From a virus: a DNA stretch of 64,000 nt. Positions 1-64,000 of this stretch are shown piece after piece. The stretch spans positions 1 through 64,000 of IMG/VR virus record IMGVR_UViG_3300048590_000292; one strand, 5' to 3'. Made by a program: the position numbers and the translations under genes. Each line of letters opens with the position of its first letter. Position 1 is the stretch's first letter. The notes under the pieces were generated by a model. It was given only the letters and a program-made list of their open reading frames with translations, was not told where the DNA came from and did no database searches.

Positions 1-411
1 CTTTCCGGGGCCAACCTTTCCGGGGCCAACCTTTACGATTCCAACCTTTCCGATTCCAACCTTTCCAGGGCCAACCTTTACGGGGCCGACCTTTCCGGGG
101 CTAACCTTTACGGGGCCGACCTTTCCTGGGCCAACCTTTACGGGGCCGACCTTTCCTGGGCCAACCTTTCCGGGGCCGACCTTTCCCGGGCCAACCTTTC
201 CGGGGCCAACCTTTCCGGGGCCAAAGACGCATTCCAATTTGGCCCAATGCCGACAAGTGGAAGAATTTGCACAGCCATTCGGCACCCAGAAGGATGGAAG
301 GTTGAAGCAGGTTACTTTTTCGATTATCTGCCCGCGCTGGAAAAACGAGTAATGGAATCGCATAAATGCCCTGTTTATTTGGGGATGATCGCGCTTTTAA
401 AAACCATGTGA
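1..411 (+). CDS. Pentapeptide-repeat protein, 5' end cut by window
   Basis: The frame is open from base 1 and ends at TGA 409-411, so the start lies outside the window. The first 75 residues are fifteen tandem pentapeptides of the A(N/D)L-type (repeating as L-S-G-A-N and L-Y-G-A-D), which is the signature of the right-handed quadrilateral beta-helix of pentapeptide-repeat proteins. A non-repetitive tail of about 60 residues follows. Some family members (Qnr, MfpA) mimic DNA and bind gyrase, but many have no known role, so no function is assigned. At DNA level the repeats are nearly identical 15-mers, so copy number could change by slippage. Confidence 0.85.
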
Positions 412-649
412 CCATGTGCGCTACGTCAGCAACCTCTCCGAATCATACGCGGCACAATATGCAGACCGCCGACTTTTACCGACCGCCTTAACATCGAAAA
501 AACGCGGGCGATTGACCGGATAATCCGGGATAACCCGCAAAATGATTACCCGTAACGGCGGCTAAAACGCGGGCGAAAAAAATATTTGTACGCTTTTAAA
601 AATATCATTACATTTGCAAAGCGTTCACAAAAGGCGCGTTTTGCGAAGT
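412..649 (+). other. Leader region with possible decayed reading frame
   Basis: No convincing gene. A GTG-started frame at about 416 gives 35 plausible residues, and another frame downstream continues plausible peptide to a stop near 556, as if a small gene had been broken by a frameshift. The right end holds the promoter for the next gene. Confidence 0.3.
585..616 (+). promoter_or_regulatory. Bacteroidota-type promoter (TTTG-N20-TACATTTG)
   Basis: TTTG at 585-588 and TACATTTG at 609-616 are separated by 20 bp, matching the Bacteroidota -33/-7 promoter. Because the -7 box occupies the possible TTG start at 614, that start is rejected and the ATG at 650 is preferred. Confidence 0.75.
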
Positions 650-1012
650 ATGATGAAGATGTTTGAATCTGGTACGCGGGTAAAAATCTCGGCAAAAGAG
701 AAACAAAAGCAAGTGCAAGAACCCGCCCTGCTTCGCGTACCTGGAAAGGTTATTCGGGATTGCGAGGTGGAATGGCATCAAAGCAATGTGCAAAAATCTG
801 CCGGTTTGACGCCTGAACAAATCCGAATCATTAAGCGAGAAATGAAGTGGAAAGGATTTGATTCGATTAAGGTTGAACAGGTAAAAGCCCGGATGTCATA
901 CCGCACGTGTGCGCAAATAGTTAAGGACTTAGATGGCCGTCCCGGATATTCAGAACGTACCGTAAAAGGGTTACACGCCGCCCTATCGAAAGCCGGGGTA
1001 GGGGTGAAATAA
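650..1012 (+). CDS. Small basic protein, possible DNA-binding regulator
   Basis: A 120-residue protein, first gene after a good promoter. The C-terminal half (from LTPEQIRIIKREM onward) is predicted helical, and the stretch S-Y-R-T-C-A-Q-I-V followed by Y-S-E-R-T-V-K-G-L resembles a helix-turn-helix, so a regulator is possible. No family is recognised. A perfect short palindrome lies just downstream at 1021-1033, before the next gene. The longer TTG start at 614 overlaps the promoter -7 box and is not used here. Confidence 0.6.
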   Translation: MMKMFESGTRVKISAKEKQKQVQEPALLRVPGKVIRDCEVEWHQSNVQKSAGLTPEQIRIIKREMKWKGFDSIKVEQVKARMSYRTCAQIVKDLDGRPGYSERTVKGLHAALSKAGVGVK

Positions 1013-1020
1013 CAAAAGCG

Positions 1021-1033
1021 GTGCAATTTGCAC
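1021..1033. promoter_or_regulatory. Palindrome, possible operator
   Basis: GTGCAA-T-TTGCAC is a perfect inverted repeat of 6+1+6 bases in the gap between the possible regulator and the long membrane-protein gene. It could be an operator; this is inference from position and symmetry only. Confidence 0.3.
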
Positions 1034-1066
1034 TATTAATAACTTAACCGCCTAATTTTCAACGAA

Positions 1067-2797
1067 ATGCAACAAAATTTAAACAGTGCAGAAAAAGCGC
1101 AAAACGGTGCAGATGCTTTGCTTTTGCACTTCAAACGAATGGAAATAATAGCCGGGGGAGGGGTATATACCCACGTCTACCAATGGCTTAACACCAACCG
1201 CCGAACATACCCTGGTTTCATATTCCGGGCCGGTATAATTGCAGCCGGGATCGTACTGGCAACAATCGCCATGCACGTAGTTTCAACCGGATTCGGGCGC
1301 ATAGTAGAGGATGTAATTTTGCAAGCCGGGGCAGCCCTGTTGATAATTGCATTCGTTTGCGTTGTGCTGTTCATGCTATGGGGTACGCACAACGCTTTTA
1401 AGTACCGGGCCGAACACGCGCCCGTACAAGCCGACGAACCGAAATCGATACCTGCTGAAACGGCCCGTAAATGGCAGCCGCTTTCAATTGCGCCCGATAC
1501 GCTTTTCTTTCAACAGAATGGCGAAACAATGGCGGAATTTGCCGCCCGCGTTTCCGCCTTTACCCCGACAATGTCGGAATGGGGCATTTTGGTAAAGCGC
1601 GGGGAGTTACAGGTGACCGTCTTAACGCCGGGGGCAGGCATCCACTTTGAGCGGGAAGATGAACCGTTTTTGCCGATGCTGAAAGAAGATGAACCGCGCC
1701 CGCGTGGGGTTGACCACCTGAATGAATCGCAGGAAGATTTTGAAAAATACTGCTATTGGTTGTCTTTGCACCTTAAGCCCTGGACAACGATTAAGAAGTA
1801 CGAACACGCCCCTAATGAGGCGCATAAAACAGCGGTTGAAATTTTGAAAGCAGAGGCTAAGACGGTAACCGTCGTTTTGTCGCTCCTCCTTTTATGCCTG
1901 CCTGTTTTCGGGCAATCGAAAGCCCGGCAAGTGGACGAGGTATTAGGCACCCGCATCCGCGAAATACCGCAACCCGGGGAAAAGGTAACATTCGTTTTCC
2001 GCGAAGGATCGAAGGACAAATACTACGAGCGCACAGGCGACGGAAAAAGCGAGTACACCGACCTGTTGCAAAAAACGTCGGGGCTGGTTAAGTACAACGA
2101 CCATGGGGGAGAGTTGGTAGCGATTATGAAAAACGGCGAAGCAATCGCAAAAGCCGCGCACGTGGAACGGGTGAATGAAGTACCGAAACAGCAAAGCCCC
2201 GTTGCCCCGAACGGAGCCGTCTACCTACCACAAAACAACACTTCCGACCCAATCCGCCCGCGTGGCACATTGCAAGGCCCGGACGTTGCGAACACGCCGG
2301 TAACAGACGAACCTACGAGATTTTCCATGCCGGACAGCAGCACAACCGCCGGATACCTCGAAGATGCAAAGCACAGCATCGACGACGCAAAAGGGAAGAT
2401 TTGGCAACAGGTTTTGCCGATATGGCGGTTTGTTTTGTACCTATTTTCCAGCATTGTGATTCTGCTTATCTGCCTAATCGGACTTTGCCGCTATGTAGCG
2501 AAAAGCGCCGCAAACGAAAGTGTAGTTAATACTTACGGTCGGGTAATCGTTGGCGGGTGGATAGCCAGGGCGCAGCAAGAGGCCGCATCAATGACGCTTT
2601 TTCTTACGTGGATCATTGCTATCGTTGTGCTGGTTGACGTATTTATGTGGCTCGTTATGCTCGATCTGCCTATTTGGACATTGATCGTAATTTGGTTTCC
2701 GACCCTTTGGGCTGCCGAAAAACTGACCGATTGGATCGTACCAAACGCAAATATCGTCGGGATTGAAAAAGCGCTAAACCCGTATAACAAGCCATGA
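1067..2797 (+). CDS. Large multi-pass membrane protein, unknown
   Basis: 576 residues. Two hydrophobic segments lie near residues 53-75 and 83-107. A further hydrophobic stretch near residues 265-285 (VVLSLLLLCLPVFG then Gln) looks like a Bacteroidota signal peptide in the middle of the chain. A soluble stretch with charged and proline-rich parts follows, and at least two more membrane segments lie at the C-terminus (about 460-485 and 505-550). This suggests a fusion of a membrane domain with an exported domain. No family is recognised. It ends in an ATGA overlap with the next gene, so the two are probably translated together. Confidence 0.65.
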   Translation: MQQNLNSAEKAQNGADALLLHFKRMEIIAGGGVYTHVYQWLNTNRRTYPGFIFRAGIIAAGIVLATIAMHVVSTGFGRIVEDVILQAGAALLIIAFVCVVLFMLWGTHNAFKYRAEHAPVQADEPKSIPAETARKWQPLSIAPDTLFFQQNGETMAEFAARVSAFTPTMSEWGILVKRGELQVTVLTPGAGIHFEREDEPFLPMLKEDEPRPRGVDHLNESQEDFEKYCYWLSLHLKPWTTIKKYEHAPNEAHKTAVEILKAEAKTVTVVLSLLLLCLPVFGQSKARQVDEVLGTRIREIPQPGEKVTFVFREGSKDKYYERTGDGKSEYTDLLQKTSGLVKYNDHGGELVAIMKNGEAIAKAAHVERVNEVPKQQSPVAPNGAVYLPQNNTSDPIRPRGTLQGPDVANTPVTDEPTRFSMPDSSTTAGYLEDAKHSIDDAKGKIWQQVLPIWRFVLYLFSSIVILLICLIGLCRYVAKSAANESVVNTYGRVIVGGWIARAQQEAASMTLFLTWIIAIVVLVDVFMWLVMLDLPIWTLIVIWFPTLWAAEKLTDWIVPNANIVGIEKALNPYNKP

Positions 2798-3309
2798 AAT
2801 TCCCTAAAATAGACATAAGGTGGTTGTATGTTTTTTATTGCCACTCGCTACCGTTCATCCACAAAAACGGCATAAGCGAGAACGTAGAAAAGCGCCGGAA
2901 AGAGATTGAATACGACCTCAGGCAGGCATACGGTGAACCGGATTTGGTTTTGCGCCGGGCAATATGTTTGCCCTCGATCATAACGAAAACACAGGAGGCC
3001 CGAATACATCGCATACTAACCAAGTGCGGCCTAAAGTACCGGGGCATACCGAAAAGCGTATCCGGCTACAGCGAATTTTTCTGGTACGCAAACCCGATAA
3101 GCAGCGGGATTATATGCTATATTTTGTGGAGCAACGGGTACGATGTTACAACCCGCGATTGGTTGCTTTATGCGATCATTCCGGTTTATCCGATGGATTC
3201 TGCTTTGCTGGTATTCACCGTTTTTTTTGCCGAAATACTGATTTTCCTGGGTAGCGTTGTTTTGGCCGGATTTGTCGTTTATCACGCATTTCAATTTATA
3301 CCACAATGA
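2794..3309 (+). CDS. Hypothetical membrane protein
   Basis: 171 residues, starting in the stop codon of the gene before it (ATGA). The N-terminal two thirds are charged and soluble-looking. The C-terminus has about two hydrophobic segments (around residues 100-130 and 140-165). No family is recognised. Its tight overlap with both neighbours suggests one operon of membrane-associated early proteins. Confidence 0.6.
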   Translation: MKFPKIDIRWLYVFYCHSLPFIHKNGISENVEKRRKEIEYDLRQAYGEPDLVLRRAICLPSIITKTQEARIHRILTKCGLKYRGIPKSVSGYSEFFWYANPISSGIICYILWSNGYDVTTRDWLLYAIIPVYPMDSALLVFTVFFAEILIFLGSVVLAGFVVYHAFQFIPQ

Positions 3310-3542
3310 AATCACTAAGAAAGTTTTTCGGGTGTTCGCCTAAAGTTGGCGACAAAATAACGGCCTGCACAGATTATGGCGTCCGTTTTGAGGGTATTGT
3401 AACGGATGACACGAAGGCGAAAAACGAAGATTTCCCGCATTACAGAGCATCCGGGGAATGGTTTATTCGCACATGGAAAGGCGAAATTGGCAAGCCCGAT
3501 ACCAACGCTATTATACTTTCACGCGACGCAAAACTTGCATAA
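3306..3542 (+). CDS. Hypothetical protein
   Basis: 78 residues, overlapping the previous stop (ATGA). The sequence contains V-G-D-K-I-T-A-C followed by an F-E-G-I-V-T-D motif, suggesting a small beta-barrel (SH3-like) fold; that is a weak guess. No function is assigned. Confidence 0.55.
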   Translation: MKSLRKFFGCSPKVGDKITACTDYGVRFEGIVTDDTKAKNEDFPHYRASGEWFIRTWKGEIGKPDTNAIILSRDAKLA

Positions 3543-3772
3543 TGTCCCACCGCCGCTCCGCACCGTCACCCGCAAAAGGCAAAGGTTCGCATTCGCAACA
3601 GCAAGTGCCGAACGTTCGCCCGCCGGGGCATATTAAACCCGTCATTTCATCCCGAAGGCACGGCAAGCCGGTTGATCGGGAAGTGTCGGACGCAGGCTGT
3701 TTGGCTGTGTTTTTGATATGGTGTGCAGGATTTGCCGCAACACTTGTTTTTTATCTTTTAACATTAATATGA
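3542..3772 (+). CDS. Small single-pass membrane protein
   Basis: 76 residues when started at the ATG that overlaps the previous stop (TAATG). The longer frame from 3458 lies inside the preceding gene and is not used. The first 45 residues are basic and Ser/Pro-rich; the last 25 form one membrane segment (AVFLIWCAGFAATLVFYLL). Unknown function. Confidence 0.55.
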   Translation: MSHRRSAPSPAKGKGSHSQQQVPNVRPPGHIKPVISSRRHGKPVDREVSDAGCLAVFLIWCAGFAATLVFYLLTLI

Positions 3773-3990
3773 CAATGGCACAACAAAACGAAATTGAACG
3801 CCCCCGCATGGGCGAACACATGAGTACAGCGGATTTTTTAGCCGCGTTCACCCGCAAAGTTTATTCCGTCCCGCCGCCCGTGCAAGAGGTAGCCGACACC
3901 TGTGACGCCTGCCGGGGCGAAGGTTTAAACCCGATTGGCGGCACTTGTTCATCCTGCCAGGGGCAAAGAATGATCGTTGTAACCCGCTAA
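3769..3990 (+). CDS. Small DnaJ-type zinc-finger protein
   Basis: 73 residues starting in an ATGA overlap at 3769 (a second ATG at 3775 is possible). The C-terminus carries C-D-A-C-R-G-E-G and C-S-S-C-Q-G-Q, i.e. two CxxCxGx(G) knuckles as in the DnaJ/HSP40 zinc finger, with no J-domain. Small proteins of this sort are common in Bacteroidota phages. Zinc binding is likely; the role is unknown. Confidence 0.65.
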   Translation: MTMAQQNEIERPRMGEHMSTADFLAAFTRKVYSVPPPVQEVADTCDACRGEGLNPIGGTCSSCQGQRMIVVTR

Positions 3991-4001
3991 ACCACAAACC
4001 C

Positions 4002-4448
4002 ATGACAAACACAGTTACACCCGATACAGGCAGGCGTTTAGCCGCCGCCGGATTCCCGCAACCCGCGCCCGCGCCGGGGCAATGGTGGGGAGATGATGAA
4101 AGAATAGTTTTTATCGTAAACAAATGGACCGACAAGCGGCACCGCGAATACTTCGCGGTGCTAACCACGGTTAATATTGATGTCCCGATAATAGACTTCT
4201 ATTTCGATGCCCGTGATTTTGCCGGCCTTATCCCCCTGCCTACGGTGGGGGATATATTGCGGGAGATGGGCGAAAAGTATAGCCTGCTTTGTGTTGGCGG
4301 CAAAAACTGGATAGTTAACCGCGAAATAAATACCACGTTCGAAGATTCTGAATATGATTACGTAACAGAATCTTGCCCTGTGGAAAACCACGAACACCCC
4401 GCCGAAGCCGCCGCCCTTGCCTACCTATCAATTCACGAAAAAAAGTAA
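4002..4448 (+). CDS. Hypothetical protein
   Basis: 148 residues from ATG 4002; the upstream extension to 3945 lies within the zinc-finger gene and is rejected. The sequence looks globular, with alternating beta and alpha segments and a C-terminal helix ending in EKK. A Leu-Pro-rich loop lies at about 80. No family is recognised. Confidence 0.6.
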   Translation: MTNTVTPDTGRRLAAAGFPQPAPAPGQWWGDDERIVFIVNKWTDKRHREYFAVLTTVNIDVPIIDFYFDARDFAGLIPLPTVGDILREMGEKYSLLCVGGKNWIVNREINTTFEDSEYDYVTESCPVENHEHPAEAAALAYLSIHEKK

Positions 4449-4454
4449 AACGTA

Positions 4455-4772
4455 ATGCAAAACGAGATAATCGAAACGTACCTAACCGCCGCCGAAATTA
4501 ACGGCCATGAAGCCGCCAAAATTCGGGAAGTCGCCTGCAAGGTTGCCGAATTTTACCGGGCAAACGAAAACACAAAAAAGCCTGGACTGTCAACCAAACA
4601 GGCCAAACGCGAACTTATCACGCTCAACCTGACCCCTGCCGCCCGCGCCGAACTATCGCGCCGCCTGGACAAATACGCCGCTATGGCAAGCGGGGCAAAG
4701 TGCGACGGTTCGCTGATGACCGACCCGCAACGCTGGACAGAATCCAGCCTGCTTTTAAGATGTCGAATTTAA
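4455..4772 (+). CDS. Hypothetical helical protein
   Basis: 105 residues, largely helical and rich in Ala, Glu and Lys, with a basic centre (K-Q-A-K-R-E). Follows the previous gene after 6 bp. No family is recognised. Confidence 0.5.
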   Translation: MQNEIIETYLTAAEINGHEAAKIREVACKVAEFYRANENTKKPGLSTKQAKRELITLNLTPAARAELSRRLDKYAAMASGAKCDGSLMTDPQRWTESSLLLRCRI

Positions 4773-4806
4773 TCCTATCCTATCACTCCCCCCGCAATTT
4801 GGAAAA

Positions 4807-5229
4807 ATGAAAAAACAATTTGAAAAAGCAATCCTTTTTACCGCCGTCATGGTGTTTCTGTTGACAGCGTACAAGTGCAGCGCACAAACAGACTTTCGCA
4901 TTAATACCGCTGTCGGATTGGTGGTGTTCTGCGAATCAGCCGACCCCGACGAAATCTGTCTGTCTTTCGGGGTAGTATCCGGGGAAATCAAAGCCGAATA
5001 CCTGGGCAAATGCGCGAACAACCTACCGGGCCGCATAGCCGCCGCCGCACGAATGGCAGATGACGCAGCCGGGTCTTACTCGCAATTCCTGAAAGAGGGA
5101 GAAATGAAAGACAGCCCACAAATACAGGAATACTTCGCCAAATGCCGGGCGATACGTCGGCAGATTCTTTCCATTATGCCGGAACGGGCGTTCCTGGAAA
5201 TTCGGCATATCACCGAACGTTTCAAATGA
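4807..5229 (+). CDS. Exported protein with Q-rule signal peptide
   Basis: 140 residues. The N-terminus is a signal peptide: basic start (MKKQFEK), hydrophobic core (AILFTAVMVFLLTAY) and a C-S-A cleavage site followed by Gln at about residue 27. The mature part is acidic with four cysteines, consistent with a periplasmic protein stabilised by disulfides. The function is unknown. It overlaps the next exported protein gene (ATGA), so both are probably made together. Confidence 0.65.
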   Translation: MKKQFEKAILFTAVMVFLLTAYKCSAQTDFRINTAVGLVVFCESADPDEICLSFGVVSGEIKAEYLGKCANNLPGRIAAAARMADDAAGSYSQFLKEGEMKDSPQIQEYFAKCRAIRRQILSIMPERAFLEIRHITERFK

Positions 5230-5642
5230 CCCGCACCTATCATCACGACGAAGGGGAGCGCATACCCAGCGCCGCTTTAGCGGTTATCCTATTCATCCTT
5301 ATGCTCTTTGCCCGTTGCTCGCAATGCCGGGCGCAGGTTCACTTCCAATTCAACACCTCAACCGTTGTCATGGTGGACACATCGGGGCGCATGGACGTAG
5401 GCGGGGCAAGTTGGCCGGTAATTGCTTCGGGGGATACGCTTACAATAGCCTGCCCTGCCGGGGCGCTGGAGTGGAATAAAATAACATGGGTGCGCATGGA
5501 TGACGGTTATTTGCACTTTCTTAGCCCGTATTTTCAGGCGCATTACATTCCTGGGCCGGGAGGGCAGTCGCTTTATATTCGGTTGACGGGCAGCGAGATT
5601 AAGGAAATGGAGTTTTATGAACGCGAAACATGGAAGCAATGA
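5226..5642 (+). CDS. Exported or membrane-anchored protein
   Basis: 138 residues from the ATG at 5226, which overlaps the previous stop. A hydrophobic stretch near residues 18-32 (AALAVILFILMLFA) is followed by C-R-A and Gln, again a Q-rule cleavage site. The mature part is beta-rich. The longer reading frame from 5142 lies in the preceding gene. Function unknown. Confidence 0.6.
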   Translation: MTRTYHHDEGERIPSAALAVILFILMLFARCSQCRAQVHFQFNTSTVVMVDTSGRMDVGGASWPVIASGDTLTIACPAGALEWNKITWVRMDDGYLHFLSPYFQAHYIPGPGGQSLYIRLTGSEIKEMEFYERETWKQ

Positions 5643-5881
5643 CCAGAGATGAAGCGATGGCGGCACTCGATGAAATCCGGGATAAAACCGGCTACGCCGC
5701 CGACTTAACTACCGAAATAACGGACTTTTATTGGCCGCTTAAATTGAAGAAAAATCCGAACAAAGTTTTTTACAGGGTTACTTACATTATATATCCAAGG
5801 AAATACCGGCAGGATGCCGCAACGCCGGGAGATGCCATTGCAGCCGCTTTAGATCACGTTAGAAAAGAAACTAAACTATGA
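5630..5881 (+). CDS. Small hypothetical protein
   Basis: 83 residues, overlapping the previous gene by 13 bp and the next one by an ATGA. It has an N-terminal helix (TRDEAMAALDEI), beta strands around FYRVTYIIY, and a C-terminal helix with D-A-I-A-A-A-L, a pattern like a small alpha/beta fold. Unknown. Confidence 0.55.
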   Translation: MEAMTRDEAMAALDEIRDKTGYAADLTTEITDFYWPLKLKKNPNKVFYRVTYIIYPRKYRQDAATPGDAIAAALDHVRKETKL

Positions 5882-6096
5882 AAACGATCCACGTACCAAA
5901 CGGCATCTTGCACATTTCGGAAAGCCGGGCGCTTTGCCCCGCGTGTAAATCCCCGCAGTCTATCGAAAAGTTAGAGCCAAAGTGGAACAAAGCAAAGGGC
6001 TTTTCGATGCGGCACAAATGCAAGTGCGGGTATTGGATGCACATTACAACGGACATGCGCGGCGATTTTGTCGCGTACAAAAAAGGGAAGCCATGA
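5878..6096 (+). CDS. Small zinc-ribbon-like protein
   Basis: 72 residues. It has C-P-A-C at about 20 and C-K-C-G at about 49, with aromatic and basic residues between, as in a zinc ribbon. It overlaps the genes on both sides (ATGA). Probably a small nucleic-acid-binding or structural zinc protein; the role is unknown. Confidence 0.55.
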   Translation: MKTIHVPNGILHISESRALCPACKSPQSIEKLEPKWNKAKGFSMRHKCKCGYWMHITTDMRGDFVAYKKGKP

Positions 6097-6373
6097 CAGA
6101 AAACAAATCAAATTTTGGAGGATAGTATTTGTAACCACTATTGCGGCATTTGAATTGTCCAACGCAATAGGCCAAATTTCAGGCGGGCAAGGGCTTGATG
6201 AACAGGGCAAGCAACTGCTTTCGCTACACAGGCAAGGTTTAGCCGAGTGCGAAAAAGAAAGCCCGGACATTGATGTTATTTCCAGCCTGTTAACGCAAAT
6301 GGAAATTATCGTATCACAAAAAGACGCGCCCAAATTTCCGCCGGGCGGGATCGTAAACAAAGCCAAGCAATGA
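6093..6373 (+). CDS. Small exported protein needing a -1 frameshift
   Basis: The ATG at 6093 overlaps the previous stop, as is usual here, but its frame ends at TAG 6123-6125 after 10 codons. The -1 frame continues openly to 6373 and encodes a hydrophobic segment with Q-rule cleavage (N-A-I-G then Gln) and a helical mature part. A canonical slippery heptamer A-AAT-TTT lies at 6110-6116, exactly where the frames must join, giving MTENKSNF-WRIVF. So it is either a programmed -1 frameshift or a one-base deletion in a T run. A TTG start at 6068 in the second frame is the alternative. Confidence 0.5.
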
Positions 6374-6525
6374 ATATCCACACCGAAAACATCACGGACA
6401 TTTTGCGCCAAGACTGGCAGCATATCAGCCTGAAATACGGGCGCTTAACGTGCGACCATTGCGGCGAAGTGTCGAAAAGCCCAAAGCGGGCAATTTTGCA
6501 GTGTCCAAAATCTACAGTATTATGA
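6370..6525 (+). CDS. Very small CxxC protein (51 aa)
   Basis: Starts in an ATGA overlap at 6370 and ends at TGA 6523-6525, itself overlapped by the next start. 51 residues with C-D-H-C near 28-31 and a third Cys near 45, a partial zinc-knuckle pattern. The consistent overlaps on both sides are the main support for it being a gene. Confidence 0.55.
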   Translation: MNIHTENITDILRQDWQHISLKYGRLTCDHCGEVSKSPKRAILQCPKSTVL

Positions 6526-6671
6526 AAAAATCAGAACATAAATTTTTTGCAGCCATATTTTTGGGATCAATAATTGGGTGGCTATTTTTTAGTAAATCGC
6601 CTTACCCTATTCTTGCCTTTCCAGTTTTTATAGTTTGGTTGTTATTAAACCTTAGGAGCAGCGGTTCGTGA
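6522..6671 (+). CDS. Small two-segment membrane protein (49 aa)
   Basis: Starts at ATG 6522 in the stop of the previous gene. After MKKSEHKF come two hydrophobic stretches (AAIFLGSIIGWLFF and ILAFPVFIVWLLL) separated by a short SKSPYP turn, so a hairpin in the membrane is likely. It is the last gene before a terminator. Function unknown. Confidence 0.55.
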   Translation: MKKSEHKFFAAIFLGSIIGWLFFSKSPYPILAFPVFIVWLLLNLRSSGS

Positions 6672-6707
6672 CGACATTATGAGAATGAATGGAACATGGT
6701 TTTGTGC

Positions 6708-6740
6708 CCCGCCCGATGGAAATTGTGGCGGGATTTTTTT
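6708..6740 (+). terminator. Rho-independent terminator
   Basis: CCCGCC (6708-6713) pairs with GGCGGG (6727-6732), followed by A and seven T. It ends the first block of small overlapping genes. Confidence 0.75.
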
Positions 6741-6770
6741 GAAACGATTATTCACTAAACGGAGTATAAA

Positions 6771-7652
6771 ATGAAATGCTACTATCACAGTAAAGACCTT
6801 GACGGGTTCGCTTCCGGGGCAATTATGCGCCGAAAATTCCCAACAGCCGAATTAATAGGTTACGATTACGGGCAACCCTTTGAAATGAACGTCGGAGAAA
6901 AAATAATAATGGCAGACGTTTCTTTGCCTATGCCAACCATGCGCCGGGTAGCGCATGCATCTAACGGGTTTACATGGATCGATCACCATATTTCCGCAAT
7001 AAACGAATACATGGAAATGGTTGGCGATAATCTCGGATTTTTGGACGCAATACTTGACCCGACAATTTCCGCATGTGAGGGCACATGGAAGGCGTTATTC
7101 CCAGATGAGGAAATGCCTAAGGCCGTTGAACTTTTGGGGAAATATGACACATGGCGCGGCAACGGTACGCCTGAATGGGAAAATGAAATATTGCCGTTTC
7201 AATACGGGATGCGGCTTATTTGTAACTCACTTGACACGTTCCCGCCTGGATTAGTAATACCCGATCCTGATGATGCCGATTATTACGACAGACACGAAAG
7301 GGCTGTTGAAAGCATTATCGAAAAAGGGAAAACGGTACTTGCGTACCAGCGCTCCCAAAACGAGATATTTTGCAAAAGCGCGTTTGAGGCATATTTTGAA
7401 GGATTGCGGGCAATTTGCCTAAACCTACCCGGCGCAAGTTCGACGACCTTTGATAGCGTTTATGACCCCGAAAAGCACGACATTATTGTATCGTTTTCGA
7501 TAAAAAAAGACGGCACTACTTTTTCGTTACGCACCACGAAAGAAGATGTTGATTGCTCGGAAATTGCAAAACGATTCGGAGGTGGCGGTCACCGAAAAGC
7601 AGCCGGGTTCAAAGTTCCTGAACTAAGCCCTGAAAAATATTTGAAGCAATAA
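6771..7652 (+). CDS. DHH/DHHA1-family phosphoesterase
   Basis: 293 residues. The DHH domain is shown by H6-S-K-D9-L-D11-G, an aspartate at 49 (MADVS) and the D71-H-H motif (WIDHH). The C-terminal DHHA1 domain carries the G-G-G-G-H motif at about 270-274. Family members hydrolyse phosphodiesters in a Mn-dependent way: NrnA/NrnB degrade short RNAs, while relatives hydrolyse cyclic-di-AMP or pApA. In a phage it could recycle nanoRNA or remove nucleotide signals used in host immunity; the second idea is inference. It lies between a terminator and a structured RNA gene. Confidence 0.85.
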   Translation: MKCYYHSKDLDGFASGAIMRRKFPTAELIGYDYGQPFEMNVGEKIIMADVSLPMPTMRRVAHASNGFTWIDHHISAINEYMEMVGDNLGFLDAILDPTISACEGTWKALFPDEEMPKAVELLGKYDTWRGNGTPEWENEILPFQYGMRLICNSLDTFPPGLVIPDPDDADYYDRHERAVESIIEKGKTVLAYQRSQNEIFCKSAFEAYFEGLRAICLNLPGASSTTFDSVYDPEKHDIIVSFSIKKDGTTFSLRTTKEDVDCSEIAKRFGGGGHRKAAGFKVPELSPEKYLKQ

Positions 7653-7682
7653 TTGTACGGTAAATAAAAACCCGTATATTTG
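7653..7682 (+). promoter_or_regulatory. Promoter for structured RNA (TTG-N19-TATATTTG)
   Basis: TTG at 7653-7655 and TATATTTG at 7675-7682, 19 bp apart, directly after the stop codon of the phosphoesterase gene. Transcription should start at about 7686-7690. Confidence 0.75.
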
Positions 7683-7687
7683 CCCTG

Positions 7688-7837
7688 TAATTAAGATTAC
7701 CGTCATGTGGCAATGACGTATAGGATACAAGGACTAATTTAAAGGAGTGCCTCTAAACAGGTGCGGGTTCCGGGAAGTATCCCCCGGATTTGGCTATGCC
7801 ACTTTTCAGCCGCCCGTCCTGTTTAGGGGCATTTTTT
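7688..7837 (+). ncRNA. Structured small RNA of about 150 nt, unknown family
   Basis: No protein frame is convincing here, but folding is strong. Hairpin 1: CGTCAT (7701-7706) with ATGACG (7713-7718). A long outer stem of 14 bp joins 7748-7761 (TGCCTCTAAACAGG) to 7818-7831, with one G-U pair. Inside it are GCGG/CCGC (7763-7766 with 7810-7813), CCGGG/CCCGG (7770-7774 with 7783-7787) and TGGC/GCCA (7791-7794 with 7798-7801), making a branched fold. Six T follow the outer stem, so the same structure can serve as terminator. It may be a free small RNA or a leader that controls the next gene at 7848. Confidence 0.65.
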
Positions 7838-7847
7838 ATTGGTCAAA

Positions 7848-8159
7848 ATGAATACTTCACTTGACAAGTACCTGACAACAGAACCGGATAACGGGTATGA
7901 TTCTTGGTTTGAATCGGTATGCTTAGGATTAAGCAAGCCTGTTTGTGAGTGGGATGACGCGGCAAATAATGATCCGTGTTGCTCCGAAGAATTTACCAAA
8001 CTTTGCGAGTTGATGTTTAACGCCGGGACACATCACGCAGTAGCGGCGATGCTGGTAAATCAGTCGTTTAACTTCTTTGAAAAATGGATCCGGGTTAACG
8101 ATAATGCGCCGGGGTTTGATCCAAAGGATTATAGCGATATGCTGCAAATTCCCCGGTAG
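7848..8159 (+). CDS. Hypothetical protein
   Basis: 103 residues from ATG 7848, only about ten bases after the T-run of the structured RNA; an upstream TTG at 7839 is less likely. Acidic and mostly helical. No family is recognised. If the RNA upstream works as an attenuator, this gene is its target. Confidence 0.6.
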   Translation: MNTSLDKYLTTEPDNGYDSWFESVCLGLSKPVCEWDDAANNDPCCSEEFTKLCELMFNAGTHHAVAAMLVNQSFNFFEKWIRVNDNAPGFDPKDYSDMLQIPR

Positions 8160-8226
8160 TTCTTTTAATCCCCCCTCTTTATTGTCACCGCTCGCCCGAT
8201 GAGGACGGGCACAACGCCTGCTTACT
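8160..8226 (+). other. Short gap with hairpin before GIY-YIG gene
   Basis: GCCCG-ATGAGGA-CGGGC forms a small hairpin about 15 bases before the ATG at 8227. It resembles no known ribozyme core that I can confirm (the GAAA part of a hammerhead is missing). It may modulate translation. Confidence 0.3.
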
Positions 8227-8685
8227 ATGGAAAATAATCACCCTGTTTTTGACCCGGAACAAGTGCCGGACATTTCCCACATATTAAATTTGGCGATAGA
8301 GCCGCCAAATCCGAAATGCGGAATATATTTTCTGATTGACGGTAAAGAAATAGTGTACATAGGTCAGTCAGTTGATAGTAATATAAGAATCGCAAAGCAC
8401 ATAAGTGAAGGCGAAAAGATGTTTACCCATTACTATGTTTTTAATTGTAGGCCAGAATTACTGAATATGTATGAGGCGTTTTGCTTATGGAAGTTCCAGC
8501 CAAAATATAATATTCACTTGCCAATTCAGCCGTTTATAACAGTATTTGGGGCATACATAAAAAGGCGATCAATATCCATGAGGGGCAAGGGTATGGCGAT
8601 GATAGCAAAGGTTGGAAACTCAAAAAGGTATTGGTCTGAAAAAGAATTGGATCAATTATTTTCTAACACATCTAATCCTGCTTAG
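8227..8685 (+). CDS. GIY-YIG nuclease domain protein
   Basis: 152 residues. G32-I-Y34 and Y44-I-G46 define the GIY-YIG motif, followed by a helix with R (S-N-I-R-I-A-K-H) and a conserved E (Y-E-A-F-C) before a final P-K-Y-N. This is the compact catalytic domain of homing endonucleases, UvrC-type and restriction nucleases. No separate DNA-binding domain is visible beyond a basic C-terminal part. The gene is more AT-rich than its neighbours, which fits acquisition by transfer. It sits just before the replication gene. Confidence 0.75.
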   Translation: MENNHPVFDPEQVPDISHILNLAIEPPNPKCGIYFLIDGKEIVYIGQSVDSNIRIAKHISEGEKMFTHYYVFNCRPELLNMYEAFCLWKFQPKYNIHLPIQPFITVFGAYIKRRSISMRGKGMAMIAKVGNSKRYWSEKELDQLFSNTSNPA

Positions 8686-8687
8686 TC

Positions 8688-10103
8688 ATGGCCAACGAAT
8701 CAAAAAGTAAAAGTAACCGTGAACACGCTTTCGACTTTGAATTAGCCGAAATTGTAGGAATTGAAAAGGCGATTCTGCTAAAAAACTTCCATCACTGGAC
8801 ATCCGAAAACCAGCGGCGCAAAATAATATCGCAATTCAAAAACGGTATTTGGTGGACCGCCGAAAGCCTTACAAGCCTTGCAAAAAAGTACAAGTATATG
8901 AAGCGGGGGAACCTTAGCCGGTGGCTCCATCAACTTAGTGAGGAAAAATGGCTACTAATGCACGCAGGGGAAAATGGGAACAATTATTATGCACCAGGGC
9001 CGGTATTTTTGGCATGGGATACCGACCAAGATTGGCAAAAGGTGTTTCAAATTGAAACAGGTAATTGTTTCACAGTGAAACAGAGAAAACCAAAAAAGGT
9101 GTTTCAAAATGAAATAGATGCTGTTTCAAATCGAAACAATGGGGTATTTCAAATTGAGATGACAAATAATGATATTGAAAAGAATATTGAAATAAAAGAT
9201 GTTGAAATAATTACGCCGCAAGCGGCTTTCATCACTACCCACACACCAACAGAATTTGAAAATGTCCGAATCGTACAAGGCGAAACGTTCGACTTAGAAG
9301 AAAAATCCTTAGAACCAATCACCCCGGCGGCGCGCGAACTTTCCGAACTGGAAGCGCAAAGCGTAGACGAGGCCCGGCAGGTATTCGCGGCCATTGAAGG
9401 CAAAAAGGCCCGCACCACAAAGCCCGACACGCCCGACGTAACAGCCGAAACAATCGCCTACCTGAACGAAAAAGCCGGAACATCATTTAGGGCAACGTCG
9501 AAAGCAACTAAGGCCCAAATAAACGCCCGCGCAAAAGAGGGTTACACGGTTGAGGACTTCAAAGCGGTTATTGACTTCAAAACTGCCGAATGGGGAACAG
9601 ACGCGAAAATGATGCAATACCTATGCCCCGAAACACTTTTCCGGGCAAGCAAATTTGAGGGGTATTTGCAGGCAGCAAAACGGGCCGGAATGATCGGCGG
9701 ACAACCCGCCACCCGCTATTCCCTCGAAGATCGACCACAGGCAACAACGCCCGAACAAATGAAGGTCGAACTAAGCCGGTTTTACAACGCCCACAAAGAC
9801 GAATCCCTACTCGACCAGGTGCAACGCTTCGCCGAAACCAACTACACGCCGGAGCGCCTACGCTCCATCGTGATCGACTTTTGCGGGAACCAGGTCGCCA
9901 AGCGCCGCGAAGGGGAAACGTTCGGGCAACATCATGCCGCCCTGGGGTTGTGGTTGAAACGGCAAAAGCAATTCGATACCCACAACACCACTACGACACA
10001 GCACACCGCCGGGCCGCAGCCGCAAGCGCCGCTTAGATCGGCAGCGCCGGTTAACTACTCACAGCAAGGGCCGCAACTGCGGTCGGAGCAAAAAGCAGAA
10101 TGA
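8688..10103 (+). CDS. Replication initiator with Phg_2220_C-type domain
   Basis: 471 residues. The N-terminus (about 10-110) looks like a winged helix (WWTAESLTSLAKKY, then GNLSRWLHQL). A low-complexity linker at about 120-165 is encoded by an array of palindromic repeats. Around 250-330 is a domain of the conserved phage C-terminus type (IAYLNEKAGTSF, INARAKEGYTVEDF, ETLFRASKFEGYL), which is typical of phage replication proteins. The C-terminal tail is Gln/Pro-rich. It very likely binds the repeats in its own gene and loads the helicase encoded at 12535. The layout copies that of lambda gene O. Confidence 0.8.
   Translation: MANESKSKSNREHAFDFELAEIVGIEKAILLKNFHHWTSENQRRKIISQFKNGIWWTAESLTSLAKKYKYMKRGNLSRWLHQLSEEKWLLMHAGENGNNYYAPGPVFLAWDTDQDWQKVFQIETGNCFTVKQRKPKKVFQNEIDAVSNRNNGVFQIEMTNNDIEKNIEIKDVEIITPQAAFITTHTPTEFENVRIVQGETFDLEEKSLEPITPAARELSELEAQSVDEARQVFAAIEGKKARTTKPDTPDVTAETIAYLNEKAGTSFRATSKATKAQINARAKEGYTVEDFKAVIDFKTAEWGTDAKMMQYLCPETLFRASKFEGYLQAAKRAGMIGGQPATRYSLEDRPQATTPEQMKVELSRFYNAHKDESLLDQVQRFAETNYTPERLRSIVIDFCGNQVAKRREGETFGQHHAALGLWLKRQKQFDTHNTTTTQHTAGPQPQAPLRSAAPVNYSQQGPQLRSEQKAE
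9043..9161. repeat. Five palindromic iterons, candidate replication origin
   Basis: Five 17-bp palindromes of the form TGTTTCAnnnTGAAACA at 9043-9059 (TGTTTCAAATTGAAACA), 9066-9082, 9100-9116, 9122-9138 and a degenerate one at 9145-9161. The centres are 23, 34, 22 and 23 bp apart, roughly two or three helical turns, so all sites face nearly the same side. An AT-rich stretch (about 9160-9215) follows and could be the unwinding element. The codons force an odd repeated V-F-Q-I-E / V-S-N-R-N peptide in the host gene. Confidence 0.75.
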
Positions 10104-10104
10104 A

Positions 10105-10368
10105 ATGAGCGCACACAATCACGACGAAGAAATCCAAAAGCAATTTTGGAAACCAAAGGCCGCACAAGTGTCCGTTGACAAAGGCCCGGATCACGATTTA
10201 ATGATACTTGAACGCATCGAAGATTTTACAATTAATGACGATTCCTTTATCCGGCACGTTTTGAACAAAATCGAAGATGACGACAAGGCCGCTAAAATGT
10301 TGCTCAACTTTATGAACGGCAAAATCGGGCAGGCAATCTTTGGTTACGAATCAAAATATGGGAAATGA
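10105..10368 (+). CDS. Hypothetical acidic protein
   Basis: 87 residues, one base after the initiator gene. Acidic and helical (IEDFTINDDSF, LNKIEDDDKAAKML). Position between initiator and helicase suggests a replication accessory role such as a helicase loader, but no motif proves it. Confidence 0.55.
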   Translation: MSAHNHDEEIQKQFWKPKAAQVSVDKGPDHDLMILERIEDFTINDDSFIRHVLNKIEDDDKAAKMLLNFMNGKIGQAIFGYESKYGK

Positions 10369-10664
10369 CCGCATCCCTCGACATAACAACCACCCGCCAA
10401 AAAATGAAAAGAAAAAAGGTAGTGCTCAAGTGGAATAAAAAAGAAAAAGAATTTAATTCAAGATACCCCGAATGGAATGGCGGCGGCGCAAGGGCGGTAA
10501 GCAATGCTTTTTTAGGGATGATAACTTCATTTGAGAAAGAAATGGCCTCTGATTGGGAGGGGAAGCCAACAGGTTTTACAAATTTCAGAGACTACCTTTC
10601 TGGCGCTGGCTTTGACCCTGATACATTTACAATTTTGGTATTTGAAAAAAAGAATCATGACTGA
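10365..10664 (+). CDS. Hypothetical protein, N-terminus duplicated in next gene
   Basis: 99 residues in an ATGA overlap with the previous gene. The first ten residues (MTASLDITTT) almost repeat those of the following gene (MTDSLDITTA), and the DNA is identical over CCTCGACATAACAACC. The rest is basic then globular and matches nothing I know. Confidence 0.55.
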   Translation: MTASLDITTTRQKMKRKKVVLKWNKKEKEFNSRYPEWNGGGARAVSNAFLGMITSFEKEMASDWEGKPTGFTNFRDYLSGAGFDPDTFTILVFEKKNHD

Positions 10665-11355
10665 TTCCCTCGACATAACAACCGCCCGCCTTTCGACTAT
10701 CCACCGGAGATACGGCACAATCACAGACATTAGCCTGTTAGCGCGTCTGTCGGTTGAGGAGTTGTATGACGGGCCAATGTTGCTACCAGACGACGTTGCC
10801 CGCCTGAAATGGGGATTGGATAACGCCGCATGGGAAAAGTGGGAGGGCATTGTATTTGCGCGCGACGGTCGAAAGGTATTGGCATTTGCCCGGCAGTACG
10901 CCGATGCGTACAATCACGCATGTAGCGAAGTTATACGCCGGGGTAACGAGATCGGGTTTAACCTTTACGTTCGATATGCGCTACGGTGGATCATTACAGC
11001 CGATCAGGCGACAGCAAAACAGAAACTCTACGAACTGGCAATTTCAGAGCCGGACGAGCAAGGGTGGGAATACCTGAAAAAGTGGGGAGTTGCCAAAATG
11101 ATCCGAAACATGGAGCCAAACCAGAATGAAGAAAAAGAATCTATCCGCGAAATGGCGAAGGTCTTTATCGAAGCCCGCGACAATCCGCAACCACATTTGG
11201 AGCGGTTATGGCTGGAAATGTTTGAGTGCAAGGGCATTGACGGCGCAAAAGCATGGATGAAGGAATTTTGGACGCCTGCCAGCACTGAAGCAAAACAGGC
11301 GATCAACGCCGCGTATTTGTCGGCAAAAATGAAATTCACCGTTAAAACGAAATGA
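10657..11355 (+). CDS. Hypothetical protein, 232 aa
   Basis: The ATG at 10657 is chosen because its N-terminus matches that of the preceding gene; the extension to 10531 is inside that gene. Mostly helical, Trp- and Arg-rich, ending in K-F-T-V-K-T-K. The DNA of this last stretch recurs, degenerate, at 11934-11953, which suggests a past duplication. Function unknown; a DNA-binding or loader role is possible from context. Confidence 0.6.
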   Translation: MTDSLDITTARLSTIHRRYGTITDISLLARLSVEELYDGPMLLPDDVARLKWGLDNAAWEKWEGIVFARDGRKVLAFARQYADAYNHACSEVIRRGNEIGFNLYVRYALRWIITADQATAKQKLYELAISEPDEQGWEYLKKWGVAKMIRNMEPNQNEEKESIREMAKVFIEARDNPQPHLERLWLEMFECKGIDGAKAWMKEFWTPASTEAKQAINAAYLSAKMKFTVKTK

Positions 11356-11356
11356 A

Positions 11357-11626
11357 ATGTCAATAATCAGAATAACACCGCGAACCGCAAAAAAACAGCA
11401 TGAGTGTAATGCATGCCTGTTTCTGTTTGAATCCGATTACAGAAACCTTGGCGCAACAATTTCAGAATACCGGCAAATTTTGGTGGCAAAACAATCCCGT
11501 GGAAAGATTATGCCTGGCGAACGGTATGAGGAGGTTTTTGTTGCGGATAGCGGGGCTGTCGGCACATTCCGGCAAAAACCAGAAATTGACGCAATTTGTA
11601 GAAAATACGATCTTTATTTTGAATAA
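11357..11626 (+). CDS. Hypothetical protein with CxxC
   Basis: 89 residues, one base after the previous stop. A C-N-A-C motif near residue 20 and another Cys near 81 could bind a metal. Leader is A-rich (ACGAAATGAA). No family recognised. Confidence 0.5.
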   Translation: MSIIRITPRTAKKQHECNACLFLFESDYRNLGATISEYRQILVAKQSRGKIMPGERYEEVFVADSGAVGTFRQKPEIDAICRKYDLYFE

Positions 11627-11639
11627 AAAACGAAACGAC

Positions 11640-11849
11640 ATGCAAGATTCAAAGTACATCATCATTTGCGTCAACACGGCGCACCCGTCCGGGGAACTGA
11701 AATACTTTTTGGCAACCGACGAGGACGATAATACGCTTATTTTCGATAACAGGCAGGCCGCAACCGATTGGGTATTGGAGGCCGAAAACGTAGACTTACC
11801 TTTTGCCTATTCCATTTTGGATACAGGCGATTTGGATTTTTCTTTGTAA
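11640..11849 (+). CDS. Small hypothetical protein
   Basis: 69 residues from ATG 11640, preceded by the A-rich leader AAACGAAACGAC that recurs before other starts in this operon. The longer frame from 11400 overlaps the previous gene and is not used. Alternating beta strands (YIIICVNTA, LIFDN) and an acidic C-terminus. Unknown. Confidence 0.55.
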   Translation: MQDSKYIIICVNTAHPSGELKYFLATDEDDNTLIFDNRQAATDWVLEAENVDLPFAYSILDTGDLDFSL

Positions 11850-11866
11850 CTTTTAAACAAGAAGAT

Positions 11867-11932
11867 ATGCAAGAGTTCTTTTTTACATGCGGGCAATCAC
11901 ACGTCCACCAATTATGTGGCGGCAAAAAGTAA
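11867..11932 (+). pseudogene. Truncated small gene remnant (21 codons)
   Basis: ATG 11867 to TAA 11932 encodes MQEFFFTCGQSHVHQLCGGKK. The beginning resembles the start of a small phage protein type with a CGQ-HVH motif, but it stops early. Directly after it, bases 11934-11953 repeat the degenerate 3' end of the 10657-11355 gene (K-F-T-V-E-T-K-stop), so this looks like a recombination scar. Confidence 0.35.
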
Positions 11933-11958
11933 GTTCACCGTTGAAACAAAATAGCAAA

Positions 11959-12222
11959 ATGCAAGAAGGTTGGGTAGAATTTGTCCGCATCCCATGTAAG
12001 GAGGGATTTATAGACGTTTGGTATGGCGATTGCGCCAAAAACCCAAACGATCCTGAAAAGCGCCGGGTTAACCTGAATGCTTTTGCAAGATATTTCCGGC
12101 TAAATGGTAGCGGGGAATGGCGGCGAGATTATTCTTTCAATACCACATTTTACCAGGATATTAGAGATTTTAGGGGCGAATTTACGGCGCTCGAATTATG
12201 GGATTTTAACCGACTTTTTTAA
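11959..12222 (+). CDS. Hypothetical protein
   Basis: 87 residues from ATG 11959; the extension to 11887 runs through the remnant described above. Rich in aromatic residues (WVEF, VWYGD, YFRLNG) with mixed charge. No family recognised. Confidence 0.5.
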   Translation: MQEGWVEFVRIPCKEGFIDVWYGDCAKNPNDPEKRRVNLNAFARYFRLNGSGEWRRDYSFNTTFYQDIRDFRGEFTALELWDFNRLF

Positions 12223-12239
12223 TATAAAAACGAAACGAT

Positions 12240-12533
12240 ATGCCAATCACATTCAAACACGCTGAAGTATTAGGGCACTCGCTTGGAATAAATGTTTATC
12301 ACGCCAAACATTCAACGAAAAAGAAAGACAAAAAACTTCCTGCAAAATTCTACCGAAACAGATTTTGCGCTGGATCGGATCACGATGATATGCCAACGTT
12401 GCTTGAACTTGAAAAACTGGGATATATGTCGCGTGGATCATCTTTCAATAGCGGTTCTCAAATAGTGTGGTTTGTTACCGACGTAGGCAAAGAGATATTT
12501 ATTGAGTGTTTTGAATCCGTAATTTCTGCCTAA
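12240..12533 (+). CDS. Hypothetical protein
   Basis: 97 residues. Leader AAAACGAAACGAT precedes the ATG. The middle is basic (KKKDKKLP), the rest suggests a small winged-helix-like fold (LLELEKLGYMSRGS). Placed directly before the helicase gene. Function unknown. Confidence 0.5.
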   Translation: MPITFKHAEVLGHSLGINVYHAKHSTKKKDKKLPAKFYRNRFCAGSDHDDMPTLLELEKLGYMSRGSSFNSGSQIVWFVTDVGKEIFIECFESVISA

Positions 12534-12534
12534 C

Positions 12535-14556
12535 ATGGAACACGCACCAACCTACCACACCCGTAACGGCAACGGCCAAATTAAGCCGGAAATAAAACAC
12601 GCCCGATTGGGCGCGCCAAACACGATATGGAAGTACACCGACGAACGCGGCAACATCATCGGTTATGTGTGCCGTTTCGATACGAAAGACGGCAAAGAGG
12701 TTTTGCCATACAGCCTAAAAAATGGCGTTTGGTCATGGTCTGGATTCGACACGCCGCGCAAACTGTATAACCTAAGGGAACTAACTATTGCGCCCGACAT
12801 CCCCGTTTTGATTGTTGAGGGCGAAAAAGCCGCCGACGCCGGGGCAATTCTTTTCCCGGATATGGTTTGCGTGACATGGGTAGGCGGTTCTAATGGATAC
12901 GCACAGGCAGATTTTACGCCTCTTATGGGCCGGGTGGTTTATATCAGCCCGGACAATGACGATCCGGGCCGAAAGTGCGCGGGCGAGATTGCCGAACTAT
13001 TGCAAGGCGTAGCCGCCGAAATCCACATCGTTAGCCCCCCGAAAGGAGCGCCCGAAAAGTGGGACATAGCGGACGCCTTATGGAGCGAATCACAGGCAAG
13101 CCAATGGCTACGCACGCACGCAAAAAACCTTGCCCCGTCAAAGCCGAAGATCAATAATGTTTTTAGCGCCGGGGCCGAAATTGAAGTACAGTACCGCACG
13201 GCTGCCGAGGTACTGTTTGCTGCAATACTGCGGGAGCCGCACATCTTCGCCGCTGTTGCGCACAAAATACATCCGGCCTGGTGGAAACAGACGCGCTACG
13301 ATAAAGCGGCCTGTGCGGTCTTTGAGCAATTCAGGCATCGCATTAATTACAGCCCGACAACGATTTGCAAGGCCGGCGGCGATGTTACGGACAAGGACAT
13401 CTACCTGATAATGCAAAAGCACGCGGATACCGACCTTGAGGCCGCTATTGCGTTTTTCCTGCCTATTTACCGGCAATGGGTAGAGTTCCGGGCCGCACAA
13501 TTCGCACAGCATGGTATTTCCCAAAACTGGGAAGCGGAACAAATACGGCGGGCGGCGGATGAATTTAGGAGGGATAGTTATGCGTACATAACACAGGCGG
13601 AAAACGGAAATGATAAGTTAATTGAATGGGTAAAAACAAAACTAAGCGGTAATGAGATTGACTACAAGTGTAAGCCGTCTTTGCGAACATTGATTTGGAG
13701 CGGGCAAAAACGGGCATACGAACCAGGGGAGTTTATTTTGGTAATGGCCCGGCCTGGAATGGGGAAAACTCACTTTATTTTGGATGAGTTGGATAACTTT
13801 TCGCGCAACGGTGCAAGGGGGGTATTCATTTCGATGGATATGAGCAAATTACAGGTGCAAAAACGAATGATCGGCAAATTGACCGGCATTAACCCGGCGG
13901 CAACTTGGGTAGGATTGTCGGATTCGGAAATTTTGGCAATTCAGCAAACCACTGAATACATCGACAATTGGCCGGTTGTTATCGTTGACGACACAGTTGG
14001 TTTGAGCGAGATCATATCAATGATTCACGCCGAAAACTACAAAAGCCCGATTGACTACATTTGCGTAGACTACATTCAACAGATCAAAACAGGGGAAAAG
14101 CGCATATCTGAGGAGAAAGAGGTCGGCGACGTATCCGGGGCATTGAAACACCTGTGTAAAGTTTTGGGTATTCCGATTATAGCCGCTTGCCAACTAAGTC
14201 GGGCTGTTGAATCGCGGGGAGGCTCAAAGCGCCCTCAATTGTCAGACCTTAGGGGCAGCGGAAAGCTAGAGCAGGACGCAACCGTAGTTATAGCGCCATA
14301 CCGGGCAGAGTATTACAATATTTTGGAGGATGAAAACGGAAACTCATTAAAAGGCCGGGGGGAAATAATCTTCCTGAAAAACCAAAATGACGGGTTATTT
14401 CAGCCTAAAATTGTTGGATTCGACGGCATAAAAGGCTGGTATGATATTGAGCAAGACCCGTATGAATACCACGACCAAGGCACAACGCTACCCGCTTTTC
14501 CGGTAACGGACTTTTCGGCGGCAAGGCCGAAATTGGAGGATAAAATACCGTTTTAG
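12535..14556 (+). CDS. TOPRIM-DnaB replicative helicase (primase-helicase-like)
   Basis: 673 residues. A TOPRIM domain is marked by V-E-G-E-K-A-A-D at about 94-101 and the acidic D-N-D-D-P-G near 143. A DnaB-N-like helical region follows (about 220-360). The RecA-type motor has Walker A A-R-P-G-M-G-K-T at about 404, Walker B D-Y-I-C-V-D-Y near 506, the A-C-Q-L-S-R-A motif and the L-S-D-L-R-G-S-G motif typical of DnaB. The primase zinc finger and catalytic N-domain are missing, so it may be helicase only, with the TOPRIM as a relic or partner site. It should unwind DNA at the candidate origin. Confidence 0.9.
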   Translation: MEHAPTYHTRNGNGQIKPEIKHARLGAPNTIWKYTDERGNIIGYVCRFDTKDGKEVLPYSLKNGVWSWSGFDTPRKLYNLRELTIAPDIPVLIVEGEKAADAGAILFPDMVCVTWVGGSNGYAQADFTPLMGRVVYISPDNDDPGRKCAGEIAELLQGVAAEIHIVSPPKGAPEKWDIADALWSESQASQWLRTHAKNLAPSKPKINNVFSAGAEIEVQYRTAAEVLFAAILREPHIFAAVAHKIHPAWWKQTRYDKAACAVFEQFRHRINYSPTTICKAGGDVTDKDIYLIMQKHADTDLEAAIAFFLPIYRQWVEFRAAQFAQHGISQNWEAEQIRRAADEFRRDSYAYITQAENGNDKLIEWVKTKLSGNEIDYKCKPSLRTLIWSGQKRAYEPGEFILVMARPGMGKTHFILDELDNFSRNGARGVFISMDMSKLQVQKRMIGKLTGINPAATWVGLSDSEILAIQQTTEYIDNWPVVIVDDTVGLSEIISMIHAENYKSPIDYICVDYIQQIKTGEKRISEEKEVGDVSGALKHLCKVLGIPIIAACQLSRAVESRGGSKRPQLSDLRGSGKLEQDATVVIAPYRAEYYNILEDENGNSLKGRGEIIFLKNQNDGLFQPKIVGFDGIKGWYDIEQDPYEYHDQGTTLPAFPVTDFSAARPKLEDKIPF

Positions 14557-14557
14557 C

Positions 14558-14758
14558 ATGAAAGATTTTAAGCAAACAATCGACAACGACGTAATTCCGG
14601 TAATAAAACGGATGATTATGCAGGAAGAAATACACCTGTCAAGGTTGAAAAAAATGAGGCAAACGCCAATGGTTGCCGAATTTATTGAAAATTCAGAATC
14701 GGAATTAAGGCGATTGAATACAATGCTAAGGCGGTATGAGACTTATTGTTTAAACTAA
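14558..14758 (+). CDS. Small coiled-coil protein
   Basis: 66 residues, one base after the helicase gene. Almost entirely helical with heptad-like Leu/Ile/Met spacing (IKRMIMQEEIHLSRLKKM). Unknown role. Confidence 0.5.
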   Translation: MKDFKQTIDNDVIPVIKRMIMQEEIHLSRLKKMRQTPMVAEFIENSESELRRLNTMLRRYETYCLN

Positions 14759-14764
14759 AAACTC

Positions 14765-14953
14765 ATGGCAGGATTAGCAAGAATTTGCAAAATATACGGC
14801 AGTATGGAAGTATCCGGCCCGGACGGCAAAAAAGTGACATGGCTATGGGATTATGCAAACGACAAGCCGCGCCTGAAAACAGAAATGACTAAGGATGAAA
14901 TTGCCGCAAGCGAACGGGCGAAGTGGGAGCAGTTGGCAGGCCTTAAAAAATAA
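14765..14953 (+). CDS. Small hypothetical protein
   Basis: 62 residues, 6 bp after the previous stop. A short beta-rich start (ICKIYGSMEVSG, KVTWLWDY) and a charged C-terminal helix. Unknown. It is the last gene before a promoter and a new transcription unit. Confidence 0.5.
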   Translation: MAGLARICKIYGSMEVSGPDGKKVTWLWDYANDKPRLKTEMTKDEIAASERAKWEQLAGLKK

Positions 14954-14978
14954 TCCGTACAACTTTCCGAAAAGGTAG

Positions 14979-14986
14979 TACATTTG
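14979..14986 (+). promoter_or_regulatory. Promoter -7 box (TACATTTG)
   Basis: TACATTTG fits the Bacteroidota -7 element; a good -33 TTG at the usual distance is not seen. It overlaps the alternative TTG start at 14984, so ATG 15002 is taken as start. Confidence 0.5.
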
Positions 14987-15001
14987 TCAAAATTTAAGAC
15001 A

Positions 15002-15253
15002 ATGGCAGAACAAACGGAAAGGAAAGAACCACAGAGCCGGGTATGTGTACCCCTTTCGATAAGGCAATGGATCGAAGGGGCCAACAAGTTTAACAAGGCA
15101 AACGGGAAGCGTTTGTTTTCGATTCAGCGTGTTATTCAGGTCATAGTTGACGCGGCGGGGGAAAACCCGGCGGCATTTCTGGCAAACGTAGATGAGGCCC
15201 GACTAACCGACACGCGCCACAATTCAGGTAGGAAGACAAAGCAAAAAGATTAG
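15002..15253 (+). CDS. Small basic protein, possible regulator
   Basis: 83 residues from ATG 15002. Contains an R-V-C-V-P-L-S-I-R-Q-W start and a helical core (SIQRVIQVIVDAA), like ribbon-helix-helix or CopG-type proteins, and a basic tail. A one-gene unit between a promoter and a terminator. DNA binding is a reasonable guess only. Confidence 0.55.
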   Translation: MAEQTERKEPQSRVCVPLSIRQWIEGANKFNKANGKRLFSIQRVIQVIVDAAGENPAAFLANVDEARLTDTRHNSGRKTKQKD

Positions 15254-15277
15254 GTAATTGGTGTATATTTTGAGGTT

Positions 15278-15309
15278 CCGCACTTTGGAAACAGGGTGCG
15301 GATTTTTTT
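15278..15309 (+). terminator. Rho-independent terminator
   Basis: CCGCAC (15278-15283) pairs with GTGCGG (15296-15301), followed by a T-rich run. Separates the small basic protein gene from the helicase-methylase gene and rules out the long N-terminal extension of the latter. Confidence 0.75.
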
Positions 15310-15320
15310 ATTTAAAAATG

Positions 15321-15352
15321 TTTGTACAATTAAATAAATGTACGGATATTTG
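15321..15352 (+). promoter_or_regulatory. Promoter (TTTG-N20-GATATTTG)
   Basis: TTTG at 15321-15324 and GATATTTG at 15345-15352, 20 bp apart; the -7 box has one mismatch. It shares TTTGTAC with the promoters at 585 and 7653. It drives the gene at 15375. Confidence 0.65.
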
Positions 15353-15374
15353 CAGGACAAAATTTTACACCACC

Positions 15375-18026
15375 ATGCAAGAAGATTTAGATCAATTCCT
15401 TGACCGATACCAAAGTTTTTTGGAATCGAAGATCAAGCGTTCGCCCGAATACGGGTTCGACGTAGACGAAAAAGACCTGCACCCGTCTTTATTCCCTCAC
15501 CAGGTCGCATCCGTTAAATGGATGGTAAAGGGCGGGCGCCGACTTTTGGCGAAGTCATTTGGCCTTGGGAAAACCAGAGTTCAGATTGAAACCGTCCGGC
15601 AGATTATCAACAAAGAAGGCGGAAAAGGATTGTTTGTTTGCCCGCTTGGCATCCGGCAGGAGTTCACCCAAAAAGACGGCCCGGCGATGGGCGTTAACAT
15701 TGTATATTGCCGCAACATGGAAGAAGTTGCCGCCGCCGGCACCGATTACATTATTACCAATTACGAGCGAGTGCGTGACGGCCAAATCATTCCGGCTGGC
15801 TTTACGGTCATTTCCTTAGATGAGGGCAGCGTATTACGGTCATACGGCACCAAGACTACACAACAGTTTATGGATTTGTGCCACGACGTAAAGTATCGGT
15901 TCATCGCCACCGCTACCCCGGCTCCAAACCGATATCTTGAACTTGTCAACTATGCCCACTTTTTGGGCATAATGGATCGTGGACAGATACTTACCAGGTT
16001 CTTTCAACGCGATAGCAAAAAGGCGGGAAACCTTACACTTTACCCGCACAAAGAAGAGGAGTTCTGGTTTTGGCTATGCGGTTGGGCGATGCTGATTTAC
16101 AAGCCGTCCGATCTTGGTTTTTCGGATAAAGGATATGACCTGCCGGAATTGAAAGTGTTTTATCACGAGATACCAGCCGATCACTCGAAGGCATGGGACA
16201 AGACCGACCAAAACGGGAACCGCTATCTTTTCCAACACGAGGCGATGGGCTTAGTAGCGGGCGCGGCTGAAAAGCGGGAAACGATAGTTCCACGACTTGA
16301 AAAGGCAAAAGAAGTTATTGCCGAATTTGGAGCAGATGAACATTGGTTAATATGGCACCACCTGGAAAACGAGCGCCGCGACATTGAAAAGCAGATACCC
16401 GGCGCGTTGTCTGTTTTCGGCTCACAAGACTTGGAAGTCAGAGAGCAGCGAATTATGGATTTTTCCGACGGCAAGTTTAAAATACTTGCAACCAAACCGG
16501 AGATCAGCGGTAGCGGGTGCAACTTTCAACAGCACTGCCATCTGAATTTGTTTTTAGGCGTTAACTACGATTTCAACGATTTCATACAATCTATTCACCG
16601 AACACAGCGCTTTTTGCAAAAGCACCCGGTTGAGGTGCATATTATTCACACCGAAACCGAGCGCAGCATCGTTAAAGAACTACGCAAAAAATGGGCGCAA
16701 CACGAATACTTACAACAAAAGATGCGGGACGTGGTATCCCAATTCGGTTTAAATCAATACGCCACGACTGCTAAACTAACTCGCTCAATCGGCCTTAACA
16801 GGCAGGAAGCATCCGGTAAAAACTGGAGATATATAAACAATGATACGGTAGTTGAAACCGCTAAAATGGAGAGCAATTCTGTCCATTTTATTCATACAAG
16901 TATTCCATTCGCAAATCATTACGAATACACGCCATCTTATAACGATTTTGGGCACACCGAAAACGATGATCACTTTGAGGCGCAAATGGACTTTTTAACC
17001 CCCAATTTATTACGGGTATTGAAACCGGGTCGCTGTTGTGCGGTTCATGTTAAAGACCGTATTTTTTACGGGAAAGTAACCGGGTACGGAATGAGTACCG
17101 TTAACCCGTTCCATGCAAAAACGCTTTTCCATTTTATGAAACATGGTTTTTTGTACATGGGAATGGTAACTGTAACGACCGACGTAGTAAGCGAGAATAA
17201 CCAGACATACCGGCTTACCTACGGCGAGATGCTGAAAGATTCTACAAAGATGGGGTTTGGCTCCCCTGAGTACATTCTGCTTTTCCGTAAAATGCCAACC
17301 AGTACAGAAAATGCGTATGCCGATGATCCTGTGACGCACGACAAAGAAGATTACAGCCTGGCCCGTTGGCAATTGAACGCAGACGCCAACTGGAGATCAT
17401 CTGGCAACAGGCAACTTGGCCCGGAAGAACTTACGGCACTGGTAGCGCTGGCAGACAAAGAAAAAGGGCTGCAAAAGGTACGGGCTAAGTTCCTTGAATT
17501 TTTCCGCGAAAACGTCTACGACTTTGAAACGCACGTTGCCGTCGGCGAAGCACTGGAAGAAAAAAAGCGCTTACCAAAAACATTCTCCCTTTTGACGCCG
17601 CAAACAAAATCGGAGTTTGTTTGGGATGACATTATCAGGATGCGTACTTTGAATTTGCAGCAGGCGAAAAACGTTCGGGAAAAGCACGTTTGCCCTTTGC
17701 AACTTGACTTGGTTGAACGTCTTATTTTGCAGTTTACCAAACCGGGAGAAGTGGTATATGATCCGTTTGGCGGTATCGCCACCGTTCCGTATTGCGCCGT
17801 TAAATTAGGCCGCTATGGTATCGGGAGCGAGTTAAACGGCGGCTATTGGCGCGACGGTATTTCTTACCTGAAAGAAGCGGAATACAGCCGTGATATTCCG
17901 ACCTTGTTTGATGTTTTGGACGTAGTTAACGCGCCGGAACAGCAAGCGCCGGTCGAAAACGTTGGTATGGCAAGAGGTAAAGAAGTGATTGAGCAATATG
18001 CAAATAGTCACGCCATAAACGATTAA
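15375..18026 (+). CDS. SF2 helicase - DNA methyltransferase fusion
   Basis: 883 residues from ATG 15375 (earlier starts overlap terminator and promoter). The first half is an SNF2-like helicase: Walker A G-L-G-K-T at about 65-69, a D-E-G-S in place of DEAH, A-T-A-T-P-A-P, and Q-S-I-H-R-T-Q-R as motif VI. The second half is an N6/N4-type DNA methylase: motif IV reads T-S-I-P-F near 506 instead of (S/D)PP(Y/F), and motif I is D-P-F-G-G-I-A near 795. Order IV before I indicates a beta-class arrangement. Probably protects phage DNA from restriction; no nuclease domain is seen. Confidence 0.85.
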   Translation: MQEDLDQFLDRYQSFLESKIKRSPEYGFDVDEKDLHPSLFPHQVASVKWMVKGGRRLLAKSFGLGKTRVQIETVRQIINKEGGKGLFVCPLGIRQEFTQKDGPAMGVNIVYCRNMEEVAAAGTDYIITNYERVRDGQIIPAGFTVISLDEGSVLRSYGTKTTQQFMDLCHDVKYRFIATATPAPNRYLELVNYAHFLGIMDRGQILTRFFQRDSKKAGNLTLYPHKEEEFWFWLCGWAMLIYKPSDLGFSDKGYDLPELKVFYHEIPADHSKAWDKTDQNGNRYLFQHEAMGLVAGAAEKRETIVPRLEKAKEVIAEFGADEHWLIWHHLENERRDIEKQIPGALSVFGSQDLEVREQRIMDFSDGKFKILATKPEISGSGCNFQQHCHLNLFLGVNYDFNDFIQSIHRTQRFLQKHPVEVHIIHTETERSIVKELRKKWAQHEYLQQKMRDVVSQFGLNQYATTAKLTRSIGLNRQEASGKNWRYINNDTVVETAKMESNSVHFIHTSIPFANHYEYTPSYNDFGHTENDDHFEAQMDFLTPNLLRVLKPGRCCAVHVKDRIFYGKVTGYGMSTVNPFHAKTLFHFMKHGFLYMGMVTVTTDVVSENNQTYRLTYGEMLKDSTKMGFGSPEYILLFRKMPTSTENAYADDPVTHDKEDYSLARWQLNADANWRSSGNRQLGPEELTALVALADKEKGLQKVRAKFLEFFRENVYDFETHVAVGEALEEKKRLPKTFSLLTPQTKSEFVWDDIIRMRTLNLQQAKNVREKHVCPLQLDLVERLILQFTKPGEVVYDPFGGIATVPYCAVKLGRYGIGSELNGGYWRDGISYLKEAEYSRDIPTLFDVLDVVNAPEQQAPVENVGMARGKEVIEQYANSHAIND

Positions 18027-18070
18027 AACCTATTAACTTCGCCACAGACTTTTCATGAGATATTACGGGA

Positions 18071-18102
18071 GCGCCTCCAAAAGTGGGGGCGCATTTTGTT
18101 TT
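18071..18102 (+). terminator. Rho-independent terminator
   Basis: GCGCCTCC (18071-18078) pairs with GGGGGCGC (18085-18092), then a T-rich tail. Ends the helicase-methylase transcript. Confidence 0.75.
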
Positions 18103-18153
18103 AATCGGGGGAATGGTTATATTTATCTTTCATTTGGTATTTTTGGGGAAATA

Positions 18154-18191
18154 GCCCGGCGAGTTGTGAAACTTTCCGGGCATTTTTTTTT
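18154..18191 (+). terminator. Second terminator
   Basis: GCCCGG (18154-18159) with CCGGGC (18176-18181), followed by eight T. A TATTTTTG box at 18138-18145 just upstream hints at a very short transcript ending here, without a clear -33 box. Confidence 0.65.
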
Positions 18192-18223
18192 GGGTAAAAT
18201 TAGGAAGTGATAAATAAATGTAC

Positions 18224-18231
18224 TACTTTTG
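18224..18231 (+). promoter_or_regulatory. Promoter -7 box (TACTTTTG)
   Basis: TACTTTTG fits the -7 consensus; the -33 position (18200-18203) reads TTAG. It implies that ATG 18218 is not the start of translation and that genes from 18237 are. Confidence 0.5.
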
Positions 18232-18236
18232 TGTGA

Positions 18237-18353
18237 ATGAAACGCATACTAACGCACCTAATCAACGACTACCGTACACGGTGGATAATTGCCGGGTTAA
18301 TTGTCGTCACGGTGCTGGCATATTGCGGGGCAACAAAACAAGTGTTTGGATGA
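18237..18353 (+). CDS. Small membrane protein (38 aa)
   Basis: Starts a few bases after the promoter box and ends in a TGA that overlaps the next start (GGATGA). It encodes MKRILTHLIN followed by one membrane helix (WIIAGLIVVTVLAYCG). The position and the coupling are the main support. Confidence 0.5.
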   Translation: MKRILTHLINDYRTRWIIAGLIVVTVLAYCGATKQVFG

Positions 18354-18562
18354 AAAAAGATCAAAACGGATTTTGGCGGCAACAAAGAGCCTTTGTGGCC
18401 ATAAATAGGCGCGGAATACCGCTTGTTTATTCAATATCTACCAGCGCGGATAATTGCCGAAAAAACGTAGAAGATGCTGTTGGTTCTGACTGGAAAACCT
18501 GTGTTAAGTTGCACGGGCTGAAGGTGAAAAAATGTTCACTTCAAATTGATGTTTGGGAATGA
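18350..18562 (+). CDS. Small basic cysteine-containing protein
   Basis: 70 residues from ATG 18350, overlapping the small membrane-protein gene. A longer frame from 18218 reads through the promoter and is rejected. Three cysteines near residues 34, 49 and 60 and many Lys/Arg. Unknown function. Confidence 0.5.
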   Translation: MKKDQNGFWRQQRAFVAINRRGIPLVYSISTSADNCRKNVEDAVGSDWKTCVKLHGLKVKKCSLQIDVWE

Positions 18563-18720
18563 GATACCTAATTACTTCCCCCGATCACGAGCCGTTCCTT
18601 ACTTGGTATTTCGACGTAGAAAATCATTTCGTTGACGGGATGACGGTTTACGACACAACCGCACGTTTGTACACGACAGACGGGAAACGTTGGAAGCCCA
18701 TAAACGAGGATCAATTATGA
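18559..18720 (+). CDS. Small phage protein (53 aa)
   Basis: ATG 18559 overlaps the previous stop; TGA 18718-18720 overlaps the next start. The sequence (M-R-Y-L-I-T-S-P, then E-P-F-L-T-W-Y-F-D and V-Y-D) resembles a short protein I have seen repeatedly in Bacteroidota phages, without known function. Confidence 0.6.
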   Translation: MRYLITSPDHEPFLTWYFDVENHFVDGMTVYDTTARLYTTDGKRWKPINEDQL

Positions 18721-19109
18721 AAAACGAAACGAAATTAACCGCCGCCGATTTGGCGATGTACTTTGGGGCTGAATGCGAATACCAACTTCCACACACGCCG
18801 GAAGACGAGGTAATAAACACGCACATAACCGCCCGCGAGATCAACAATATTAATCTTGAGCGATACACGTACTTTAAACCCATCCTTCGCCCGCTGGCAG
18901 ATATGACGGAGGATGAGGCGATGGAGTGGGCAGGATTTTTCGGGGCGCAAAGTGCAATGTCTACACAGTTGGACAAGGCAGATTTTGCCCGTAGATTAAT
19001 GGGAAATGATTACTGTTCCCCACAGTCCGTTAGATACCTTCTTTCCCGCAACTTCGACCTGTTCGGCTGGATTGAAGCCGGTTTGGCCATTGACAAAACG
19101 AAAATTTAA
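18717..19109 (+). CDS. Conserved phage hypothetical protein
   Basis: 130 residues from ATG 18717 (the 18690 start is inside the previous gene). Acidic N-terminus, then D-E-A-M-E-W-A and a C-terminal R-Y-L-L-S-R-N-F-D-L-F-G-W-I. This C-terminal pattern is common among Bacteroidota phage proteins of unknown role. Confidence 0.6.
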   Translation: MKNETKLTAADLAMYFGAECEYQLPHTPEDEVINTHITAREINNINLERYTYFKPILRPLADMTEDEAMEWAGFFGAQSAMSTQLDKADFARRLMGNDYCSPQSVRYLLSRNFDLFGWIEAGLAIDKTKI

Positions 19110-19114
19110 ACGAA

Positions 19115-19513
19115 ATGACAAAAGAAGAACTTGCAGCAGTGCTCAACGGTCGCCAACGAGGCGACGAAACAACGCCGGAAATTGAGCGCCTGGCAAAAGA
19201 AAGCGGGCTTTGCATCGCATTTGGCGCGTCCGATGACCTGTTAGAGTTTCGGGGAACGGTTTACGATGAGGTGGGGTCATGGAACGGAGCAAAGGCTTTT
19301 CTAACTCCTAAAGGCAATGTAAAGCAAAGCCCTAAGCCGGGCCGTATATGCGTGCAGTCGTCTTGGTGTCCTAAAGATATAAACGGGAAGGTTTGGGTAT
19401 CGTGGTTAATCCAAGTTCAAACAGAGGTAAATTTTGCCACGTTTGACATTTTCGAGGATGGCGAATTGTATTGCCGGGGTTGCGTGTTTAACTTTAAGCC
19501 TGTTGAGCCATGA
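19115..19513 (+). CDS. Hypothetical protein
   Basis: 132 residues. Leader AAACGAAATGAC. N-terminal helix (KEELAAVLNGRQ) then a beta-rich region with three Cys. No family recognised. Overlaps the next gene by an ATGA. Confidence 0.5.
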   Translation: MTKEELAAVLNGRQRGDETTPEIERLAKESGLCIAFGASDDLLEFRGTVYDEVGSWNGAKAFLTPKGNVKQSPKPGRICVQSSWCPKDINGKVWVSWLIQVQTEVNFATFDIFEDGELYCRGCVFNFKPVEP

Positions 19514-19719
19514 AACTTCCCGGACTTGTCCAATTTCGCAAATGCAGCCTCACCGACAAAGAACTTGCCGAGAAGGTCGCCGAGGGTTTGAATAAAATGT
19601 ACACCGAACCCGTATCCGTACCATCCCGCCATATCCCGGCGCAGCCAAACAACGATTTTGATTTGATCGTTGCTGAGTTGATTGTCCGGTTTTTGGAAGC
19701 AAAAAACATTGAAGTATGA
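19510..19719 (+). CDS. Small hypothetical protein
   Basis: 69 residues, overlapping both neighbours by ATGA. Helical (KELAEKVAEGLNKMY and LIVAELIVRFLEAK). Directly before the resolvase gene, so a DNA-processing role is possible but unproven. Confidence 0.5.
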   Translation: MKLPGLVQFRKCSLTDKELAEKVAEGLNKMYTEPVSVPSRHIPAQPNNDFDLIVAELIVRFLEAKNIEV

Positions 19720-20297
19720 CCACACCAAGCCCAATCTACATAGGCTGCGACCCCGCTTTCCGCATTCGCGGGTTTGTTGTTTGTATCCTGAACATGGAAA
19801 GCAAACAGGCCGAATTTCTGACGACGGATTACGACCGTTACCGGGATTGGATCACAGGCCCGGATGCGCCGGAAATCGGCGGGGCGTGCATCGAAAACAG
19901 TGCTTTGCAGAACAAACTATTCTACACGCACAAAAGCCAGACCGGGGCGCTACTTACGGCGCAGCAGGCGAAATTCATCCCCGGCGCTAAGAAGTTGAAT
20001 ACTGCCGAACTTTGTAGCGCCGCTATGGCAGTAGGCAAAAATCAGGCGATCAGCGAAATGTCGTACCGGGTAACGGTAATGAAATACGGCGTTGCGCGGG
20101 TGTTTGGCGTTTCGCCGTTGGAAAAAGGCAAGAAGATCACAGACCCGCGAATGTTCGCCGGTTATGTTAACTCATACGGCGTCACGCTCGTAAACTACGG
20201 CGGTTCGCAGGATGAAAGGGACGCTTTCAAAATGGCAGTCATGGCCGTAGATAAGGCCAAAATGGCGGCACGGTACATAAAACAGACAACGCCATGA
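19716..20297 (+). CDS. RuvC-like Holliday junction resolvase
   Basis: 193 residues with an RNase H-type fold: first strand I-G-C-D-P-A-F at about 8-14 giving the first catalytic Asp, a second acidic site at C-I-E-N-S near 59, and a C-terminal D-E-R-D-A-F at about 168-173. This spacing fits the RuvC crossover-junction endonuclease family. It probably resolves replication and recombination branches before packaging. Followed by a NinB-like gene, a common pairing of recombination genes in phages. Confidence 0.75.
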   Translation: MTTPSPIYIGCDPAFRIRGFVVCILNMESKQAEFLTTDYDRYRDWITGPDAPEIGGACIENSALQNKLFYTHKSQTGALLTAQQAKFIPGAKKLNTAELCSAAMAVGKNQAISEMSYRVTVMKYGVARVFGVSPLEKGKKITDPRMFAGYVNSYGVTLVNYGGSQDERDAFKMAVMAVDKAKMAARYIKQTTP

Positions 20298-20494
20298 CCT
20301 ACAAAGCACTTAGATACACATCGGGAGAATGGGTCGTAATATTCGACGACTTCGGCCCGTCCGAAATATTGACAACCGGAATACCTGCTCTTATGTCGGA
20401 GGATACGACGATGGAAATCCTTAGGGGGTTTTACGATCAAATAGACTTTTCCGGCATCGAACTTGTCACACTGGAAATAAATGTCAGACCTTAA
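20294..20494 (+). CDS. Small hypothetical protein
   Basis: 66 residues, overlapping the resolvase by ATGA and the NinB-like gene by 14 bp. Acidic, beta-rich. Unknown. Confidence 0.5.
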   Translation: MTYKALRYTSGEWVVIFDDFGPSEILTTGIPALMSEDTTMEILRGFYDQIDFSGIELVTLEINVRP

Positions 20495-20903
20495 ACTAAC
20501 CTACTTTGGCCGCGTCACGCCGGAAGGGGAAATTAAACTCCCCGGCGCTAAGATGCGAAAAGAGGCGACAGCGTTCGCGGGTAAGGATATTGAAGTGACG
20601 GTGCAACGGAAAAAGAAACACCGAAGCGACCCGCAAAACCGCTACTATTGGGGCGTTGTGGTAGAGATGATCCGGGCCGGGATGAAAGACATGGGAGACG
20701 CGGTTACGCCTGACCAAGTGCATGAGTTTTTGAAATGGCGGTTTCTGCGAACGCAAAAGGTAGATGAATCAACAGGCGAGGTTTTGTATGAATACGCAGG
20801 CAGTAGCCGGAAATTAGGTACTATTGCTTTTGCTGAATATATTGAAAGTTGCTGCAAATTTGCCGGGGAATTTTTAGGGGTTGAAATCCCGTTACCGATG
20901 TAA
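20481..20903 (+). CDS. NinB-like recombination protein
   Basis: 140 residues. The K-K-H-R-S-D-P-Q-N-R-Y-Y-W motif near residues 48-60 followed by V-V-E-M-I and a C-terminal F-A-E-Y-I-E-S-C with G-V-E-I-P-L-P are typical of the NinB/Orf group, which in lambda binds SSB and single-stranded DNA to help load recombinase. It fits with the resolvase upstream. Family assignment by motif only. Confidence 0.7.
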   Translation: MSDLKLTYFGRVTPEGEIKLPGAKMRKEATAFAGKDIEVTVQRKKKHRSDPQNRYYWGVVVEMIRAGMKDMGDAVTPDQVHEFLKWRFLRTQKVDESTGEVLYEYAGSSRKLGTIAFAEYIESCCKFAGEFLGVEIPLPM

Positions 20904-20917
20904 AATAGAAATGCGAA

Positions 20918-21091
20918 ATGGCAAGAATAACGGTATCATATATGCGAGAACTTGAGCAAAAGTTACGCCGCGAAGAAATCACATACTCTCGCATGGTTGA
21001 ATTACTGAATGAGAGGGCAATGGAAAGCAAAGTAGGAAAGATAACCCGCACCGGCGGCACGTCAATGGTTGACCCCATCGGCGGCACGTAG
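20918..21091 (+). CDS. Small helical protein (57 aa)
   Basis: ATG 20918 to TAG 21091. 57 residues, helical first part (MRELEQKLRREEITYSRM) and Gly/Thr-rich end. Unknown. It ends where the palindromic element at 21125 begins. Confidence 0.5.
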   Translation: MARITVSYMRELEQKLRREEITYSRMVELLNERAMESKVGKITRTGGTSMVDPIGGT

Positions 21092-21124
21092 CGGCGCATT
21101 CGCGGCAAAGGTTGTGCGTGATTT

Positions 21125-21205
21125 ATGCCGCCGGTTGTGGGGTTTAACGGTCTGCACTGCCGAAGTGCTACGTTTAGGCGGCATGAACGGCAGTGCAGGG
21201 TTCTA
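21125..21205. repeat. Palindromic element A (cassette boundary or RNA pseudoknot)
   Basis: Two interleaved inverted repeats: ATGCCGCC (21125-21132) with GGCGGCAT (21177-21184), and CTGCACTGCCG (21152-21162) with CGGCAGTGCAG (21188-21198). The crossing order would make a pseudoknot in RNA, or alternative hairpins in single-stranded DNA. Its end shares GCATGAACG and GTGCA(A/G)GGTT with element B. GTTTAAC (21142-21148) fits an integron-type core box. Confidence 0.5.
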
Positions 21206-21218
21206 AGAATTTGAAAAT

Positions 21219-21470
21219 ATGACAATACTTGATCGAATAAAACTTTGGCAAACAGCATCCCTTTCACTTGTCTGTGATGACCTTTTTGAGATGGGCTATT
21301 GCTGTACAATTTCCTATGAACTTTTGCCGAACGGAAAGTGGATTTCAATCTCTATTGAAAAGGACGGTAAAAAATGGGGCGGCATTGGTGGAAGTCGCCT
21401 TGAAGTAGCGCGTAATAGGTTGGTTGAATGGGCTGACCGCCAAGGAATACGCGATTTTATAATTTCTTAG
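21219..21470 (+). CDS. Cassette-like hypothetical protein 1
   Basis: 83 residues, more AT-rich than the genes before it and lying between palindromic elements A and B. It reads I-S-Y-E-L-L-P-N-G-K-W then I-E-K-D-G-K-K-W and R-L-E-V-A-R-N-R-L-V, a compact beta-beta-alpha pattern. No overlap with neighbours, unlike most genes here, which fits a separately acquired cassette. Confidence 0.6.
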   Translation: MTILDRIKLWQTASLSLVCDDLFEMGYCCTISYELLPNGKWISISIEKDGKKWGGIGGSRLEVARNRLVEWADRQGIRDFIIS

Positions 21471-21479
21471 AACTGATGC

Positions 21480-21530
21480 ATGAACGCCGTGCAAGGTTTA
21501 CGCCGCATGGGCGGCCATGCGGTGTTAGCC
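21480..21530. repeat. Palindromic element B
   Basis: CCGCATGG (21503-21510) and CCATGCGG (21515-21522) form a perfect hairpin; GCATGAACG upstream repeats part of element A, and GTTAGCC follows (21524-21530). The size, the hairpin and the terminal GTTAG are attC-like, but the core boxes do not match the integron consensus exactly. Confidence 0.5.
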
Positions 21531-21560
21531 GATTTTGTACCCTTATTTCGTATTATTAGT

Positions 21561-21893
21561 ATGGAAAATCTTGACTTAAAAATTCGGGCTTGGTTGGTTG
21601 AGGAAGGTTATTTATTTCCTGAAACCGACGATGAAATAGCAAAAGCGATTGCAGAATGCGAAGCAAATCCACCTGAAATTCCGGCGCATTTAGACAACCC
21701 TCTTTTATTTTTACAGGATGCAAAAATTAGGTTTGGGTTGGAGGCACAGGGGCATATTCCTACAATCGAAGCAATGCTGAAAGAGTGGGGAGGGTCATCA
21801 AAATACGCATGGGAGGCAATCGGGAAAAAAATTGGATGGTGTCCGTTTTCCGCTTGCGCCTCTTATTTATCTTATATTTTACGTCACGGCTAA
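21561..21893 (+). CDS. Cassette-like hypothetical protein 2
   Basis: 110 residues from ATG 21561 (an upstream ATG at 21480 reads through element B and is less likely). Acidic and Pro/Glu-rich (P-E-T-D-D-E-I-A-K-A-I, P-P-E-I-P), AT-rich DNA, isolated between elements B and C. The last residues run into element C. Unknown function. Confidence 0.6.
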   Translation: MENLDLKIRAWLVEEGYLFPETDDEIAKAIAECEANPPEIPAHLDNPLLFLQDAKIRFGLEAQGHIPTIEAMLKEWGGSSKYAWEAIGKKIGWCPFSACASYLSYILRHG

Positions 21894-21940
21894 CTCAAAG
21901 TTTCCCGCCACGGCGCGGTTAGCGTCGATGTTAGGGAAAC
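21887..21940. repeat. Palindromic element C
   Basis: GCTAAC (21889-21894) pairs with GTTAGC (21918-21923) and GTTTCCC (21900-21906) with GGGAAAC (21934-21940). As in A and B, GTTAG/CTAAC boxes border the element. Together the three elements frame two orphan genes. Confidence 0.45.
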
Positions 21941-21973
21941 AACAGTTATCTTTGTTCCGCATTTCGTTTTGTT

Positions 21974-22023
21974 CCCGGCGCGTGAAACTAACCAGGCAAG
22001 GATGGGAAAGCGCGCCGGGTTTT
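21974..22023 (+). terminator. Terminator-like hairpin
   Basis: CCCGGCGCG (21974-21982) pairs with CGCGCCGGG (22011-22019), nine perfect pairs, then TTTT. The 28-base loop is long. Confidence 0.5.
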
Positions 22024-22049
22024 AAGATATTCTTGGAATTTATCATAGG

Positions 22050-22083
22050 CCGCTACCGACGAAATGCCGGGGCGGTTTTTTTA
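22050..22083 (+). terminator. Weak terminator
   Basis: CCGC (22050-22053) and GCGG (22072-22075) with eight T after. The stem is short but the T-run is strong. Confidence 0.35.
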
Positions 22084-22098
22084 TTCGCACAATATTCG

Positions 22099-22136
22099 TA
22101 CATTTGTAGCGCCGGGTATCATTAGGCCCGGTTTTT
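22099..22136 (+). promoter_or_regulatory. Promoter box followed by attenuator-like hairpin
   Basis: TACATTTG (22099-22106) is a -7 box. Just after the expected start, CCGGG (22112-22116) pairs with CCCGG (22127-22131) and five T follow (22132-22136), only six bases before ATG 22142. This looks like an attenuator or start-site hairpin for the late region. Confidence 0.5.
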
Positions 22137-22141
22137 GCAAT

Positions 22142-22267
22142 ATGGATAAGTTAATGTACATCGGTTTTGGTGTTGCCGCCTGTATTGTCGGTGTTTGGGG
22201 CTGGGTGATTTACACAAATTGGCAGCGCAAACGGAGTGCAAACCCGGCAGACCATGACGAATTTTAG
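22142..22267 (+). CDS. Small membrane protein (41 aa)
   Basis: MDKLMYIGFG starts one membrane helix (VAACIVGVWGWVIYT) followed by a basic and then acidic tail. The longer frame from 22064 covers promoter and hairpin and is rejected. Possibly the first gene of the late operon. Confidence 0.5.
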   Translation: MDKLMYIGFGVAACIVGVWGWVIYTNWQRKRSANPADHDEF

Positions 22268-22272
22268 GAATT

Positions 22273-22344
22273 ATGCCAGTAGCAAAAGGAAGTCCGAATA
22301 AAATAGACGTACTATTGTTTGCGAATAAGGCGCAAAAAGCCTAA
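22273..22344 (+). CDS. Tiny open frame (23 aa)
   Basis: MPVAKGSPNKIDVLLFANK and a few more residues. It starts shortly after the previous gene and could be translated, but support is weak. Confidence 0.25.
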   Translation: MPVAKGSPNKIDVLLFANKAQKA

Positions 22345-22361
22345 CTTGCTAAGAAAATAGG

Positions 22362-23087
22362 ATGAACGAACTAAAGCAATTCGATTTCGATGCTGATAAT
22401 TTCAGCGCCCCCGTGGCTTCGCGTGTTGGGGTTCATGGTATCGTAGGGAAAGGACGGTACATGAAACCGCCCGCTTGTCGGGAAATACCCGATCGTATGC
22501 TGAAATACGCCTACGCAGAAAATCTGGCAAATGACATTCTGCCTGAAAAAGGGATGCGGTACTTTGTACTTCTTGACGGTACGTTTATTGCAGGCGACTT
22601 TATCGAGGCGTTCATCGTTAATCACAATATCCATGTGAAGCGTCTGATTATTTCAACGCTTTCACTGAGTCAAGAAAACGTAGACAGTTTGAAAAACCTG
22701 ATTGACGGCAATTTCGTTGACCAACTTGACATGATCGTGTCAGAGTATTTTTTTTCACACGAACGCAGGGGGCTGATTCAGTATATGTACGATACGCTGG
22801 ATATTGACGACAAGTTTCAATTAGCGGTAGCCGCAACGCATTGCAAGTTGGCGATGATCGAAACGCACGACGGGCTAAAGATCACAATGCACGGAAGCGC
22901 AAACCTGCGTAGTTCGTCAAATATTGAGCAACTTTGCATAGAAGAAGGCGCCGAACTGTACAACTTCAACGAAGAAGTACACGACGCAATCATAAAAAGA
23001 TACCAGACGATTAACAAACCCGTCCGGTTCAAAAAAGCATGGCCGCTTATGCAGGAAAAGGAAAGTCAAAGACTTCCAAACAATTAA
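22362..23087 (+). CDS. PLD-like phage protein
   Basis: 241 residues. A phospholipase D-type half site is visible near 165-190: T-H-C-K-L-A-M-I, then M-H-G-S-A-N-L-R-S-S-S-N-I-E-Q, i.e. H-x-K followed by G-S-A-N. One HKD motif per chain suggests a dimer. Family members next to phage terminases are known as putative nucleases; a role in DNA processing at packaging is likely but not proven. Confidence 0.65.
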   Translation: MNELKQFDFDADNFSAPVASRVGVHGIVGKGRYMKPPACREIPDRMLKYAYAENLANDILPEKGMRYFVLLDGTFIAGDFIEAFIVNHNIHVKRLIISTLSLSQENVDSLKNLIDGNFVDQLDMIVSEYFFSHERRGLIQYMYDTLDIDDKFQLAVAATHCKLAMIETHDGLKITMHGSANLRSSSNIEQLCIEEGAELYNFNEEVHDAIIKRYQTINKPVRFKKAWPLMQEKESQRLPNN

Positions 23088-23137
23088 AAAAGAAAACTAC
23101 GAGAGCCGCGAGACGGACGCCGCAGCGTAGGCAGTAA
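23039..23137 (+). CDS. Small very basic protein (32 aa)
   Basis: ATG 23039 in another frame over the end of the PLD-like gene, running to TAA 23137. The product is Lys/Arg/Thr-rich (K-G-K-S-K-T-S-K-Q-L-K-K-K-T, A-A-R-R-T-P-Q-R-R-Q). It fills the gap before the terminase genes. A DNA-condensing or packaging role is guesswork. Confidence 0.45.
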   Translation: MAAYAGKGKSKTSKQLKKKTTRAARRTPQRRQ

Positions 23138-23159
23138 AACAGTAACGAAACAGTAAGGA

Positions 23160-23552
23160 ATGACATTCGTAAAAGGTGTAGTTCCGCCGGGCGCAACACC
23201 GTTTGAGCCGGGCCAATCTGGAAACCCTGACGGTCGCCCGCCTGGGTCATTTTCATTTAAGTCAATTGCTGAAAAGATATTGGACGGGAAAATAACGGTT
23301 GAGCAGGCCGGGGAAATTCGGCAGATGACGCGAAAGGAAAAGATGATACTTGAGATCATCCAAGACGCCTGCAATGATGAAGACCCGGCGGTAAGGCTTC
23401 GGGCGACGGCGTTCATAATTGAGCGCACAGAGGGTAAGGTTCCAGACAAGTTAGAGCACAGCGGCGACATCAACATGGGCTTAGTTGCCCAAAGCGCCGG
23501 AAAAATAAAGGACTTCCTAAAATCCCTCGATGATGGGAATGGCGACGGTTAA
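23160..23552 (+). CDS. DUF5681-type protein, probable small terminase
   Basis: 130 residues. The N-terminal P-F-E-P-G-Q-S-G-N-P-D-G-R-P-P-G is the hallmark of DUF5681 proteins. The middle is helical. It overlaps the large terminase gene by 23 bp, the classic place of the small subunit, which recognises phage DNA for packaging. No clear helix-turn-helix, so the assignment rests on domain and position. Confidence 0.7.
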   Translation: MTFVKGVVPPGATPFEPGQSGNPDGRPPGSFSFKSIAEKILDGKITVEQAGEIRQMTRKEKMILEIIQDACNDEDPAVRLRATAFIIERTEGKVPDKLEHSGDINMGLVAQSAGKIKDFLKSLDDGNGDG

Positions 23553-24981
23553 GGCATCGAACGTTTGGCCGGTACATGCCAGCCTAAGGCACGAACTAAC
23601 CGAAAACAGGCGGGCTAAAATGTTCGCAAACGGGCAATACCCCGTACTTATTAATGATGTCTACATTGACCACTTATTCAGGCCCGAACGCATCCAAATC
23701 CGCTATGGCGGTAGTGCAAGCGGCAAAAGTGATGTAACGGCAACGGAACTACTTTTAAAGGCGATTTACCAGCCATACTTTCGCGGCCTCTTTTGCCGGA
23801 AATACCAGGTCACGGTAAGAGACAGTCAATTTGCCCTTTTTCAGGACTTAATCAGGCGTTACAGGTTTGACCAATTTTTCAAGGTCAACAAATCCGACAT
23901 GGATATAACCTGCCTGATAAACGGGAACATCCTAATGTCGGGCGGGTTGGATGATGTTGACAAATTGAAGTCAATACCCGACCTGACAGACATTTGGATT
24001 GAGGAGCCTATTGACCGCCGTGGTAGCGTCACGGAAACGGACTTTACCGAATTGGACAGGCGTTTGAGGTGTAGCAAAGCGAGCAATCATATTTACCTCA
24101 CATTTAACCCGGTTGCAAAAGAGAATTGGATACATCGCCTTTTCTTTGCCGGCAATGAGTTCGACGTTTTCGCCTTGAAAACAACGTACCGGGATAACCA
24201 CTTCCTGCCGAAAGAAACGCACGACCAATACGAAATACTGAAACGGACAAACCCGGATGAATACGAAATATATGGCATGGGCGAATGGGGCAGCCTTGAC
24301 GACATGGCAACGCGGCTATTCCGGGATGATTCGATTGAGGACTTATTTACCAACGGCACGTTTTTGCCGAAAAGCCCAACGCGCTACCTTACCGCAGACG
24401 TGGCGTTTTCAGGCGTTGACCAATTCGTCATAATGGTATGGGAGGGGTGGAATGTGATCGATGTTCGTTTGTTAGCAAAAAGCGAGGGTGACGTAGTGGT
24501 GAGACAAATACAAAACGTGGCGTCTGAATATGGCATACCTGGGCAGCGTTGCGCCTTTGACGCCGGTGGGGTTGGTATTGGGCTTCGCGGGTTCCTTCGC
24601 TCTGCTATGCCGTTTGTGGGCGCAAATTCACCCCTTGAAGATAACGACGACAAAAGCGATCTGCAAAAGAAGCTGATGCCAAAACCGGCATTCCGAAACC
24701 TTCGCGCACAGGCGTACCACTTTGCCGCGCAAAAGGTCAATGATTGTGAGGCCGGGTTTTCAACAAAAAGCGTACATTTGCAAAGTGTACTTGCACAGGA
24801 ATTGCGGGCGATCAGGCGAAAAGACCTGCCGGACGGGGGCAAGTACCAAATAATTGCCAAAGAAGAAATTAAAGACCGCATCGGGCGAAGCCCTGACTTA
24901 GCAGACTGCTTTTCCATGCGGGCAATATTTGACCTACCACAACAGAAACAACGCCGCGCCCGTCAAATGCGGGCCGGGTAA
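23530..24981 (+). CDS. terL: Terminase large subunit
   Basis: 483 residues. ATPase: Walker A G-G-S-A-S-G-K-S at about 60-67 and Walker B D-I-W-I-E-E-P near 155. Nuclease: T-A-D-V-A-F-S-G near 288 with later acidic residues (A-F-D-A-G-G and S-P-D-L-A-D-C). This is the PBSX/Terminase_3 type. It cuts and pumps DNA into the prohead. Start codons at 23530, 23533 and 23539 are all possible. Confidence 0.92.
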   Translation: MMGMATVKASNVWPVHASLRHELTENRRAKMFANGQYPVLINDVYIDHLFRPERIQIRYGGSASGKSDVTATELLLKAIYQPYFRGLFCRKYQVTVRDSQFALFQDLIRRYRFDQFFKVNKSDMDITCLINGNILMSGGLDDVDKLKSIPDLTDIWIEEPIDRRGSVTETDFTELDRRLRCSKASNHIYLTFNPVAKENWIHRLFFAGNEFDVFALKTTYRDNHFLPKETHDQYEILKRTNPDEYEIYGMGEWGSLDDMATRLFRDDSIEDLFTNGTFLPKSPTRYLTADVAFSGVDQFVIMVWEGWNVIDVRLLAKSEGDVVVRQIQNVASEYGIPGQRCAFDAGGVGIGLRGFLRSAMPFVGANSPLEDNDDKSDLQKKLMPKPAFRNLRAQAYHFAAQKVNDCEAGFSTKSVHLQSVLAQELRAIRRKDLPDGGKYQIIAKEEIKDRIGRSPDLADCFSMRAIFDLPQQKQRRARQMRAG

Positions 24982-24992
24982 AACTAACCAAC

Positions 24993-25559
24993 ATGGCACC
25001 AACAAAAGAAGAAGCCCTAATCCATATTTCCGAAGTCTACGACTACGCAATCGGGTTGAGTGGCGGGCCGAATCATCCATTAGCGCGTGAATTGGCCGTG
25101 TGGATGCAGCGCCATTGGGCAACAGCAGGCGTTAACGCCGCGAACGAAAAGCGCCGGGCAAAGAACATCGCATCGAAACAGCCCGCAACCGCGCCGGTAA
25201 CCGAAAGCAGCCTACGCAAATTCGTACACCCGAAAAGCCCCGAAGCCAAAGCGGGGGAGACGTTAGCCCCAAAGCCCAACGCCGTGGAGGTATTGCTCCC
25301 CCTGGAAGAAGTGCAAGAACACCAAGCGCCCCGACAACGGCGCGAAAGGCCAAAAGAGCAAAGTCTTGTTGCGGGGGATGATACGCCAATTTCCGACAGC
25401 GACATGGAAACAATCGGCGTAATGAAGCCCCGCGCAATCCTGGATATGTTCGGCGAAGGTCGGATAACTGCGGCGCTTATTGGCCTGGGTGTAACAGAAG
25501 ACGAAATGCCCGACAGCGGCGCACAAAAGGCGGCAATGTTGAAACAAAAGCGCAAATGA
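24993..25559 (+). CDS. Hypothetical virion or assembly protein
   Basis: 188 residues. N-terminal helices, a long Pro/Lys/Glu-rich centre (K-H-like linker), and a helical end with D-M-F-G-E-G-R. Between terminase and the probable tail chaperone; no family recognised. Confidence 0.5.
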   Translation: MAPTKEEALIHISEVYDYAIGLSGGPNHPLARELAVWMQRHWATAGVNAANEKRRAKNIASKQPATAPVTESSLRKFVHPKSPEAKAGETLAPKPNAVEVLLPLEEVQEHQAPRQRRERPKEQSLVAGDDTPISDSDMETIGVMKPRAILDMFGEGRITAALIGLGVTEDEMPDSGAQKAAMLKQKRK

Positions 25560-26491
25560 CCGACGTACGCGACAAAATCAAATTGAAAAAGCCGGACGGT
25601 ACAATCATCGCAGAACTGCCGATGTACCGTTCGTTGTATGAAGTACCGTTGAATCGGTACATTGACTTTATTAAAGCGGAGGAGCCACTACACGACAAAG
25701 AGAAGCTAGAGGCTGGAGAGGTGAACGTAGCGCGTGTACTGGCAAAGTGTGTCGGTGAATTTTTCGGCGTTCCGCTCAACAGTGTATTAGATGCCCACTA
25801 CGGGAACACAGACGACATTCCATCCGGCGGGCTGCAATCGCTCTACGCGTGGATAGCCAACTTGGTAGGCACATTCAAGGCCCGAATACGGACGCCTCAG
25901 GATTGTTATTTCGACTACAAAGGGGAGCGGTACACAGTGCCGGTTATCGGCGTTCAAACACTTTCAGCCCTGCCATTATTGCCGGTTGTCGAAACGGGGC
26001 AAATGATCGAAGCCTACGAGATACGGCGCATCGCAAAGCGCATGGTTGAAACAACGCAAGACCCGGACGCATCAGGATTGTACACATACTACCTTAACCT
26101 GTTGTCCGTGCTGGCACTGAAAGAAGGTGAACGGTTGCCTTACGGGGAGAGCGAAGTTGAAAACTTCATAAATGCCAGGACAGAATACTTTGCCGATATT
26201 CACGGAGGCAACGGCATCGACGCTGGCACCGCTTTGGACGTAGATTTTTTTTTAGCCGGTTTGATGATGCGCTCCGAAGTGACGGGCGCTGCCGTTGGTA
26301 CTTTGAGCAACCACGCTTTAGACCTCGTTCAAAGGATAGCAAGGCGCGCCAGGCCGAACAGGAAGCGTTCAATGCAGCAATCGCGCACAGCGAGCAAGTC
26401 TTTGAGCAAATCGGACACCGGCAAATCTACCTCAAACTCCTTGAAAGGGCGTGGTTTGTCGAAGCCGGTAAAAGTGCCGTCGAAAGCATGA
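25556..26491 (+). CDS. Probable tail assembly protein with -1 frameshift
   Basis: 311 residues in the zero frame, starting in an ATGA overlap. To about residue 258 the sequence is normal; after that the zero frame is only Arg/Ser/Lys-rich low-complexity. In the -1 frame a normal sequence (E-A-F-N-A-A-I-A-H-S-E-Q, Q-I-Y-L-K-L-L-E-R-A-W-F, V-V-R-F-I-S-M-E-N) runs to TGA 26548-26550, whose ATGA starts the next gene. A slippery T-TTT-TTA lies at 26248-26254. As in lambda G/GT, two products may be made from one start, upstream of the tape measure. An indel error is the alternative. Confidence 0.6.
   Translation: MTDVRDKIKLKKPDGTIIAELPMYRSLYEVPLNRYIDFIKAEEPLHDKEKLEAGEVNVARVLAKCVGEFFGVPLNSVLDAHYGNTDDIPSGGLQSLYAWIANLVGTFKARIRTPQDCYFDYKGERYTVPVIGVQTLSALPLLPVVETGQMIEAYEIRRIAKRMVETTQDPDASGLYTYYLNLLSVLALKEGERLPYGESEVENFINARTEYFADIHGGNGIDAGTALDVDFFLAGLMMRSEVTGAAVGTLSNHALDLVQRIARRARPNRKRSMQQSRTASKSLSKSDTGKSTSNSLKGRGLSKPVKVPSKA
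26248..26254 (+). promoter_or_regulatory. Slippery heptamer T-TTT-TTA, candidate -1 frameshift site
   Basis: Inside a run of nine T; in the zero frame it reads as Phe-Leu codons TTT-TTA, the canonical X-XXY-YYZ pattern. The zero-frame peptide for some 28 codons after it still looks natural, so the true shift could be later, near 26330-26345. Confidence 0.4.
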
Positions 26492-26546
26492 AGCGGGCTA
26501 ATTTTGTGGACGTGGTGCGGTTTATAAGTATGGAAAACGCAAATTT

Positions 26547-26678
26547 ATGACAGTAGAAATACTCAACTTCACAGAGGCGCTACGCCTTACGGATACGGGA
26601 AAGCGGATAATTAAGGCAAAGCAGCATGAGAAGATAATGATTCAAATTAAGGCAAACAATGACAGTCCTACTCACTGA
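26547..26678 (+). CDS. Small protein (43 aa) coupled to the frameshifted frame
   Basis: ATG 26547 overlaps the stop of the -1 frame of the gene before it, and the end overlaps the next gene by 20 bp. The product is basic and helical (LRLTDTGKRIIKAKQHEK). The overlap pattern is the main support. Confidence 0.5.
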   Translation: MTVEILNFTEALRLTDTGKRIIKAKQHEKIMIQIKANNDSPTH

Positions 26679-27405
26679 CATATACAACGCCTTTCGTGAT
26701 TCTGTCCGGTTCTACCCACGGCAGGAATTGAAGTGCCGGCAGTTGCAAACGTGGCGGGTTCTGCAAAAGTCGATGGCCGTTGAGATTTCGACGCCTAACC
26801 TGGGTGCAACCATTTGCGACAAGGATAAGCCGTTCTTTTGGTCACGCCTTTGGCATGAAAAAGCGTACAACCCGAATAGCATTGTTTGGGAGTTTCCGCT
26901 ATTGTACGCATTTGAGAATGAAAGCGCAATGATTAACCCCATTGGCGGAAACGGCGTGATCGTTTCAAGTGTGCAGGTAGGCGTGTTGGATGTTTGGACA
27001 GATGACAAGGACGGTCGCAAGTGTGTAGGGTGCAACTCCCGAACGGTGAACGAGATTTACTTTGATACCGAAACGATGCTGCTTTCGGCTATTCGATACC
27101 TGAATAATACACGAGGCTACCAGGTGGACGGCGGCGCGTCGGTGTGGGCAAATTCTGACTTTATTGCGCAGGGTATTGCCGCGCAAAGGTTCGAGGCCGT
27201 ACAAGTTGCCCCGTCAATTCTAACCGCATCGCAAAAGCACAACGCCGAGGCGCCTACTTTTCGGGTGGAGCGGTCGGCAGAAAACATATACGGCACGGCG
27301 GTAAATATGCGCTTTGCAGTCGCCGCTTGCCCGGAAACCGATTGGAATTTCACCGAAACCGACTTTGGCGTTTTGGCGCAGGAGGCGGGATGCAAAACGT
27401 GTTGA
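26659..27405 (+). CDS. Probable tail completion or structural protein
   Basis: 248 residues. Mixed alpha/beta with several Cys (C-V-G-C near 119 and a final C-K-T-C). No family recognised; position between chaperone and gp10-like protein, just before the tape measure, suggests a tail or neck role. Confidence 0.5.
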   Translation: MTVLLTDIYNAFRDSVRFYPRQELKCRQLQTWRVLQKSMAVEISTPNLGATICDKDKPFFWSRLWHEKAYNPNSIVWEFPLLYAFENESAMINPIGGNGVIVSSVQVGVLDVWTDDKDGRKCVGCNSRTVNEIYFDTETMLLSAIRYLNNTRGYQVDGGASVWANSDFIAQGIAAQRFEAVQVAPSILTASQKHNAEAPTFRVERSAENIYGTAVNMRFAVAACPETDWNFTETDFGVLAQEAGCKTC

Positions 27406-27947
27406 TCGTGCCAACCGTAGCCGACAAACTCAAATCCGCAATCACATCGGCCATGCAAGACCTTCAAAAGCGGCTTATTGCTGAATTACAGGCACAGGGG
27501 CACAGGCTTACCGGGGCGCTGGAAAAGTCTATTCAATACGAGGTGAAGGTTGAAGGCGATACGATTACGGCAGTAATGACGGCACTGGATTACGGTTTGG
27601 TAATGGAGTTTGGCGTACCGGCCAACCGGATACCTTACGGGAAAGGAAGCGGCGGAACATCGAAATACATTCAGGGCTTAGTACGGTTTTTTACATTACG
27701 CGGATTAGGCAGCCGGGAAGCGCTAAGCGCCGCGTTTGCCACAGCAAAGAAACACAAACGCGAAGGGATGCCGTCACGGGGTAGTTATGCCTTTTCGTCG
27801 AACGGACGTCGCACGGGGTTTGTGAAAAACACGCTGGAACAATATTTGCCCCTGTTGACTGACGCAATCGGCACCGAATCGGGCCGGGTAGTTGATTTGA
27901 TAATTGGCGACGACATTCGCCTGGAACCTTATAAGATAGCAGCGTAA
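27390..27947 (+). CDS. HK97 gp10-like tail completion protein
   Basis: 185 residues from ATG 27390, overlapping the previous gene by 16 bp. The helix-rich start (LKSAITSAMQDLQKRLI), R-L-T-G-A-L-E-K-S-I, and Y-G-L-V-M-E-F-G-V-P-A match the pattern of gp10-like tail terminator or completion proteins. It lies directly before the tape measure. Confidence 0.55.
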   Translation: MQNVLIVPTVADKLKSAITSAMQDLQKRLIAELQAQGHRLTGALEKSIQYEVKVEGDTITAVMTALDYGLVMEFGVPANRIPYGKGSGGTSKYIQGLVRFFTLRGLGSREALSAAFATAKKHKREGMPSRGSYAFSSNGRRTGFVKNTLEQYLPLLTDAIGTESGRVVDLIIGDDIRLEPYKIAA

Positions 27948-27968
27948 CCGGCTGGAGCAATCCGGACA

Positions 27969-30900
27969 ATGGCACAAAAAGTAATATTTGAATTGGTGGT
28001 ACAAGATGTGGGCCTAACCGCTCGCATCGAACAGACACGGCAACAAATCCGCGATCTGAATAAAGAAATACGCCAAAATCCGGGGCCGGAGCGGTTCGCA
28101 CAAATAGCGGCGGAACTGTCGAAAAACCGCCGTGAACTAACGGAACTGAATAAGCAGCAAAAGGAACTGAACCGCGAGATGAACGCGCTAAAGGTTCCGA
28201 AAGACAGTTTGGCCGGGTTGCGCCTGGAATATTCCAAACTATCGCAGGCCGTTGCTCAACTTTCGGCAGAGGAAAGAAAAAGCCAATTTGGGCAAAGCCT
28301 CATCAAAAACGCCCGCAACGTTAAGGCCGAAATTGACGGCGTTGAACAGTCAATCGGGCGCTTTACTGGCAACGTCGGTAATTATCGCAGCGCATTAAAC
28401 GGGATCGGGCAGGCGTTCGCCGCGTTGGGCATTGGGGCAAGCCTTGGCGAAATAATCGGTATTAATACACGCATTTCCGACAGTATAGCCGACGTTGCCA
28501 AAACCGCCGGTATAACGACGGCAGAGGCTCAAAAACTTGCCGATACCCTCGAATTTCGGGACACCCGGACAAGCCTTGTCGATCAATTACAGATAGCGCA
28601 AATAGGCGGGCAATTAGGTATTGCCAATAACCAACTCGAAACGTTCACCGAATCAGTAGACGTTCTGAATGTATCCCTGGGGGATCAATTCGGCGGGGTT
28701 GAAGAAATTACCCGCGTTATTGCCGGGCTTCGCAATGTGCTAACCGACTTTCGGACGGATGACGTTTCGGGAGATGTGTTGAAATTGGGTAATGCGATCA
28801 ACTTCCTGGAGGCTCAAGGGGCCGCAACCGCTCCGACCATTGCGGAGTTTGTTAATCGTTTGGCCGGTTCGGCAGTGCCTTTGGGTGTTTCTACGGAAAA
28901 GATATTCGGGCTTTCAACGGCGTTGGCGGAATTGAGTATTAACCCGGAACGCGGGGCAACGGCAATTAGTAGCCTGTTGATTGAAATTGCCAGAGCGCCG
29001 GACGTGTTCGCAAAGTCGCTTGGTTTTTCCAAAAAGCAAACCGAAGATTTCGCCAACCTTGTAAGCACGGATTTGGTAGGCGCGTTGACGCTTGTTTCAC
29101 AAACCATTGCCGAAGGAGGCGACGGCACCAAGAATTTCGCTCAAACGTTGGATGAATTGGGTATCGGCAGGCAAGGCGCTATCGAAGCCCTGGGTAAGTT
29201 GGGCGGCAACGTCGAATTGGTTAACACCCGCATACGCGAAAGCGGCGAAGCCTTACAGGCAACGGATAGCGTGTACGCCGAATTTGACAAGAAAAACAAC
29301 AACGCGGCGGCGGCGGTCGCTAAACTGCAAAACTCCATTGTCAACCTTGTTGCCAGCGAAGGATCGCAGGATGCAATTGAGGCAGTGGCAAAGGCGGTTA
29401 CCGGGTTAGTTTCGATATTAGGCGAAGGGCTGAAAATCATTTCAGATAATTCAACGGAATTTAAGGCGCTTGGGTTGGCCTTGTTGGCGTTCACCGGGCC
29501 GGGGCAAAAGTTGGCCGCTGTCATGGCCGAAATTAGCGCAATCACGAAAGTGACCACGTTGGGCATAACGGCGCAAACGACGGCAACGGTTACACAGACG
29601 GTTGCTACACAGGCCCAAACGGTTGCTACCAACTTCTTAGCCGCTGCACAAAAGGCGCTCCCCCTGTTGGCCCTTGTTGCTGGGATATACGCCGTAACGA
29701 AGGCTATTGAAATTTACAACACCAACCTTTCAGCAGCCGACAAGGCGACGCGGGCGGTAGCCGATGCACAGGAAGAAATAGCGCAATCGAGCGCAAAGGA
29801 AGTGGCCGCGCTGAATGCGTCAATAGGTGTACTGAAAGACAGCACAGCGAGCCAGGATGAACGGACGGCGGCAATTAAGCGCCTGAATGAACAGTACCCG
29901 GAATACTTGCAAGGTATCGACCTGGAAAAGCAATCAACGGCGCAACTAACGATCATTCAGCGGGAGTTAACGAATGAGATTGTACGCGGGGCAGCGGCAC
30001 GGGCGAAGGCGACGGCACAGGCAGATGTAGCCGGGCGCATAGTGGCGAAGGAATTGGAATTGGCAGAACTTCGCCGGAAACAGGAAGAAGGCGGTTTTTC
30101 ATTTCAGGATCGGGCGTTTTTGATCCGAAAAGAGGAAGAACAACTTAAATCATTACGGTCTGAATTAGATGAGGTCGGAAAACAATTCGACCAAGTGTTT
30201 GCCCTTGACCGCCCGGCGCAATCGTCGGTGCTTAACTTGGTTGACCCGAAAAGCCTGAAAGAGCAAACCGATATTACCAAACTCACCATTGCAGAACTTG
30301 AAAAATTAGGAACCGATGCGGCAAAGGCGGAAATAGCCCGGCGGCGCAAAACGCCGGGTGATCTAAGCAAAGAAGAAAAGGCAGCCGCCGAAAATCGGAA
30401 ACGTGAAAAGGAAAAGGCGGCAGAGGATGAGGCAAAGGCGGTAGAAGCGCAGCAAAAGCGGATTCAAGAAATTAATAAGTCAATCCGCGATTTGCAACTT
30501 GGAGACGAAAACACGTTCGACGGCAAATTAGAAGCCCTTGAAAATCGGCGTATTGATGCGCTCCAAAGGAATGCCGACCGGCTGGAAGTGTTACGGGCGA
30601 AGGTAAGCCAACAAAAAGGCAAGCCCGTAACGGGCGAAACCGGGGCCGCATTGATCGGGCAAATCCCGAACGCATTGCCGGCAGACATAACAGAGGCCGA
30701 ATTGATCGATGTTGAGACGGCGGCAATCGGCGGGGCGTTTGATGACCAACGGAACGAACTATTCCGGCAGCGTGACCGGACACAGAAAGAGCAGGAAGAA
30801 CAATTGCGTTCGATGTTGGACGATGTTAACCGCATCGCAGCGGATAACGAGGCCGCTATTGCCGAAAGTGTTGGCCGTGACATTGAGCAGTCGTTTGCAG

Positions 30901-32393
30901 ACCGGCGCGAATCATTAGAGCGAGAATTTCAGGACCGTAATAATGCGCTGTTACAATCCCTTGCCACCGGGCAAATAAGCCAACGCCAATTTGATGAGCA
31001 GGAACTAAGCAACAGCATTGAGCAAAGCAGCCGCCTTGTCGCACTTGAACAGGAACGGGCAAGGCGCATTACTGAAATAGCCGGGCAAATCCGGGATGCC
31101 AAAATAGCCGCCGCAAAGGCCGCATTAGACGCCGAATTAAACCAGATTGACCGGCAACGCGGTACGGACATACAACAGATAGAGCAGGATGCGACGCTTT
31201 CCACTTCGGACGCCGCTGCCCGAATATCCGCAATAAACGAAAAGGCCGCTGAAGATGCTAAGGCCGCACAAATTGACTACGCCAATACGGTTAAGGATAC
31301 GACGGCAGACGCTACGGCGGCGCAACTTTCGGCGGTGGATGCGGTAGGGGCTGCACAGGCCGGGGCGCATGAGGCGGAACTGCAAAGGATAGCAGAGGAA
31401 GCGGCGGCGCGGCAACGAATCAAAGACGCCGCATTAGATACCGCCGGGCAAATCGCAGACGGAATTTTGCAGATTCAACAAAACCGGGCGCAACAGGAAG
31501 CCGACGCCGAAATTGCCGCATTGGATGAACAGTATGCAAAGCGCATCGAAGCCGCACAGGGGAACGCCGCATTACAGGCGAAGTTAGAAAAGGAATTAGC
31601 CGAAAAGAAAGAGAAAGTACAAAAAGAGCAAGCCGAAAAAAGTAAAAAGTTCGCCATTGTGCAGGCCGTAATTGACACGGCACTATCCGTTTTAAAGGCG
31701 CTTGGTTCCGCTCCCCCGCCGTTCAACTTCATACTTGCCGGACTTGCCGCCGCCGCCGGGGCTGTTCAAATAGCCGTGATTAAATCGCAACAATTTGCAA
31801 CGGGCGGTTTCTCCGACAACGAAACTCGGCCTACCCAATCAGCAACACGGCGCAAAGGCAAAACAGCCGTTTACCCGAAAGCATTTTACGACCGACTGCC
31901 GGATTTTTCCGGGATCGGCGGGTTTACCGGGGCGGGTGGACAGACAGACAGCACAGGCAGGCCCGTTGCCGGGAAATTATCGGGATCAGGTGCAGTCGTA
32001 CACGCGGGCGAATACGTTGCCCCTGCTTCACAGGTTGCACAATTTCCGGCGCTGTTTGAACACTTAGACGCGGAACGTACAAAAATTGCCAGGCCTTTCG
32101 CTGATGGTGGGTTTACCGGCGCAAATACTGTTAACTTTGTGCGTATCAAACCCTTTGCCGGGGGCGGTTTCTCCGATCCGGTTATTGGGCTACCAAATGC
32201 CGCGCAACTGCAATCACAAAGCATATCGGTATCGGCACAGGCCACATTCACGAACGACCAGGTGCAGCAAATTGGACAGATTATTGCAGCCGAAAACGCG
32301 AAAGTAACCCGGCAGGCATTAGCAGACGGCATAGGAGACGCAAACAGGCGTTTGGAGCGGGAACAATCACTCGAACAACAACGAACCGTATAA
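27969..32393 (+). CDS. Tail tape measure protein
   Basis: 1474 residues, by far the longest helical protein here. Long coiled coils at the start (R-Q-Q-I-R-D-L-N-K-E-I) and again around 800-1250, a hydrophobic middle (about 480-590, with L-A-L-L-A-F-T-G and L-P-L-L-A-L-V-A-G) that could form membrane segments during DNA injection, and a Gly/Phe-rich C-terminus. Such proteins set tail length; by the usual 1.5 Angstrom per residue the tail would be roughly 0.2 micrometre (inference). Confidence 0.88.
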   Translation: MAQKVIFELVVQDVGLTARIEQTRQQIRDLNKEIRQNPGPERFAQIAAELSKNRRELTELNKQQKELNREMNALKVPKDSLAGLRLEYSKLSQAVAQLSAEERKSQFGQSLIKNARNVKAEIDGVEQSIGRFTGNVGNYRSALNGIGQAFAALGIGASLGEIIGINTRISDSIADVAKTAGITTAEAQKLADTLEFRDTRTSLVDQLQIAQIGGQLGIANNQLETFTESVDVLNVSLGDQFGGVEEITRVIAGLRNVLTDFRTDDVSGDVLKLGNAINFLEAQGAATAPTIAEFVNRLAGSAVPLGVSTEKIFGLSTALAELSINPERGATAISSLLIEIARAPDVFAKSLGFSKKQTEDFANLVSTDLVGALTLVSQTIAEGGDGTKNFAQTLDELGIGRQGAIEALGKLGGNVELVNTRIRESGEALQATDSVYAEFDKKNNNAAAAVAKLQNSIVNLVASEGSQDAIEAVAKAVTGLVSILGEGLKIISDNSTEFKALGLALLAFTGPGQKLAAVMAEISAITKVTTLGITAQTTATVTQTVATQAQTVATNFLAAAQKALPLLALVAGIYAVTKAIEIYNTNLSAADKATRAVADAQEEIAQSSAKEVAALNASIGVLKDSTASQDERTAAIKRLNEQYPEYLQGIDLEKQSTAQLTIIQRELTNEIVRGAAARAKATAQADVAGRIVAKELELAELRRKQEEGGFSFQDRAFLIRKEEEQLKSLRSELDEVGKQFDQVFALDRPAQSSVLNLVDPKSLKEQTDITKLTIAELEKLGTDAAKAEIARRRKTPGDLSKEEKAAAENRKREKEKAAEDEAKAVEAQQKRIQEINKSIRDLQLGDENTFDGKLEALENRRIDALQRNADRLEVLRAKVSQQKGKPVTGETGAALIGQIPNALPADITEAELIDVETAAIGGAFDDQRNELFRQRDRTQKEQEEQLRSMLDDVNRIAADNEAAIAESVGRDIEQSFADRRESLEREFQDRNNALLQSLATGQISQRQFDEQELSNSIEQSSRLVALEQERARRITEIAGQIRDAKIAAAKAALDAELNQIDRQRGTDIQQIEQDATLSTSDAAARISAINEKAAEDAKAAQIDYANTVKDTTADATAAQLSAVDAVGAAQAGAHEAELQRIAEEAAARQRIKDAALDTAGQIADGILQIQQNRAQQEADAEIAALDEQYAKRIEAAQGNAALQAKLEKELAEKKEKVQKEQAEKSKKFAIVQAVIDTALSVLKALGSAPPPFNFILAGLAAAAGAVQIAVIKSQQFATGGFSDNETRPTQSATRRKGKTAVYPKAFYDRLPDFSGIGGFTGAGGQTDSTGRPVAGKLSGSGAVVHAGEYVAPASQVAQFPALFEHLDAERTKIARPFADGGFTGANTVNFVRIKPFAGGGFSDPVIGLPNAAQLQSQSISVSAQATFTNDQVQQIGQIIAAENAKVTRQALADGIGDANRRLEREQSLEQQRTV

Positions 32394-32394
32394 A

Positions 32395-34053
32395 ATGGCA
32401 ATTACACTCGCATCATCTCCGACCACATCGCAACCTATCCCGATTTCAGACTGCCTACGATGGGTATTTGAGCCGGATAGCGCCGACGTGATAACAACGC
32501 CGGGCGTCATTGCCCAAATAGTGGTGACGTTTCCCGGATCACCGACAGACCCCGGCAACGGTACGGAGTTCGTGATGTGGGGGTACACGTTCACAACGCA
32601 AAGCGGTTCGGATTTCACGGCAACCTCTTTCGATGTTGTAGTCGGCAATAAGTTGTCAACAATGAACAACTTTGCCGGGATGGTTGCAAGTAACTTCTTT
32701 TTTGCCCGCGCCGTTTCGGTTGAGGTCGGGGTAAGTACGGTGACATTGACCTGGAATGAATGCGGAGAGCAGGAAAATTTCGGCGCAACGCAAATGTTTT
32801 TCGATAACATTGAAGGTAGTGCGATAACGTCGGCGGTGGCCACAAATGGCACGACGCCTGTCTACGTGGACGGTTATCGCATCTCATACCGTTTGCGCAG
32901 GACTGACGTAAACGACGAGGGTAATAGCGGGTATGTGACGAACTTTGAAGGCATGGAGCCTAACAAGGGCTGTACAACTGTTGACGACGCCGCGTTTGAC
33001 GCAATGCCGACCGTTCGCCGGTTGCTGAAAACACCAATACCCGATCTTGACCTTACACACCCGACGGTAGAATACGACGGCATTATCCAATATTTCAGCC
33101 TGATATACGGGTGGATTTACCGGGATGGAAACTGCCAAAGCCAAAGCGGATTGTTTGAGTTTACCGGGCGCTCGTTTATTTGGAACGCCTACTTTCAGGC
33201 CAAAGACGTGTACCGGACGCGAAAGTATTGGCCGGGAGCAAGCGGCGGGCTACCGCCGGGGCAATCATACGTGAAATTCCTAACCACTTCGCCCGACAAA
33301 ATGCGGGTGTTTGTGGATTCAAAGTGTTGGCTTTGGTACATGGTCAACGGGGCGATACAATCCTGGACAAACTTACGCCTGAATATTGCCGCAACGAAAA
33401 AAGATGGTAGCGGTACACTTACAAGTGTTGTCGTTTCGGATAGCGGGTACGGTATCAATGCCGTGAACGTTTCCCCGGATTACATTATCTCGCTTGGTAT
33501 GTCGGGCGTGACGGCTGACACGTTGAGCCATTACACGGTTAAGATAATGACCCAAAATAGTGGCAGTGAGTTCGATGTGACGCAAATAACAGAGGACAAG
33601 ACGTTCTACGTTATGACCGCCTGCGATACGGACAAGTTTACCGATCTTTATTTCCTTACCCCGATTGGCGGCATAGGCACTATCCCGGTTCAAATAATCG
33701 AGAGCAACGTTAACCAGGCAGGCGACGAAATACTTTTAGACGTACCTTGCACAGCAAGCCGGGAAGATAAGGCCCGGTATGGTGGCCGGACGCTTTCAAA
33801 TATACGTTCTTACGAATCATTCACTTTCCGATCAATTGACAACGGCAACGTGACAGAGTTTTTCCGCGACCTGAAATTAAGCCCGCAACGGTGGGTGAAA
33901 ATGGATGCGGAGGACGGTTCTGTGGTTGCCCGAAAATTAATCATTGAACCGGGCGGGGTGAAAATATATGAGGATGGCCCGATTGTTACCGTAGAGGTAA
34001 CCGGGTATTTGGGCGACATTATTATTCAATCTGGAACAGAACCGGAAATATGA
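32395..34053 (+). CDS. Tail structural protein (distal tail candidate)
   Basis: 552 residues, one base after the tape measure. Beta-rich throughout, Thr/Ser/Val-rich, with about nine Cys. No catalytic motif. By position it should be a distal tail or adapter protein. It ends in an ATGA overlap with a lipoprotein gene, which is unusual. Confidence 0.6.
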   Translation: MAITLASSPTTSQPIPISDCLRWVFEPDSADVITTPGVIAQIVVTFPGSPTDPGNGTEFVMWGYTFTTQSGSDFTATSFDVVVGNKLSTMNNFAGMVASNFFFARAVSVEVGVSTVTLTWNECGEQENFGATQMFFDNIEGSAITSAVATNGTTPVYVDGYRISYRLRRTDVNDEGNSGYVTNFEGMEPNKGCTTVDDAAFDAMPTVRRLLKTPIPDLDLTHPTVEYDGIIQYFSLIYGWIYRDGNCQSQSGLFEFTGRSFIWNAYFQAKDVYRTRKYWPGASGGLPPGQSYVKFLTTSPDKMRVFVDSKCWLWYMVNGAIQSWTNLRLNIAATKKDGSGTLTSVVVSDSGYGINAVNVSPDYIISLGMSGVTADTLSHYTVKIMTQNSGSEFDVTQITEDKTFYVMTACDTDKFTDLYFLTPIGGIGTIPVQIIESNVNQAGDEILLDVPCTASREDKARYGGRTLSNIRSYESFTFRSIDNGNVTEFFRDLKLSPQRWVKMDAEDGSVVARKLIIEPGGVKIYEDGPIVTVEVTGYLGDIIIQSGTEPEI

Positions 34054-34424
34054 AAAAGCACGACTTTTTAAAAGCATTACTGGCATCGCTCGCTGTTGTT
34101 TGGGTTTTATTCGGCAACTGCAAAAAAGAAACGCCCGACCCGATCATTGGATCATGGAAAGTTGCCGCGCCGTTTATTCAACAGCCTGGGTACTGGTTTT
34201 ACGAGGATGGTATGATGTGCCGGTATGAAGATCGGTGTTTGCCGGATAGCGTTGATTGCACCTACACGTACACAAAACACGACAACACGCTACACATTTC
34301 CGGCTATGCCGACATTGTGACATGGGAAATAGAGTGGATCAGTGACGACTTTATCCGGGTACGGGTTCCGCAAACCGAACACCTCACCAATATCATTTTT
34401 CTGGAGCGCGACACATGGGAATAG
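34050..34424 (+). CDS. Lipocalin-like lipoprotein 1
   Basis: 124 residues. Signal with lipobox: MKKHDFLKALLASL, then V-L-F-G-N-C at about 25. After the Cys comes K-K-E-T-P-D and then G-S-W-K-V, as in small lipocalin-like lipoproteins of Bacteroidota, with a beta-barrel pattern (YWFYEDGMMCRY, NTLHISGY, FIRVRV). It overlaps the tail gene before (ATGA) and the one after (10 bp). It would sit on a membrane of the infected cell, not in the virion. See findings for superinfection exclusion. Confidence 0.65.
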   Translation: MKKHDFLKALLASLAVVWVLFGNCKKETPDPIIGSWKVAAPFIQQPGYWFYEDGMMCRYEDRCLPDSVDCTYTYTKHDNTLHISGYADIVTWEIEWISDDFIRVRVPQTEHLTNIIFLERDTWE

Positions 34425-37111
34425 TTACCCGCATACTTGTCCGCAATCTGTCGGAAGCAACGTCGGTTCGATTGAACGGCGCAACGGAAGCCTACATGGA
34501 TACGCCCGAAGGTTTCCGCATTCCTATGTCGAAGGACGTTGAAAAGTTGTCCAACACGAACAAGATAAAGGTTGAGGGAGCATTGCGAACGTCTGTTGAC
34601 CAAACGGAGGTCAATAACGCAATATTGGTAGACTTCTTTACCCCGTTGACTGTTGACAACCGGCGCAAATGGTTGGACGTATTGGTTACGGTGGATGAAG
34701 TGCCGGCACAATTTACGCGGATGTATGTTTCGGAAAAGAACGATGACAGTGGCACATGGTCGGTTGAGTTCGCTTTACCCGCCGATCATTGGGTGGAACT
34801 GGCATCTCAAAAAAACCTGAATACAATTGATTTCGGGTCTTACTTCCTGACTAAAGACAATGTGATTAGCACGTGGGCCGCGCCGAAATATGACGGCGAT
34901 TACACGCCAACGGTTGAGGATGGTACGGGGTGGAACGGCGCGTATTGGTGGCCTGTTGTGGATTTCGGCAATTGGGTAGATCAACTCATTCCAGCGCAGA
35001 ACACAACCGCGCCGGTTAAAATGTTGGCCGTTGAAGATTTGCGCCCGTTCGTTAATTTCGTCTACCTGTTGAAACGTGGTTTTTGTGAAATAGGCTGGAC
35101 ATTGGGCGGGCTTATCCTGCAAACAGAATGGGCGCTACGCCTATGGGTATACCTGCTCAAAGAGCAGTATTACGACGGGTCAAATGAGTATGGGGCCGGG
35201 TATGAATACGGGCGCAATGGCCGGGTAATAGGTCGCCTGTTGGATGCAGACGAAGTATTGAACACAGTTAACGAGCCAATCACGTTTGACACTGTTGAAT
35301 TTTCGTTAGGCACCAATGCACTGCAATACCAGGCGGGGCCGAAATGGTTGGCCGGTATCCAAAACAACTACCCATTTTCGGCAAAGTTTCATTTTCAGTT
35401 TCAATTCCACCTCGAAAACGGACACGCTGACGCTACAAAGGTGGGGTTTGTTATTGCAGAGGTAACCGGATCGGATAACGACGACTTTACCGGCCTGTTC
35501 TTTTCTACCCCGGTTGAGTTTGATATAGGAGCCGGAACGACCGACTTTATTTCTTTTGAGGAAACAATAATTTTGGAGCCGGGGCAAAAGGGGTTTTTGC
35601 GGCATCTATTCGGAATCGAATCTGGCGACATTATCAAAAAGGGGTTTTCCTGCCGTATTGAATCGGCAAACGAATCTTTGAGCCGCTTTGACTTTGTGGA
35701 TGTTCGCACAATTATGCGTGACGATTTCAATTTGCTGGACGCGCTAAAGTCGTTTGTTCAACTCATTAACGGGCGAATTGAAACCGACTACGGAACAAAA
35801 ACAATAAACGTTTACCCAGAACGTACATCGGAGGTTTACACGGAACGTGTAGCCGGGTTTATTCAGGATGAAGAAAATTCCGAAGATGTAAGCCCGTACA
35901 TTTTGCCAGGCAGCATAAAGTTGAAGTTCATACGGCCTGACCTGAAACGGTACACCCGCCTTTCCTTTGCGGACGCCTCGGACGCCTACATTGATAGCCT
36001 GAATTTGCTGGAGCCGCTACACAGCCGGAAAATAAATAACGGCGATGATTTGCCTAACGAAACCGACGAACAACAAAACCCGATATTTGAACCGACCGCA
36101 GAGGGGCAACCCGTAGACCTGAAAAAGGCCGGACGCAGCCCGTCGCCGTATTTGCCCCGCCTTTGGGACAACACCGAATTGCAACGCTCCTTTGCCATTG
36201 GCCCGCGCATTGTGTACGCCTTTGGCAGCGTTAGCCAGGTAAATGAAACGCCTGTCGGGTCGTTCGACACAATGGCAGAACTATATTTAGACGGATATGA
36301 GGAAGCCGACCGCATTGACGCATTTGGGTACGCTACACAGTTACCGACATGGGAAATAGACCCGACGCCTACCATTAACGGCAGCGTGGTTTTTGGCCGG
36401 ACGGCGTTCGACTTGTTCGCTAATTTCTACCTGGGACTTACTAATGACAACCGGGGCGGTGTTGACGTTGACCTACTGCAGCGCGTTTCAATGGCGCAAT
36501 ATAATCAGTACAACTTTCGCCGGTTGTTCAACTTCACGTATGAGGGCCGGACAATACGCATACCAATGACGGCAATCCGGGACTTTTCGCCCGACATACC
36601 TACTCCGGTTAAGTATTTCGGTTCACCTGTTGAGACCGGGTGCTGTGATTTGCCGTGTTCGTGCCGGTTCACCGAATGCGACTACTACCAGGATTTTGGC
36701 GTGTTCATGCGGCAAACAACGCTCGACGGACTTAATATTTCGTCTTTTAAGGTTGACAACGTGGAACAATTGACCGCGCCGGTTGAGTTCGGGCAATTGA
36801 ATATAATCAGCATTGGAGGGAAGCAGTACGTTACCAACTTGGTAGACACGCTCAACGCAATCGGCGTGCCGTACTTCTTTTTCGACTACTCTACCCGCGC
36901 ACACGCGGCAAAGGGGTTACGGTTTTTCAAAATCAAACGTCCGGCCTGCCAGACTTTCGAGATCATTATTTCCGACGTTGGCGACGAGGTGTACCGCTAC
37001 ACAGAATCGGCGCAGCAAGAACAATGGTTTGCCGGGTCATGGGGCGCAATCGGGTACGCGCCGGAAACATTTACCGCGCCGGATAATTGTGTAACAACCG
37101 TTGAATATTGA
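34415..37111 (+). CDS. Large tail or baseplate protein
   Basis: 898 residues. Beta-rich, with a G-I-V-T-R-I-L-V-R start, several W-rich parts and a Cys-rich patch near 745-755 (C-C-D-L-P-C-S-C-R). It resembles hub or tail-tip proteins of Bacteroidota phages in size and place. No lysin domain noticed. Followed by a second lipoprotein gene. Confidence 0.6.
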   Translation: MGIVTRILVRNLSEATSVRLNGATEAYMDTPEGFRIPMSKDVEKLSNTNKIKVEGALRTSVDQTEVNNAILVDFFTPLTVDNRRKWLDVLVTVDEVPAQFTRMYVSEKNDDSGTWSVEFALPADHWVELASQKNLNTIDFGSYFLTKDNVISTWAAPKYDGDYTPTVEDGTGWNGAYWWPVVDFGNWVDQLIPAQNTTAPVKMLAVEDLRPFVNFVYLLKRGFCEIGWTLGGLILQTEWALRLWVYLLKEQYYDGSNEYGAGYEYGRNGRVIGRLLDADEVLNTVNEPITFDTVEFSLGTNALQYQAGPKWLAGIQNNYPFSAKFHFQFQFHLENGHADATKVGFVIAEVTGSDNDDFTGLFFSTPVEFDIGAGTTDFISFEETIILEPGQKGFLRHLFGIESGDIIKKGFSCRIESANESLSRFDFVDVRTIMRDDFNLLDALKSFVQLINGRIETDYGTKTINVYPERTSEVYTERVAGFIQDEENSEDVSPYILPGSIKLKFIRPDLKRYTRLSFADASDAYIDSLNLLEPLHSRKINNGDDLPNETDEQQNPIFEPTAEGQPVDLKKAGRSPSPYLPRLWDNTELQRSFAIGPRIVYAFGSVSQVNETPVGSFDTMAELYLDGYEEADRIDAFGYATQLPTWEIDPTPTINGSVVFGRTAFDLFANFYLGLTNDNRGGVDVDLLQRVSMAQYNQYNFRRLFNFTYEGRTIRIPMTAIRDFSPDIPTPVKYFGSPVETGCCDLPCSCRFTECDYYQDFGVFMRQTTLDGLNISSFKVDNVEQLTAPVEFGQLNIISIGGKQYVTNLVDTLNAIGVPYFFFDYSTRAHAAKGLRFFKIKRPACQTFEIIISDVGDEVYRYTESAQQEQWFAGSWGAIGYAPETFTAPDNCVTTVEY

Positions 37112-37112
37112 T

Positions 37113-37403
37113 ATGAAATACGCCTTTTTGATATTGATAACCCTATTTATTGCCTGTACTAAGCAGGAGCCGCCCAACACAATGACGGGCATTTGGCACC
37201 GTGACAACGGCGCTACCTATTCCTTTTTTGAGGATAGCCGGTTTCAACAATCGGACAAGCCCGGCGCTCAATGGATTTGGATAAAGAAGGGAAACCAGGT
37301 GTATTTATACGGCAACCCGGATCGGTTTTGGACTGTTGACTTTTTGGGCCGTGACGAGGTTACCGTGATCGAAGATGAAAAATTCACAATTACGCGCAAA
37401 TGA
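37113..37403 (+). CDS. Lipocalin-like lipoprotein 2
   Basis: 96 residues from ATG 37113. MKYAFLILITLFIAC is a clean lipoprotein signal (F-I-A-C), followed by T-K-Q-E-P-P and G-I-W-H-R, then strands (ATYSFFEDSRF, NQVYLYGN). It matches the first lipoprotein in plan but not closely in sequence. It lies 1 bp after the tail gene stop and overlaps the next gene (ATGA). Confidence 0.65.
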   Translation: MKYAFLILITLFIACTKQEPPNTMTGIWHRDNGATYSFFEDSRFQQSDKPGAQWIWIKKGNQVYLYGNPDRFWTVDFLGRDEVTVIEDEKFTITRK

Positions 37404-38017
37404 CTGATGCCAAACCCCGCGAATGGCTGAAACGGCAATACGCCGCACGGCCTGAATACGAACAATGGCAGCCAACGCCGTTGCCAGAATCATTCGCCGC
37501 GTTGATAGAAAAACGAAAGGTGAGAAAGTGGGATGATTTCGACGAACGTACCAAGGGCGTTTACCGGCACATTGCCAGCCTGTTTCCTTCTTCGCCTGTT
37601 TACGCCTGCGGTAGCCGCGTCCGGGGCGATCTGGTGGAATACTTGGATAGTGATGAGGTACGAAAATGGCGGGCAATGATCGGGAAAACGGATAAGGATG
37701 TTTCCGATTATGACTTTTGGACAACGCCGGACGCCGAACAAATAGAGGAAATGCCGCGCTACGCTGACCGTATCCGGCACGGCATACCAGACGACGAAAA
37801 AATACTGATACCTATGCCTGAATGGGATTTTTCAAAACTGCCGGGAAGTGAACATGCCCGCGTTATTGACCTATACAACCGGGGCCGGTGGGTTGAACTT
37901 GCAAACATCCACGATCAATATAACCTATCCCCGTACTCATACTGCTGCGATTTGTCTGGTCTGAAAGTCTGGTACAAATTTGGCATACAACAGGGGAAAA
38001 TTAAAGCGAATGGATGA
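37400..38017 (+). CDS. Nucleotidyltransferase-like protein
   Basis: 205 residues. A-C-G-S-R-V-R-G-D near 69-77 and S-D-Y-D-F near 101-105 form the GS...DxD pattern of pol-beta-type nucleotidyltransferases, with an insertion between them longer than usual. Such domains transfer NMP to proteins, RNA or small molecules. Being between tail and head genes it may be a moron with an anti-defence or modification role (inference). Confidence 0.5.
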   Translation: MTDAKPREWLKRQYAARPEYEQWQPTPLPESFAALIEKRKVRKWDDFDERTKGVYRHIASLFPSSPVYACGSRVRGDLVEYLDSDEVRKWRAMIGKTDKDVSDYDFWTTPDAEQIEEMPRYADRIRHGIPDDEKILIPMPEWDFSKLPGSEHARVIDLYNRGRWVELANIHDQYNLSPYSYCCDLSGLKVWYKFGIQQGKIKANG

Positions 38018-38306
38018 ACAACTGACGCCGGAATTTAAGAAGGCAGCCGTCGAGGTTGCCCGACTGTTTGACCTTGCCGACGTTGATCGGTGGGAAGATT
38101 TGCCGGACGGTGTACGGGGTTTTATTTCCGTTGTGGAGTACCGCGTTTTGGTTAAGCCGCTCGTTTACCGGGATCGTTGTAATCTGTCATGGCCGCAACT
38201 TTCGATTAAATACGGGCTGACCGTGCAGGAAGTACGGACAATCTGCAAAAAGGCATACTACCGGGCTAATATAAAAGTGATTGAAAAAAAGCCTGTTAAC
38301 GTCTAA
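38010..38306 (+). CDS. Small protein with HTH-like segment
   Basis: 98 residues from ATG 38010, overlapping the previous stop. The end contains L-S-W-P-Q-L-S-I-K-Y-G-L-T-V-Q-E-V, which looks like a helix-turn-helix. Might regulate late genes or be structural; no proof. Confidence 0.5.
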   Translation: MDEQLTPEFKKAAVEVARLFDLADVDRWEDLPDGVRGFISVVEYRVLVKPLVYRDRCNLSWPQLSIKYGLTVQEVRTICKKAYYRANIKVIEKKPVNV

Positions 38307-38372
38307 CAGGGAAAACGCCTACCAACCCTCAACCCGCCCCGCTTTGGCCTTTACTTTGTACCGTCTTAGAAA

Positions 38373-39350
38373 ATGGTACAAGCATCCGAGCAAATAGCAG
38401 AAACGACGCTCACTGTTGAACGTCAACCGCGCCGCAATCCGGCGATTGAAGCAGTTTTGGCAAACGGCCAACTTGCTATCGAATACGGGTTCGGTATGCA
38501 ATGCCTGAATCAGTACCTTACCGACCTTTCCCTACTCGCTCACGGGGCAACTTACAAAGACCTGGGTATCGAACAACGCCGCCGGGAATCTGATCCGTAC
38601 CTGTTGCAATTGCAAGGCGCTGGCAAATATACCCTTGTTCGGGATCGTGGTTTGATCTACAATACCTCCATTACCCCCGTCAATTCTTTTGCCGTTATCC
38701 CGATCAAAGGTTTCATGCAAACCGAAGGTTCGGGCGGTTCGGGCGCTGTTCGCGGAATGCGAAGCGTTGCGGATGACCTTCGCGCTGCCTACCAAAACCC
38801 GAATATTTCCGGGGTGTTGATGGATATTAACAGCGGCGGCGGCGAAGTCATGGCAATGGAGGTACTACTTGACGCGCTTTCCGTTCGGAATAAGCCCGTC
38901 CTTTCGCACGTAATTTTTGCAGCAAGCGCCGCTTACGGCACAGCCGCCGGAACTGACGAGGTTATCGCAATTTCCGAAGCGGCCCGAACGGGTAGCGTTG
39001 GCGCTGTAGTTTCGATCAACAAAATGGCATTGCAGGAATACACCGACGTTTACCTGGATGTGTACGGTAAAAATGCCCCGAACAAAAACAAAGAGTTTCG
39101 GGCTATGCAGAACGGCGATTTTGGCCCGCTACAATCGGTAGTCGACGAGGCTACGGATATGTTTCAATCGAAAGTAAAGGCGCTTCGCCCGTTACGCGGG
39201 AACGAGGCAAAAATAAATGATACCGTTTCGGGTGAAGTGTTCACCGGGCCGGAAGCCCGCCGCCGTGGATTGATCGACGGTATTGGCGGCATGGAATACG
39301 CAATCAAACGGCTGGAAGCGTGGACAAAAAACCCGCGCTACCGGGCATAA
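38373..39350 (+). CDS. S49-family head maturation protease
   Basis: 325 residues. Clp/crotonase fold: I-P-I-K-G-F near 108, D-I-N-S-G-G-G-E-V near 150, and A-A-S-A-A-Y-G-T near 182-189 with the nucleophile Ser, then T-G-S-V-G-A-V near 205. This is the SppA/S49 type used by phages such as lambda (gpC) to process prohead proteins. It lies directly before the scaffold-like and capsid genes, as usual. Confidence 0.85.
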   Translation: MVQASEQIAETTLTVERQPRRNPAIEAVLANGQLAIEYGFGMQCLNQYLTDLSLLAHGATYKDLGIEQRRRESDPYLLQLQGAGKYTLVRDRGLIYNTSITPVNSFAVIPIKGFMQTEGSGGSGAVRGMRSVADDLRAAYQNPNISGVLMDINSGGGEVMAMEVLLDALSVRNKPVLSHVIFAASAAYGTAAGTDEVIAISEAARTGSVGAVVSINKMALQEYTDVYLDVYGKNAPNKNKEFRAMQNGDFGPLQSVVDEATDMFQSKVKALRPLRGNEAKINDTVSGEVFTGPEARRRGLIDGIGGMEYAIKRLEAWTKNPRYRA

Positions 39351-39363
39351 ATCTTTCTAAATT

Positions 39364-39867
39364 ATGTGGAACGCAAATAACAGCAATTTCTACGCTCAAA
39401 TCATGGATTCGCTTGCCGGGTTTTTCGGCCTCAAAGCAGAGGACACCACCGAAGCGGAACTACACCAAAAGTTGACCGAAGCGAAAACGCAAGTTGAACT
39501 TGCCGAATCCGCCAAAACCGAAGGGCTTGCCGCCGCTGCAAAAGAAGTCGAAGGACTGAAAGCAGACGTTGCCCGCCTGACTGCCGAATTGACCGCCGCT
39601 ACCGAAACGGCAACCAACGCAACCGCTGAAGTGGAAACGCTGAAAGCGGATGCCGTCAAACTGGAATCTGACCTGACCGCTGCCAACAGCGCCCTTGCAA
39701 CGAAAGTGAAAGAGGCCAACACGCTCGCAGGTGAAGTTGCCCGGCTGACCGCAGGAAAGCCGCCCAAGGGCGTTGAAACCGATGACGCTGACCCGCAACT
39801 ATCGAACGTGCCTGCCGGAAACGGTCAAATGGTGAAGGTGAAAGCCTTTGACGAAATTTTGAACTAA
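39364..39867 (+). CDS. Scaffold-like coiled-coil protein
   Basis: 167 residues. Residues 30-130 are an Ala/Glu/Lys/Thr coiled coil (KAEDTTEAELHQKL, VETLKADAVKLE). Between protease and capsid genes, this is the place and type of a scaffold. It would guide assembly and be removed by the protease. Confidence 0.7.
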   Translation: MWNANNSNFYAQIMDSLAGFFGLKAEDTTEAELHQKLTEAKTQVELAESAKTEGLAAAAKEVEGLKADVARLTAELTAATETATNATAEVETLKADAVKLESDLTAANSALATKVKEANTLAGEVARLTAGKPPKGVETDDADPQLSNVPAGNGQMVKVKAFDEILN

Positions 39868-39923
39868 TGCCTTTTTGCTGAAAGACTGGGAGCAACATCT
39901 TTCAACACAAAAAAGGAAAAATA

Positions 39924-41168
39924 ATGCGCGAATTATCCGGCAATGTATGGCCAACGCAATTATTAGACGGCAGCAATAACCCGATGGTTACGCTTGACCG
40001 CACCCGCGACACTCGTTATTTCGAGATGCGTACGGAGGCAATGATGCGCTTTTTCGATAAAGTGGCAATCAAATACGGCGATGTAAACGCCGATATGCTC
40101 GGCATCTTTGGCCGGATGAATATCGGGCGCGACCTCAAAGCCCGTATCGGCTCCCTGACCACACCAAACCACCTGTTTAGCAACCGGAAAAACGGCTGCG
40201 TATGGACGCCAAAGGGCCGCGTTCGGTTGAATACTACCGAAGTGGAAACATGCCCCATCGAAGTAAACATGGAGCAATGCCCGGATGGCCTTTGGGGCGA
40301 CTGCATGGAAATGCTTTTCGGCACAGGCAACGATGTACGCGACCTTCGCGGCACACCGGAAGGCGAGGCACTGTTTCAGCAATTCCTTCGCCAGGTGTTT
40401 ATCGGGATCGGAAACTCGTTTTTCATGTACACCGCTTTCTCAAATCACCCGATGATTGAGACAGCCAACACGCTCGGTTTTTATACCGGCGCAGATGACA
40501 CGACAAACCCGTGGGCGGATTTCTACGATCAAATGACCTCTACCAGTTGCGGCGGTTACGTCACAATCCTGGACGATTTGGCCGCTGAAGGAGCGCCGGG
40601 TTACGACGTTGTTATCAACGATGCCGACCTGGACGCAAATGGTAACTACACCGGCGACATTATCGCCTTCCTGGAAGGGATGAAAGAAAAGACCAAAGGC
40701 GCTTTCCGTGCTATGGTTGATTCCGAGCAAAGCGCAGGTTCGCCGCGCCCGATCTTCCTGCTTTCCCGCTCGCTTTTCAAAGCCTACCGCGAACACATCC
40801 GCACCACGTACACGGGTATCAGCGAAGGCTACCGTTTCCTGTTGTTCGGCAAAGACGGCCAGGCGGTTCGTATGCAAAACGTGCTCGACTTCGACGGTCT
40901 GCCGGTTGTGCATTGGGACGCCTCTACTTCTTTCGACAGCATCGTGGGCAGCACGTCGCACCGGGCCGCGCTTATTGCGCCGGGTTCGTTCGGCATCGCC
41001 GCAAACGTGGACACCGCGAATCAGTATAGCGGTATGGGCATGAAATTGATCCAACGCCTCGAATCGCCTTACCAGGGCAAAATCTACCTTGACACTACAC
41101 TACGCGCCGGGGCGGCAATCGCCGATACCGACTTCGTTGTGTACGGATCGAACCTGAAGCACCCGTAA
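39924..41168 (+). CDS. Major capsid protein candidate
   Basis: 414 residues, preceded by the scaffold-like gene with a 56-bp gap and A-rich leader. Alpha/beta throughout with no catalytic motifs; the C-terminal part (V-V-H-W-D-A, A-A-L-I-A-P-G-S-F-G) and length fit an HK97-fold capsid protein of Bacteroidota phages. Codon use is GC-rich and regular as in a highly expressed gene. Confidence 0.75.
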   Translation: MRELSGNVWPTQLLDGSNNPMVTLDRTRDTRYFEMRTEAMMRFFDKVAIKYGDVNADMLGIFGRMNIGRDLKARIGSLTTPNHLFSNRKNGCVWTPKGRVRLNTTEVETCPIEVNMEQCPDGLWGDCMEMLFGTGNDVRDLRGTPEGEALFQQFLRQVFIGIGNSFFMYTAFSNHPMIETANTLGFYTGADDTTNPWADFYDQMTSTSCGGYVTILDDLAAEGAPGYDVVINDADLDANGNYTGDIIAFLEGMKEKTKGAFRAMVDSEQSAGSPRPIFLLSRSLFKAYREHIRTTYTGISEGYRFLLFGKDGQAVRMQNVLDFDGLPVVHWDASTSFDSIVGSTSHRAALIAPGSFGIAANVDTANQYSGMGMKLIQRLESPYQGKIYLDTTLRAGAAIADTDFVVYGSNLKHP

Positions 41169-41211
41169 CCGTAGGCAACCCTATTCGATAACATCGTAAA
41201 AAAATAAAGAT

Positions 41212-41769
41212 ATGGCTTGCGTACCAGTCGCACTAAATACGGGAACTTGCATAAGCGCTAACGGCGGTGCCGAATACGCCTACGCTTGTTCCTTCGATAA
41301 TATCACAGCCGCAACCGTAGCGGGCGGGCTTATCACGGCCCTGACGCTTACCGATGCGCTCGTAAAACTCGTTCCGAACAAAAACCAAACCTGCCGTTTC
41401 GACGAAACAGGGGAACGCCCGAACGAGTTTTCTACCAAATTCCAGTACAATCAGGAGGGTTTCGCGTACTTCGCGGGCAAAGATAACTCGCTCAAACTTG
41501 TTGCCGACGCATATTCGCAGTGCTGCCAGTTGGTTATCTTTTGGGTGCTGAATACTGGCGCTATTGCCGTGCAGGGCGTTGAAATTGACGCGGGTACTAC
41601 CCTGGGCCTTTCACCATCGAAAGAGGGTGATTGCCGTTGCACGCCTTCGCTGCTTTCCGATACGTCGGCAAATGAGGCCCGCTTGGAACTGTTGTTCAAT
41701 AGCAAATCCCGATTGGCTGCACCTTACACCGACCTGACACCGACCGAACTTGAAGCCCTTGGCTCATAA
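41212..41769 (+). CDS. Virion protein, tail tube or decoration candidate
   Basis: 185 residues, Ala/Thr/Leu-rich, seven Cys or so, ending in L-L-F-N-S-K-S-R-L-A-A-P-Y-T-D-L. It follows the capsid gene with a 43-bp gap. Position and composition fit a major tail-tube or head decoration protein; I cannot separate these. Confidence 0.5.
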   Translation: MACVPVALNTGTCISANGGAEYAYACSFDNITAATVAGGLITALTLTDALVKLVPNKNQTCRFDETGERPNEFSTKFQYNQEGFAYFAGKDNSLKLVADAYSQCCQLVIFWVLNTGAIAVQGVEIDAGTTLGLSPSKEGDCRCTPSLLSDTSANEARLELLFNSKSRLAAPYTDLTPTELEALGS

Positions 41770-41774
41770 TTGAC

Positions 41775-42074
41775 ATGGCAAAGAAGTATATAATTGATCC
41801 GAACTATCTGGCACGACACCCGCGCTCAATGACGCTAATCCGCGTTAAGGGGCAGGCGTCGCGCCGGGTAGCAATCGGTGAAACCGACATTACTATTCCT
41901 GCCGGTATTGGCGGGCCGGAGCGCACATTGAGCCTACCGGCACCGACACAGTACGACTTGAAAGTGTTGTACGATGCCGGAACGAAATACGTGCTTTGCA
42001 TCGACGAACCGGACGAGGCAATCGAACCGACGCCGGAAATTAAGAAATGGAGCAAGAAAAAAGACAGTGAATGA
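41775..42074 (+). CDS. Small virion-associated protein
   Basis: 99 residues. Basic start, a central beta region (TDITIPAGIGGPERT) and a Lys-rich end (K-K-W-S-K-K-K-D). Overlaps the portal gene by ATGA. Unknown. Confidence 0.5.
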   Translation: MAKKYIIDPNYLARHPRSMTLIRVKGQASRRVAIGETDITIPAGIGGPERTLSLPAPTQYDLKVLYDAGTKYVLCIDEPDEAIEPTPEIKKWSKKKDSE

Positions 42075-43456
42075 GCAACGTAAACGGATGCTGCGATGAC
42101 AATAGCCCTACCGTTTTGCCGTCGCCTAAAGAGGAGATGCGCAAGCGTAAGGCCGCACGTATGCCCGTTTTGTTTGAACTTGAAAACCCTATTCCGCAGG
42201 AAGTAGCCGACTCAAAGGAACTTTCGGAAACTATTGAAAAGTATAAATTTGTTCCGTACGCCGGACACACGAACGGCAGCGGACATAGTACGCTCGCTTG
42301 GTATTTGATGCTGTCGAAACTCTCCCCTACAAACGGGGCAGTGATCGACAAGTTGACAAAATACGCTGTTGGTGGACGCGCTGTTTTTGTCCGGTCTGAA
42401 AACCCGGACTACGACATAGGTGAGGAAACAAACCCGCTTTCACGGCAGGAAAAAGTAAACTACCAAGAGGCCATAACATCGTTCATTGAATTTGAGGGAG
42501 GGGTTCGCAACTATCACAGGCTAATAACGGCATCGCTGAAAGCAACCGGAAACGCCTGGGTAGAAATGTCGGTAATGACGGTCAACGGCCAAACGCGGGT
42601 ACACCTACGGAACCAACGGCAAACACAGACAATGTATCTGCGTACAAAGGCTGATGAAATGCGGATGGCCGCTATTTCTCCGATTTGGACGGATGAATAT
42701 TTGCGAAAAAACCCGCCGCGTATCATACCGCTTTACCCGAATTTCACGGTAGAAAACGGCGCAAAAAAAACGCTGTTTCACCTGAAAAACGGGGATAATA
42801 ACTGGTATGGCAGGCCGGACAGCCAAAGCGCCGATCTGTATAAGTACCGCGAAGTGCAGGACGCTATCTACGTTGTGAAACAGGCAGCCAACAACTTTAC
42901 AGGGCAGATTGTATTCGAGGTAGAGGACGACGGGCAAGACCCGGCAATCAACGAGAATCAGGCATGGGAATCAGGGTTTAATTCTTTCGCTGACCGGATG
43001 ACCGAAAACTTTACCCAACGCGGCAAAGACCCGTTAAGCGTGTTTGTCACATCTCGACCGTTTGGGGCAAAACCGATGTTTGTTTTTCAGGTAGCGCCTA
43101 ACACAAACGAGAAGTGGTACAAAGAAACCGGGGCAATGTCCGAAAGTTACATTTTGGGCGCACACGGGGCAACGCTTCGCTTCATGGGAAAAGATGCGGC
43201 CAACGGGTTTTCTACCGACGCTTTTGTATCTGACTACGTGATGAATATGGAGCCGGTTATAAATGACATACGCACGACAGTAATGGTTTTTTCAAACTCT
43301 ATTCTGTCGGTTGCCTGGGAGGCTCTTGGGATGCAGCAAATGAACGACATAAGCCTTTCGTTCCAAACGCCTATACAATCAGCAATTGACGAATACAAAT
43401 CGGTAAACGAAAAGAAGGAAGCAGAAAAACAAACACCGCGAATTGAAACCGTATAA
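42071..43456 (+). CDS. Portal protein
   Basis: 461 residues. The middle carries Y-G-R-P-D-S-Q-S and Y-K-Y-R-E-V-Q-D-A-I-Y-V near 240-265, a typical portal stem/wing stretch, and R-N-Q-R-Q-T-Q-T before it. Portal length fits the HK97-like type. It forms the ring for DNA entry. Its place after the capsid gene is unusual. Confidence 0.75.
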   Translation: MSNVNGCCDDNSPTVLPSPKEEMRKRKAARMPVLFELENPIPQEVADSKELSETIEKYKFVPYAGHTNGSGHSTLAWYLMLSKLSPTNGAVIDKLTKYAVGGRAVFVRSENPDYDIGEETNPLSRQEKVNYQEAITSFIEFEGGVRNYHRLITASLKATGNAWVEMSVMTVNGQTRVHLRNQRQTQTMYLRTKADEMRMAAISPIWTDEYLRKNPPRIIPLYPNFTVENGAKKTLFHLKNGDNNWYGRPDSQSADLYKYREVQDAIYVVKQAANNFTGQIVFEVEDDGQDPAINENQAWESGFNSFADRMTENFTQRGKDPLSVFVTSRPFGAKPMFVFQVAPNTNEKWYKETGAMSESYILGAHGATLRFMGKDAANGFSTDAFVSDYVMNMEPVINDIRTTVMVFSNSILSVAWEALGMQQMNDISLSFQTPIQSAIDEYKSVNEKKEAEKQTPRIETV

Positions 43457-44134
43457 ATGGCAAATCTAATCACGGCATACGAGGTAAAGCGGTATTCACC
43501 AGCGGGCAGAAATTACCCGGAAGTGAATATCTGCGAAGCGATACCACAGGTGGAGGAGGGTATCGGGTATAAGTGCCTTGGTGAAGATTTGTACGAATGG
43601 CTCATTACGAAACTGACTGAATACCCGGCAACGGTGCAGGAATATAACCCGACAATCGAATACGACGAAGATGAATATGTAGTGCGACATGGTTGCCTAT
43701 TTGTTTCCGAAGTCGGTTGTAACCGCACCGATCCGGTTGAAGTGGAAAACGATTGGGCAGCGGTGGACAAGTTCACCGACGCCTGCGCAAACACCCTTTG
43801 GACGCGCTATTTACGCCGAATTTTGGCATTGCGCGTGTACGAAACGGTAATGTTATACGACACGCAACAAAGCGGTGCAGGTGGCGTAGTTGTCTCCCTC
43901 GGAGACGGGTACAACACAGGACACCGGGCCGCTTCAAAGTACGAAATAGCAGACCGGGCGAAACGATTGGATGAAGATGCGAATCTGACCGTTCAAAATA
44001 TGTACCGCTGGTTTGAGAAACAACTCGAAGCCAAAACGTGTACGACAATGCCGATCAATTCGGCGCAGGCGTGTTGGCAAAGGAACTGCGAACAACCCCG
44101 CAAAGGAATACGAAGGTTTGCCTTCAAATATTGA
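43457..44134 (+). CDS. Head-tail connector (DUF6712-like)
   Basis: 225 residues directly after the portal stop. The start N-L-I-T-A-Y-E-V-K-R-Y and a late helical part (E-I-A-D-R-A-K-R-L-D-E-D-A-N-L-T-V) match the DUF6712 type found in Bacteroidota phages next to portals. Probably an adaptor of the neck. Confidence 0.6.
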   Translation: MANLITAYEVKRYSPAGRNYPEVNICEAIPQVEEGIGYKCLGEDLYEWLITKLTEYPATVQEYNPTIEYDEDEYVVRHGCLFVSEVGCNRTDPVEVENDWAAVDKFTDACANTLWTRYLRRILALRVYETVMLYDTQQSGAGGVVVSLGDGYNTGHRAASKYEIADRAKRLDEDANLTVQNMYRWFEKQLEAKTCTTMPINSAQACWQRNCEQPRKGIRRFAFKY

Positions 44135-44136
44135 GT

Positions 44137-44436
44137 ATGACAATAGCAGATGAAATAAAACACTACTTAGCGTCAAAAGTGATCGTTAAGGAAAAGGTAG
44201 ACGACGAAACGGCAGACACCAGGTTTGATATTTGCCTGAAGTGTGAGTACCGAAATGCCGACGAAAATAAGTGTATAATTTGCACCTGTTTTCTTGACCT
44301 CAAAACCGGGAGCCGGGTTAATTGGCGACCGGCAAAGAACCGAAACGAAATAACACACTGCCCTGAGGGCAGGTGGAACGACAAAGAAATTGCGAATCAT
44401 TACCGGGCCTTAGATGGTCTGAAACCGCTAACATAA
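44137..44436 (+). CDS. Small four-cysteine zinc-type phage protein
   Basis: 99 residues from ATG 44137; the upstream frame lies in the connector gene. C-L-K-C at about 29-32, C-I-I-C-T-C at 42-47 and a Cys in C-P-E-G-R-W near 71 form a zinc-binding pattern that is common in Bacteroidota phages, usually close to head genes. Role unknown. Confidence 0.65.
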   Translation: MTIADEIKHYLASKVIVKEKVDDETADTRFDICLKCEYRNADENKCIICTCFLDLKTGSRVNWRPAKNRNEITHCPEGRWNDKEIANHYRALDGLKPLT

Positions 44437-44449
44437 AACAAATATTACA

Positions 44450-45136
44450 ATGTACAGACCAATAGCAAATTCCGGTCAAAATGCCAACAACGCGCTAAAG
44501 CGTTACGCCGATGACGATGTTTGTTGCAATTCCTACCCGGACGCCTGCCAATACGACGTTACCATTGCCACGGCGGCAACGGTCAATAACGTGAAATTCA
44601 AGCGCACCGCAGATGGCGAAACGATTACCAAAACTTTCACCGCCGCAGGTGGCACCGCCGTAGTGGCTGCCCTGAAAGCCGCTTTCGTTGCCGAAGGGTA
44701 CGAAAACGACGGCGATGTGATCGTTGACGTAACGAGCGAGGTGGACGGCTCCAATACGATCTACCACATTACCGGCGCTCTCATTGTTGTTTCGATGACC
44801 CACACGACAAACACCGTTGTAACGGCTACCGAAAAATGCAACCGGGTCGGTATCTGTGATTTCTATATCACTACCGCCGGGGGCGCTGCAAACGTCTTTG
44901 GCGTGGACGGCACCGACCAAGACCTCGGTTCTTTGGTTATCGGCGACGATAATGCCGCCGCTGTTGTGGCTGCTATCGAAGGCGCTACCGCATGGCCGTC
45001 CGGTTACACGGTTGCAGTTACCGAAGATGCCGACTTGTATTACATAACGATCAACGGCCCCGGCACGGTCGTATTTACATGGAACGGTGACCAATTCGCA
45101 AAGCAGGATTGTGTCGCAGGTTACATCGCTGTTTAA
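44450..45136 (+). CDS. Virion surface protein with two similar domains
   Basis: 228 residues, Thr/Ala/Val-rich. Two segments look homologous: about 35-120 and 135-215, each with A-A-V-V-A-A-(L/I) and a later Y-(H/Y)-I-T. Likely a head fibre or decoration protein. It is followed by a terminator, so it closes the head operon. Confidence 0.5.
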   Translation: MYRPIANSGQNANNALKRYADDDVCCNSYPDACQYDVTIATAATVNNVKFKRTADGETITKTFTAAGGTAVVAALKAAFVAEGYENDGDVIVDVTSEVDGSNTIYHITGALIVVSMTHTTNTVVTATEKCNRVGICDFYITTAGGAANVFGVDGTDQDLGSLVIGDDNAAAVVAAIEGATAWPSGYTVAVTEDADLYYITINGPGTVVFTWNGDQFAKQDCVAGYIAV

Positions 45137-45164
45137 GGCTCCAGTCTTTCGTTATTATATTCAT

Positions 45165-45207
45165 AAGCCCGTCCCTGCTATTTTTCACGGCGGGTACGGG
45201 CTTTTTT
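45165..45207 (+). terminator. Rho-independent terminator after head genes
   Basis: AAGCCCGT (45165-45172) pairs with ACGGGCTT (45196-45203), and T continues to 45207. The inner part can pair further. Confidence 0.75.
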
Positions 45208-45220
45208 CTTTGATTTCAAT

Positions 45221-45583
45221 ATGCCGACCGTATCGTACAAGGTTCCTGAATTAATATTGGAGGATTTCCCGCACGGGGATACGCTCGACCTGTTTTTTGA
45301 TGAGGTGACCGACGAAGATACCGGCGATCCAATCGACTTGACTGCAGGGTATGCCGCTGAACAACGGTTTGAGGAAAAGGACGGCACCGAAGTGGTAACG
45401 CTAAACGATGCCGACGGAATAACCTTGGGTAACGGTACATTACAGATAGTTACCGAAACAACGACATGGCCGCAAAACTGCACAATCTATTCAGATTTGC
45501 AATTTACCGCGCCGGGGGGCAATACGGAAACGTGGATAAAGATCATCGTAAAACTTAGAAAAACGATAACAACGCCGACCTAA
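45221..45583 (+). CDS. Virion protein, possible fibre adaptor
   Basis: 120 residues, beta-rich and acidic (D-F-P-H-G-D-T-L-D-L-F-F-D-E-V-T-D). 14 bp after the terminator. Comparable small Ig-like or jelly-roll proteins are found before fibre genes. No family named. Confidence 0.5.
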   Translation: MPTVSYKVPELILEDFPHGDTLDLFFDEVTDEDTGDPIDLTAGYAAEQRFEEKDGTEVVTLNDADGITLGNGTLQIVTETTTWPQNCTIYSDLQFTAPGGNTETWIKIIVKLRKTITTPT

Positions 45584-46080
45584 TGCCAGCAGCAAAAATA
45601 TACGTTCAAAGCCCGAACTACTCCCTTACGCTAAGGCAGCCGCGATATACAATGAATCTGGCAAGGGGTACACAAGGCCCGCCGGGCGAAGCGGATAAGC
45701 GCATGGGCGGCGTGCTGTTGTCAGACCCAAACGCGGCGTTGTTTTCAGCGGGAAATACAAAGGCGTTTATCCGTATTCCGGTTGAATTGAACGGCATGAG
45801 CCTTGTCACGGTGGGCGCTTCCTGCTCAACGGCGGCAAGTTCTGGATTGACCACCATACAATACCGGCGCGTCCGGGCCGCTGTTGCCGACGTAGATATG
45901 CTAAGCACACCGATTACATTAGACGCGAACGAAATAGACAGCGCAACGGCGGCAACCCCGCCGGTTATAAATGCATCAAACCGCCTGGTACAAACCGGCG
46001 ATCAAATACACTTCGACGTAGACACAGCCGGAACGGGTGTTTTGGGTGTCTTTGTCTCATTCACTTTTGACACAATTTAG
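45583..46080 (+). CDS. Fibre protein with short collagen-like motif
   Basis: 165 residues, one-base overlap with the gene before. [10 protein letters not shown] near 30 is a short collagen-like (Gly-Pro-Pro-Gly) element that often trimerises, followed by a beta-rich domain. Likely part of a head or tail fibre. Confidence 0.55.
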
Positions 46081-46085
46081 AAAAC

Positions 46086-46496
46086 ATGGCATCATTTAAC
46101 AAGTTTCAGCCGTTCGTCGAACAACTCGCAGAAAAGGTGCATAACCTCGGCAGTGATCAAATCGTTGTTGCCCTGACCAACACGGCACCCAACGCCACAG
46201 ACGGCGTTCTTACAGACATTACAGAGATCAGTTATACTAACTGCTCCAGCCGGAACGTCACGACAACTTCCAGCGCGCAAACCACAGGCACGTACAAACT
46301 CGTTTTGGCCGACCTGGTATTGACCGCTTCGGGCGGGTCGGTTGGCCCGTTTCGGTACGTGGTATTGTACAACGATACAGCCGCGTCTGATCAACTTATC
46401 GGGTATTACGACTACGGTTCATCCCTGACCCTTTTGGACGGCGAAACCTTAACCATCGACTTTGATCCGTCCGCCGGGGTATTGACAATCGCGTAA
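46086..46496 (+). CDS. Conserved virion protein
   Basis: 136 residues. The start A-S-F-N-K-F, then [11 protein letters not shown], and later V-A-L-T-N-T-A-P is a recurrent pattern in environmental phages, annotated only as structural. Beta-rich C-terminus. Confidence 0.6.
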
Positions 46497-46498
46497 TT

Positions 46499-48595
46499 AT
46501 GGCCTACACCAACGGCGTTTTTAGGATAGACTTAGTGAGCGGTTCGGACGCAGCCCGAACCGCTCTAACCTCTTGCACGGCTTCTAACCCGTCCGGGTCT
46601 ATTACGAATATTCAAAAAACAGCGCATGGCCTTGTTACCGGCGCGGTCGTTGATCTTACGCTGTTCACGGCGTGGCTGAATAGCGCGTGGAAGATTACCG
46701 TTGTTGATGCGGATAATTTCACGCTCGATGACGCTACATGGCAGGCTACTGCCGATACTTCCGGCACAGTCACGCCTCGCGGCGGGTCATCATGGTCGGA
46801 CGCCTGGTTAACCATAGGTAGCGGCGCAACGGCGGCACGTATTCAGCCTGGGGATGAAATGCGGATTTCCAAAACTGCCGATCCGGTTTCGCTGGGGCAA
46901 GATGCGACTTGGACGGACGGAAGTCAGACGGTCACGCTTACAACGGCGGTGACGAAAAAAATAGATGATTCAGCGGGGAGTACGTGGACGGTTTCAGCAA
47001 ACATAACAGGAAGTTCAAACACGAGCCGTAAAATAGGGGCAAACGCACAAGTTTTGACGCCTGCAACAGGATTTACAACGGGGAAAGTGGCCTACATACT
47101 TATTGCGGGCGGCGGAACGGAAGACTTCTCAGCGTATGAGAAAATATGTTTTTGGTTTCGGCCAACTTCAAATGCTGTAATAGCCGCAAGTACATATAAG
47201 ATTTGCCTTTGTTCCGATGCGACAGGCGACACAATTGTAAATGAAATAAATATACCGGCAACACTGAATAACACGGGTTGGCACATAATGGAACTGGACT
47301 ATGGTGCGGCGCTTGGGTCGTCTATTCAGTCCGTAGCAATATACGCAAACAGCGATCCGGGAACGACGGCTTTTTCTATAAACAACATTTTTGCTACAAA
47401 TGACCTGTCGCTAAAAACCCTGATCGGGAAAACCGGCGATGTAAACTATAATATCCAGTCGATTGACGGTACAACGATAAAAATAGACAGCAACAACACG
47501 GCGGCAACCGGGCGGGGGTATTCAGGCGCAACCTCGACAGAAACTTTGTATTATCGCGTTCCTTTTGATGTGACGACTACCGGATCATGGGCAATAATGA
47601 ACGAAAACGGTGCCGCAACATCGCCGTACAATCATTACATAGGAGGCTATAATACAACTAATGATACGCGTGACGGAGTAACTTGCATAGCAAGCGCTTT
47701 AGTAGGTGTAGGAACGTCGATTACCTGTTTTAATTTTTGTAAATTATCATATTTTACAATAGCGAGATTTAGTATAATTTCTGTTAGTTCGGCAAATAAT
47801 CTTGCAATATCGGACACGGTGTTTTGCGGCGGTGCTGGAACTTTTAGCACTTCGACTATCGCGATTACCCTTATTAATTGCAAATTTCTTAATCTGTCGG
47901 CCACTCCAACAATTTATGGAGGTGAATGTGTTTTTTTAAATTGTGAGTTCAGAAATATATCATCAACTGCAATTGCGGGTTACCCGGCACAGGAGTTTAT
48001 TTCTTGCACATTTGCCAATAACACCACCGCGTCAATAGCAATTTCAGATGGGGAAAGGAGGGGAACTGGGGCTGTGTTGCTGCGCAATTGCATACTATTG
48101 GACACAACAGAGATATTATCCACATCGAACAGATACTCATTCGCTTGGTCATACAACCACGACGACACACCCGGAAATCATTGGGGATTCACGAATGGAG
48201 CAACGATCAATATGCAATCTTCTGTTGTACACAGCGCCGAGCCTGTGGCGTGGAAATTCACGCTAAGTAGTTCCGCAAGTGGACAATACAGGCCCGCGAC
48301 ATTACGATTAGGCCCGTTTCCTGTCGAGGCTTCTGCACTTGTAACCGTAACCGCATGGATAAAAAAAGACCATGCAACCAACGTAGGCGCAAAACTTTAC
48401 GTGCAAGATGAACTATACAACATCGATGGCGTAGTTGCTGACAGCGCGACAAAGGCAGATGATACCAGTTGGGAGGAGTTAACCATAACTTTCACACCGA
48501 CAGAGGCGGGCGTAGTTCCGGTTTTTGTGGATGCTTGGTATGCAGATGGGGCATCTAACGTGTACGTGGGAAGTATAACTTTAACACAAGCATGA
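46499..48595 (+). CDS. Large fibre with beta-helix and C-terminal binding domain
   Basis: 698 residues. Repeated short strands with N-C-(K/E)-F ladders (about 440-530) indicate a parallel beta-helix. The end (about 570-698) resembles a carbohydrate-binding jelly-roll (V-T-A-W-I-K-K-D and S-W-E-E-L-T-I-T-F-T-P). The DNA for the middle part (about 47600-48200) is more AT-rich than both sides, which suggests exchange of the receptor-binding segment. Confidence 0.6.
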   Translation: MAYTNGVFRIDLVSGSDAARTALTSCTASNPSGSITNIQKTAHGLVTGAVVDLTLFTAWLNSAWKITVVDADNFTLDDATWQATADTSGTVTPRGGSSWSDAWLTIGSGATAARIQPGDEMRISKTADPVSLGQDATWTDGSQTVTLTTAVTKKIDDSAGSTWTVSANITGSSNTSRKIGANAQVLTPATGFTTGKVAYILIAGGGTEDFSAYEKICFWFRPTSNAVIAASTYKICLCSDATGDTIVNEINIPATLNNTGWHIMELDYGAALGSSIQSVAIYANSDPGTTAFSINNIFATNDLSLKTLIGKTGDVNYNIQSIDGTTIKIDSNNTAATGRGYSGATSTETLYYRVPFDVTTTGSWAIMNENGAATSPYNHYIGGYNTTNDTRDGVTCIASALVGVGTSITCFNFCKLSYFTIARFSIISVSSANNLAISDTVFCGGAGTFSTSTIAITLINCKFLNLSATPTIYGGECVFLNCEFRNISSTAIAGYPAQEFISCTFANNTTASIAISDGERRGTGAVLLRNCILLDTTEILSTSNRYSFAWSYNHDDTPGNHWGFTNGATINMQSSVVHSAEPVAWKFTLSSSASGQYRPATLRLGPFPVEASALVTVTAWIKKDHATNVGAKLYVQDELYNIDGVVADSATKADDTSWEELTITFTPTEAGVVPVFVDAWYADGASNVYVGSITLTQA

Positions 48596-49062
48596 TAGTA
48601 GAGCAATATACGGACATGGCCGGCAAATGGCGGGTGTTGTGGCAATCGGACACGACGGGGCAAACGTATAATTTCAAGTTCGCTGAAGAGCCGACAGAAC
48701 AACAATTGCAGGCACTTTCAGACGCGAATGATACGGCGGCAACGGTCAACGCTGTGCAGCCGCTTTCGTTTTCGATTCTGGAACACCGGGAAGTGTTGAT
48801 CGAATTGGTACGCCGTGTAAAGGCTTCGCCAAATACGACGCTTGCACAGTACAACAACTACTTAGGCACATTGCCCTGGTATGAGGCGGCTATCATTCGG
48901 ACGTTCGTTTTCCTGCTCGCTTCGCGCCTTGCAGAAAAGCAAGATGTATCCCTGGCAAGCCTGACAGAAAATACCGTATTCGTTGCCGTTCGGAACTTCT
49001 TAGCCGACACGCCTACATGGAAATTGGCCCGGTTGATCCTGGGTGAAAATGATATTCAATAA
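48592..49062 (+). CDS. Hypothetical virion-associated protein
   Basis: 156 residues, ATGA overlap at the start and sharing one base with the next gene. Beta start then helical (VLIELVRRVKAS, AIIRTFVFLLASRLAEK). It may be a fibre chaperone; this is only context. Confidence 0.5.
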   Translation: MIVEQYTDMAGKWRVLWQSDTTGQTYNFKFAEEPTEQQLQALSDANDTAATVNAVQPLSFSILEHREVLIELVRRVKASPNTTLAQYNNYLGTLPWYEAAIIRTFVFLLASRLAEKQDVSLASLTENTVFVAVRNFLADTPTWKLARLILGENDIQ

Positions 49063-51449
49063 TGGCACTGCCGACAAAAAGCGACTTACTTACCGGGAAG
49101 TTTTCTGCCGACGGTTCGCCGTTCGTGCAAGTGTCGGCAAAAGCCGGTATTGATACCAATACCCTTGAATATAGCGCGGACGGTTCGCCATTTTGGGCAG
49201 TAGAGGAAACGGGCGGCGGGGCGTCATACACCCTTGTAGCGGCGGCGGGCGCGTTCACACTTACAGGCATTGCGGCGGCGATAATTAAGGGCGTATTAGT
49301 TGCGGCAACGGCGGCAACATTCACGCTATCCGGCCAGGCCGCAAACCTGAAAAAAGGATATACGCTGCCTTGCTCCGCCGGGTCGTTTACCTTGTCTGGG
49401 CAATCCGCCGGATTATCGAACGGCAAAAGTATAACGGCTGGCGTTGGATCGTTTACGCTCGCCGGAAATGCGGCAACCTTCCGGGTAGGCCGTTCGGTAC
49501 AAGCCGGAACGGGCGCGTTCACTTTAACAGGCAATTCGGTATCGTTCAACAGCGCGGCAATACTTCCCGCCGGATTAGGCACTTTTACCTTAACAGGGAA
49601 CACAGCAGGCGTTTTTGCGGGGCGAAAGTTATTGGCCGGGGCCGGGACATTTGCCCTGACCGGCAACGAGGCGAATATTAACAAGGGCCGTACCCTTGTT
49701 TGTTCTGTTGTCAATTTCGCGCTGAATGCAGCCGATGTCGGCCTAAAGGCAGGAAAGGTGCTACCCGCCGGGGTAGGTATATTCACATTATCCGGCCAAA
49801 ATTCGGCGCTCAAAAAAGGCGCTACCCTTTCGCTTTCGGCGGGCAGTTTCGCGCTATCTGGGCAAAACGCCAATCTGAATAAGGGGCGAAGTTTGGCAGC
49901 CGGGGCGGGTTTATTTTCGCTTACAGGTAATGCGGCCAACCTAAACAGGGGCCGAACAATAGCAGGCGGAACGGGCGTTTTCATACTGACCGGCAATAGC
50001 GCAAACTTCAACAGCGCGGCAATCTTGCCAGGCGGCACCGGGTCTTTTGTTTTCACCGGCAACGATGCAGGGTTAATGGTAGCGAGGTTGGCCGGGGCCG
50101 GTACGGGTGCGTTTGTTCTAACCGGACAAGCCGCAAATCTTAACAAGGGGCGCAACATTGCGGGCGGCACAGGATCATTTACGTTATCTGGTATTTCCGC
50201 GAACCTGAAAGCGGGAAAATCAATTCAGGCCGCAGTCGGTTCGTTTAACCTTTCGGGGCAAGCGGCGGTAATACGCAAAACAAACACATTCTCCGCAAAC
50301 GCGGGCACATTCATACTTACCGGCCAAAGCGCCGGACTTGAAAAAGGTCAAACCATTGCCGCCGGTGTTGGATCGTTCGTATTGACAGGGCAAGCAGCGG
50401 CATTATTGCGCGGGCGAAATATTGCAGCCGGTACCGGGGTATTTATCCTTTCGGGGCAGCCTGTCGGGTTCAACGGCGCGGCGATATTATCGGCAGACCC
50501 GGCAGCGTACACACTTACGGGCAACAACGCGGGGCTTATCCATTCGGCAAAAGTATCCGCCGGGGCAGGTTCTTTCGCGTTGACTGGTAATGACGCGGCC
50601 CTCAACAAGGGGCGAAGTATCGCGGCGGGCGTTGGCGTGTTCAACCTCACGGGGCAAGCCGCCGGGATAAACAAAGGCCGGACAATGACGGCGGGGGCCG
50701 GGGCGTACGCGCTATCCGGGCAAAATGCGTTATTTGAGACTACCAGGAAAATAACGGCAGGCACCGGCGTATTTACGCTCACCGGAAATTCTGTTTCGTT
50801 CAACAGCGAGGCGAATTTGCCCGGCGGTACTGGATCGTTTGCCCTGACCGGAAACAATGCCGGGTTGAGGACTTCGCGTCTGTTGAGTAGTGGCGTTGGA
50901 TCGTTCACATTGACGGGTAACGCTGCCAATCTGAATAGGGGCAAATCAATGCCAGCCGGAACCGGCGCTTTTACATTCACAGGCAACGCGGTCAACTTCT
51001 TACGCGGGCGCGTAATGCCTGCCGTATCTGGTACATTCGCTTTATCGGGCCAATCTGTCGGACTTCGCAAGGCGTCTATTATCGGAATTAATGCCGGGGC
51101 GTACACGTTAACAGGCGAGCCGGTAGATTTTAGGATCGGCGGCGTTTTGGTTGCCGGGCATGGATCGTTTGTTTTTACCGGCAACGCGGCAACATTCCGG
51201 GCAACGCGGCAAATGCCGATAACGGCAGGATCATTCGTTATTACGGGCAATCCGGCAGGATTATTGAACGGAAATAAGTTGTCAGGCGATACGGGCGCTT
51301 TTGTGCTTACGGGCAATCCGGTTACGTTTATTTTAGGCCGCGAAGTTGCCGCCGGCACGGGCGTATTTGTGTTGACAGGAAACGCGGCGGGGTTGATCTA
51401 TTCGAGCGATGCGGGGGTGTTTGTGCCGCGTGTAGTTTGGTTCTATTAA
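49062..51449 (+). CDS. 22-residue repeat solenoid protein
   Basis: 795 residues. After 55 residues the protein is made almost only of a 22-residue unit, A-G-x-G-x-F-x-L-(T/S)-G-(N/Q)-x-A-x-(L/F)-x-x-G-R-x-(I/L)-x, about 33 copies, ending in P-R-V-V-W-F-Y. Glycine and small residues at fixed places suggest a beta-solenoid shaft. Similar units occur in phage tail-associated proteins of other groups. A higher-order period is present (see repeat feature). Probably a fibre shaft or surface adhesin. Confidence 0.75.
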   Translation: MALPTKSDLLTGKFSADGSPFVQVSAKAGIDTNTLEYSADGSPFWAVEETGGGASYTLVAAAGAFTLTGIAAAIIKGVLVAATAATFTLSGQAANLKKGYTLPCSAGSFTLSGQSAGLSNGKSITAGVGSFTLAGNAATFRVGRSVQAGTGAFTLTGNSVSFNSAAILPAGLGTFTLTGNTAGVFAGRKLLAGAGTFALTGNEANINKGRTLVCSVVNFALNAADVGLKAGKVLPAGVGIFTLSGQNSALKKGATLSLSAGSFALSGQNANLNKGRSLAAGAGLFSLTGNAANLNRGRTIAGGTGVFILTGNSANFNSAAILPGGTGSFVFTGNDAGLMVARLAGAGTGAFVLTGQAANLNKGRNIAGGTGSFTLSGISANLKAGKSIQAAVGSFNLSGQAAVIRKTNTFSANAGTFILTGQSAGLEKGQTIAAGVGSFVLTGQAAALLRGRNIAAGTGVFILSGQPVGFNGAAILSADPAAYTLTGNNAGLIHSAKVSAGAGSFALTGNDAALNKGRSIAAGVGVFNLTGQAAGINKGRTMTAGAGAYALSGQNALFETTRKITAGTGVFTLTGNSVSFNSEANLPGGTGSFALTGNNAGLRTSRLLSSGVGSFTLTGNAANLNRGKSMPAGTGAFTFTGNAVNFLRGRVMPAVSGTFALSGQSVGLRKASIIGINAGAYTLTGEPVDFRIGGVLVAGHGSFVFTGNAATFRATRQMPITAGSFVITGNPAGLLNGNKLSGDTGAFVLTGNPVTFILGREVAAGTGVFVLTGNAAGLIYSSDAGVFVPRVVWFY
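49225..51420 (+). repeat. 66-bp tandem repeats with 462-bp super-period
   Basis: The 22-residue unit is 66 bp at DNA level. A marked variant unit with F-N-S-A-A-I-L recurs at 49545, 50007, 50469 and 50799: spacings 462, 462 and 330 bp, exactly 7, 7 and 5 units. So blocks of seven units were duplicated as a whole, and two units were later lost from the last block. Confidence 0.75.
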
Positions 51450-51468
51450 TTCATACTAAAACAATAAG

Positions 51469-52116
51469 ATGAAACACCTTTTTTTGATTCTCACAGTAAT
51501 TTTTGCCCTTGCCTTGCCTGACTTTGCCGACGCGCAAAAGGTCGCATCTACGCATGGCGTGGCCTATTCTACCGCAAACCCGACAACGGCACCAAGTAGC
51601 GGACGACCGCATCAACTTTGGCTCAACACCGAAACGGGTATTTTGTACGCATGGGACAAGTCTGCCAGGGCATGGTATCGGCAGAACAATGACCTTTACG
51701 GCGAAATGGGCATTGAACAAGATACCCTTACGCTTGCATTTGCCGCTGTCACGCCGGACACGGTAGAGGGTTTCACCGCCGGACTATTGCACGGGTTTTC
51801 CCTTGGCGGCGACCATTCCCTTATTTACACCGGGGCAAGGCAGGGGCGTTTTCTGCTTAACTACACGGTGTCTTTCACATTCGCCGAAGCGGGAACCTTA
51901 ACCTCTTATGTTAAGGTCAACACCGATATTGAATATAAGTCACGCCGTCGGCAGATTGTAGCAACCGCCGGGAACGTGGTAACAGTTTCGGGTAGTTGTA
52001 TTGTAACCCTCGAAACTTCTGACACGGTATCCCTTTGGTTTTTCCCAACAGCGCACACCGGATCGGATGACCTCACCGTATATGAGGCCAATATTTCGCT
52101 TGTTCAACTTCGATAA
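51469..52116 (+). CDS. Exported virion-module protein (Q-rule)
   Basis: 215 residues. Signal peptide MKHLFLILTVIFALAL with F-A-D-A then Gln. The mature part has a short region with G-R-P-H-Q-L-W-L-N-T-E-T-G (often seen in fibre linkers) and a beta-rich domain. Directly before the tailspike gene. An exported phage structural-type protein is unexpected. Confidence 0.6.
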   Translation: MKHLFLILTVIFALALPDFADAQKVASTHGVAYSTANPTTAPSSGRPHQLWLNTETGILYAWDKSARAWYRQNNDLYGEMGIEQDTLTLAFAAVTPDTVEGFTAGLLHGFSLGGDHSLIYTGARQGRFLLNYTVSFTFAEAGTLTSYVKVNTDIEYKSRRRQIVATAGNVVTVSGSCIVTLETSDTVSLWFFPTAHTGSDDLTVYEANISLVQLR

Positions 52117-52118
52117 TT

Positions 52119-55100
52119 ATGCGTTTTGTTGTCATAGTCATATTTATTTTAATGGCGTCTGTCGTAAAGGGACAGACGCCAACTTTTACTTTTCAATGCG
52201 TGTGCGACTATCTTACGGCAGCCGATAGCACGTGTGATATTTGCAACACCACAACGCAAAGCCGGTTTTTCAAAGGTCTGTTGATCTACAAAAACGGCGT
52301 GGCGCATAAGTGGATAGAGCAGCCCTACACCATTATTCAGAATTTCGATGCGTTGACCTTCAGGGAATTAATACCGGGGGCCGAATCTATCCGCATCGAA
52401 TTACGCGGCACCGCATTCGATTCTATTGCCCAATTTCGGGACAGCGTTCTTTGCCCATGTGCGGGAACCGGCGGGGGCAGGGAATACGTAGCCGGGCCGG
52501 GCATCGTGATCGAAGGCGATACTATTTCGGCAGTGGATACGTCGGCAACAAACGAACTGCAAAACCTGTTCGATACTATTTCCGTTGCCGGACAACAATC
52601 CATCGTCCCCAACAGCCAACACACCAAATTAACCCTTATTGAAGGCGTTGGTGTTACAATCACAACAGACAGTACAGCGCGGGAGTTAACGATAGGGGCC
52701 GACACAACACTATTGGCAACCGTAAACGATATTGACGTTATCACGCTTGCCGATAGCGCAGAATTGAAAGCCTATACCGGCATTGCCAGGGGCGTGATAC
52801 TTCGCCAACAGGGCCGCGAAGGAACGTTTACCCGAACGACAACAAGCCGGGCGCATGATGGGTATATGGTGTTTGAGGATGCTGCCGGGCGTAAATGGGT
52901 ACGAATAACGGAAGATGATGTATTGAATGTAAAATGGTTCGGGGCAATTGGTAACGGGGTGGCGGATGATTACTATGCCATACAGCGGGCTATTGATTAT
53001 ACCATTTACGAGGATACGACTATAAAAAAAGTATTCATCCCGTCCGGAAATTACTTGGTAAGTCGAACTATCCACATGGGCTACGGTTCGGCCTATTCGT
53101 CCGTTTCCCTTGTAGGTGACGGCGCTCCTACTTTCCGGGGGGAGCAACAATTTAACGGCGCGACAATAACCGTCAACTTTTCCAATGCCCCGGCGCTGAA
53201 TATTCAGGGGGCGCGACATTCGACGGTAGATAATATAACGCTCATCGGGCTTAATGAAATAACCGGGTATCTGACAGACACAAGCGCGTCCAATATTTCC
53301 AACTGGATTTATTCGGGCCTGGATACAATCGGAGACAACCGTTACACACCTTACGCGGCAATAACCGTGGATGCCTACGCAGGAACTGCGCCGACACCGG
53401 CCTATCCTAATGTACTATTCCCGTCCTATACCGGAATTTCGACACAGTATAGCAAGTTGAGTAGTTCGCAGGTGAAAATACGGAACGTCCACATATATAA
53501 ATTTACCGCCGGGATTGTCGTAAAGCCAAACGCAGATAACAACGGCGATTTTGTGCAGATCGAAAAAGCGATTATTGAGCGGGTAGCATACGGCATCAGC
53601 GTGGGCAACTCACAGGCGCGTAATACACGTATTTCTGACTGCTACATTGACGCGCATACATGTATAACGAACAGCAAGCACGGGGCGCAAATCGGGCGCA
53701 TTTCGGTTATAGAAAACGTCCACTTCGGCGGATACCAGTGGTTAGACCTCGGAGCGCCCGCATACCTGGAAGGACTTGAAATTAACGATTGCTACGGCGA
53801 ATCATTCCAGTGGATCGGATCAATTGGCATCGGCACGGTAGGCGCATTCCCGGCAATCACGTTCAACGGGTGTAAGTTTCAGCCGTCGGCACTGATTAAC
53901 CGCATATTGACACCAACGGCAAGCCTTACGGGCAACGCTGTTTATAATTTCAATCACTGCTCTTTTCAGAGCAACCGGATATATCTTTTTGAGAACGACC
54001 AAGCCGCATTGATCAATTTCAATCAGTGCAATTTCGGTTCATATCCTGGACTTGGAGAGCCAGGCGACACGGTACAGACATACCACACCCAATATTTCAG
54101 GGGGTTCGATTTCATTGTGGCGACCAACCCGACAAGTGTACACGTAAAACAATGCCGTTTTCACGAGATAGCAAACAGCGCCGGTGGTGGACTGTACCCG
54201 GCAATGAAGGGGGATAATACTGCACTTTCAACAGACCTGAACTACGGAAACTTTTGGGCAAAAAACAACCTTGATGGGTCAGATGTGCAATTTGCCGACC
54301 TCGGATTTATTTCGACAACAAACACCCTTACGGCGTTCACCGGCGGGGTTTCGCTGACAGACCGGGCGTTTCAGGGTACATCTTCCAGCAACTTTCAACA
54401 GGGCATAGGTACTGGCGATTTACTTCTTTTCCAGTACAACAATAACACCCTGCCTGTTGTGGTAACATCGGTTGCCGGATTAGTTATTCAGGGGCAAATA
54501 ATGTCAGGATACGCATACAATTCAGGCGGGGCGTACACATACATGTTGCAGGACACAAATATCAGTACCGGCCTTGTCAGGCATTTTTCATCCCGCAAGC
54601 TACTCAACAAAAAAACGGTATTCGGCGACTTTGTGAGCGGTTCGCGGATTGTTACGAACGTTTCGTACTTGTTCGATAATAGCGACGCTGCTGACGAGTT
54701 ACTGGTAAGTACGCCACTACTTAACGCCGACGGCTACCTAAATGCAATACCAAGTCCGGTAACCGTGGCGACCTACATAGATTCGCTTATAAGTTCAACC
54801 AGTTTCCGAATATCGGCGAACGCGACAAAAACAGGGCGGTATGAGATAAGGAACTGCTTTTTGGGGACGAATGATTTGTCTGAACAGGATTTTGTGTATG
54901 GAAATGGCACCGCTACGCAGGTGGCTTGGTGGAAAACATCAACCACAATTTCAGGCAAAAACGAACTCTGGTTTGACACGCTCAATATCAGACTTGGCAT
55001 AGGTTATAATGCGCCTGCGACACCGTTACAAATCGGGTCAAACGTAGCCGGGAATGACTACATACAAATGAACAATTCGAGCAGCGGAAACCCGCTTTTG

Positions 55101-57431
55101 CGAATGTTCAACACCGGAATACAGGACGGGCAAATGACGGTCAAACAATTCACGCTTGACGCCACCTATCCCGGATTTTCGCTAAACACAAACTTAGAGG
55201 TGAATGGCCGTATTCTGACATCGGCTGAATTTGGAGCACCAGGCCTCAACTCGCTTGGATCGGGAGTATCATACAACCAATCAACACCGGGCGGCGCTTT
55301 GCGTTTGCGCCCTGTGTCCGGCGCATCTTCCTATATCAACTTCGTCGAAAACGGCGTGGCATTTCGCGGTAGTATGGGGTTTGCAAATGGATCGGCTGAC
55401 TTCACTATGCGGATGGGAGCGCAGAATTTCACAGACGGTACAGAGCGGTTTCGATTTACCGGGGCGGGTAGATTCGGCATTGCGACAAATAACCCGCAAA
55501 GAGCGTTGCACGTTGAAGGAGAGGCCCGTATTTCAGACCTTTCAACCGACGCGCCCATACAATTTGTCGGAGCCGACGCGGACGGCGATTTAGGCGGCAT
55601 AACACCCGGGCCAGGAGCTACAATTGTAGCCGGGGTGCTTACAATTGCAGATACGAGCGCTACAAATGAGGCCTGGACAATTGACGGGGATGACGCCGAT
55701 ACGGAACTAATAACAACACAGACCGTCAAATTCGAGGGCGCAGGCACCGTGACAACCGACTACGATCCAGGAACGAATACGCTATTAATTACCGGAACGT
55801 CGGCTGCCGGGCTAAACGGCATCTACGGCGACGGCACAGCAACGAGCGGAAACGATACGCTACCGCCGGGAGGTGCGACGGTTACAATTCCGGGGCAGTG
55901 GCAGCCGCTACAATTCAACGCAAACACGGCAGGCGGGCAAGCGTGGTCGGCCCTGGTTGTCAACGCGGCTACATGCTCCGACGACCGCGTGACAAAATAC
56001 CTTGTCGGAAAATCACCGTCTGACAGCCTGGAAATATATGGGTATGATTGCGCGGCAATTATAAAAGAAACAGGCGGAATATTGACGCTGGAAACAGACC
56101 GGGAATTATGGTTAATCGGCGATTCAATTAATGCCACAACAATCCCGACGCGAACGGTCTTGCCCTTTTTGGTCGGGCAAACGGCGGCGGGATGGCTGCA
56201 AAAAATAGAAGGCACATCAGACGGGCAAGTGCCGGTTTGGGATGACACAAATGGATGGTGGGAACTTGGATCGGCGGGCGGTAGTGGCACCGTTACCGGA
56301 TCGGGCGCAGGCGGACAAATGGCATATTGGGACGGCGCAACGTCAATTGCCGGGGAAAACAATCATTGGTGGGACGCCACAAACGACCGTCTCGGAATAG
56401 GCACCAACGGCGGCGCGGTATCATCCCGCGTTGACGTTACAACAAACAGCCTCGGAACAAGTCAAACGACAACATCCGGTTTGGCCGTTGTCAACACCAC
56501 AGCGGCGGCAGCCGGGGCGCAACAAATAAGCCCGGCAATAAGGTGGAGCGGGGCAGGATGGAAAACAACGGCAACAGCGGCAAGCCAGGCTGTAGAATTT
56601 CGGTCGTATGTCACGCCGGTACAAGGCACAACCGCACCAACGGGGTATTTGGGATTCGGGTCTGCAATAAACGGATCATGGGCTAACGACCAATTCAATC
56701 TCAATTCAGGGGGTGAGGTTGGAATAGGAACAACAACGTTTACAGGGTCTGGCGCATTTGCCCGCCTGAATGTAACAGGTGGCAGCGGGGCGGTAGCGCC
56801 GTACCTTATCAACGCTTTCACGGCATCATCATCTGGCGGGACGGTGTACGCACAAATATCGAACACACAAAGCGCATCAACTACATTTCTATCACTCGGA
56901 GAGGCAGCCGACATTAACGCGATTAAGGCAGGGTTACGGCGATATGGATCAACACACGCAACGCTGCCCAATCAACTCGACTTGGTTAACGTGGGGAGCG
57001 CAGCGGTAACACTTTCAACGAACCTAACCGTTCGCATGACGGTAGCCGCAGACGGCACCGTACATGCAACAAACAAGTTAGCAGCCGGTTTTGCCTCTAC
57101 AACTGGCATACATTCCACCTTGCAAACTGCCGGATCATTTGCCGGGGCAAGGCTGGAGACTGTTACTGCGCCTACATTCGACGCCACAAAACACACGGTT
57201 ATTTACACCGCATCTACAAACGTATCATGGACGCTTCCATCGGCAGCATCTTGCGCGTGTGACGGGCGGGTGTATATCCTTCACCATGCCGGAACAGCGG
57301 GAACCATAACCCTATCACAGACAATCACAAAAGGAGGCGGCACAAACTTCAACACACTTACGGCGGGGCAGTGGGCGTATATTACATACGGCGCCTCTTC
57401 TATCCGGGGATACAAAATCATTTCATTATGA
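52119..57431 (+). CDS. Giant tailspike (pectate-lyase-like beta-helix) with signal peptide
   Basis: 1770 residues. Residues 1-19 are a signal peptide ending K-G then Gln. Around 270-330 is the hallmark of tailspike hydrolase folds (V-K-W-F-G-A-I-G-N-G-V-A-D-D, A-I-Q-R-A-I, V-F-I-P-S-G-N-Y), followed by a long right-handed beta-helix. The C-terminal half has repeated modules of the kind Q-(V/M)-A-(W/Y)-W ... N-x-(L/H)-W ... R-L-G-I-G (near 935-965 and 1400-1430). It would degrade or bind surface glycans. The clear export signal on a virion-type protein is the odd point. Confidence 0.75.
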   Translation: MRFVVIVIFILMASVVKGQTPTFTFQCVCDYLTAADSTCDICNTTTQSRFFKGLLIYKNGVAHKWIEQPYTIIQNFDALTFRELIPGAESIRIELRGTAFDSIAQFRDSVLCPCAGTGGGREYVAGPGIVIEGDTISAVDTSATNELQNLFDTISVAGQQSIVPNSQHTKLTLIEGVGVTITTDSTARELTIGADTTLLATVNDIDVITLADSAELKAYTGIARGVILRQQGREGTFTRTTTSRAHDGYMVFEDAAGRKWVRITEDDVLNVKWFGAIGNGVADDYYAIQRAIDYTIYEDTTIKKVFIPSGNYLVSRTIHMGYGSAYSSVSLVGDGAPTFRGEQQFNGATITVNFSNAPALNIQGARHSTVDNITLIGLNEITGYLTDTSASNISNWIYSGLDTIGDNRYTPYAAITVDAYAGTAPTPAYPNVLFPSYTGISTQYSKLSSSQVKIRNVHIYKFTAGIVVKPNADNNGDFVQIEKAIIERVAYGISVGNSQARNTRISDCYIDAHTCITNSKHGAQIGRISVIENVHFGGYQWLDLGAPAYLEGLEINDCYGESFQWIGSIGIGTVGAFPAITFNGCKFQPSALINRILTPTASLTGNAVYNFNHCSFQSNRIYLFENDQAALINFNQCNFGSYPGLGEPGDTVQTYHTQYFRGFDFIVATNPTSVHVKQCRFHEIANSAGGGLYPAMKGDNTALSTDLNYGNFWAKNNLDGSDVQFADLGFISTTNTLTAFTGGVSLTDRAFQGTSSSNFQQGIGTGDLLLFQYNNNTLPVVVTSVAGLVIQGQIMSGYAYNSGGAYTYMLQDTNISTGLVRHFSSRKLLNKKTVFGDFVSGSRIVTNVSYLFDNSDAADELLVSTPLLNADGYLNAIPSPVTVATYIDSLISSTSFRISANATKTGRYEIRNCFLGTNDLSEQDFVYGNGTATQVAWWKTSTTISGKNELWFDTLNIRLGIGYNAPATPLQIGSNVAGNDYIQMNNSSSGNPLLRMFNTGIQDGQMTVKQFTLDATYPGFSLNTNLEVNGRILTSAEFGAPGLNSLGSGVSYNQSTPGGALRLRPVSGASSYINFVENGVAFRGSMGFANGSADFTMRMGAQNFTDGTERFRFTGAGRFGIATNNPQRALHVEGEARISDLSTDAPIQFVGADADGDLGGITPGPGATIVAGVLTIADTSATNEAWTIDGDDADTELITTQTVKFEGAGTVTTDYDPGTNTLLITGTSAAGLNGIYGDGTATSGNDTLPPGGATVTIPGQWQPLQFNANTAGGQAWSALVVNAATCSDDRVTKYLVGKSPSDSLEIYGYDCAAIIKETGGILTLETDRELWLIGDSINATTIPTRTVLPFLVGQTAAGWLQKIEGTSDGQVPVWDDTNGWWELGSAGGSGTVTGSGAGGQMAYWDGATSIAGENNHWWDATNDRLGIGTNGGAVSSRVDVTTNSLGTSQTTTSGLAVVNTTAAAAGAQQISPAIRWSGAGWKTTATAASQAVEFRSYVTPVQGTTAPTGYLGFGSAINGSWANDQFNLNSGGEVGIGTTTFTGSGAFARLNVTGGSGAVAPYLINAFTASSSGGTVYAQISNTQSASTTFLSLGEAADINAIKAGLRRYGSTHATLPNQLDLVNVGSAAVTLSTNLTVRMTVAADGTVHATNKLAAGFASTTGIHSTLQTAGSFAGARLETVTAPTFDATKHTVIYTASTNVSWTLPSAASCACDGRVYILHHAGTAGTITLSQTITKGGGTNFNTLTAGQWAYITYGASSIRGYKIISL

Positions 57432-57907
57432 GGATTATACTATTCATACTGCTATTGCTGCCGGTTTTTGCAAAGGCGCAGGTATCCGATTTCGCTATAT
57501 CGGATTCGATTTGGTTCACCCTTGATACCCTCGGATACGATAGCCTTATTCAGGTTACGGATTCTTTCTACGGCGACGACAGCGCAACCGTTTACACGGC
57601 AGTTTTTCAGTTGTCCGGCGCATCTTTCAAGGGCTTGTCAGACAGTGCGCACCCGCAAATATTTGCATTTGGTGACCCTGACTTAACAAAGTGCTGGTTT
57701 TTGCGAGAGGTGGCAAACTGGATACAGGGCAACACCGGAACAAATTACGGTAGTATCGATTTAATCGACTTTGGCGGGGGCCGAAAATGCACCATAACCG
57801 TATCGGGTGACACATGGGAAGGGCAAGCCTTAGACGACACAAACGCCCTTGCACGGGCATGGTTTCAATTTCTCATAGACCCAGACTTTTTAACATACAT
57901 ACAATGA
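57428..57907 (+). CDS. Exported protein (Q-rule)
   Basis: 159 residues from ATG 57428, in the stop of the tailspike gene. Signal MRIILFILLLLPVF with A-K-A then Gln. Acidic mature part with W-F-L-R-E-V-A-N-W and few Cys. Unknown; coupled to the tailspike, so perhaps its partner or cap. Confidence 0.6.
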   Translation: MRIILFILLLLPVFAKAQVSDFAISDSIWFTLDTLGYDSLIQVTDSFYGDDSATVYTAVFQLSGASFKGLSDSAHPQIFAFGDPDLTKCWFLREVANWIQGNTGTNYGSIDLIDFGGGRKCTITVSGDTWEGQALDDTNALARAWFQFLIDPDFLTYIQ

Positions 57908-58431
57908 GACAACTACTATTTTTATTGCTGCTTTTTGCCGCCAACCTTTCGGCGCAAAAAGCCGTGAAGTACGAAATTGATTTTATTGCGGCGGATTCGT
58001 TCTACCTGGTTGAGCGGGCCGTGACAGGCGCAAAGACAAGGCCCGACACGTTGAACACGCACACGCTGTTCACAGATACAACAGCGTATAAGTTGTACGT
58101 CGATCAACTTGAACGCGATTACAAGCGGGCCGAAAAGGAATATACGAGATTGAAAGCAGAGGCCGACAGCCTGGATAGTCGCGTGAAACGCCTGACCCAA
58201 TTGGGCAAAAACAAATTGGGCATCGAAGGACTGACAAAGCCAGGCAAAGACAACCGAAACGCATCAGCGCCAACACCGGCAACGCCTGTCGGATTTTGGG
58301 TTTTGTACCCGACCAAATCCGCAAAGGTTGAGTTTGTCACAGACCCGGCAAAAATCAAAAAAAATGCCTTAATTTTGAGGCCGGACGGCAGCACAACAGA
58401 ACAAAAAGCGCCGCCTAAAAAGAAGCAATGA
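57904..58431 (+). CDS. Exported coiled-coil protein (Q-rule)
   Basis: 175 residues from ATG 57904 (ATGA). Signal MRQLLFLLLLFAANLSA then Gln. A coiled coil follows at about 60-100 (L-E-R-D-Y-K-R-A-E-K-E-Y), then a basic tail. Could act between membranes at lysis (spanin-like) or support the tailspike; undecided. Confidence 0.55.
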   Translation: MRQLLFLLLLFAANLSAQKAVKYEIDFIAADSFYLVERAVTGAKTRPDTLNTHTLFTDTTAYKLYVDQLERDYKRAEKEYTRLKAEADSLDSRVKRLTQLGKNKLGIEGLTKPGKDNRNASAPTPATPVGFWVLYPTKSAKVEFVTDPAKIKKNALILRPDGSTTEQKAPPKKKQ

Positions 58432-58829
58432 GGATACTGCTATTATTGATTTTCCCGGCGCTATGCACAGGACAGGCCCGGCAGATTTCATTCGGCGTTA
58501 AGGTTGACACAACGGGCGTTTACTTTATCACGCAATTGGTAACGGTTGTAAATGACACTACACGCACAACAGCGGACGCTATTCGATTTGAAAGCGCGGC
58601 AGCAGCCATTCCGGTTGTTCAATCCACTATTGCCGCCGTTCAACGCGACAGCGCCGAAATACAGGCCATGTACCGCAATACGATGCGGCAATTGATTGAA
58701 CTACGGCAGGGGCTTTCCGCATTGCAACCACAGGCACAACAGCAAACAACGCCGTTAACGGCAGAGCAGGAGTTGGCACGACTACGGGAAGAAAACGAAC
58801 GATTGAAGCGAGCGCAAAAAAAAGAGTAG
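58428..58829 (+). CDS. Exported helical protein (Q-rule)
   Basis: 133 residues (ATGA). Signal MRILLLLIFPALCTG then Gln. The mature part is helical, with Q-L-I-E-L-R-Q-G-L and an end of E-E-N-E-R-L-K-R-A. With the two genes before it, it forms a trio of exported proteins next to the lysis genes. Confidence 0.55.
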   Translation: MRILLLLIFPALCTGQARQISFGVKVDTTGVYFITQLVTVVNDTTRTTADAIRFESAAAAIPVVQSTIAAVQRDSAEIQAMYRNTMRQLIELRQGLSALQPQAQQQTTPLTAEQELARLREENERLKRAQKKE

Positions 58830-58871
58830 AAAAACACAAAACGGCATGATTTTTCTTTGTTATGAAGGAAA

Positions 58872-59228
58872 ATGTATGCCGTGGAAAACAAAAACCCTGT
58901 TATGACGGAGTTTTGGCAAGGATTTGCCGCGTTTATTAAATCGTTCTGGAATCAGGCCGCACGGCAGGGTTTTTCGATCATGCTATTGATAATCACGAAC
59001 GTCGGGTTCATTTTGTGGATTGACCGCCTGAATAACGATATGCTAAAAATGCGGGCAGAGCACCGGGTTGAAATTATGGAAATAAGGAACGAATACCGGG
59101 GGGATATTCAACGCTTGCGCGTGGTCATCGATTCACTGAAAACCGGGTTAGATGATTGCAATGAGGCGCGTATCAGGTTAGAATCACAAAACGCGACATT
59201 GCTTGCGTTTATGAAACAGAAACGTTAA
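58872..59228 (+). CDS. Membrane-anchored coiled coil, spanin or holin-partner candidate
   Basis: 118 residues (a start at 58902 is also possible). One membrane helix near 34-52 (FSIMLLIITNVGFILWI) followed by a long coiled coil (LKMRAEHRVEIMEIR, IRLESQNATLLAFM). The shape is that of an inner-membrane spanin or phage coiled-coil membrane protein next to a holin gene. Confidence 0.55.
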   Translation: MYAVENKNPVMTEFWQGFAAFIKSFWNQAARQGFSIMLLIITNVGFILWIDRLNNDMLKMRAEHRVEIMEIRNEYRGDIQRLRVVIDSLKTGLDDCNEARIRLESQNATLLAFMKQKR

Positions 59229-59248
59229 ACATTAAAAAAACTCATATT

Positions 59249-59506
59249 ATGGATTTTTTGATCAAATTTCTTGCTCAAATCTTTTCGGGGTTCAAACTAA
59301 AAAGCCCGTTGGCCGCATCGGTCGTTTTGTTTGCGCTTGGCGTGATTCTGAACGGCGTTACACAGGGGACGTTTTACGGACTGTTTGTTTTGCCTGAATG
59401 GGCAAATGAAGTGGTACGTTATGTTACCATGTTTTTGCTTGCGGTAACGGGGTCGCAAACATTCCAGTACACAAACCCCGAACAAGCGGTAATAACCACA
59501 AAGTAA
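59249..59506 (+). CDS. Holin-like small membrane protein
   Basis: 85 residues, two membrane segments (PLAASVVLFALGVIL and VVRYVTMFLLAVTG) joined by a short loop, charged C-terminus. Size and place before the lysis enzyme agree with a class II-type holin that makes holes in the inner membrane. Confidence 0.65.
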   Translation: MDFLIKFLAQIFSGFKLKSPLAASVVLFALGVILNGVTQGTFYGLFVLPEWANEVVRYVTMFLLAVTGSQTFQYTNPEQAVITTK

Positions 59507-59530
59507 AAATCATTATTGCTTCGTTTTTCT

Positions 59531-59562
59531 GCCCCTTCGGTTATGCCGTAGGGGCTTTTTTT
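59531..59562 (+). terminator. Terminator of the late operon
   Basis: GCCCC (59531-59535) pairs with GGGGC (59551-59555), inner TCGG/CCG pairing adds to it, and seven T follow. It lies between convergent transcription units. Confidence 0.75.
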
Positions 59563-60229
59563 ATTCCGCTATTTCGTTTCCCGGCAACACAGACGACGTG
59601 AAAATAAAGTTCGGATCGGCAATATAACGCGGGTCTGTTTTGCACAGCCGGATAAATTCGAGGTGTTCATTCCACAGCAGCCCGACTAAACAACCCTCGG
59701 AAAATGTACCAACATTGCCGCCGGTATAACCGGGCCGGGTAGAGTGCTGGTTTATCCCGAAGTACCCAATGTGGATTTTATCGCCGGGGCGCTTCATATC
59801 CCGGTTTTTGTCCCGGTGAACTGGAAGCGGCATTACCTGGACAAGCGCCTGGTGATTCTTTCCGTTTTTCCGCGTGTTGTGAAAGCCTGCCCGCCATGCC
59901 GTGTATTGCCCGAAGGCGATACGCGCCACGCCGCCGCGCTTTGCCGCATCTGCCGACATTGTACCGGCCCGGCCCGGCTCGGTGGTCGCTACGGCGCAAT
60001 GAAGCAGCCGGGGCGTATCGCCTACAAAGTCAATCACGCAGCGTAGGTCGTTCCAAACGTCCGGCGCGTCTACGTTTTGCGTGCCGTCCGGGTTCATTCC
60101 CTCTACATAGGCGATGTTAAGTTCGCCTGGGGCGGTAAATATTGCGTACCCCTTCGCCCGCATATATCTAAGCAGGCGTTTTGCCAGAATCACGGCGGGC
60201 GTATCTGTTTCGGTAGGTTGTAATTCCAT
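59561..60229 (-). CDS. Probable peptidoglycan-active enzyme (lysis), L,D-transpeptidase-like motif
   Basis: 222 residues from the ATG at 60227-60229; upstream codons overlap a terminator and are excluded. A conserved-looking stretch near 165-190, G-I-N-Q-H-S then G-T-F-S-E-G-C-L-V, resembles the H...S-x-G-C active site of YkuD-type enzymes and of some phage wall hydrolases. Next to a holin-like gene, so a lytic enzyme is plausible. It is the only large gene on the minus strand and has a -7 box 13 bases before its start. Confidence 0.55.
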   Translation of the reverse strand: MELQPTETDTPAVILAKRLLRYMRAKGYAIFTAPGELNIAYVEGMNPDGTQNVDAPDVWNDLRCVIDFVGDTPRLLHCAVATTEPGRAGTMSADAAKRGGVARIAFGQYTAWRAGFHNTRKNGKNHQALVQVMPLPVHRDKNRDMKRPGDKIHIGYFGINQHSTRPGYTGGNVGTFSEGCLVGLLWNEHLEFIRLCKTDPRYIADPNFIFTSSVLPGNEIAE

Positions 60230-60241
60230 GCTTTTTTTGTA

Positions 60242-60249
60242 CAAAAATA
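60242..60249 (-). promoter_or_regulatory. Minus-strand promoter -7 box (TATTTTTG)
   Basis: Reads TATTTTTG on the minus strand, 13 bases before the lysis enzyme start. No TTG is seen at the usual -33 distance. Confidence 0.4.
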
Positions 60250-60261
60250 CGGCCATTTTGT

Positions 60262-60296
60262 GCAAAAAGAAACCCGACCTTATCAGGGGTCGGGTT
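60262..60296 (-). terminator. Terminator after the tRNA gene (minus strand)
   Basis: On the minus strand AACCCGACC (from 60296) pairs with GGTCGGGTT (to 60271), nine perfect pairs, followed by TTTCTTTTT. It ends the tRNA transcript before the lysis gene. Confidence 0.7.
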
Positions 60297-60326
60297 GGCC
60301 GCACGGGACTACCGCGCAGGCGGTTG

Positions 60327-60399
60327 TTGCGAGGACGGGACTTGAACCCGCGTCTAAAGGTTATGAGCCTTTCGAGTTAGCCAACTTCTCTACCGCGCG
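60327..60399 (-). tRNA. Initiator-like tRNA-Met (CAU)
   Basis: 73 nt without encoded CCA. Anticodon loop C-T-C-A-T-A-A on stem AAAGG/CCTTT; T arm (C)GGG-TTCAAGT-CCC(G) and U8-A9. Position 1 is C and 72 is A, the unpaired C1xA72 of bacterial initiator tRNA, and A11:U24 is also initiator-type. Unusual: the stem has A29:U41 where initiators have G29:C41, and there are mismatches at 5:68 (C-U) and 13:22 (A-A). The -7 box ends only 3 bp before its first base. Confidence 0.75.
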
Positions 60400-60402
60400 C
60401 CA

Positions 60403-60433
60403 CAAATATACAACTTTGGCAAGGATTTTGCAA
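60403..60433 (-). promoter_or_regulatory. Promoter of the tRNA gene (TTG-N20-TATATTTG, minus strand)
   Basis: On the minus strand TTG (60433-60431), 20 bp, TATATTTG (60410-60403). The expected start of transcription falls at or within a few bases of the tRNA 5' end (60399), so the tRNA may be made with no leader. Confidence 0.7.
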
Positions 60434-60454
60434 GGAAAAAACAGACGTCAATGA

Positions 60455-60530
60455 CCCGGTGCAATGCCGGGAAGTCACGGGATGAAATTAGAAACGCCCG
60501 GTTTGCAAATGAGCAGGCCGGGCGTTTTTT
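60455..60530 (+). ncRNA. Hairpin pair with terminator, possible small RNA
   Basis: CCCGG-(7)-CCGGG (60455-60471) within a TGAC...GTCA pairing, followed by ACGCCCGG (60494-60501) with CCGGGCGT (60518-60525) and T to 60530, a strong terminator. No promoter is seen. It could be a small RNA or simply insulation between the divergent units. Confidence 0.35.
60494..60530 (+). terminator. Rho-independent terminator
   Basis: Eight-bp stem ACGCCCGG/CCGGGCGT followed by six T, just upstream of the promoter at 60594. Confidence 0.7.
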
Positions 60531-60593
60531 ATGTTTCATATAGGGGCAAAAAACGCAGGTTTTGTTAATGCTGAAAAATACTTTGCAATTTAC

Positions 60594-60624
60594 TTGCATA
60601 GTTCTTGAGTAAGGACTACTTTTG
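60594..60624 (+). promoter_or_regulatory. Promoter (TTG-N20-TACTTTTG)
   Basis: TTG 60594-60596 and TACTTTTG 60617-60624 with 20 bp between. It should drive the small gene series from 60668. Confidence 0.75.
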
Positions 60625-60667
60625 TCCTATCAAACGCAATGAAGCGGGAGAGTAAAAACTAAACGAC

Positions 60668-60892
60668 ATGAAAAATATCACAGTAGTATCCGCAGAATGG
60701 AACCCCGATAATCAGGTAATACTGAACATCGCCGATAATTCGCAAAACCTTCCGGGTTTTTGTGACGCTGGTACAAAGCGCCGCATCATTTTAAATAACA
60801 TATCTGAAAGCGACGCCACCGCAGCAACCGTTTGCGCAAAACTCCGGGAAATGGAATTAAACCCGGTACACGAAAAATTCAACGTCAATTAA
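60668..60892 (+). CDS. Small hypothetical protein
   Basis: 74 residues. Leader with AAACTAAACGAC before ATG. Beta start (ITVVSAEW, VILNIADNS) and a helical end. First gene of the right-hand unit; followed by structured repeats A1 and B1. Unknown. Confidence 0.55.
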   Translation: MKNITVVSAEWNPDNQVILNIADNSQNLPGFCDAGTKRRIILNNISESDATAATVCAKLREMELNPVHEKFNVN

Positions 60893-60901
60893 CAATATCC
60901 G

Positions 60902-60946
60902 TAATCGCACCACGCCGCCAACGCGGCACCCGGTTCGCCGGGGTTG
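60902..60946 (+). repeat. Structured leader repeat A, copy 1
   Basis: Shares TAATCGCACCACGCCGC and GGCACCCGGTTCGCCGGGGTTG-type ends with copy 2 at 61290. Two hairpins: GCCGC-CAAC-GCGGC and CCCGG-TTCG-CCGGG. In copy 2 the first hairpin is GCC-GCAA-GGC, so the stem changes but stays paired. Confidence 0.65.
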
Positions 60947-60949
60947 GAA

Positions 60950-61003
60950 TTAACGCCGGGCATTTCGGCAACCTGGCCCAGGTGAAAGGGCGGAAAAAAT
61001 GAA
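60950..61003 (+). repeat. Structured leader repeat B, copy 1
   Basis: Contains GCCGGGCATTTCGGC, ACCTGGCCCAGGT and GAAAGGGCG, ending at an A-rich start region. Two hairpins, GCCG...CGGC and ACCTG-GCC-CAGGT. It lies directly before the gene at 61009. Copy 2 is at 61576. Confidence 0.65.
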
Positions 61004-61008
61004 ACAAG

Positions 61009-61284
61009 ATGGATTTTATAAAGCAATCTGCACAAAACTTAGTCAATTCCGCCATTGAAAGAGGGAAGAAATGGGAGCCCCAAATCGGGGAGGCCATTCT
61101 CGTAAGTAATGGCGAAAGTTGGTCAATATCGTTTTTTACCGGTCAGACCAGATTGGGATACCATGCCACGCCCTTTTACGTCTTACGGTTTAAACGAGGC
61201 TCTGGGAAGCCGTTTAAATTCATTAAAAAATTGTGCCTTCAAGACTGCGTCAAAGAATTTTGTGCAGTTACGTTTGCTGAATAA
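61009..61284 (+). CDS. Small hypothetical protein
   Basis: 91 residues from ATG 61009; an ATG at 61000 gives only a 19-codon frame. Helical start (FIKQSAQNLVNSAIERGKKW), beta middle (ISFFTGQTRLGYHA), basic end. Unknown; preceded by repeats A1 and B1 and followed by A2. Confidence 0.55.
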   Translation: MDFIKQSAQNLVNSAIERGKKWEPQIGEAILVSNGESWSISFFTGQTRLGYHATPFYVLRFKRGSGKPFKFIKKLCLQDCVKEFCAVTFAE

Positions 61285-61289
61285 ATATC

Positions 61290-61330
61290 TAATCGCACCA
61301 CGCCGCAAGGCACCCGGTTCGCCGGGGTTG
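61290..61330 (+). repeat. Structured leader repeat A, copy 2
   Basis: Same core as copy 1 with a shorter first hairpin (GCC-GCAA-GGC) and the same CCCGG-TTCG-CCGGG hairpin. Situated before the gene at 61359. Confidence 0.65.
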
Positions 61331-61358
61331 AATCTCTTAACAATTAAAGTCTGAAAAA

Positions 61359-61568
61359 ATGCACACCACCTTAGTTTTCAAAACCCCCGCTTCCCGCCAA
61401 ATCCTCTACACCGACCCCGATACGCCTGGCACGCTGGTTGCCGCCGTAAAGGCCGACAGCAGAACGGGTCTAATATTAGATCAGGTTATCCCAGACGAAA
61501 ATTTCGTCGATAACGACCTCGAAGAATCTTACCAGATTGCCCGCGAAATTCGGAGCAAACAAAAATAG
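61359..61568 (+). CDS. Small hypothetical protein
   Basis: 69 residues. Beta start (T-T-L-V-F-K-T-P), then acidic (D-N-D-L-E-E-S) and basic end. Unknown. Preceded by repeat A2 and followed by repeat B2. Confidence 0.55.
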   Translation: MHTTLVFKTPASRQILYTDPDTPGTLVAAVKADSRTGLILDQVIPDENFVDNDLEESYQIAREIRSKQK

Positions 61569-61575
61569 GATGAAT

Positions 61576-61630
61576 TTACGCCGGGCATTCCGGCAACCTG
61601 GCCCAGGTGAAAGGGCGAAAAATGAAATGA
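61576..61630 (+). repeat. Structured leader repeat B, copy 2
   Basis: Nearly identical to copy 1 (GCCGGGCATTCCGGC, ACCTGGCCCAGGT, GAAAGGGCG). The only change in the first hairpin (T to C) is in the loop. Lies just before the gene at 61634. Confidence 0.65.
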
Positions 61631-61633
61631 AAA

Positions 61634-61822
61634 ATGTATAAAGTATTTATCGTTACTATGAGATCGGATTCAGTCCGAGACGGCCATGTTCCGTCAGCAA
61701 AAGCCCTTATTCCGGGCATAAATATGGACGATGTGCTTGGAAGGTTTGCTATGCATATCGAAACGATCCAACAATCAGTATTCCAGAATACTGATAATGA
61801 AGCAATAAAATGGATAGCATAA
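61634..61822 (+). CDS. Small hypothetical protein
   Basis: 62 residues, directly after repeat B2; overlaps the next gene by 13 bp. K-V-F-I-V-T-M-R-S and a helical second half (D-D-V-L-G-R-F-A-M-H-I). Unknown. Confidence 0.5.
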   Translation: MYKVFIVTMRSDSVRDGHVPSAKALIPGINMDDVLGRFAMHIETIQQSVFQNTDNEAIKWIA

Positions 61823-62301
61823 CCCGCTACTACCTCACCCGCCAACACCCCAATCAGCGCTACACGCTCTCCACGCGCCGCCTGTCCACCGGTGAAAACA
61901 TAGGCCCGTTCGCGGATTACGAAGAAGCGAAAGAAGCGCAAAAGGGCATTAACGCTACTTATCCGCCCCGGCCCCGGCGCGCCAAGCCGGACACGCCAGC
62001 CCCGCAACCAAAACGGCTGCTCACCCGCACCGAGTTCGGCGAAGCGGTGTACAATATCGTTAAGGCCGAAATTGAAAGCAGGGGGTTTTCCCTGTGGGTT
62101 GAAAATTTCGACCAGGATTACCCCTGTTCGCTTCGCACCATCTGGAATATACGAAAGGGGATATTCGACATTGAAACCGTAAAAAAGTTGCCGGGAATCC
62201 GGGTGGAGGAGCGGTTTGCGATTGAAGCGACAAAAGTGGTTGACGAACATGGTTTAGCAGAATCAGATTATTACACCGGCGTTACTTATCCAAACGGATA
62301 A
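61810..62301 (+). CDS. Possible transcription regulator
   Basis: 163 residues. The first 50 residues are Arg/Thr/Tyr-rich; a Pro-rich linker (P-P-R-P-R-R-A-K-P) follows; the C-terminal domain (L-T-R-T-E-F-G-E-A-V-Y ... S-L-R-T-I-W-N-I-R-K-G ... V-K-K-L-P-G-I) looks like a Cro/XRE helix-turn-helix. It is the best regulator candidate in the window, but not certain. Confidence 0.5.
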   Translation: MDSITRYYLTRQHPNQRYTLSTRRLSTGENIGPFADYEEAKEAQKGINATYPPRPRRAKPDTPAPQPKRLLTRTEFGEAVYNIVKAEIESRGFSLWVENFDQDYPCSLRTIWNIRKGIFDIETVKKLPGIRVEERFAIEATKVVDEHGLAESDYYTGVTYPNG

Positions 62302-62320
62302 TAAAACAGCCCGTTTAAAA

Positions 62321-62357
62321 TAAGAAAAGCCCCGGCGTAGTGCCGGGGCTTTTCTTA
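62321..62357. terminator. Bidirectional terminator
   Basis: A perfect 16-bp inverted repeat (62321-62336 and 62342-62357), GC-rich core GCCCCGGC, A-run before and T-run after, so it can stop both converging transcripts. Confidence 0.85.
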
Positions 62358-62376
62358 TTACAGGCCCAAAACCCGC

Positions 62377-62769
62377 CTACTCATCCGTTTCTGGCGCAAT
62401 CTTCTCATTCAGGTACGTGTTAACGTCCGACGCATTTTGTCCGGCATCCAACACCCCCAAAAACAACTCCGTAGCAGCGGCGGTCTTTTCGGGTGAATCG
62501 CTTTTTACAATCTTCCCGACTGCCGTTTCCAGTTTGGCCCGGTTTGCGCCGTCCAATTTGGCGTCGTCGAAAATATCGGCAAGCGTAACCAAGCCGCTGG
62601 CGACCTCAACAAAATCGGCATCGGGTTCGAGTGCCAGAAAACCGACGCGGGCGCGTTCGAGGCGAAGCGTGGCGAGCATCAGCGATTCAATAGCGCCCTC
62701 GGCGGTATCGTTGCTAATGTCAAATTTCTCAAAAATGAGGTTAAGCAGTTGTTGATCTAAATCTTCCAT
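62377..62769 (-). CDS. Acidic helical protein
   Basis: 130 residues from ATG at 62769; codons further upstream run through the promoter. Strongly acidic and helical (M-E-D-L-D-Q-Q-L-L-N-L-I), Ala-rich later. Acidic small proteins of phages can mimic DNA or inhibit host enzymes, but nothing here proves it. It has its own -7 box. Confidence 0.6.
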   Translation of the reverse strand: MEDLDQQLLNLIFEKFDISNDTAEGAIESLMLATLRLERARVGFLALEPDADFVEVASGLVTLADIFDDAKLDGANRAKLETAVGKIVKSDSPEKTAAATELFLGVLDAGQNASDVNTYLNEKIAPETDE

Positions 62770-62804
62770 AGTTTTAATTTTAGGAGTGAGATAACGAATA
62801 AATG

Positions 62805-62812
62805 CAAATATA
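62805..62812 (-). promoter_or_regulatory. Minus-strand promoter -7 box (TATATTTG)
   Basis: Reads TATATTTG on the minus strand, 35 bases before the start of the acidic protein gene. The -33 box is not clear. Confidence 0.55.
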
Positions 62813-62959
62813 ATCCTTAGTAGCCGCCCGTCGGCATAAAGCAGTGCATTAACTTTAATCGCATTCCAGACGGCCATTTTCCCACAAATTTAACCCGTTT
62901 ATGGTAGTCGAATGTTAAATTTTCATTCCCTCTAAAAATAACGGTACAAATATTAGGAT

Positions 62960-62967
62960 TACATTTG
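62960..62967 (+). promoter_or_regulatory. Promoter -7 box (TACATTTG)
   Basis: TACATTTG, identical to the boxes at 609 and 14979, 31 bases before ATG 62999. The -33 box is not clear. With the box at 62805 it forms a divergent promoter region. Confidence 0.55.
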
Positions 62968-62998
62968 TGTTTAGTGCATCTTTGTGGAGTAATTAAAA

Positions 62999-63295
62999 AT
63001 GAACATTAAAAATTTAAACGACATGAGAATTGAATCCGTCGAACAATTATGGGACGTTCTGCCCGAAGTTTTCCAGAACCACACGCAAAAACACGAAGAC
63101 CAACTTCCAACAGTAAGTTTTGATGCGCTTACGCAAGAGTTCAATACAGCCGCAAATTTGTACAACGGTGAGACGCCAACAGAAAATTACGTGCCAGCGT
63201 ATTACGGCTGCGGCATAATTGCCCGGGCACTTGCAATAGCACACGAAGACGGGCATGATATAGGTAATATATTTAATAACATTCCGAGATATTAA
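62999..63295 (+). CDS. Hypothetical protein
   Basis: 98 residues (an inner ATG at 63023 is a second option). Q-L-W-D-V-L-P-E-V-F and a Cys/Gly turn near 78 (Y-Y-G-C-G-I-I-A-R-A-L-A-I-A). Unknown; first gene after the divergent promoters. Confidence 0.55.
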   Translation: MNIKNLNDMRIESVEQLWDVLPEVFQNHTQKHEDQLPTVSFDALTQEFNTAANLYNGETPTENYVPAYYGCGIIARALAIAHEDGHDIGNIFNNIPRY

Positions 63296-63297
63296 AC

Positions 63298-63624
63298 ATG
63301 AAACAGGAGGTCAATCACAGCGAACTTTTCCGCCTGGCCAATCGCCGCGCAGCCGACCTTATCGCATACGACAAGCGCCCGGCCACTTTCCGGTATAACC
63401 CGGTAACGCGGAAAAACGAACCGCGCACTTTCAAATCGCGTACTATCACCCGCGCACAGGCGCTTTCGCAGGCGTTCCGGGAAATGTACACAAAATATAC
63501 CGTAGTCGTTTCTGTCTCCGCGCAGGAGCAACTGCAGCGCGAAACATCCCGGCGCGAATGGGATGAAATTCAAAACTTCCAATCGCATTCGGTCTGGAAC
63601 CGGGGCGGGCGGACAAATGATTAG
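63298..63624 (+). CDS. Small basic protein
   Basis: 108 residues, 2 bp after the previous stop. Arg-rich and helical (R-L-A-N-R-R-A-A-D-L-I, A-Q-A-L-S-Q-A-F-R-E-M). Might bind nucleic acid. Unknown. Confidence 0.5.
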   Translation: MKQEVNHSELFRLANRRAADLIAYDKRPATFRYNPVTRKNEPRTFKSRTITRAQALSQAFREMYTKYTVVVSVSAQEQLQRETSRREWDEIQNFQSHSVWNRGGRTND

Positions 63625-63627
63625 GGC

Positions 63628-63927
63628 GTGAAAGATTTATTTTACTCACCAAACGAGCAATTGCTATTTTGGGTTGCCGGATATACAGCAGACGGTAGCA
63701 CAGACAATGTGCTGCAAATGATCAAATCATTGAAAAAATACGCTGGATTATTTGCAAAGGAGATAGGGGTTAAAATTGACCAAGTTGAAACGTACTATGT
63801 CCTAAAGTCAAGGCGCTATAAGTACATGCGCATTTTTTATGCCAAAGTAGAGCCTGAAAAAGTAGGCGCGGATGTGTTCACGTTCTTAAATTCAGATTGG
63901 ACAATGCTTAAATGGCTTACAGATTGA
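63628..63927 (+). CDS. Hypothetical protein with GTG start
   Basis: 99 residues from GTG 63628, 3 bp after the previous stop. Aromatic and Lys-rich, AT-rich DNA (L-F-W-V-A-G-Y, Y-Y-V-L-K-S-R-R-Y-K-Y-M). Unknown. Confidence 0.5.
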   Translation: MKDLFYSPNEQLLFWVAGYTADGSTDNVLQMIKSLKKYAGLFAKEIGVKIDQVETYYVLKSRRYKYMRIFYAKVEPEKVGADVFTFLNSDWTMLKWLTD

Positions 63928-63929
63928 CC

Positions 63930-64000
63930 ATGACCAACCTCGACCGCAAAGCAACCTGTTGCCGTTCCGACCTTCGCTTCCTGCTCTCCCTGCTGGAAGA
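63930..64000 (+). CDS. Start of a gene cut by the window end
   Basis: ATG 63930 opens a frame to the end of the window (M-T-N-L-D-R-K-A-T-C-C-R, then L-R-F-L-L-S-L-L-E). Only 23 residues are visible. Confidence 0.5.
   Translation, partial: MTNLDRKATCCRSDLRFLLSLLE

What the first reader, a model, noticed from the sequence alone, without database searches (positions are those of the whole stretch)
51469..58829. Virion-module proteins, including a 1770-aa tailspike, carry Q-rule export signals
Seen: the genes at 51469, 52119, 57428, 57904 and 58428 each begin with a hydrophobic signal and A/G-x-A/G followed by Gln; 4807, 5226 and 6093 do too. Known: Bacteroidota signal peptidase I substrates often have Gln at +1, which becomes pyroglutamate. 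Tail proteins normally assemble in the cytoplasm. Inference: this phage sends tailspike-like proteins to the periplasm or cell surface, either to strip glycans or receptors from the host, or to assemble part of the particle outside the membrane, which would be a new assembly route.
Basis: partly seen in the sequence, partly recalled or inferred. Interest (0 to 1): 0.8.

Follow-up and report, generated by a model that had tools for sequence, protein, structure and literature searches.

The report
Phage tail-spike module with export signals
A virus of Bacteroidota bacteria, like several cultured relatives, tags its tail-spike proteins with the host's export signal, although tailed-phage particles are thought to be built inside the cell, which suggests that the spikes are made outside the inner membrane and added late.

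Summary
Five consecutive late genes (51469-58829), including a 1770-aa pectate-lyase-fold spike, begin with hydrophobic signals ending in A/G|Gln. 4807 and probably 5226 do too; 6093 does not as written.

A relative (IMGVR 3300038540_000091) keeps the signals on three orthologues. The signals have diverged (10/40 identical) while the mature chains are conserved from Gln+1 on (232/289; p = 7e-12). A third virus carries the spike's C-terminal domain behind another N-terminus, again with a Q signal. A fibre sharing the last domain in a non-Bacteroidota-like phage has none.

The feature recurs in Cellulophaga phages of several families. By their GenBank records, in phi10:1, phi19:1 and phi18:3 the signal-bearing proteins are virion proteins identified by MS/MS: 11 of 11 distal adhesion proteins carry a signal, against 0 of 27 other MS/MS structural proteins (p = 8e-10). 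The same lyase domain in phi4:1 and phi14:2 sits on signal-less anchors.

Best reading: the adhesion module is made as Sec/signal-peptidase-I pre-proteins and joins particles outside the cytoplasm, probably at lysis. Export is well supported, and so is virion membership in relatives. Cleavage and assembly site are inferred. Signal peptides on such lyases were mentioned once (PMC8776804), without this conclusion.

The parts
51469..52116 (+). 215-aa exported protein: Q-rule signal (1-22), 'RPxQLWLNTETGILYAWD' segment, C-terminal C1q/TNF-like (BclA_C-like) domain; probable trimeric head or adaptor of the adhesion module
   Evidence: Signal. BclA_C E 5e-5, below the curated cut-off. Low-confidence model (pLDDT 51) matches TNF/C1q folds and the cyanophage A-1(L) short-tail-fibre CBD. 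Orthologue in G001: 6/22 identical in the signal, 159/193 in the mature chain.
52119..57431 (+). 1770-aa spike: Q-rule signal (1-18), Cys-rich N-terminal domain (19-140), pectate-lyase-fold region (about 235-650), GIGTT-type fibre region, two conserved C-terminal domains (1231-1370 and 1660-1770)
   Evidence: PF12708 E 3e-13; PHROG EPS depolymerase E 1e-13. Orthologue with swapped middle. C-terminal domains shared with L042 and L044.
52119..52172 (+). Sec/SPI signal peptide of the spike; predicted cleavage between residues 18 and 19 (G|Q)
   Evidence: 4/18 identical to the G001 signal against 73/96 identical in the mature chain from Gln+1.
57428..57907 (+). 159-aa exported protein with Q-rule signal, start overlapping the spike stop (ATGA); no counterpart found in G001
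57904..58431 (+). 175-aa exported protein: Q-rule signal, beta segment, coiled coil, C-terminal 'GFWVLYP' segment with basic tail
   Evidence: orthologue L009:3681-4238:-, 28% identical, E 2e-15, also with a Q signal
58428..58829 (+). 133-aa exported protein with Q-rule signal, beta segment and coiled coil; possibly a paralogue of 57904
58872..59228 (+). 118-aa protein with N-terminal membrane span and coiled coil (i-spanin-like); start of the lysis block, no Q signal
   Evidence: weak orthologue L009:3299-3628:-, E 5e-6
59249..59506 (+). 85-aa holin-like membrane protein
   Evidence: hydrophobic segments; no family match
59561..60304 (-). endolysin-like protein
   Evidence: PHROG 33083 endolysin E 1e-9; phrog_3000 E 4e-27
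46499..51449 (+). Last structural-module genes without signal (46499-48595, 48592-49062, 49062-51449): the boundary between signal-less and exported proteins lies at 51449/51469

Best explanation
The distal adhesion module of this phage (spike, C1q/TNF-like companion and three small accessory proteins) is synthesised as Sec pre-proteins that obey the Bacteroidota Q-rule. Steps: (1) late translation in one overlapping gene run; (2) Sec export across the inner membrane; (3) signal peptidase I cleavage before Gln and cyclisation to pyroglutamate by the host; (4) folding and trimerisation in the periplasm, possibly with disulfides (ten Cys in paired motifs are conserved in the spike); (5) attachment to cytoplasmically built particles once holin, endolysin and spanin open the inner membrane at lysis. 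The meeting point would be between the last signal-less structural protein (49062-51449) and 51469. Shown by sequence: the signals, their conservation and their spread. Shown by others' MS/MS annotation in relatives: membership in virions. Inferred: cleavage, disulfides, place and time of attachment.
For: 1) Five adjacent genes carry A/G|Q signals against a 0.6% background. 2) Three orthologues in G001 keep hydrophobicity and Gln+1 while the signal sequence diverges; for the spike and 51469 identity rises sharply exactly at the predicted cleavage site (10/40 against 232/289, p = 7e-12). 3) Virus contig L042 has the spike's C-terminal domain (58% over 151 aa) behind a different mature N-terminus, again after a Q signal. 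4) Cellulophaga phages phi10:1, phi19:1 (Assiduviridae) and phi18:3 (Pachyviridae): 11/11 distal adhesion proteins annotated from virion MS/MS have signals (10 with Gln+1, one with Lys), against 0/27 other MS/MS structural proteins, p = 8e-10. Ingeline_1, phiSM, Nekkels_1, phi19:3, phi13:2 and phi46:3 have the same layout. 5) The homologous pectate-lyase domain in phi4:1 and phi14:2 sits on other, signal-less N-termini and is MS/MS-detected, so the signal belongs to the attachment half, not to the enzyme. 6) The signal plus about 25 mature residues (MKHTISIVLFFILSLGLNA|QTVEGTVGSDGSLIPYNVS) is re-used on different C-termini. 7) The module lies directly upstream of the lysis genes here, in G001 and in phi10:1. 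8) Ten Cys of the spike lie in conserved regions and all ten are kept in G001 as pairs.
Against: No N-terminal sequencing or fractionation was available; cleavage is predicted. The MS/MS statements are one-line notes in records; the underlying paper was not held, so contamination of particle preparations cannot be excluded. The Cellulophaga N-terminal modules have been exchanged among families, so those families are not independent origins. No virion data exist for G000 itself. Several Bacteroidota phages do without signals. Other structural proteins of G000 are as Cys-rich as the spike, so Cys content alone proves nothing. Structure models were poor.
Confidence: 0.6

Rival explanations
1. The proteins are exported but are not working parts of the virion. 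They act in or beyond the periplasm as free enzymes or surface proteins (loosening matrix or capsule before release, blocking superinfection, or lysogenic conversion), and their detection in particle preparations is carry-over.
For: Q-rule genes of unknown function in P. gingivalis phages were read as outer-membrane modifiers (PMC10367356). A bacterial enzyme with a tailspike fold and a Tat signal, WceF, acts on the cell's own biofilm glycan (PMC7949094). The small exported proteins 57428-58829 have no virion evidence.
Against: Virion MS/MS is noted for all signal-bearing distal proteins of the block in three phages except phi10:1 gp095. These genes are the evident candidate receptor-binding genes of the distal module, and homologous lyase domains are virion parts on signal-less anchors in phi4:1 and phi14:2. 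No T9SS C-terminal domain for surface secretion.
Confidence: 0.2
2. The hydrophobic N-terminus is not cleaved in the molecules that matter. Part or all of the protein stays in the cytoplasm and uses the N-terminal helix for trimer bundling or docking; export is partial or absent.
For: Tailed-phage assembly is otherwise cytoplasmic (established knowledge); long multimeric spikes would have to fold after Sec translocation.
Against: Gln at +1 and small residues at -1/-3 are kept while the helix sequence drifts to 4/18 identity, which is expected of a cleaved signal and not of a docking surface; conservation starts at Gln+1.
Confidence: 0.13
3. The signals are passive remains of host secreted-protein genes captured as fibre modules, without function in the phage.
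For: GIGTT-type repeats of the spike resemble secreted Bacteroidota proteins (from memory, not tested); fibre genes are mosaic.
Against: Signals persist on the members of the module through deep divergence, and on different mature N-termini; passive remains would decay.
Confidence: 0.04

Closest known systems
Cellulophaga phage distal tail modules (phi10:1 gp091-095, phi19:1 gp101-104, phi18:3 gp085-087, Ingeline_1 gp31-34, phiSM gp7-8)
   Same: Run of spike, lyase and fibre genes with Q-rule signals, just before the lysis block in phi10:1; in three phages annotated from virion MS/MS
   Different: No sequence similarity to the G000 N-terminal domain or companion protein was found in the phage collection; G000 adds three small exported proteins
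Pectate-lyase-fold tailspikes / EPS depolymerases (PF12708, phrog_4250)
   Same: Pectate-lyase-fold region at about 235-380
   Different: The four spikes examined in Acinetobacter, Vibrio, Pseudomonas and Klebsiella phages have no signal-like hydrophobic N-terminus
Q-rule genes of Porphyromonas gingivalis Nixviridae phages (PMC10367356)
   Same: Phage genes using host Sec/SPI with Gln+1
   Different: Of unknown function, not linked to the tail by their authors
Filamentous phage coat proteins (M13 G3p; PMC8310372, abstract seen)
   Same: Virion proteins made as Sec pre-proteins
   Different: Extruded, non-tailed virus; the proteins are membrane-anchored
P22 gp9 tailspike in-vitro tailing (recalled, not looked up)
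   Same: Spikes can join finished particles in a lysate
   Different: gp9 has no export signal

Membership tests
[quoted passage not shown]
   5/5 genes; background 0.6%
[quoted passage not shown]
   needs N-terminal proteomics
Pectate-lyase-fold tailspike / EPS depolymerase | Pectate-lyase-like superfamily domain above curated cut-off | tested here: met
   PF12708 50.5 bits against cut-off 27
Pectate-lyase-fold tailspike / EPS depolymerase | Encoded in the late structural/lysis region of a tailed phage | tested here: met
   terminase, tape measure and head protease upstream, endolysin downstream
Pectate-lyase-fold tailspike / EPS depolymerase | Present in the virion and degrades a surface glycan | not testable with these tools
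   virion MS/MS exists only for analogous Cellulophaga proteins
Type IX secretion cargo | C-terminal T9SS sorting domain | tested here: not met
   no hit in NCBIfam or Pfam for 51469 and 52119
C1q/TNF-like (BclA_C) trimeric head domain (51469) | Profile match above curated cut-off | tested here: inconclusive
   23.5 bits against cut-off 38; weak fold matches from a low-confidence model

The most novel reading that the evidence does not exclude
In a broad group of Bacteroidota tailed phages the receptor-binding apparatus is built in a different compartment from the rest of the particle. It is exported by Sec, cleaved, pyroglutamylated, possibly disulfide-bonded and pre-assembled in the periplasm, then snapped onto spike-less particles at lysis: a two-compartment assembly pathway for tailed phages.
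Probability: 0.5. Interest if true: 0.88.

Novelty: new variant of a known kind. Interest (0 to 1): 0.72.

Why it matters
Textbook assembly of tailed phages is cytoplasmic. If virion spikes pass through Sec, then part of assembly happens outside the inner membrane, particles inside unlysed cells are not infectious, and host Sec, signal peptidase I and glutaminyl cyclase become phage assembly factors. It would also explain why receptor-binding modules can be swapped among unrelated phages (a portable signal plus docking peptide), and it matters for heterologous expression of Bacteroidota depolymerases. The question can be tested at once in cultured Cellulophaga phages.

Tried and rejected
Tailspike, terminase and N-terminal-domain scans of the viral collection found nothing; only the major capsid protein reached relatives, and profiles then reached L042 and L044. 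Two genome scans found no cellular or prophage homologue. tblastn of the N-terminal domain, 51469 and the capsid protein against phages: nothing. AlphaFold of 51469 and of the spike N-terminal domain gave low confidence (pLDDT 51 and 53), so folds are not used as evidence beyond a hint. The L014 match to 51469 is a 21-residue motif in a signal-less tail protein, not an orthologue. L044's 180-aa neighbour is not a homologue of 51469. T9SS surface display was considered and not supported. Cys enrichment of exported proteins was considered and dropped as a general argument.
Full report
WHAT WAS CHECKED. The window is 64 kb of a 68,742-base virus record. It holds a terminase, tape measure and head protease, an endolysin and almost no Shine-Dalgarno sequences before late genes (3 of 23), as expected for a Bacteroidota phage. 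The five genes at 51469, 52119, 57428, 57904 and 58428 all start with strong signal sequences ending in A/G|Gln. With one fixed rule, random internal 45-mers of the window proteome pass at 0.6%, and of 83 ORFs only these five neighbours and 4807 pass.

HOMOLOGUES. The major capsid protein led to two uncultivated relatives (75-78% identity). One, IMGVR_UViG_3300038540_000091 (G001), covers the distal module. It has orthologues of 51469, of the spike and of 57904 in the same order, all with Q signals. In the spike the 18-residue signal keeps 4 identities, while the mature chain is identical for seven residues from Gln+1 (QTPTFTF) and in 73 of the first 96. In the 51469 pair the signal keeps 6 of 22, the mature chain 159 of 193. 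Pooled, 10/40 against 232/289, p = 7e-12. Rapid drift of letters with retained hydrophobicity and a boundary at the cleavage site is the signature of a functional, removed signal peptide. The middle of the spike is swapped (pectate-lyase fold in the window, repeat fibre in G001), while the N-terminal domain and two C-terminal domains are kept, the usual mosaic of tail spikes.

TWO NATURAL CONTROLS. A third virus contig, L042, carries the C-terminal spike domain (58% over 151 aa) on a protein whose mature N-terminus is different but which again starts with a Q signal, MRQTIFLLFFLLAAFDIAA|Q. A fourth contig, L044, has a fibre sharing the last domain (46% over 76 aa, E 3e-8). Its fibre has no signal, and neither does a C1q-domain protein nearby. 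So the same kinds of tail domain occur with the signal in Bacteroidota-type viruses and without it elsewhere. The four pectate-lyase spikes of Acinetobacter, Vibrio, Pseudomonas and Klebsiella phages that were examined also have no signal-like hydrophobic start.

CULTURED BACTEROIDOTA PHAGES. In Cellulophaga phage phi10:1 the four distal proteins gp091-gp094 (including a pectate lyase and a tail fibre) begin MKKILLLLLFISASLSA|Q, MRKLLLISLFLTSVLSFG|Q, MKKTIYILSILLLTISGVSA|Q and MKHTISIVLFFILSLGLNA|Q. Each is annotated 'based on experimental MS/MS proteomics analysis'. phi19:1 gp101-104 and phi18:3 gp085-087 are alike; gp104 has Lys instead of Gln at +1. Across these three phages 11 of 11 distal MS/MS proteins have a signal and 0 of 27 other MS/MS structural proteins do (p = 8e-10). 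The layout recurs in Nekkels_1, phi19:3, phi13:2, phi46:3, Ingeline_1 (Duneviridae) and phiSM. N-terminal modules have been exchanged among these phages, so the families are not independent inventions; the G000 lineage has unrelated sequences and counts as a separate case. The homologous lyase domain of phi4:1 and phi14:2 (44-49% identity) is carried on signal-less N-termini and is also MS/MS-detected. Fibres of phi46:1, phi38:1, P2559S and P12024S lack signals, and scans of regions from FCL-2, laban6-1 and 1H found none on genes downstream of the tape measure. The feature is therefore patchy: a choice of anchor, not a property of the enzyme or of the phylum.

MECHANISM. The gene runs overlap (57428 starts in the spike's stop codon), so the module is probably made together, next to the lysis block. 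Export by Sec and cleavage by signal peptidase I are predicted with high confidence from sequence. In Bacteroidota about 71% of such substrates expose Gln, which is cyclised (PMC5837995, PMC10653852). No type IX sorting domain was found, so the periplasm is the likely end point until lysis. All ten cysteines of the spike's conserved regions are kept in G001 as pairs (CxC, CxxC, CPC, C-x24-C, CAC), which would fit oxidative folding but does not prove it. Because capsids and tails form in the cytoplasm (established knowledge), exported spikes could meet them only when lysis joins the compartments. The predicted interface is between the last signal-less structural protein (49062-51449) and 51469. 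Steps shown: signals, their conservation, their spread, virion annotation in relatives. Steps inferred: cleavage, folding state, time and place of attachment.

RIVALS. Free exported enzymes with carry-over into particle preparations (0.20), uncleaved or dual-localised proteins (0.13), and functionless remains (0.04) are weighed in the Rival explanations section. The first is the most serious, because the MS/MS evidence is a one-line record note and the paper I believe to be its source is not held.

PRIOR WORK. The authors of PMC8776804 noted that lyase-containing proteins of Ingeline and Nekkels carry 'signaling peptides' and that such enzymes usually sit on tails, without drawing an assembly conclusion. 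The authors of PMC10367356 found five Q-rule genes of unknown function in P. gingivalis phages, a point repeated in PMC10653852. Nine literature searches found no paper that connects export signals with virion spikes of tailed phages; most subscription papers were not searchable.

VERDICT. Observation confirmed apart from 6093.

Noticed in passing
34050-34424 and 37113-37403: Two small genes inside the tail operon look like lipoproteins (LFGN|CKKE and LFIA|CTKQE); candidates for superinfection exclusion. Pfam gives nothing firm.
   Followed up: partly
1-150 of the window and the last 300 bases of the 68,742-base record: The two record ends share at least 40 bases within a 15-base tandem repeat (pentapeptide-repeat-like gene), which suggests a circular or terminally redundant genome cut inside a repeat gene.
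   Followed up: partly
60326-60399 (-): tRNA-Met (CAT) beside the endolysin gene; possibly phage-encoded or a remnant attachment site.
   Followed up: no
4807-5642: Two overlapping early-region genes, one with a clear and one with a plausible Q-rule signal and no family match; may be a second exported pair.
   Followed up: partly
49062-51449: 795-aa protein made of about 35-residue 'AGxGxFxLTGNAA' repeats, signal-less, last before the exported block; in G001 the place is taken by an unrelated repeat protein of 'TTPFVTAYPWSSGFGTKYSNPATLP' units (L009).
   Followed up: no
L025:11339-15552, L032:6890-10067: In Pachyviridae phages the same signal plus N-terminal segment sits on two different fibre genes of one genome, as if the docking module were duplicated for alternative spikes.
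   Followed up: partly
L022:10110-10613, L024:11387-11941: Upstream of the tape measure gene of two integrase-bearing Flavobacterium phages lie a PF14730 gene with a Q-rule signal (laban6-1) and a gene annotated DUF4468 (1H, no Q signal found).
   Followed up: no
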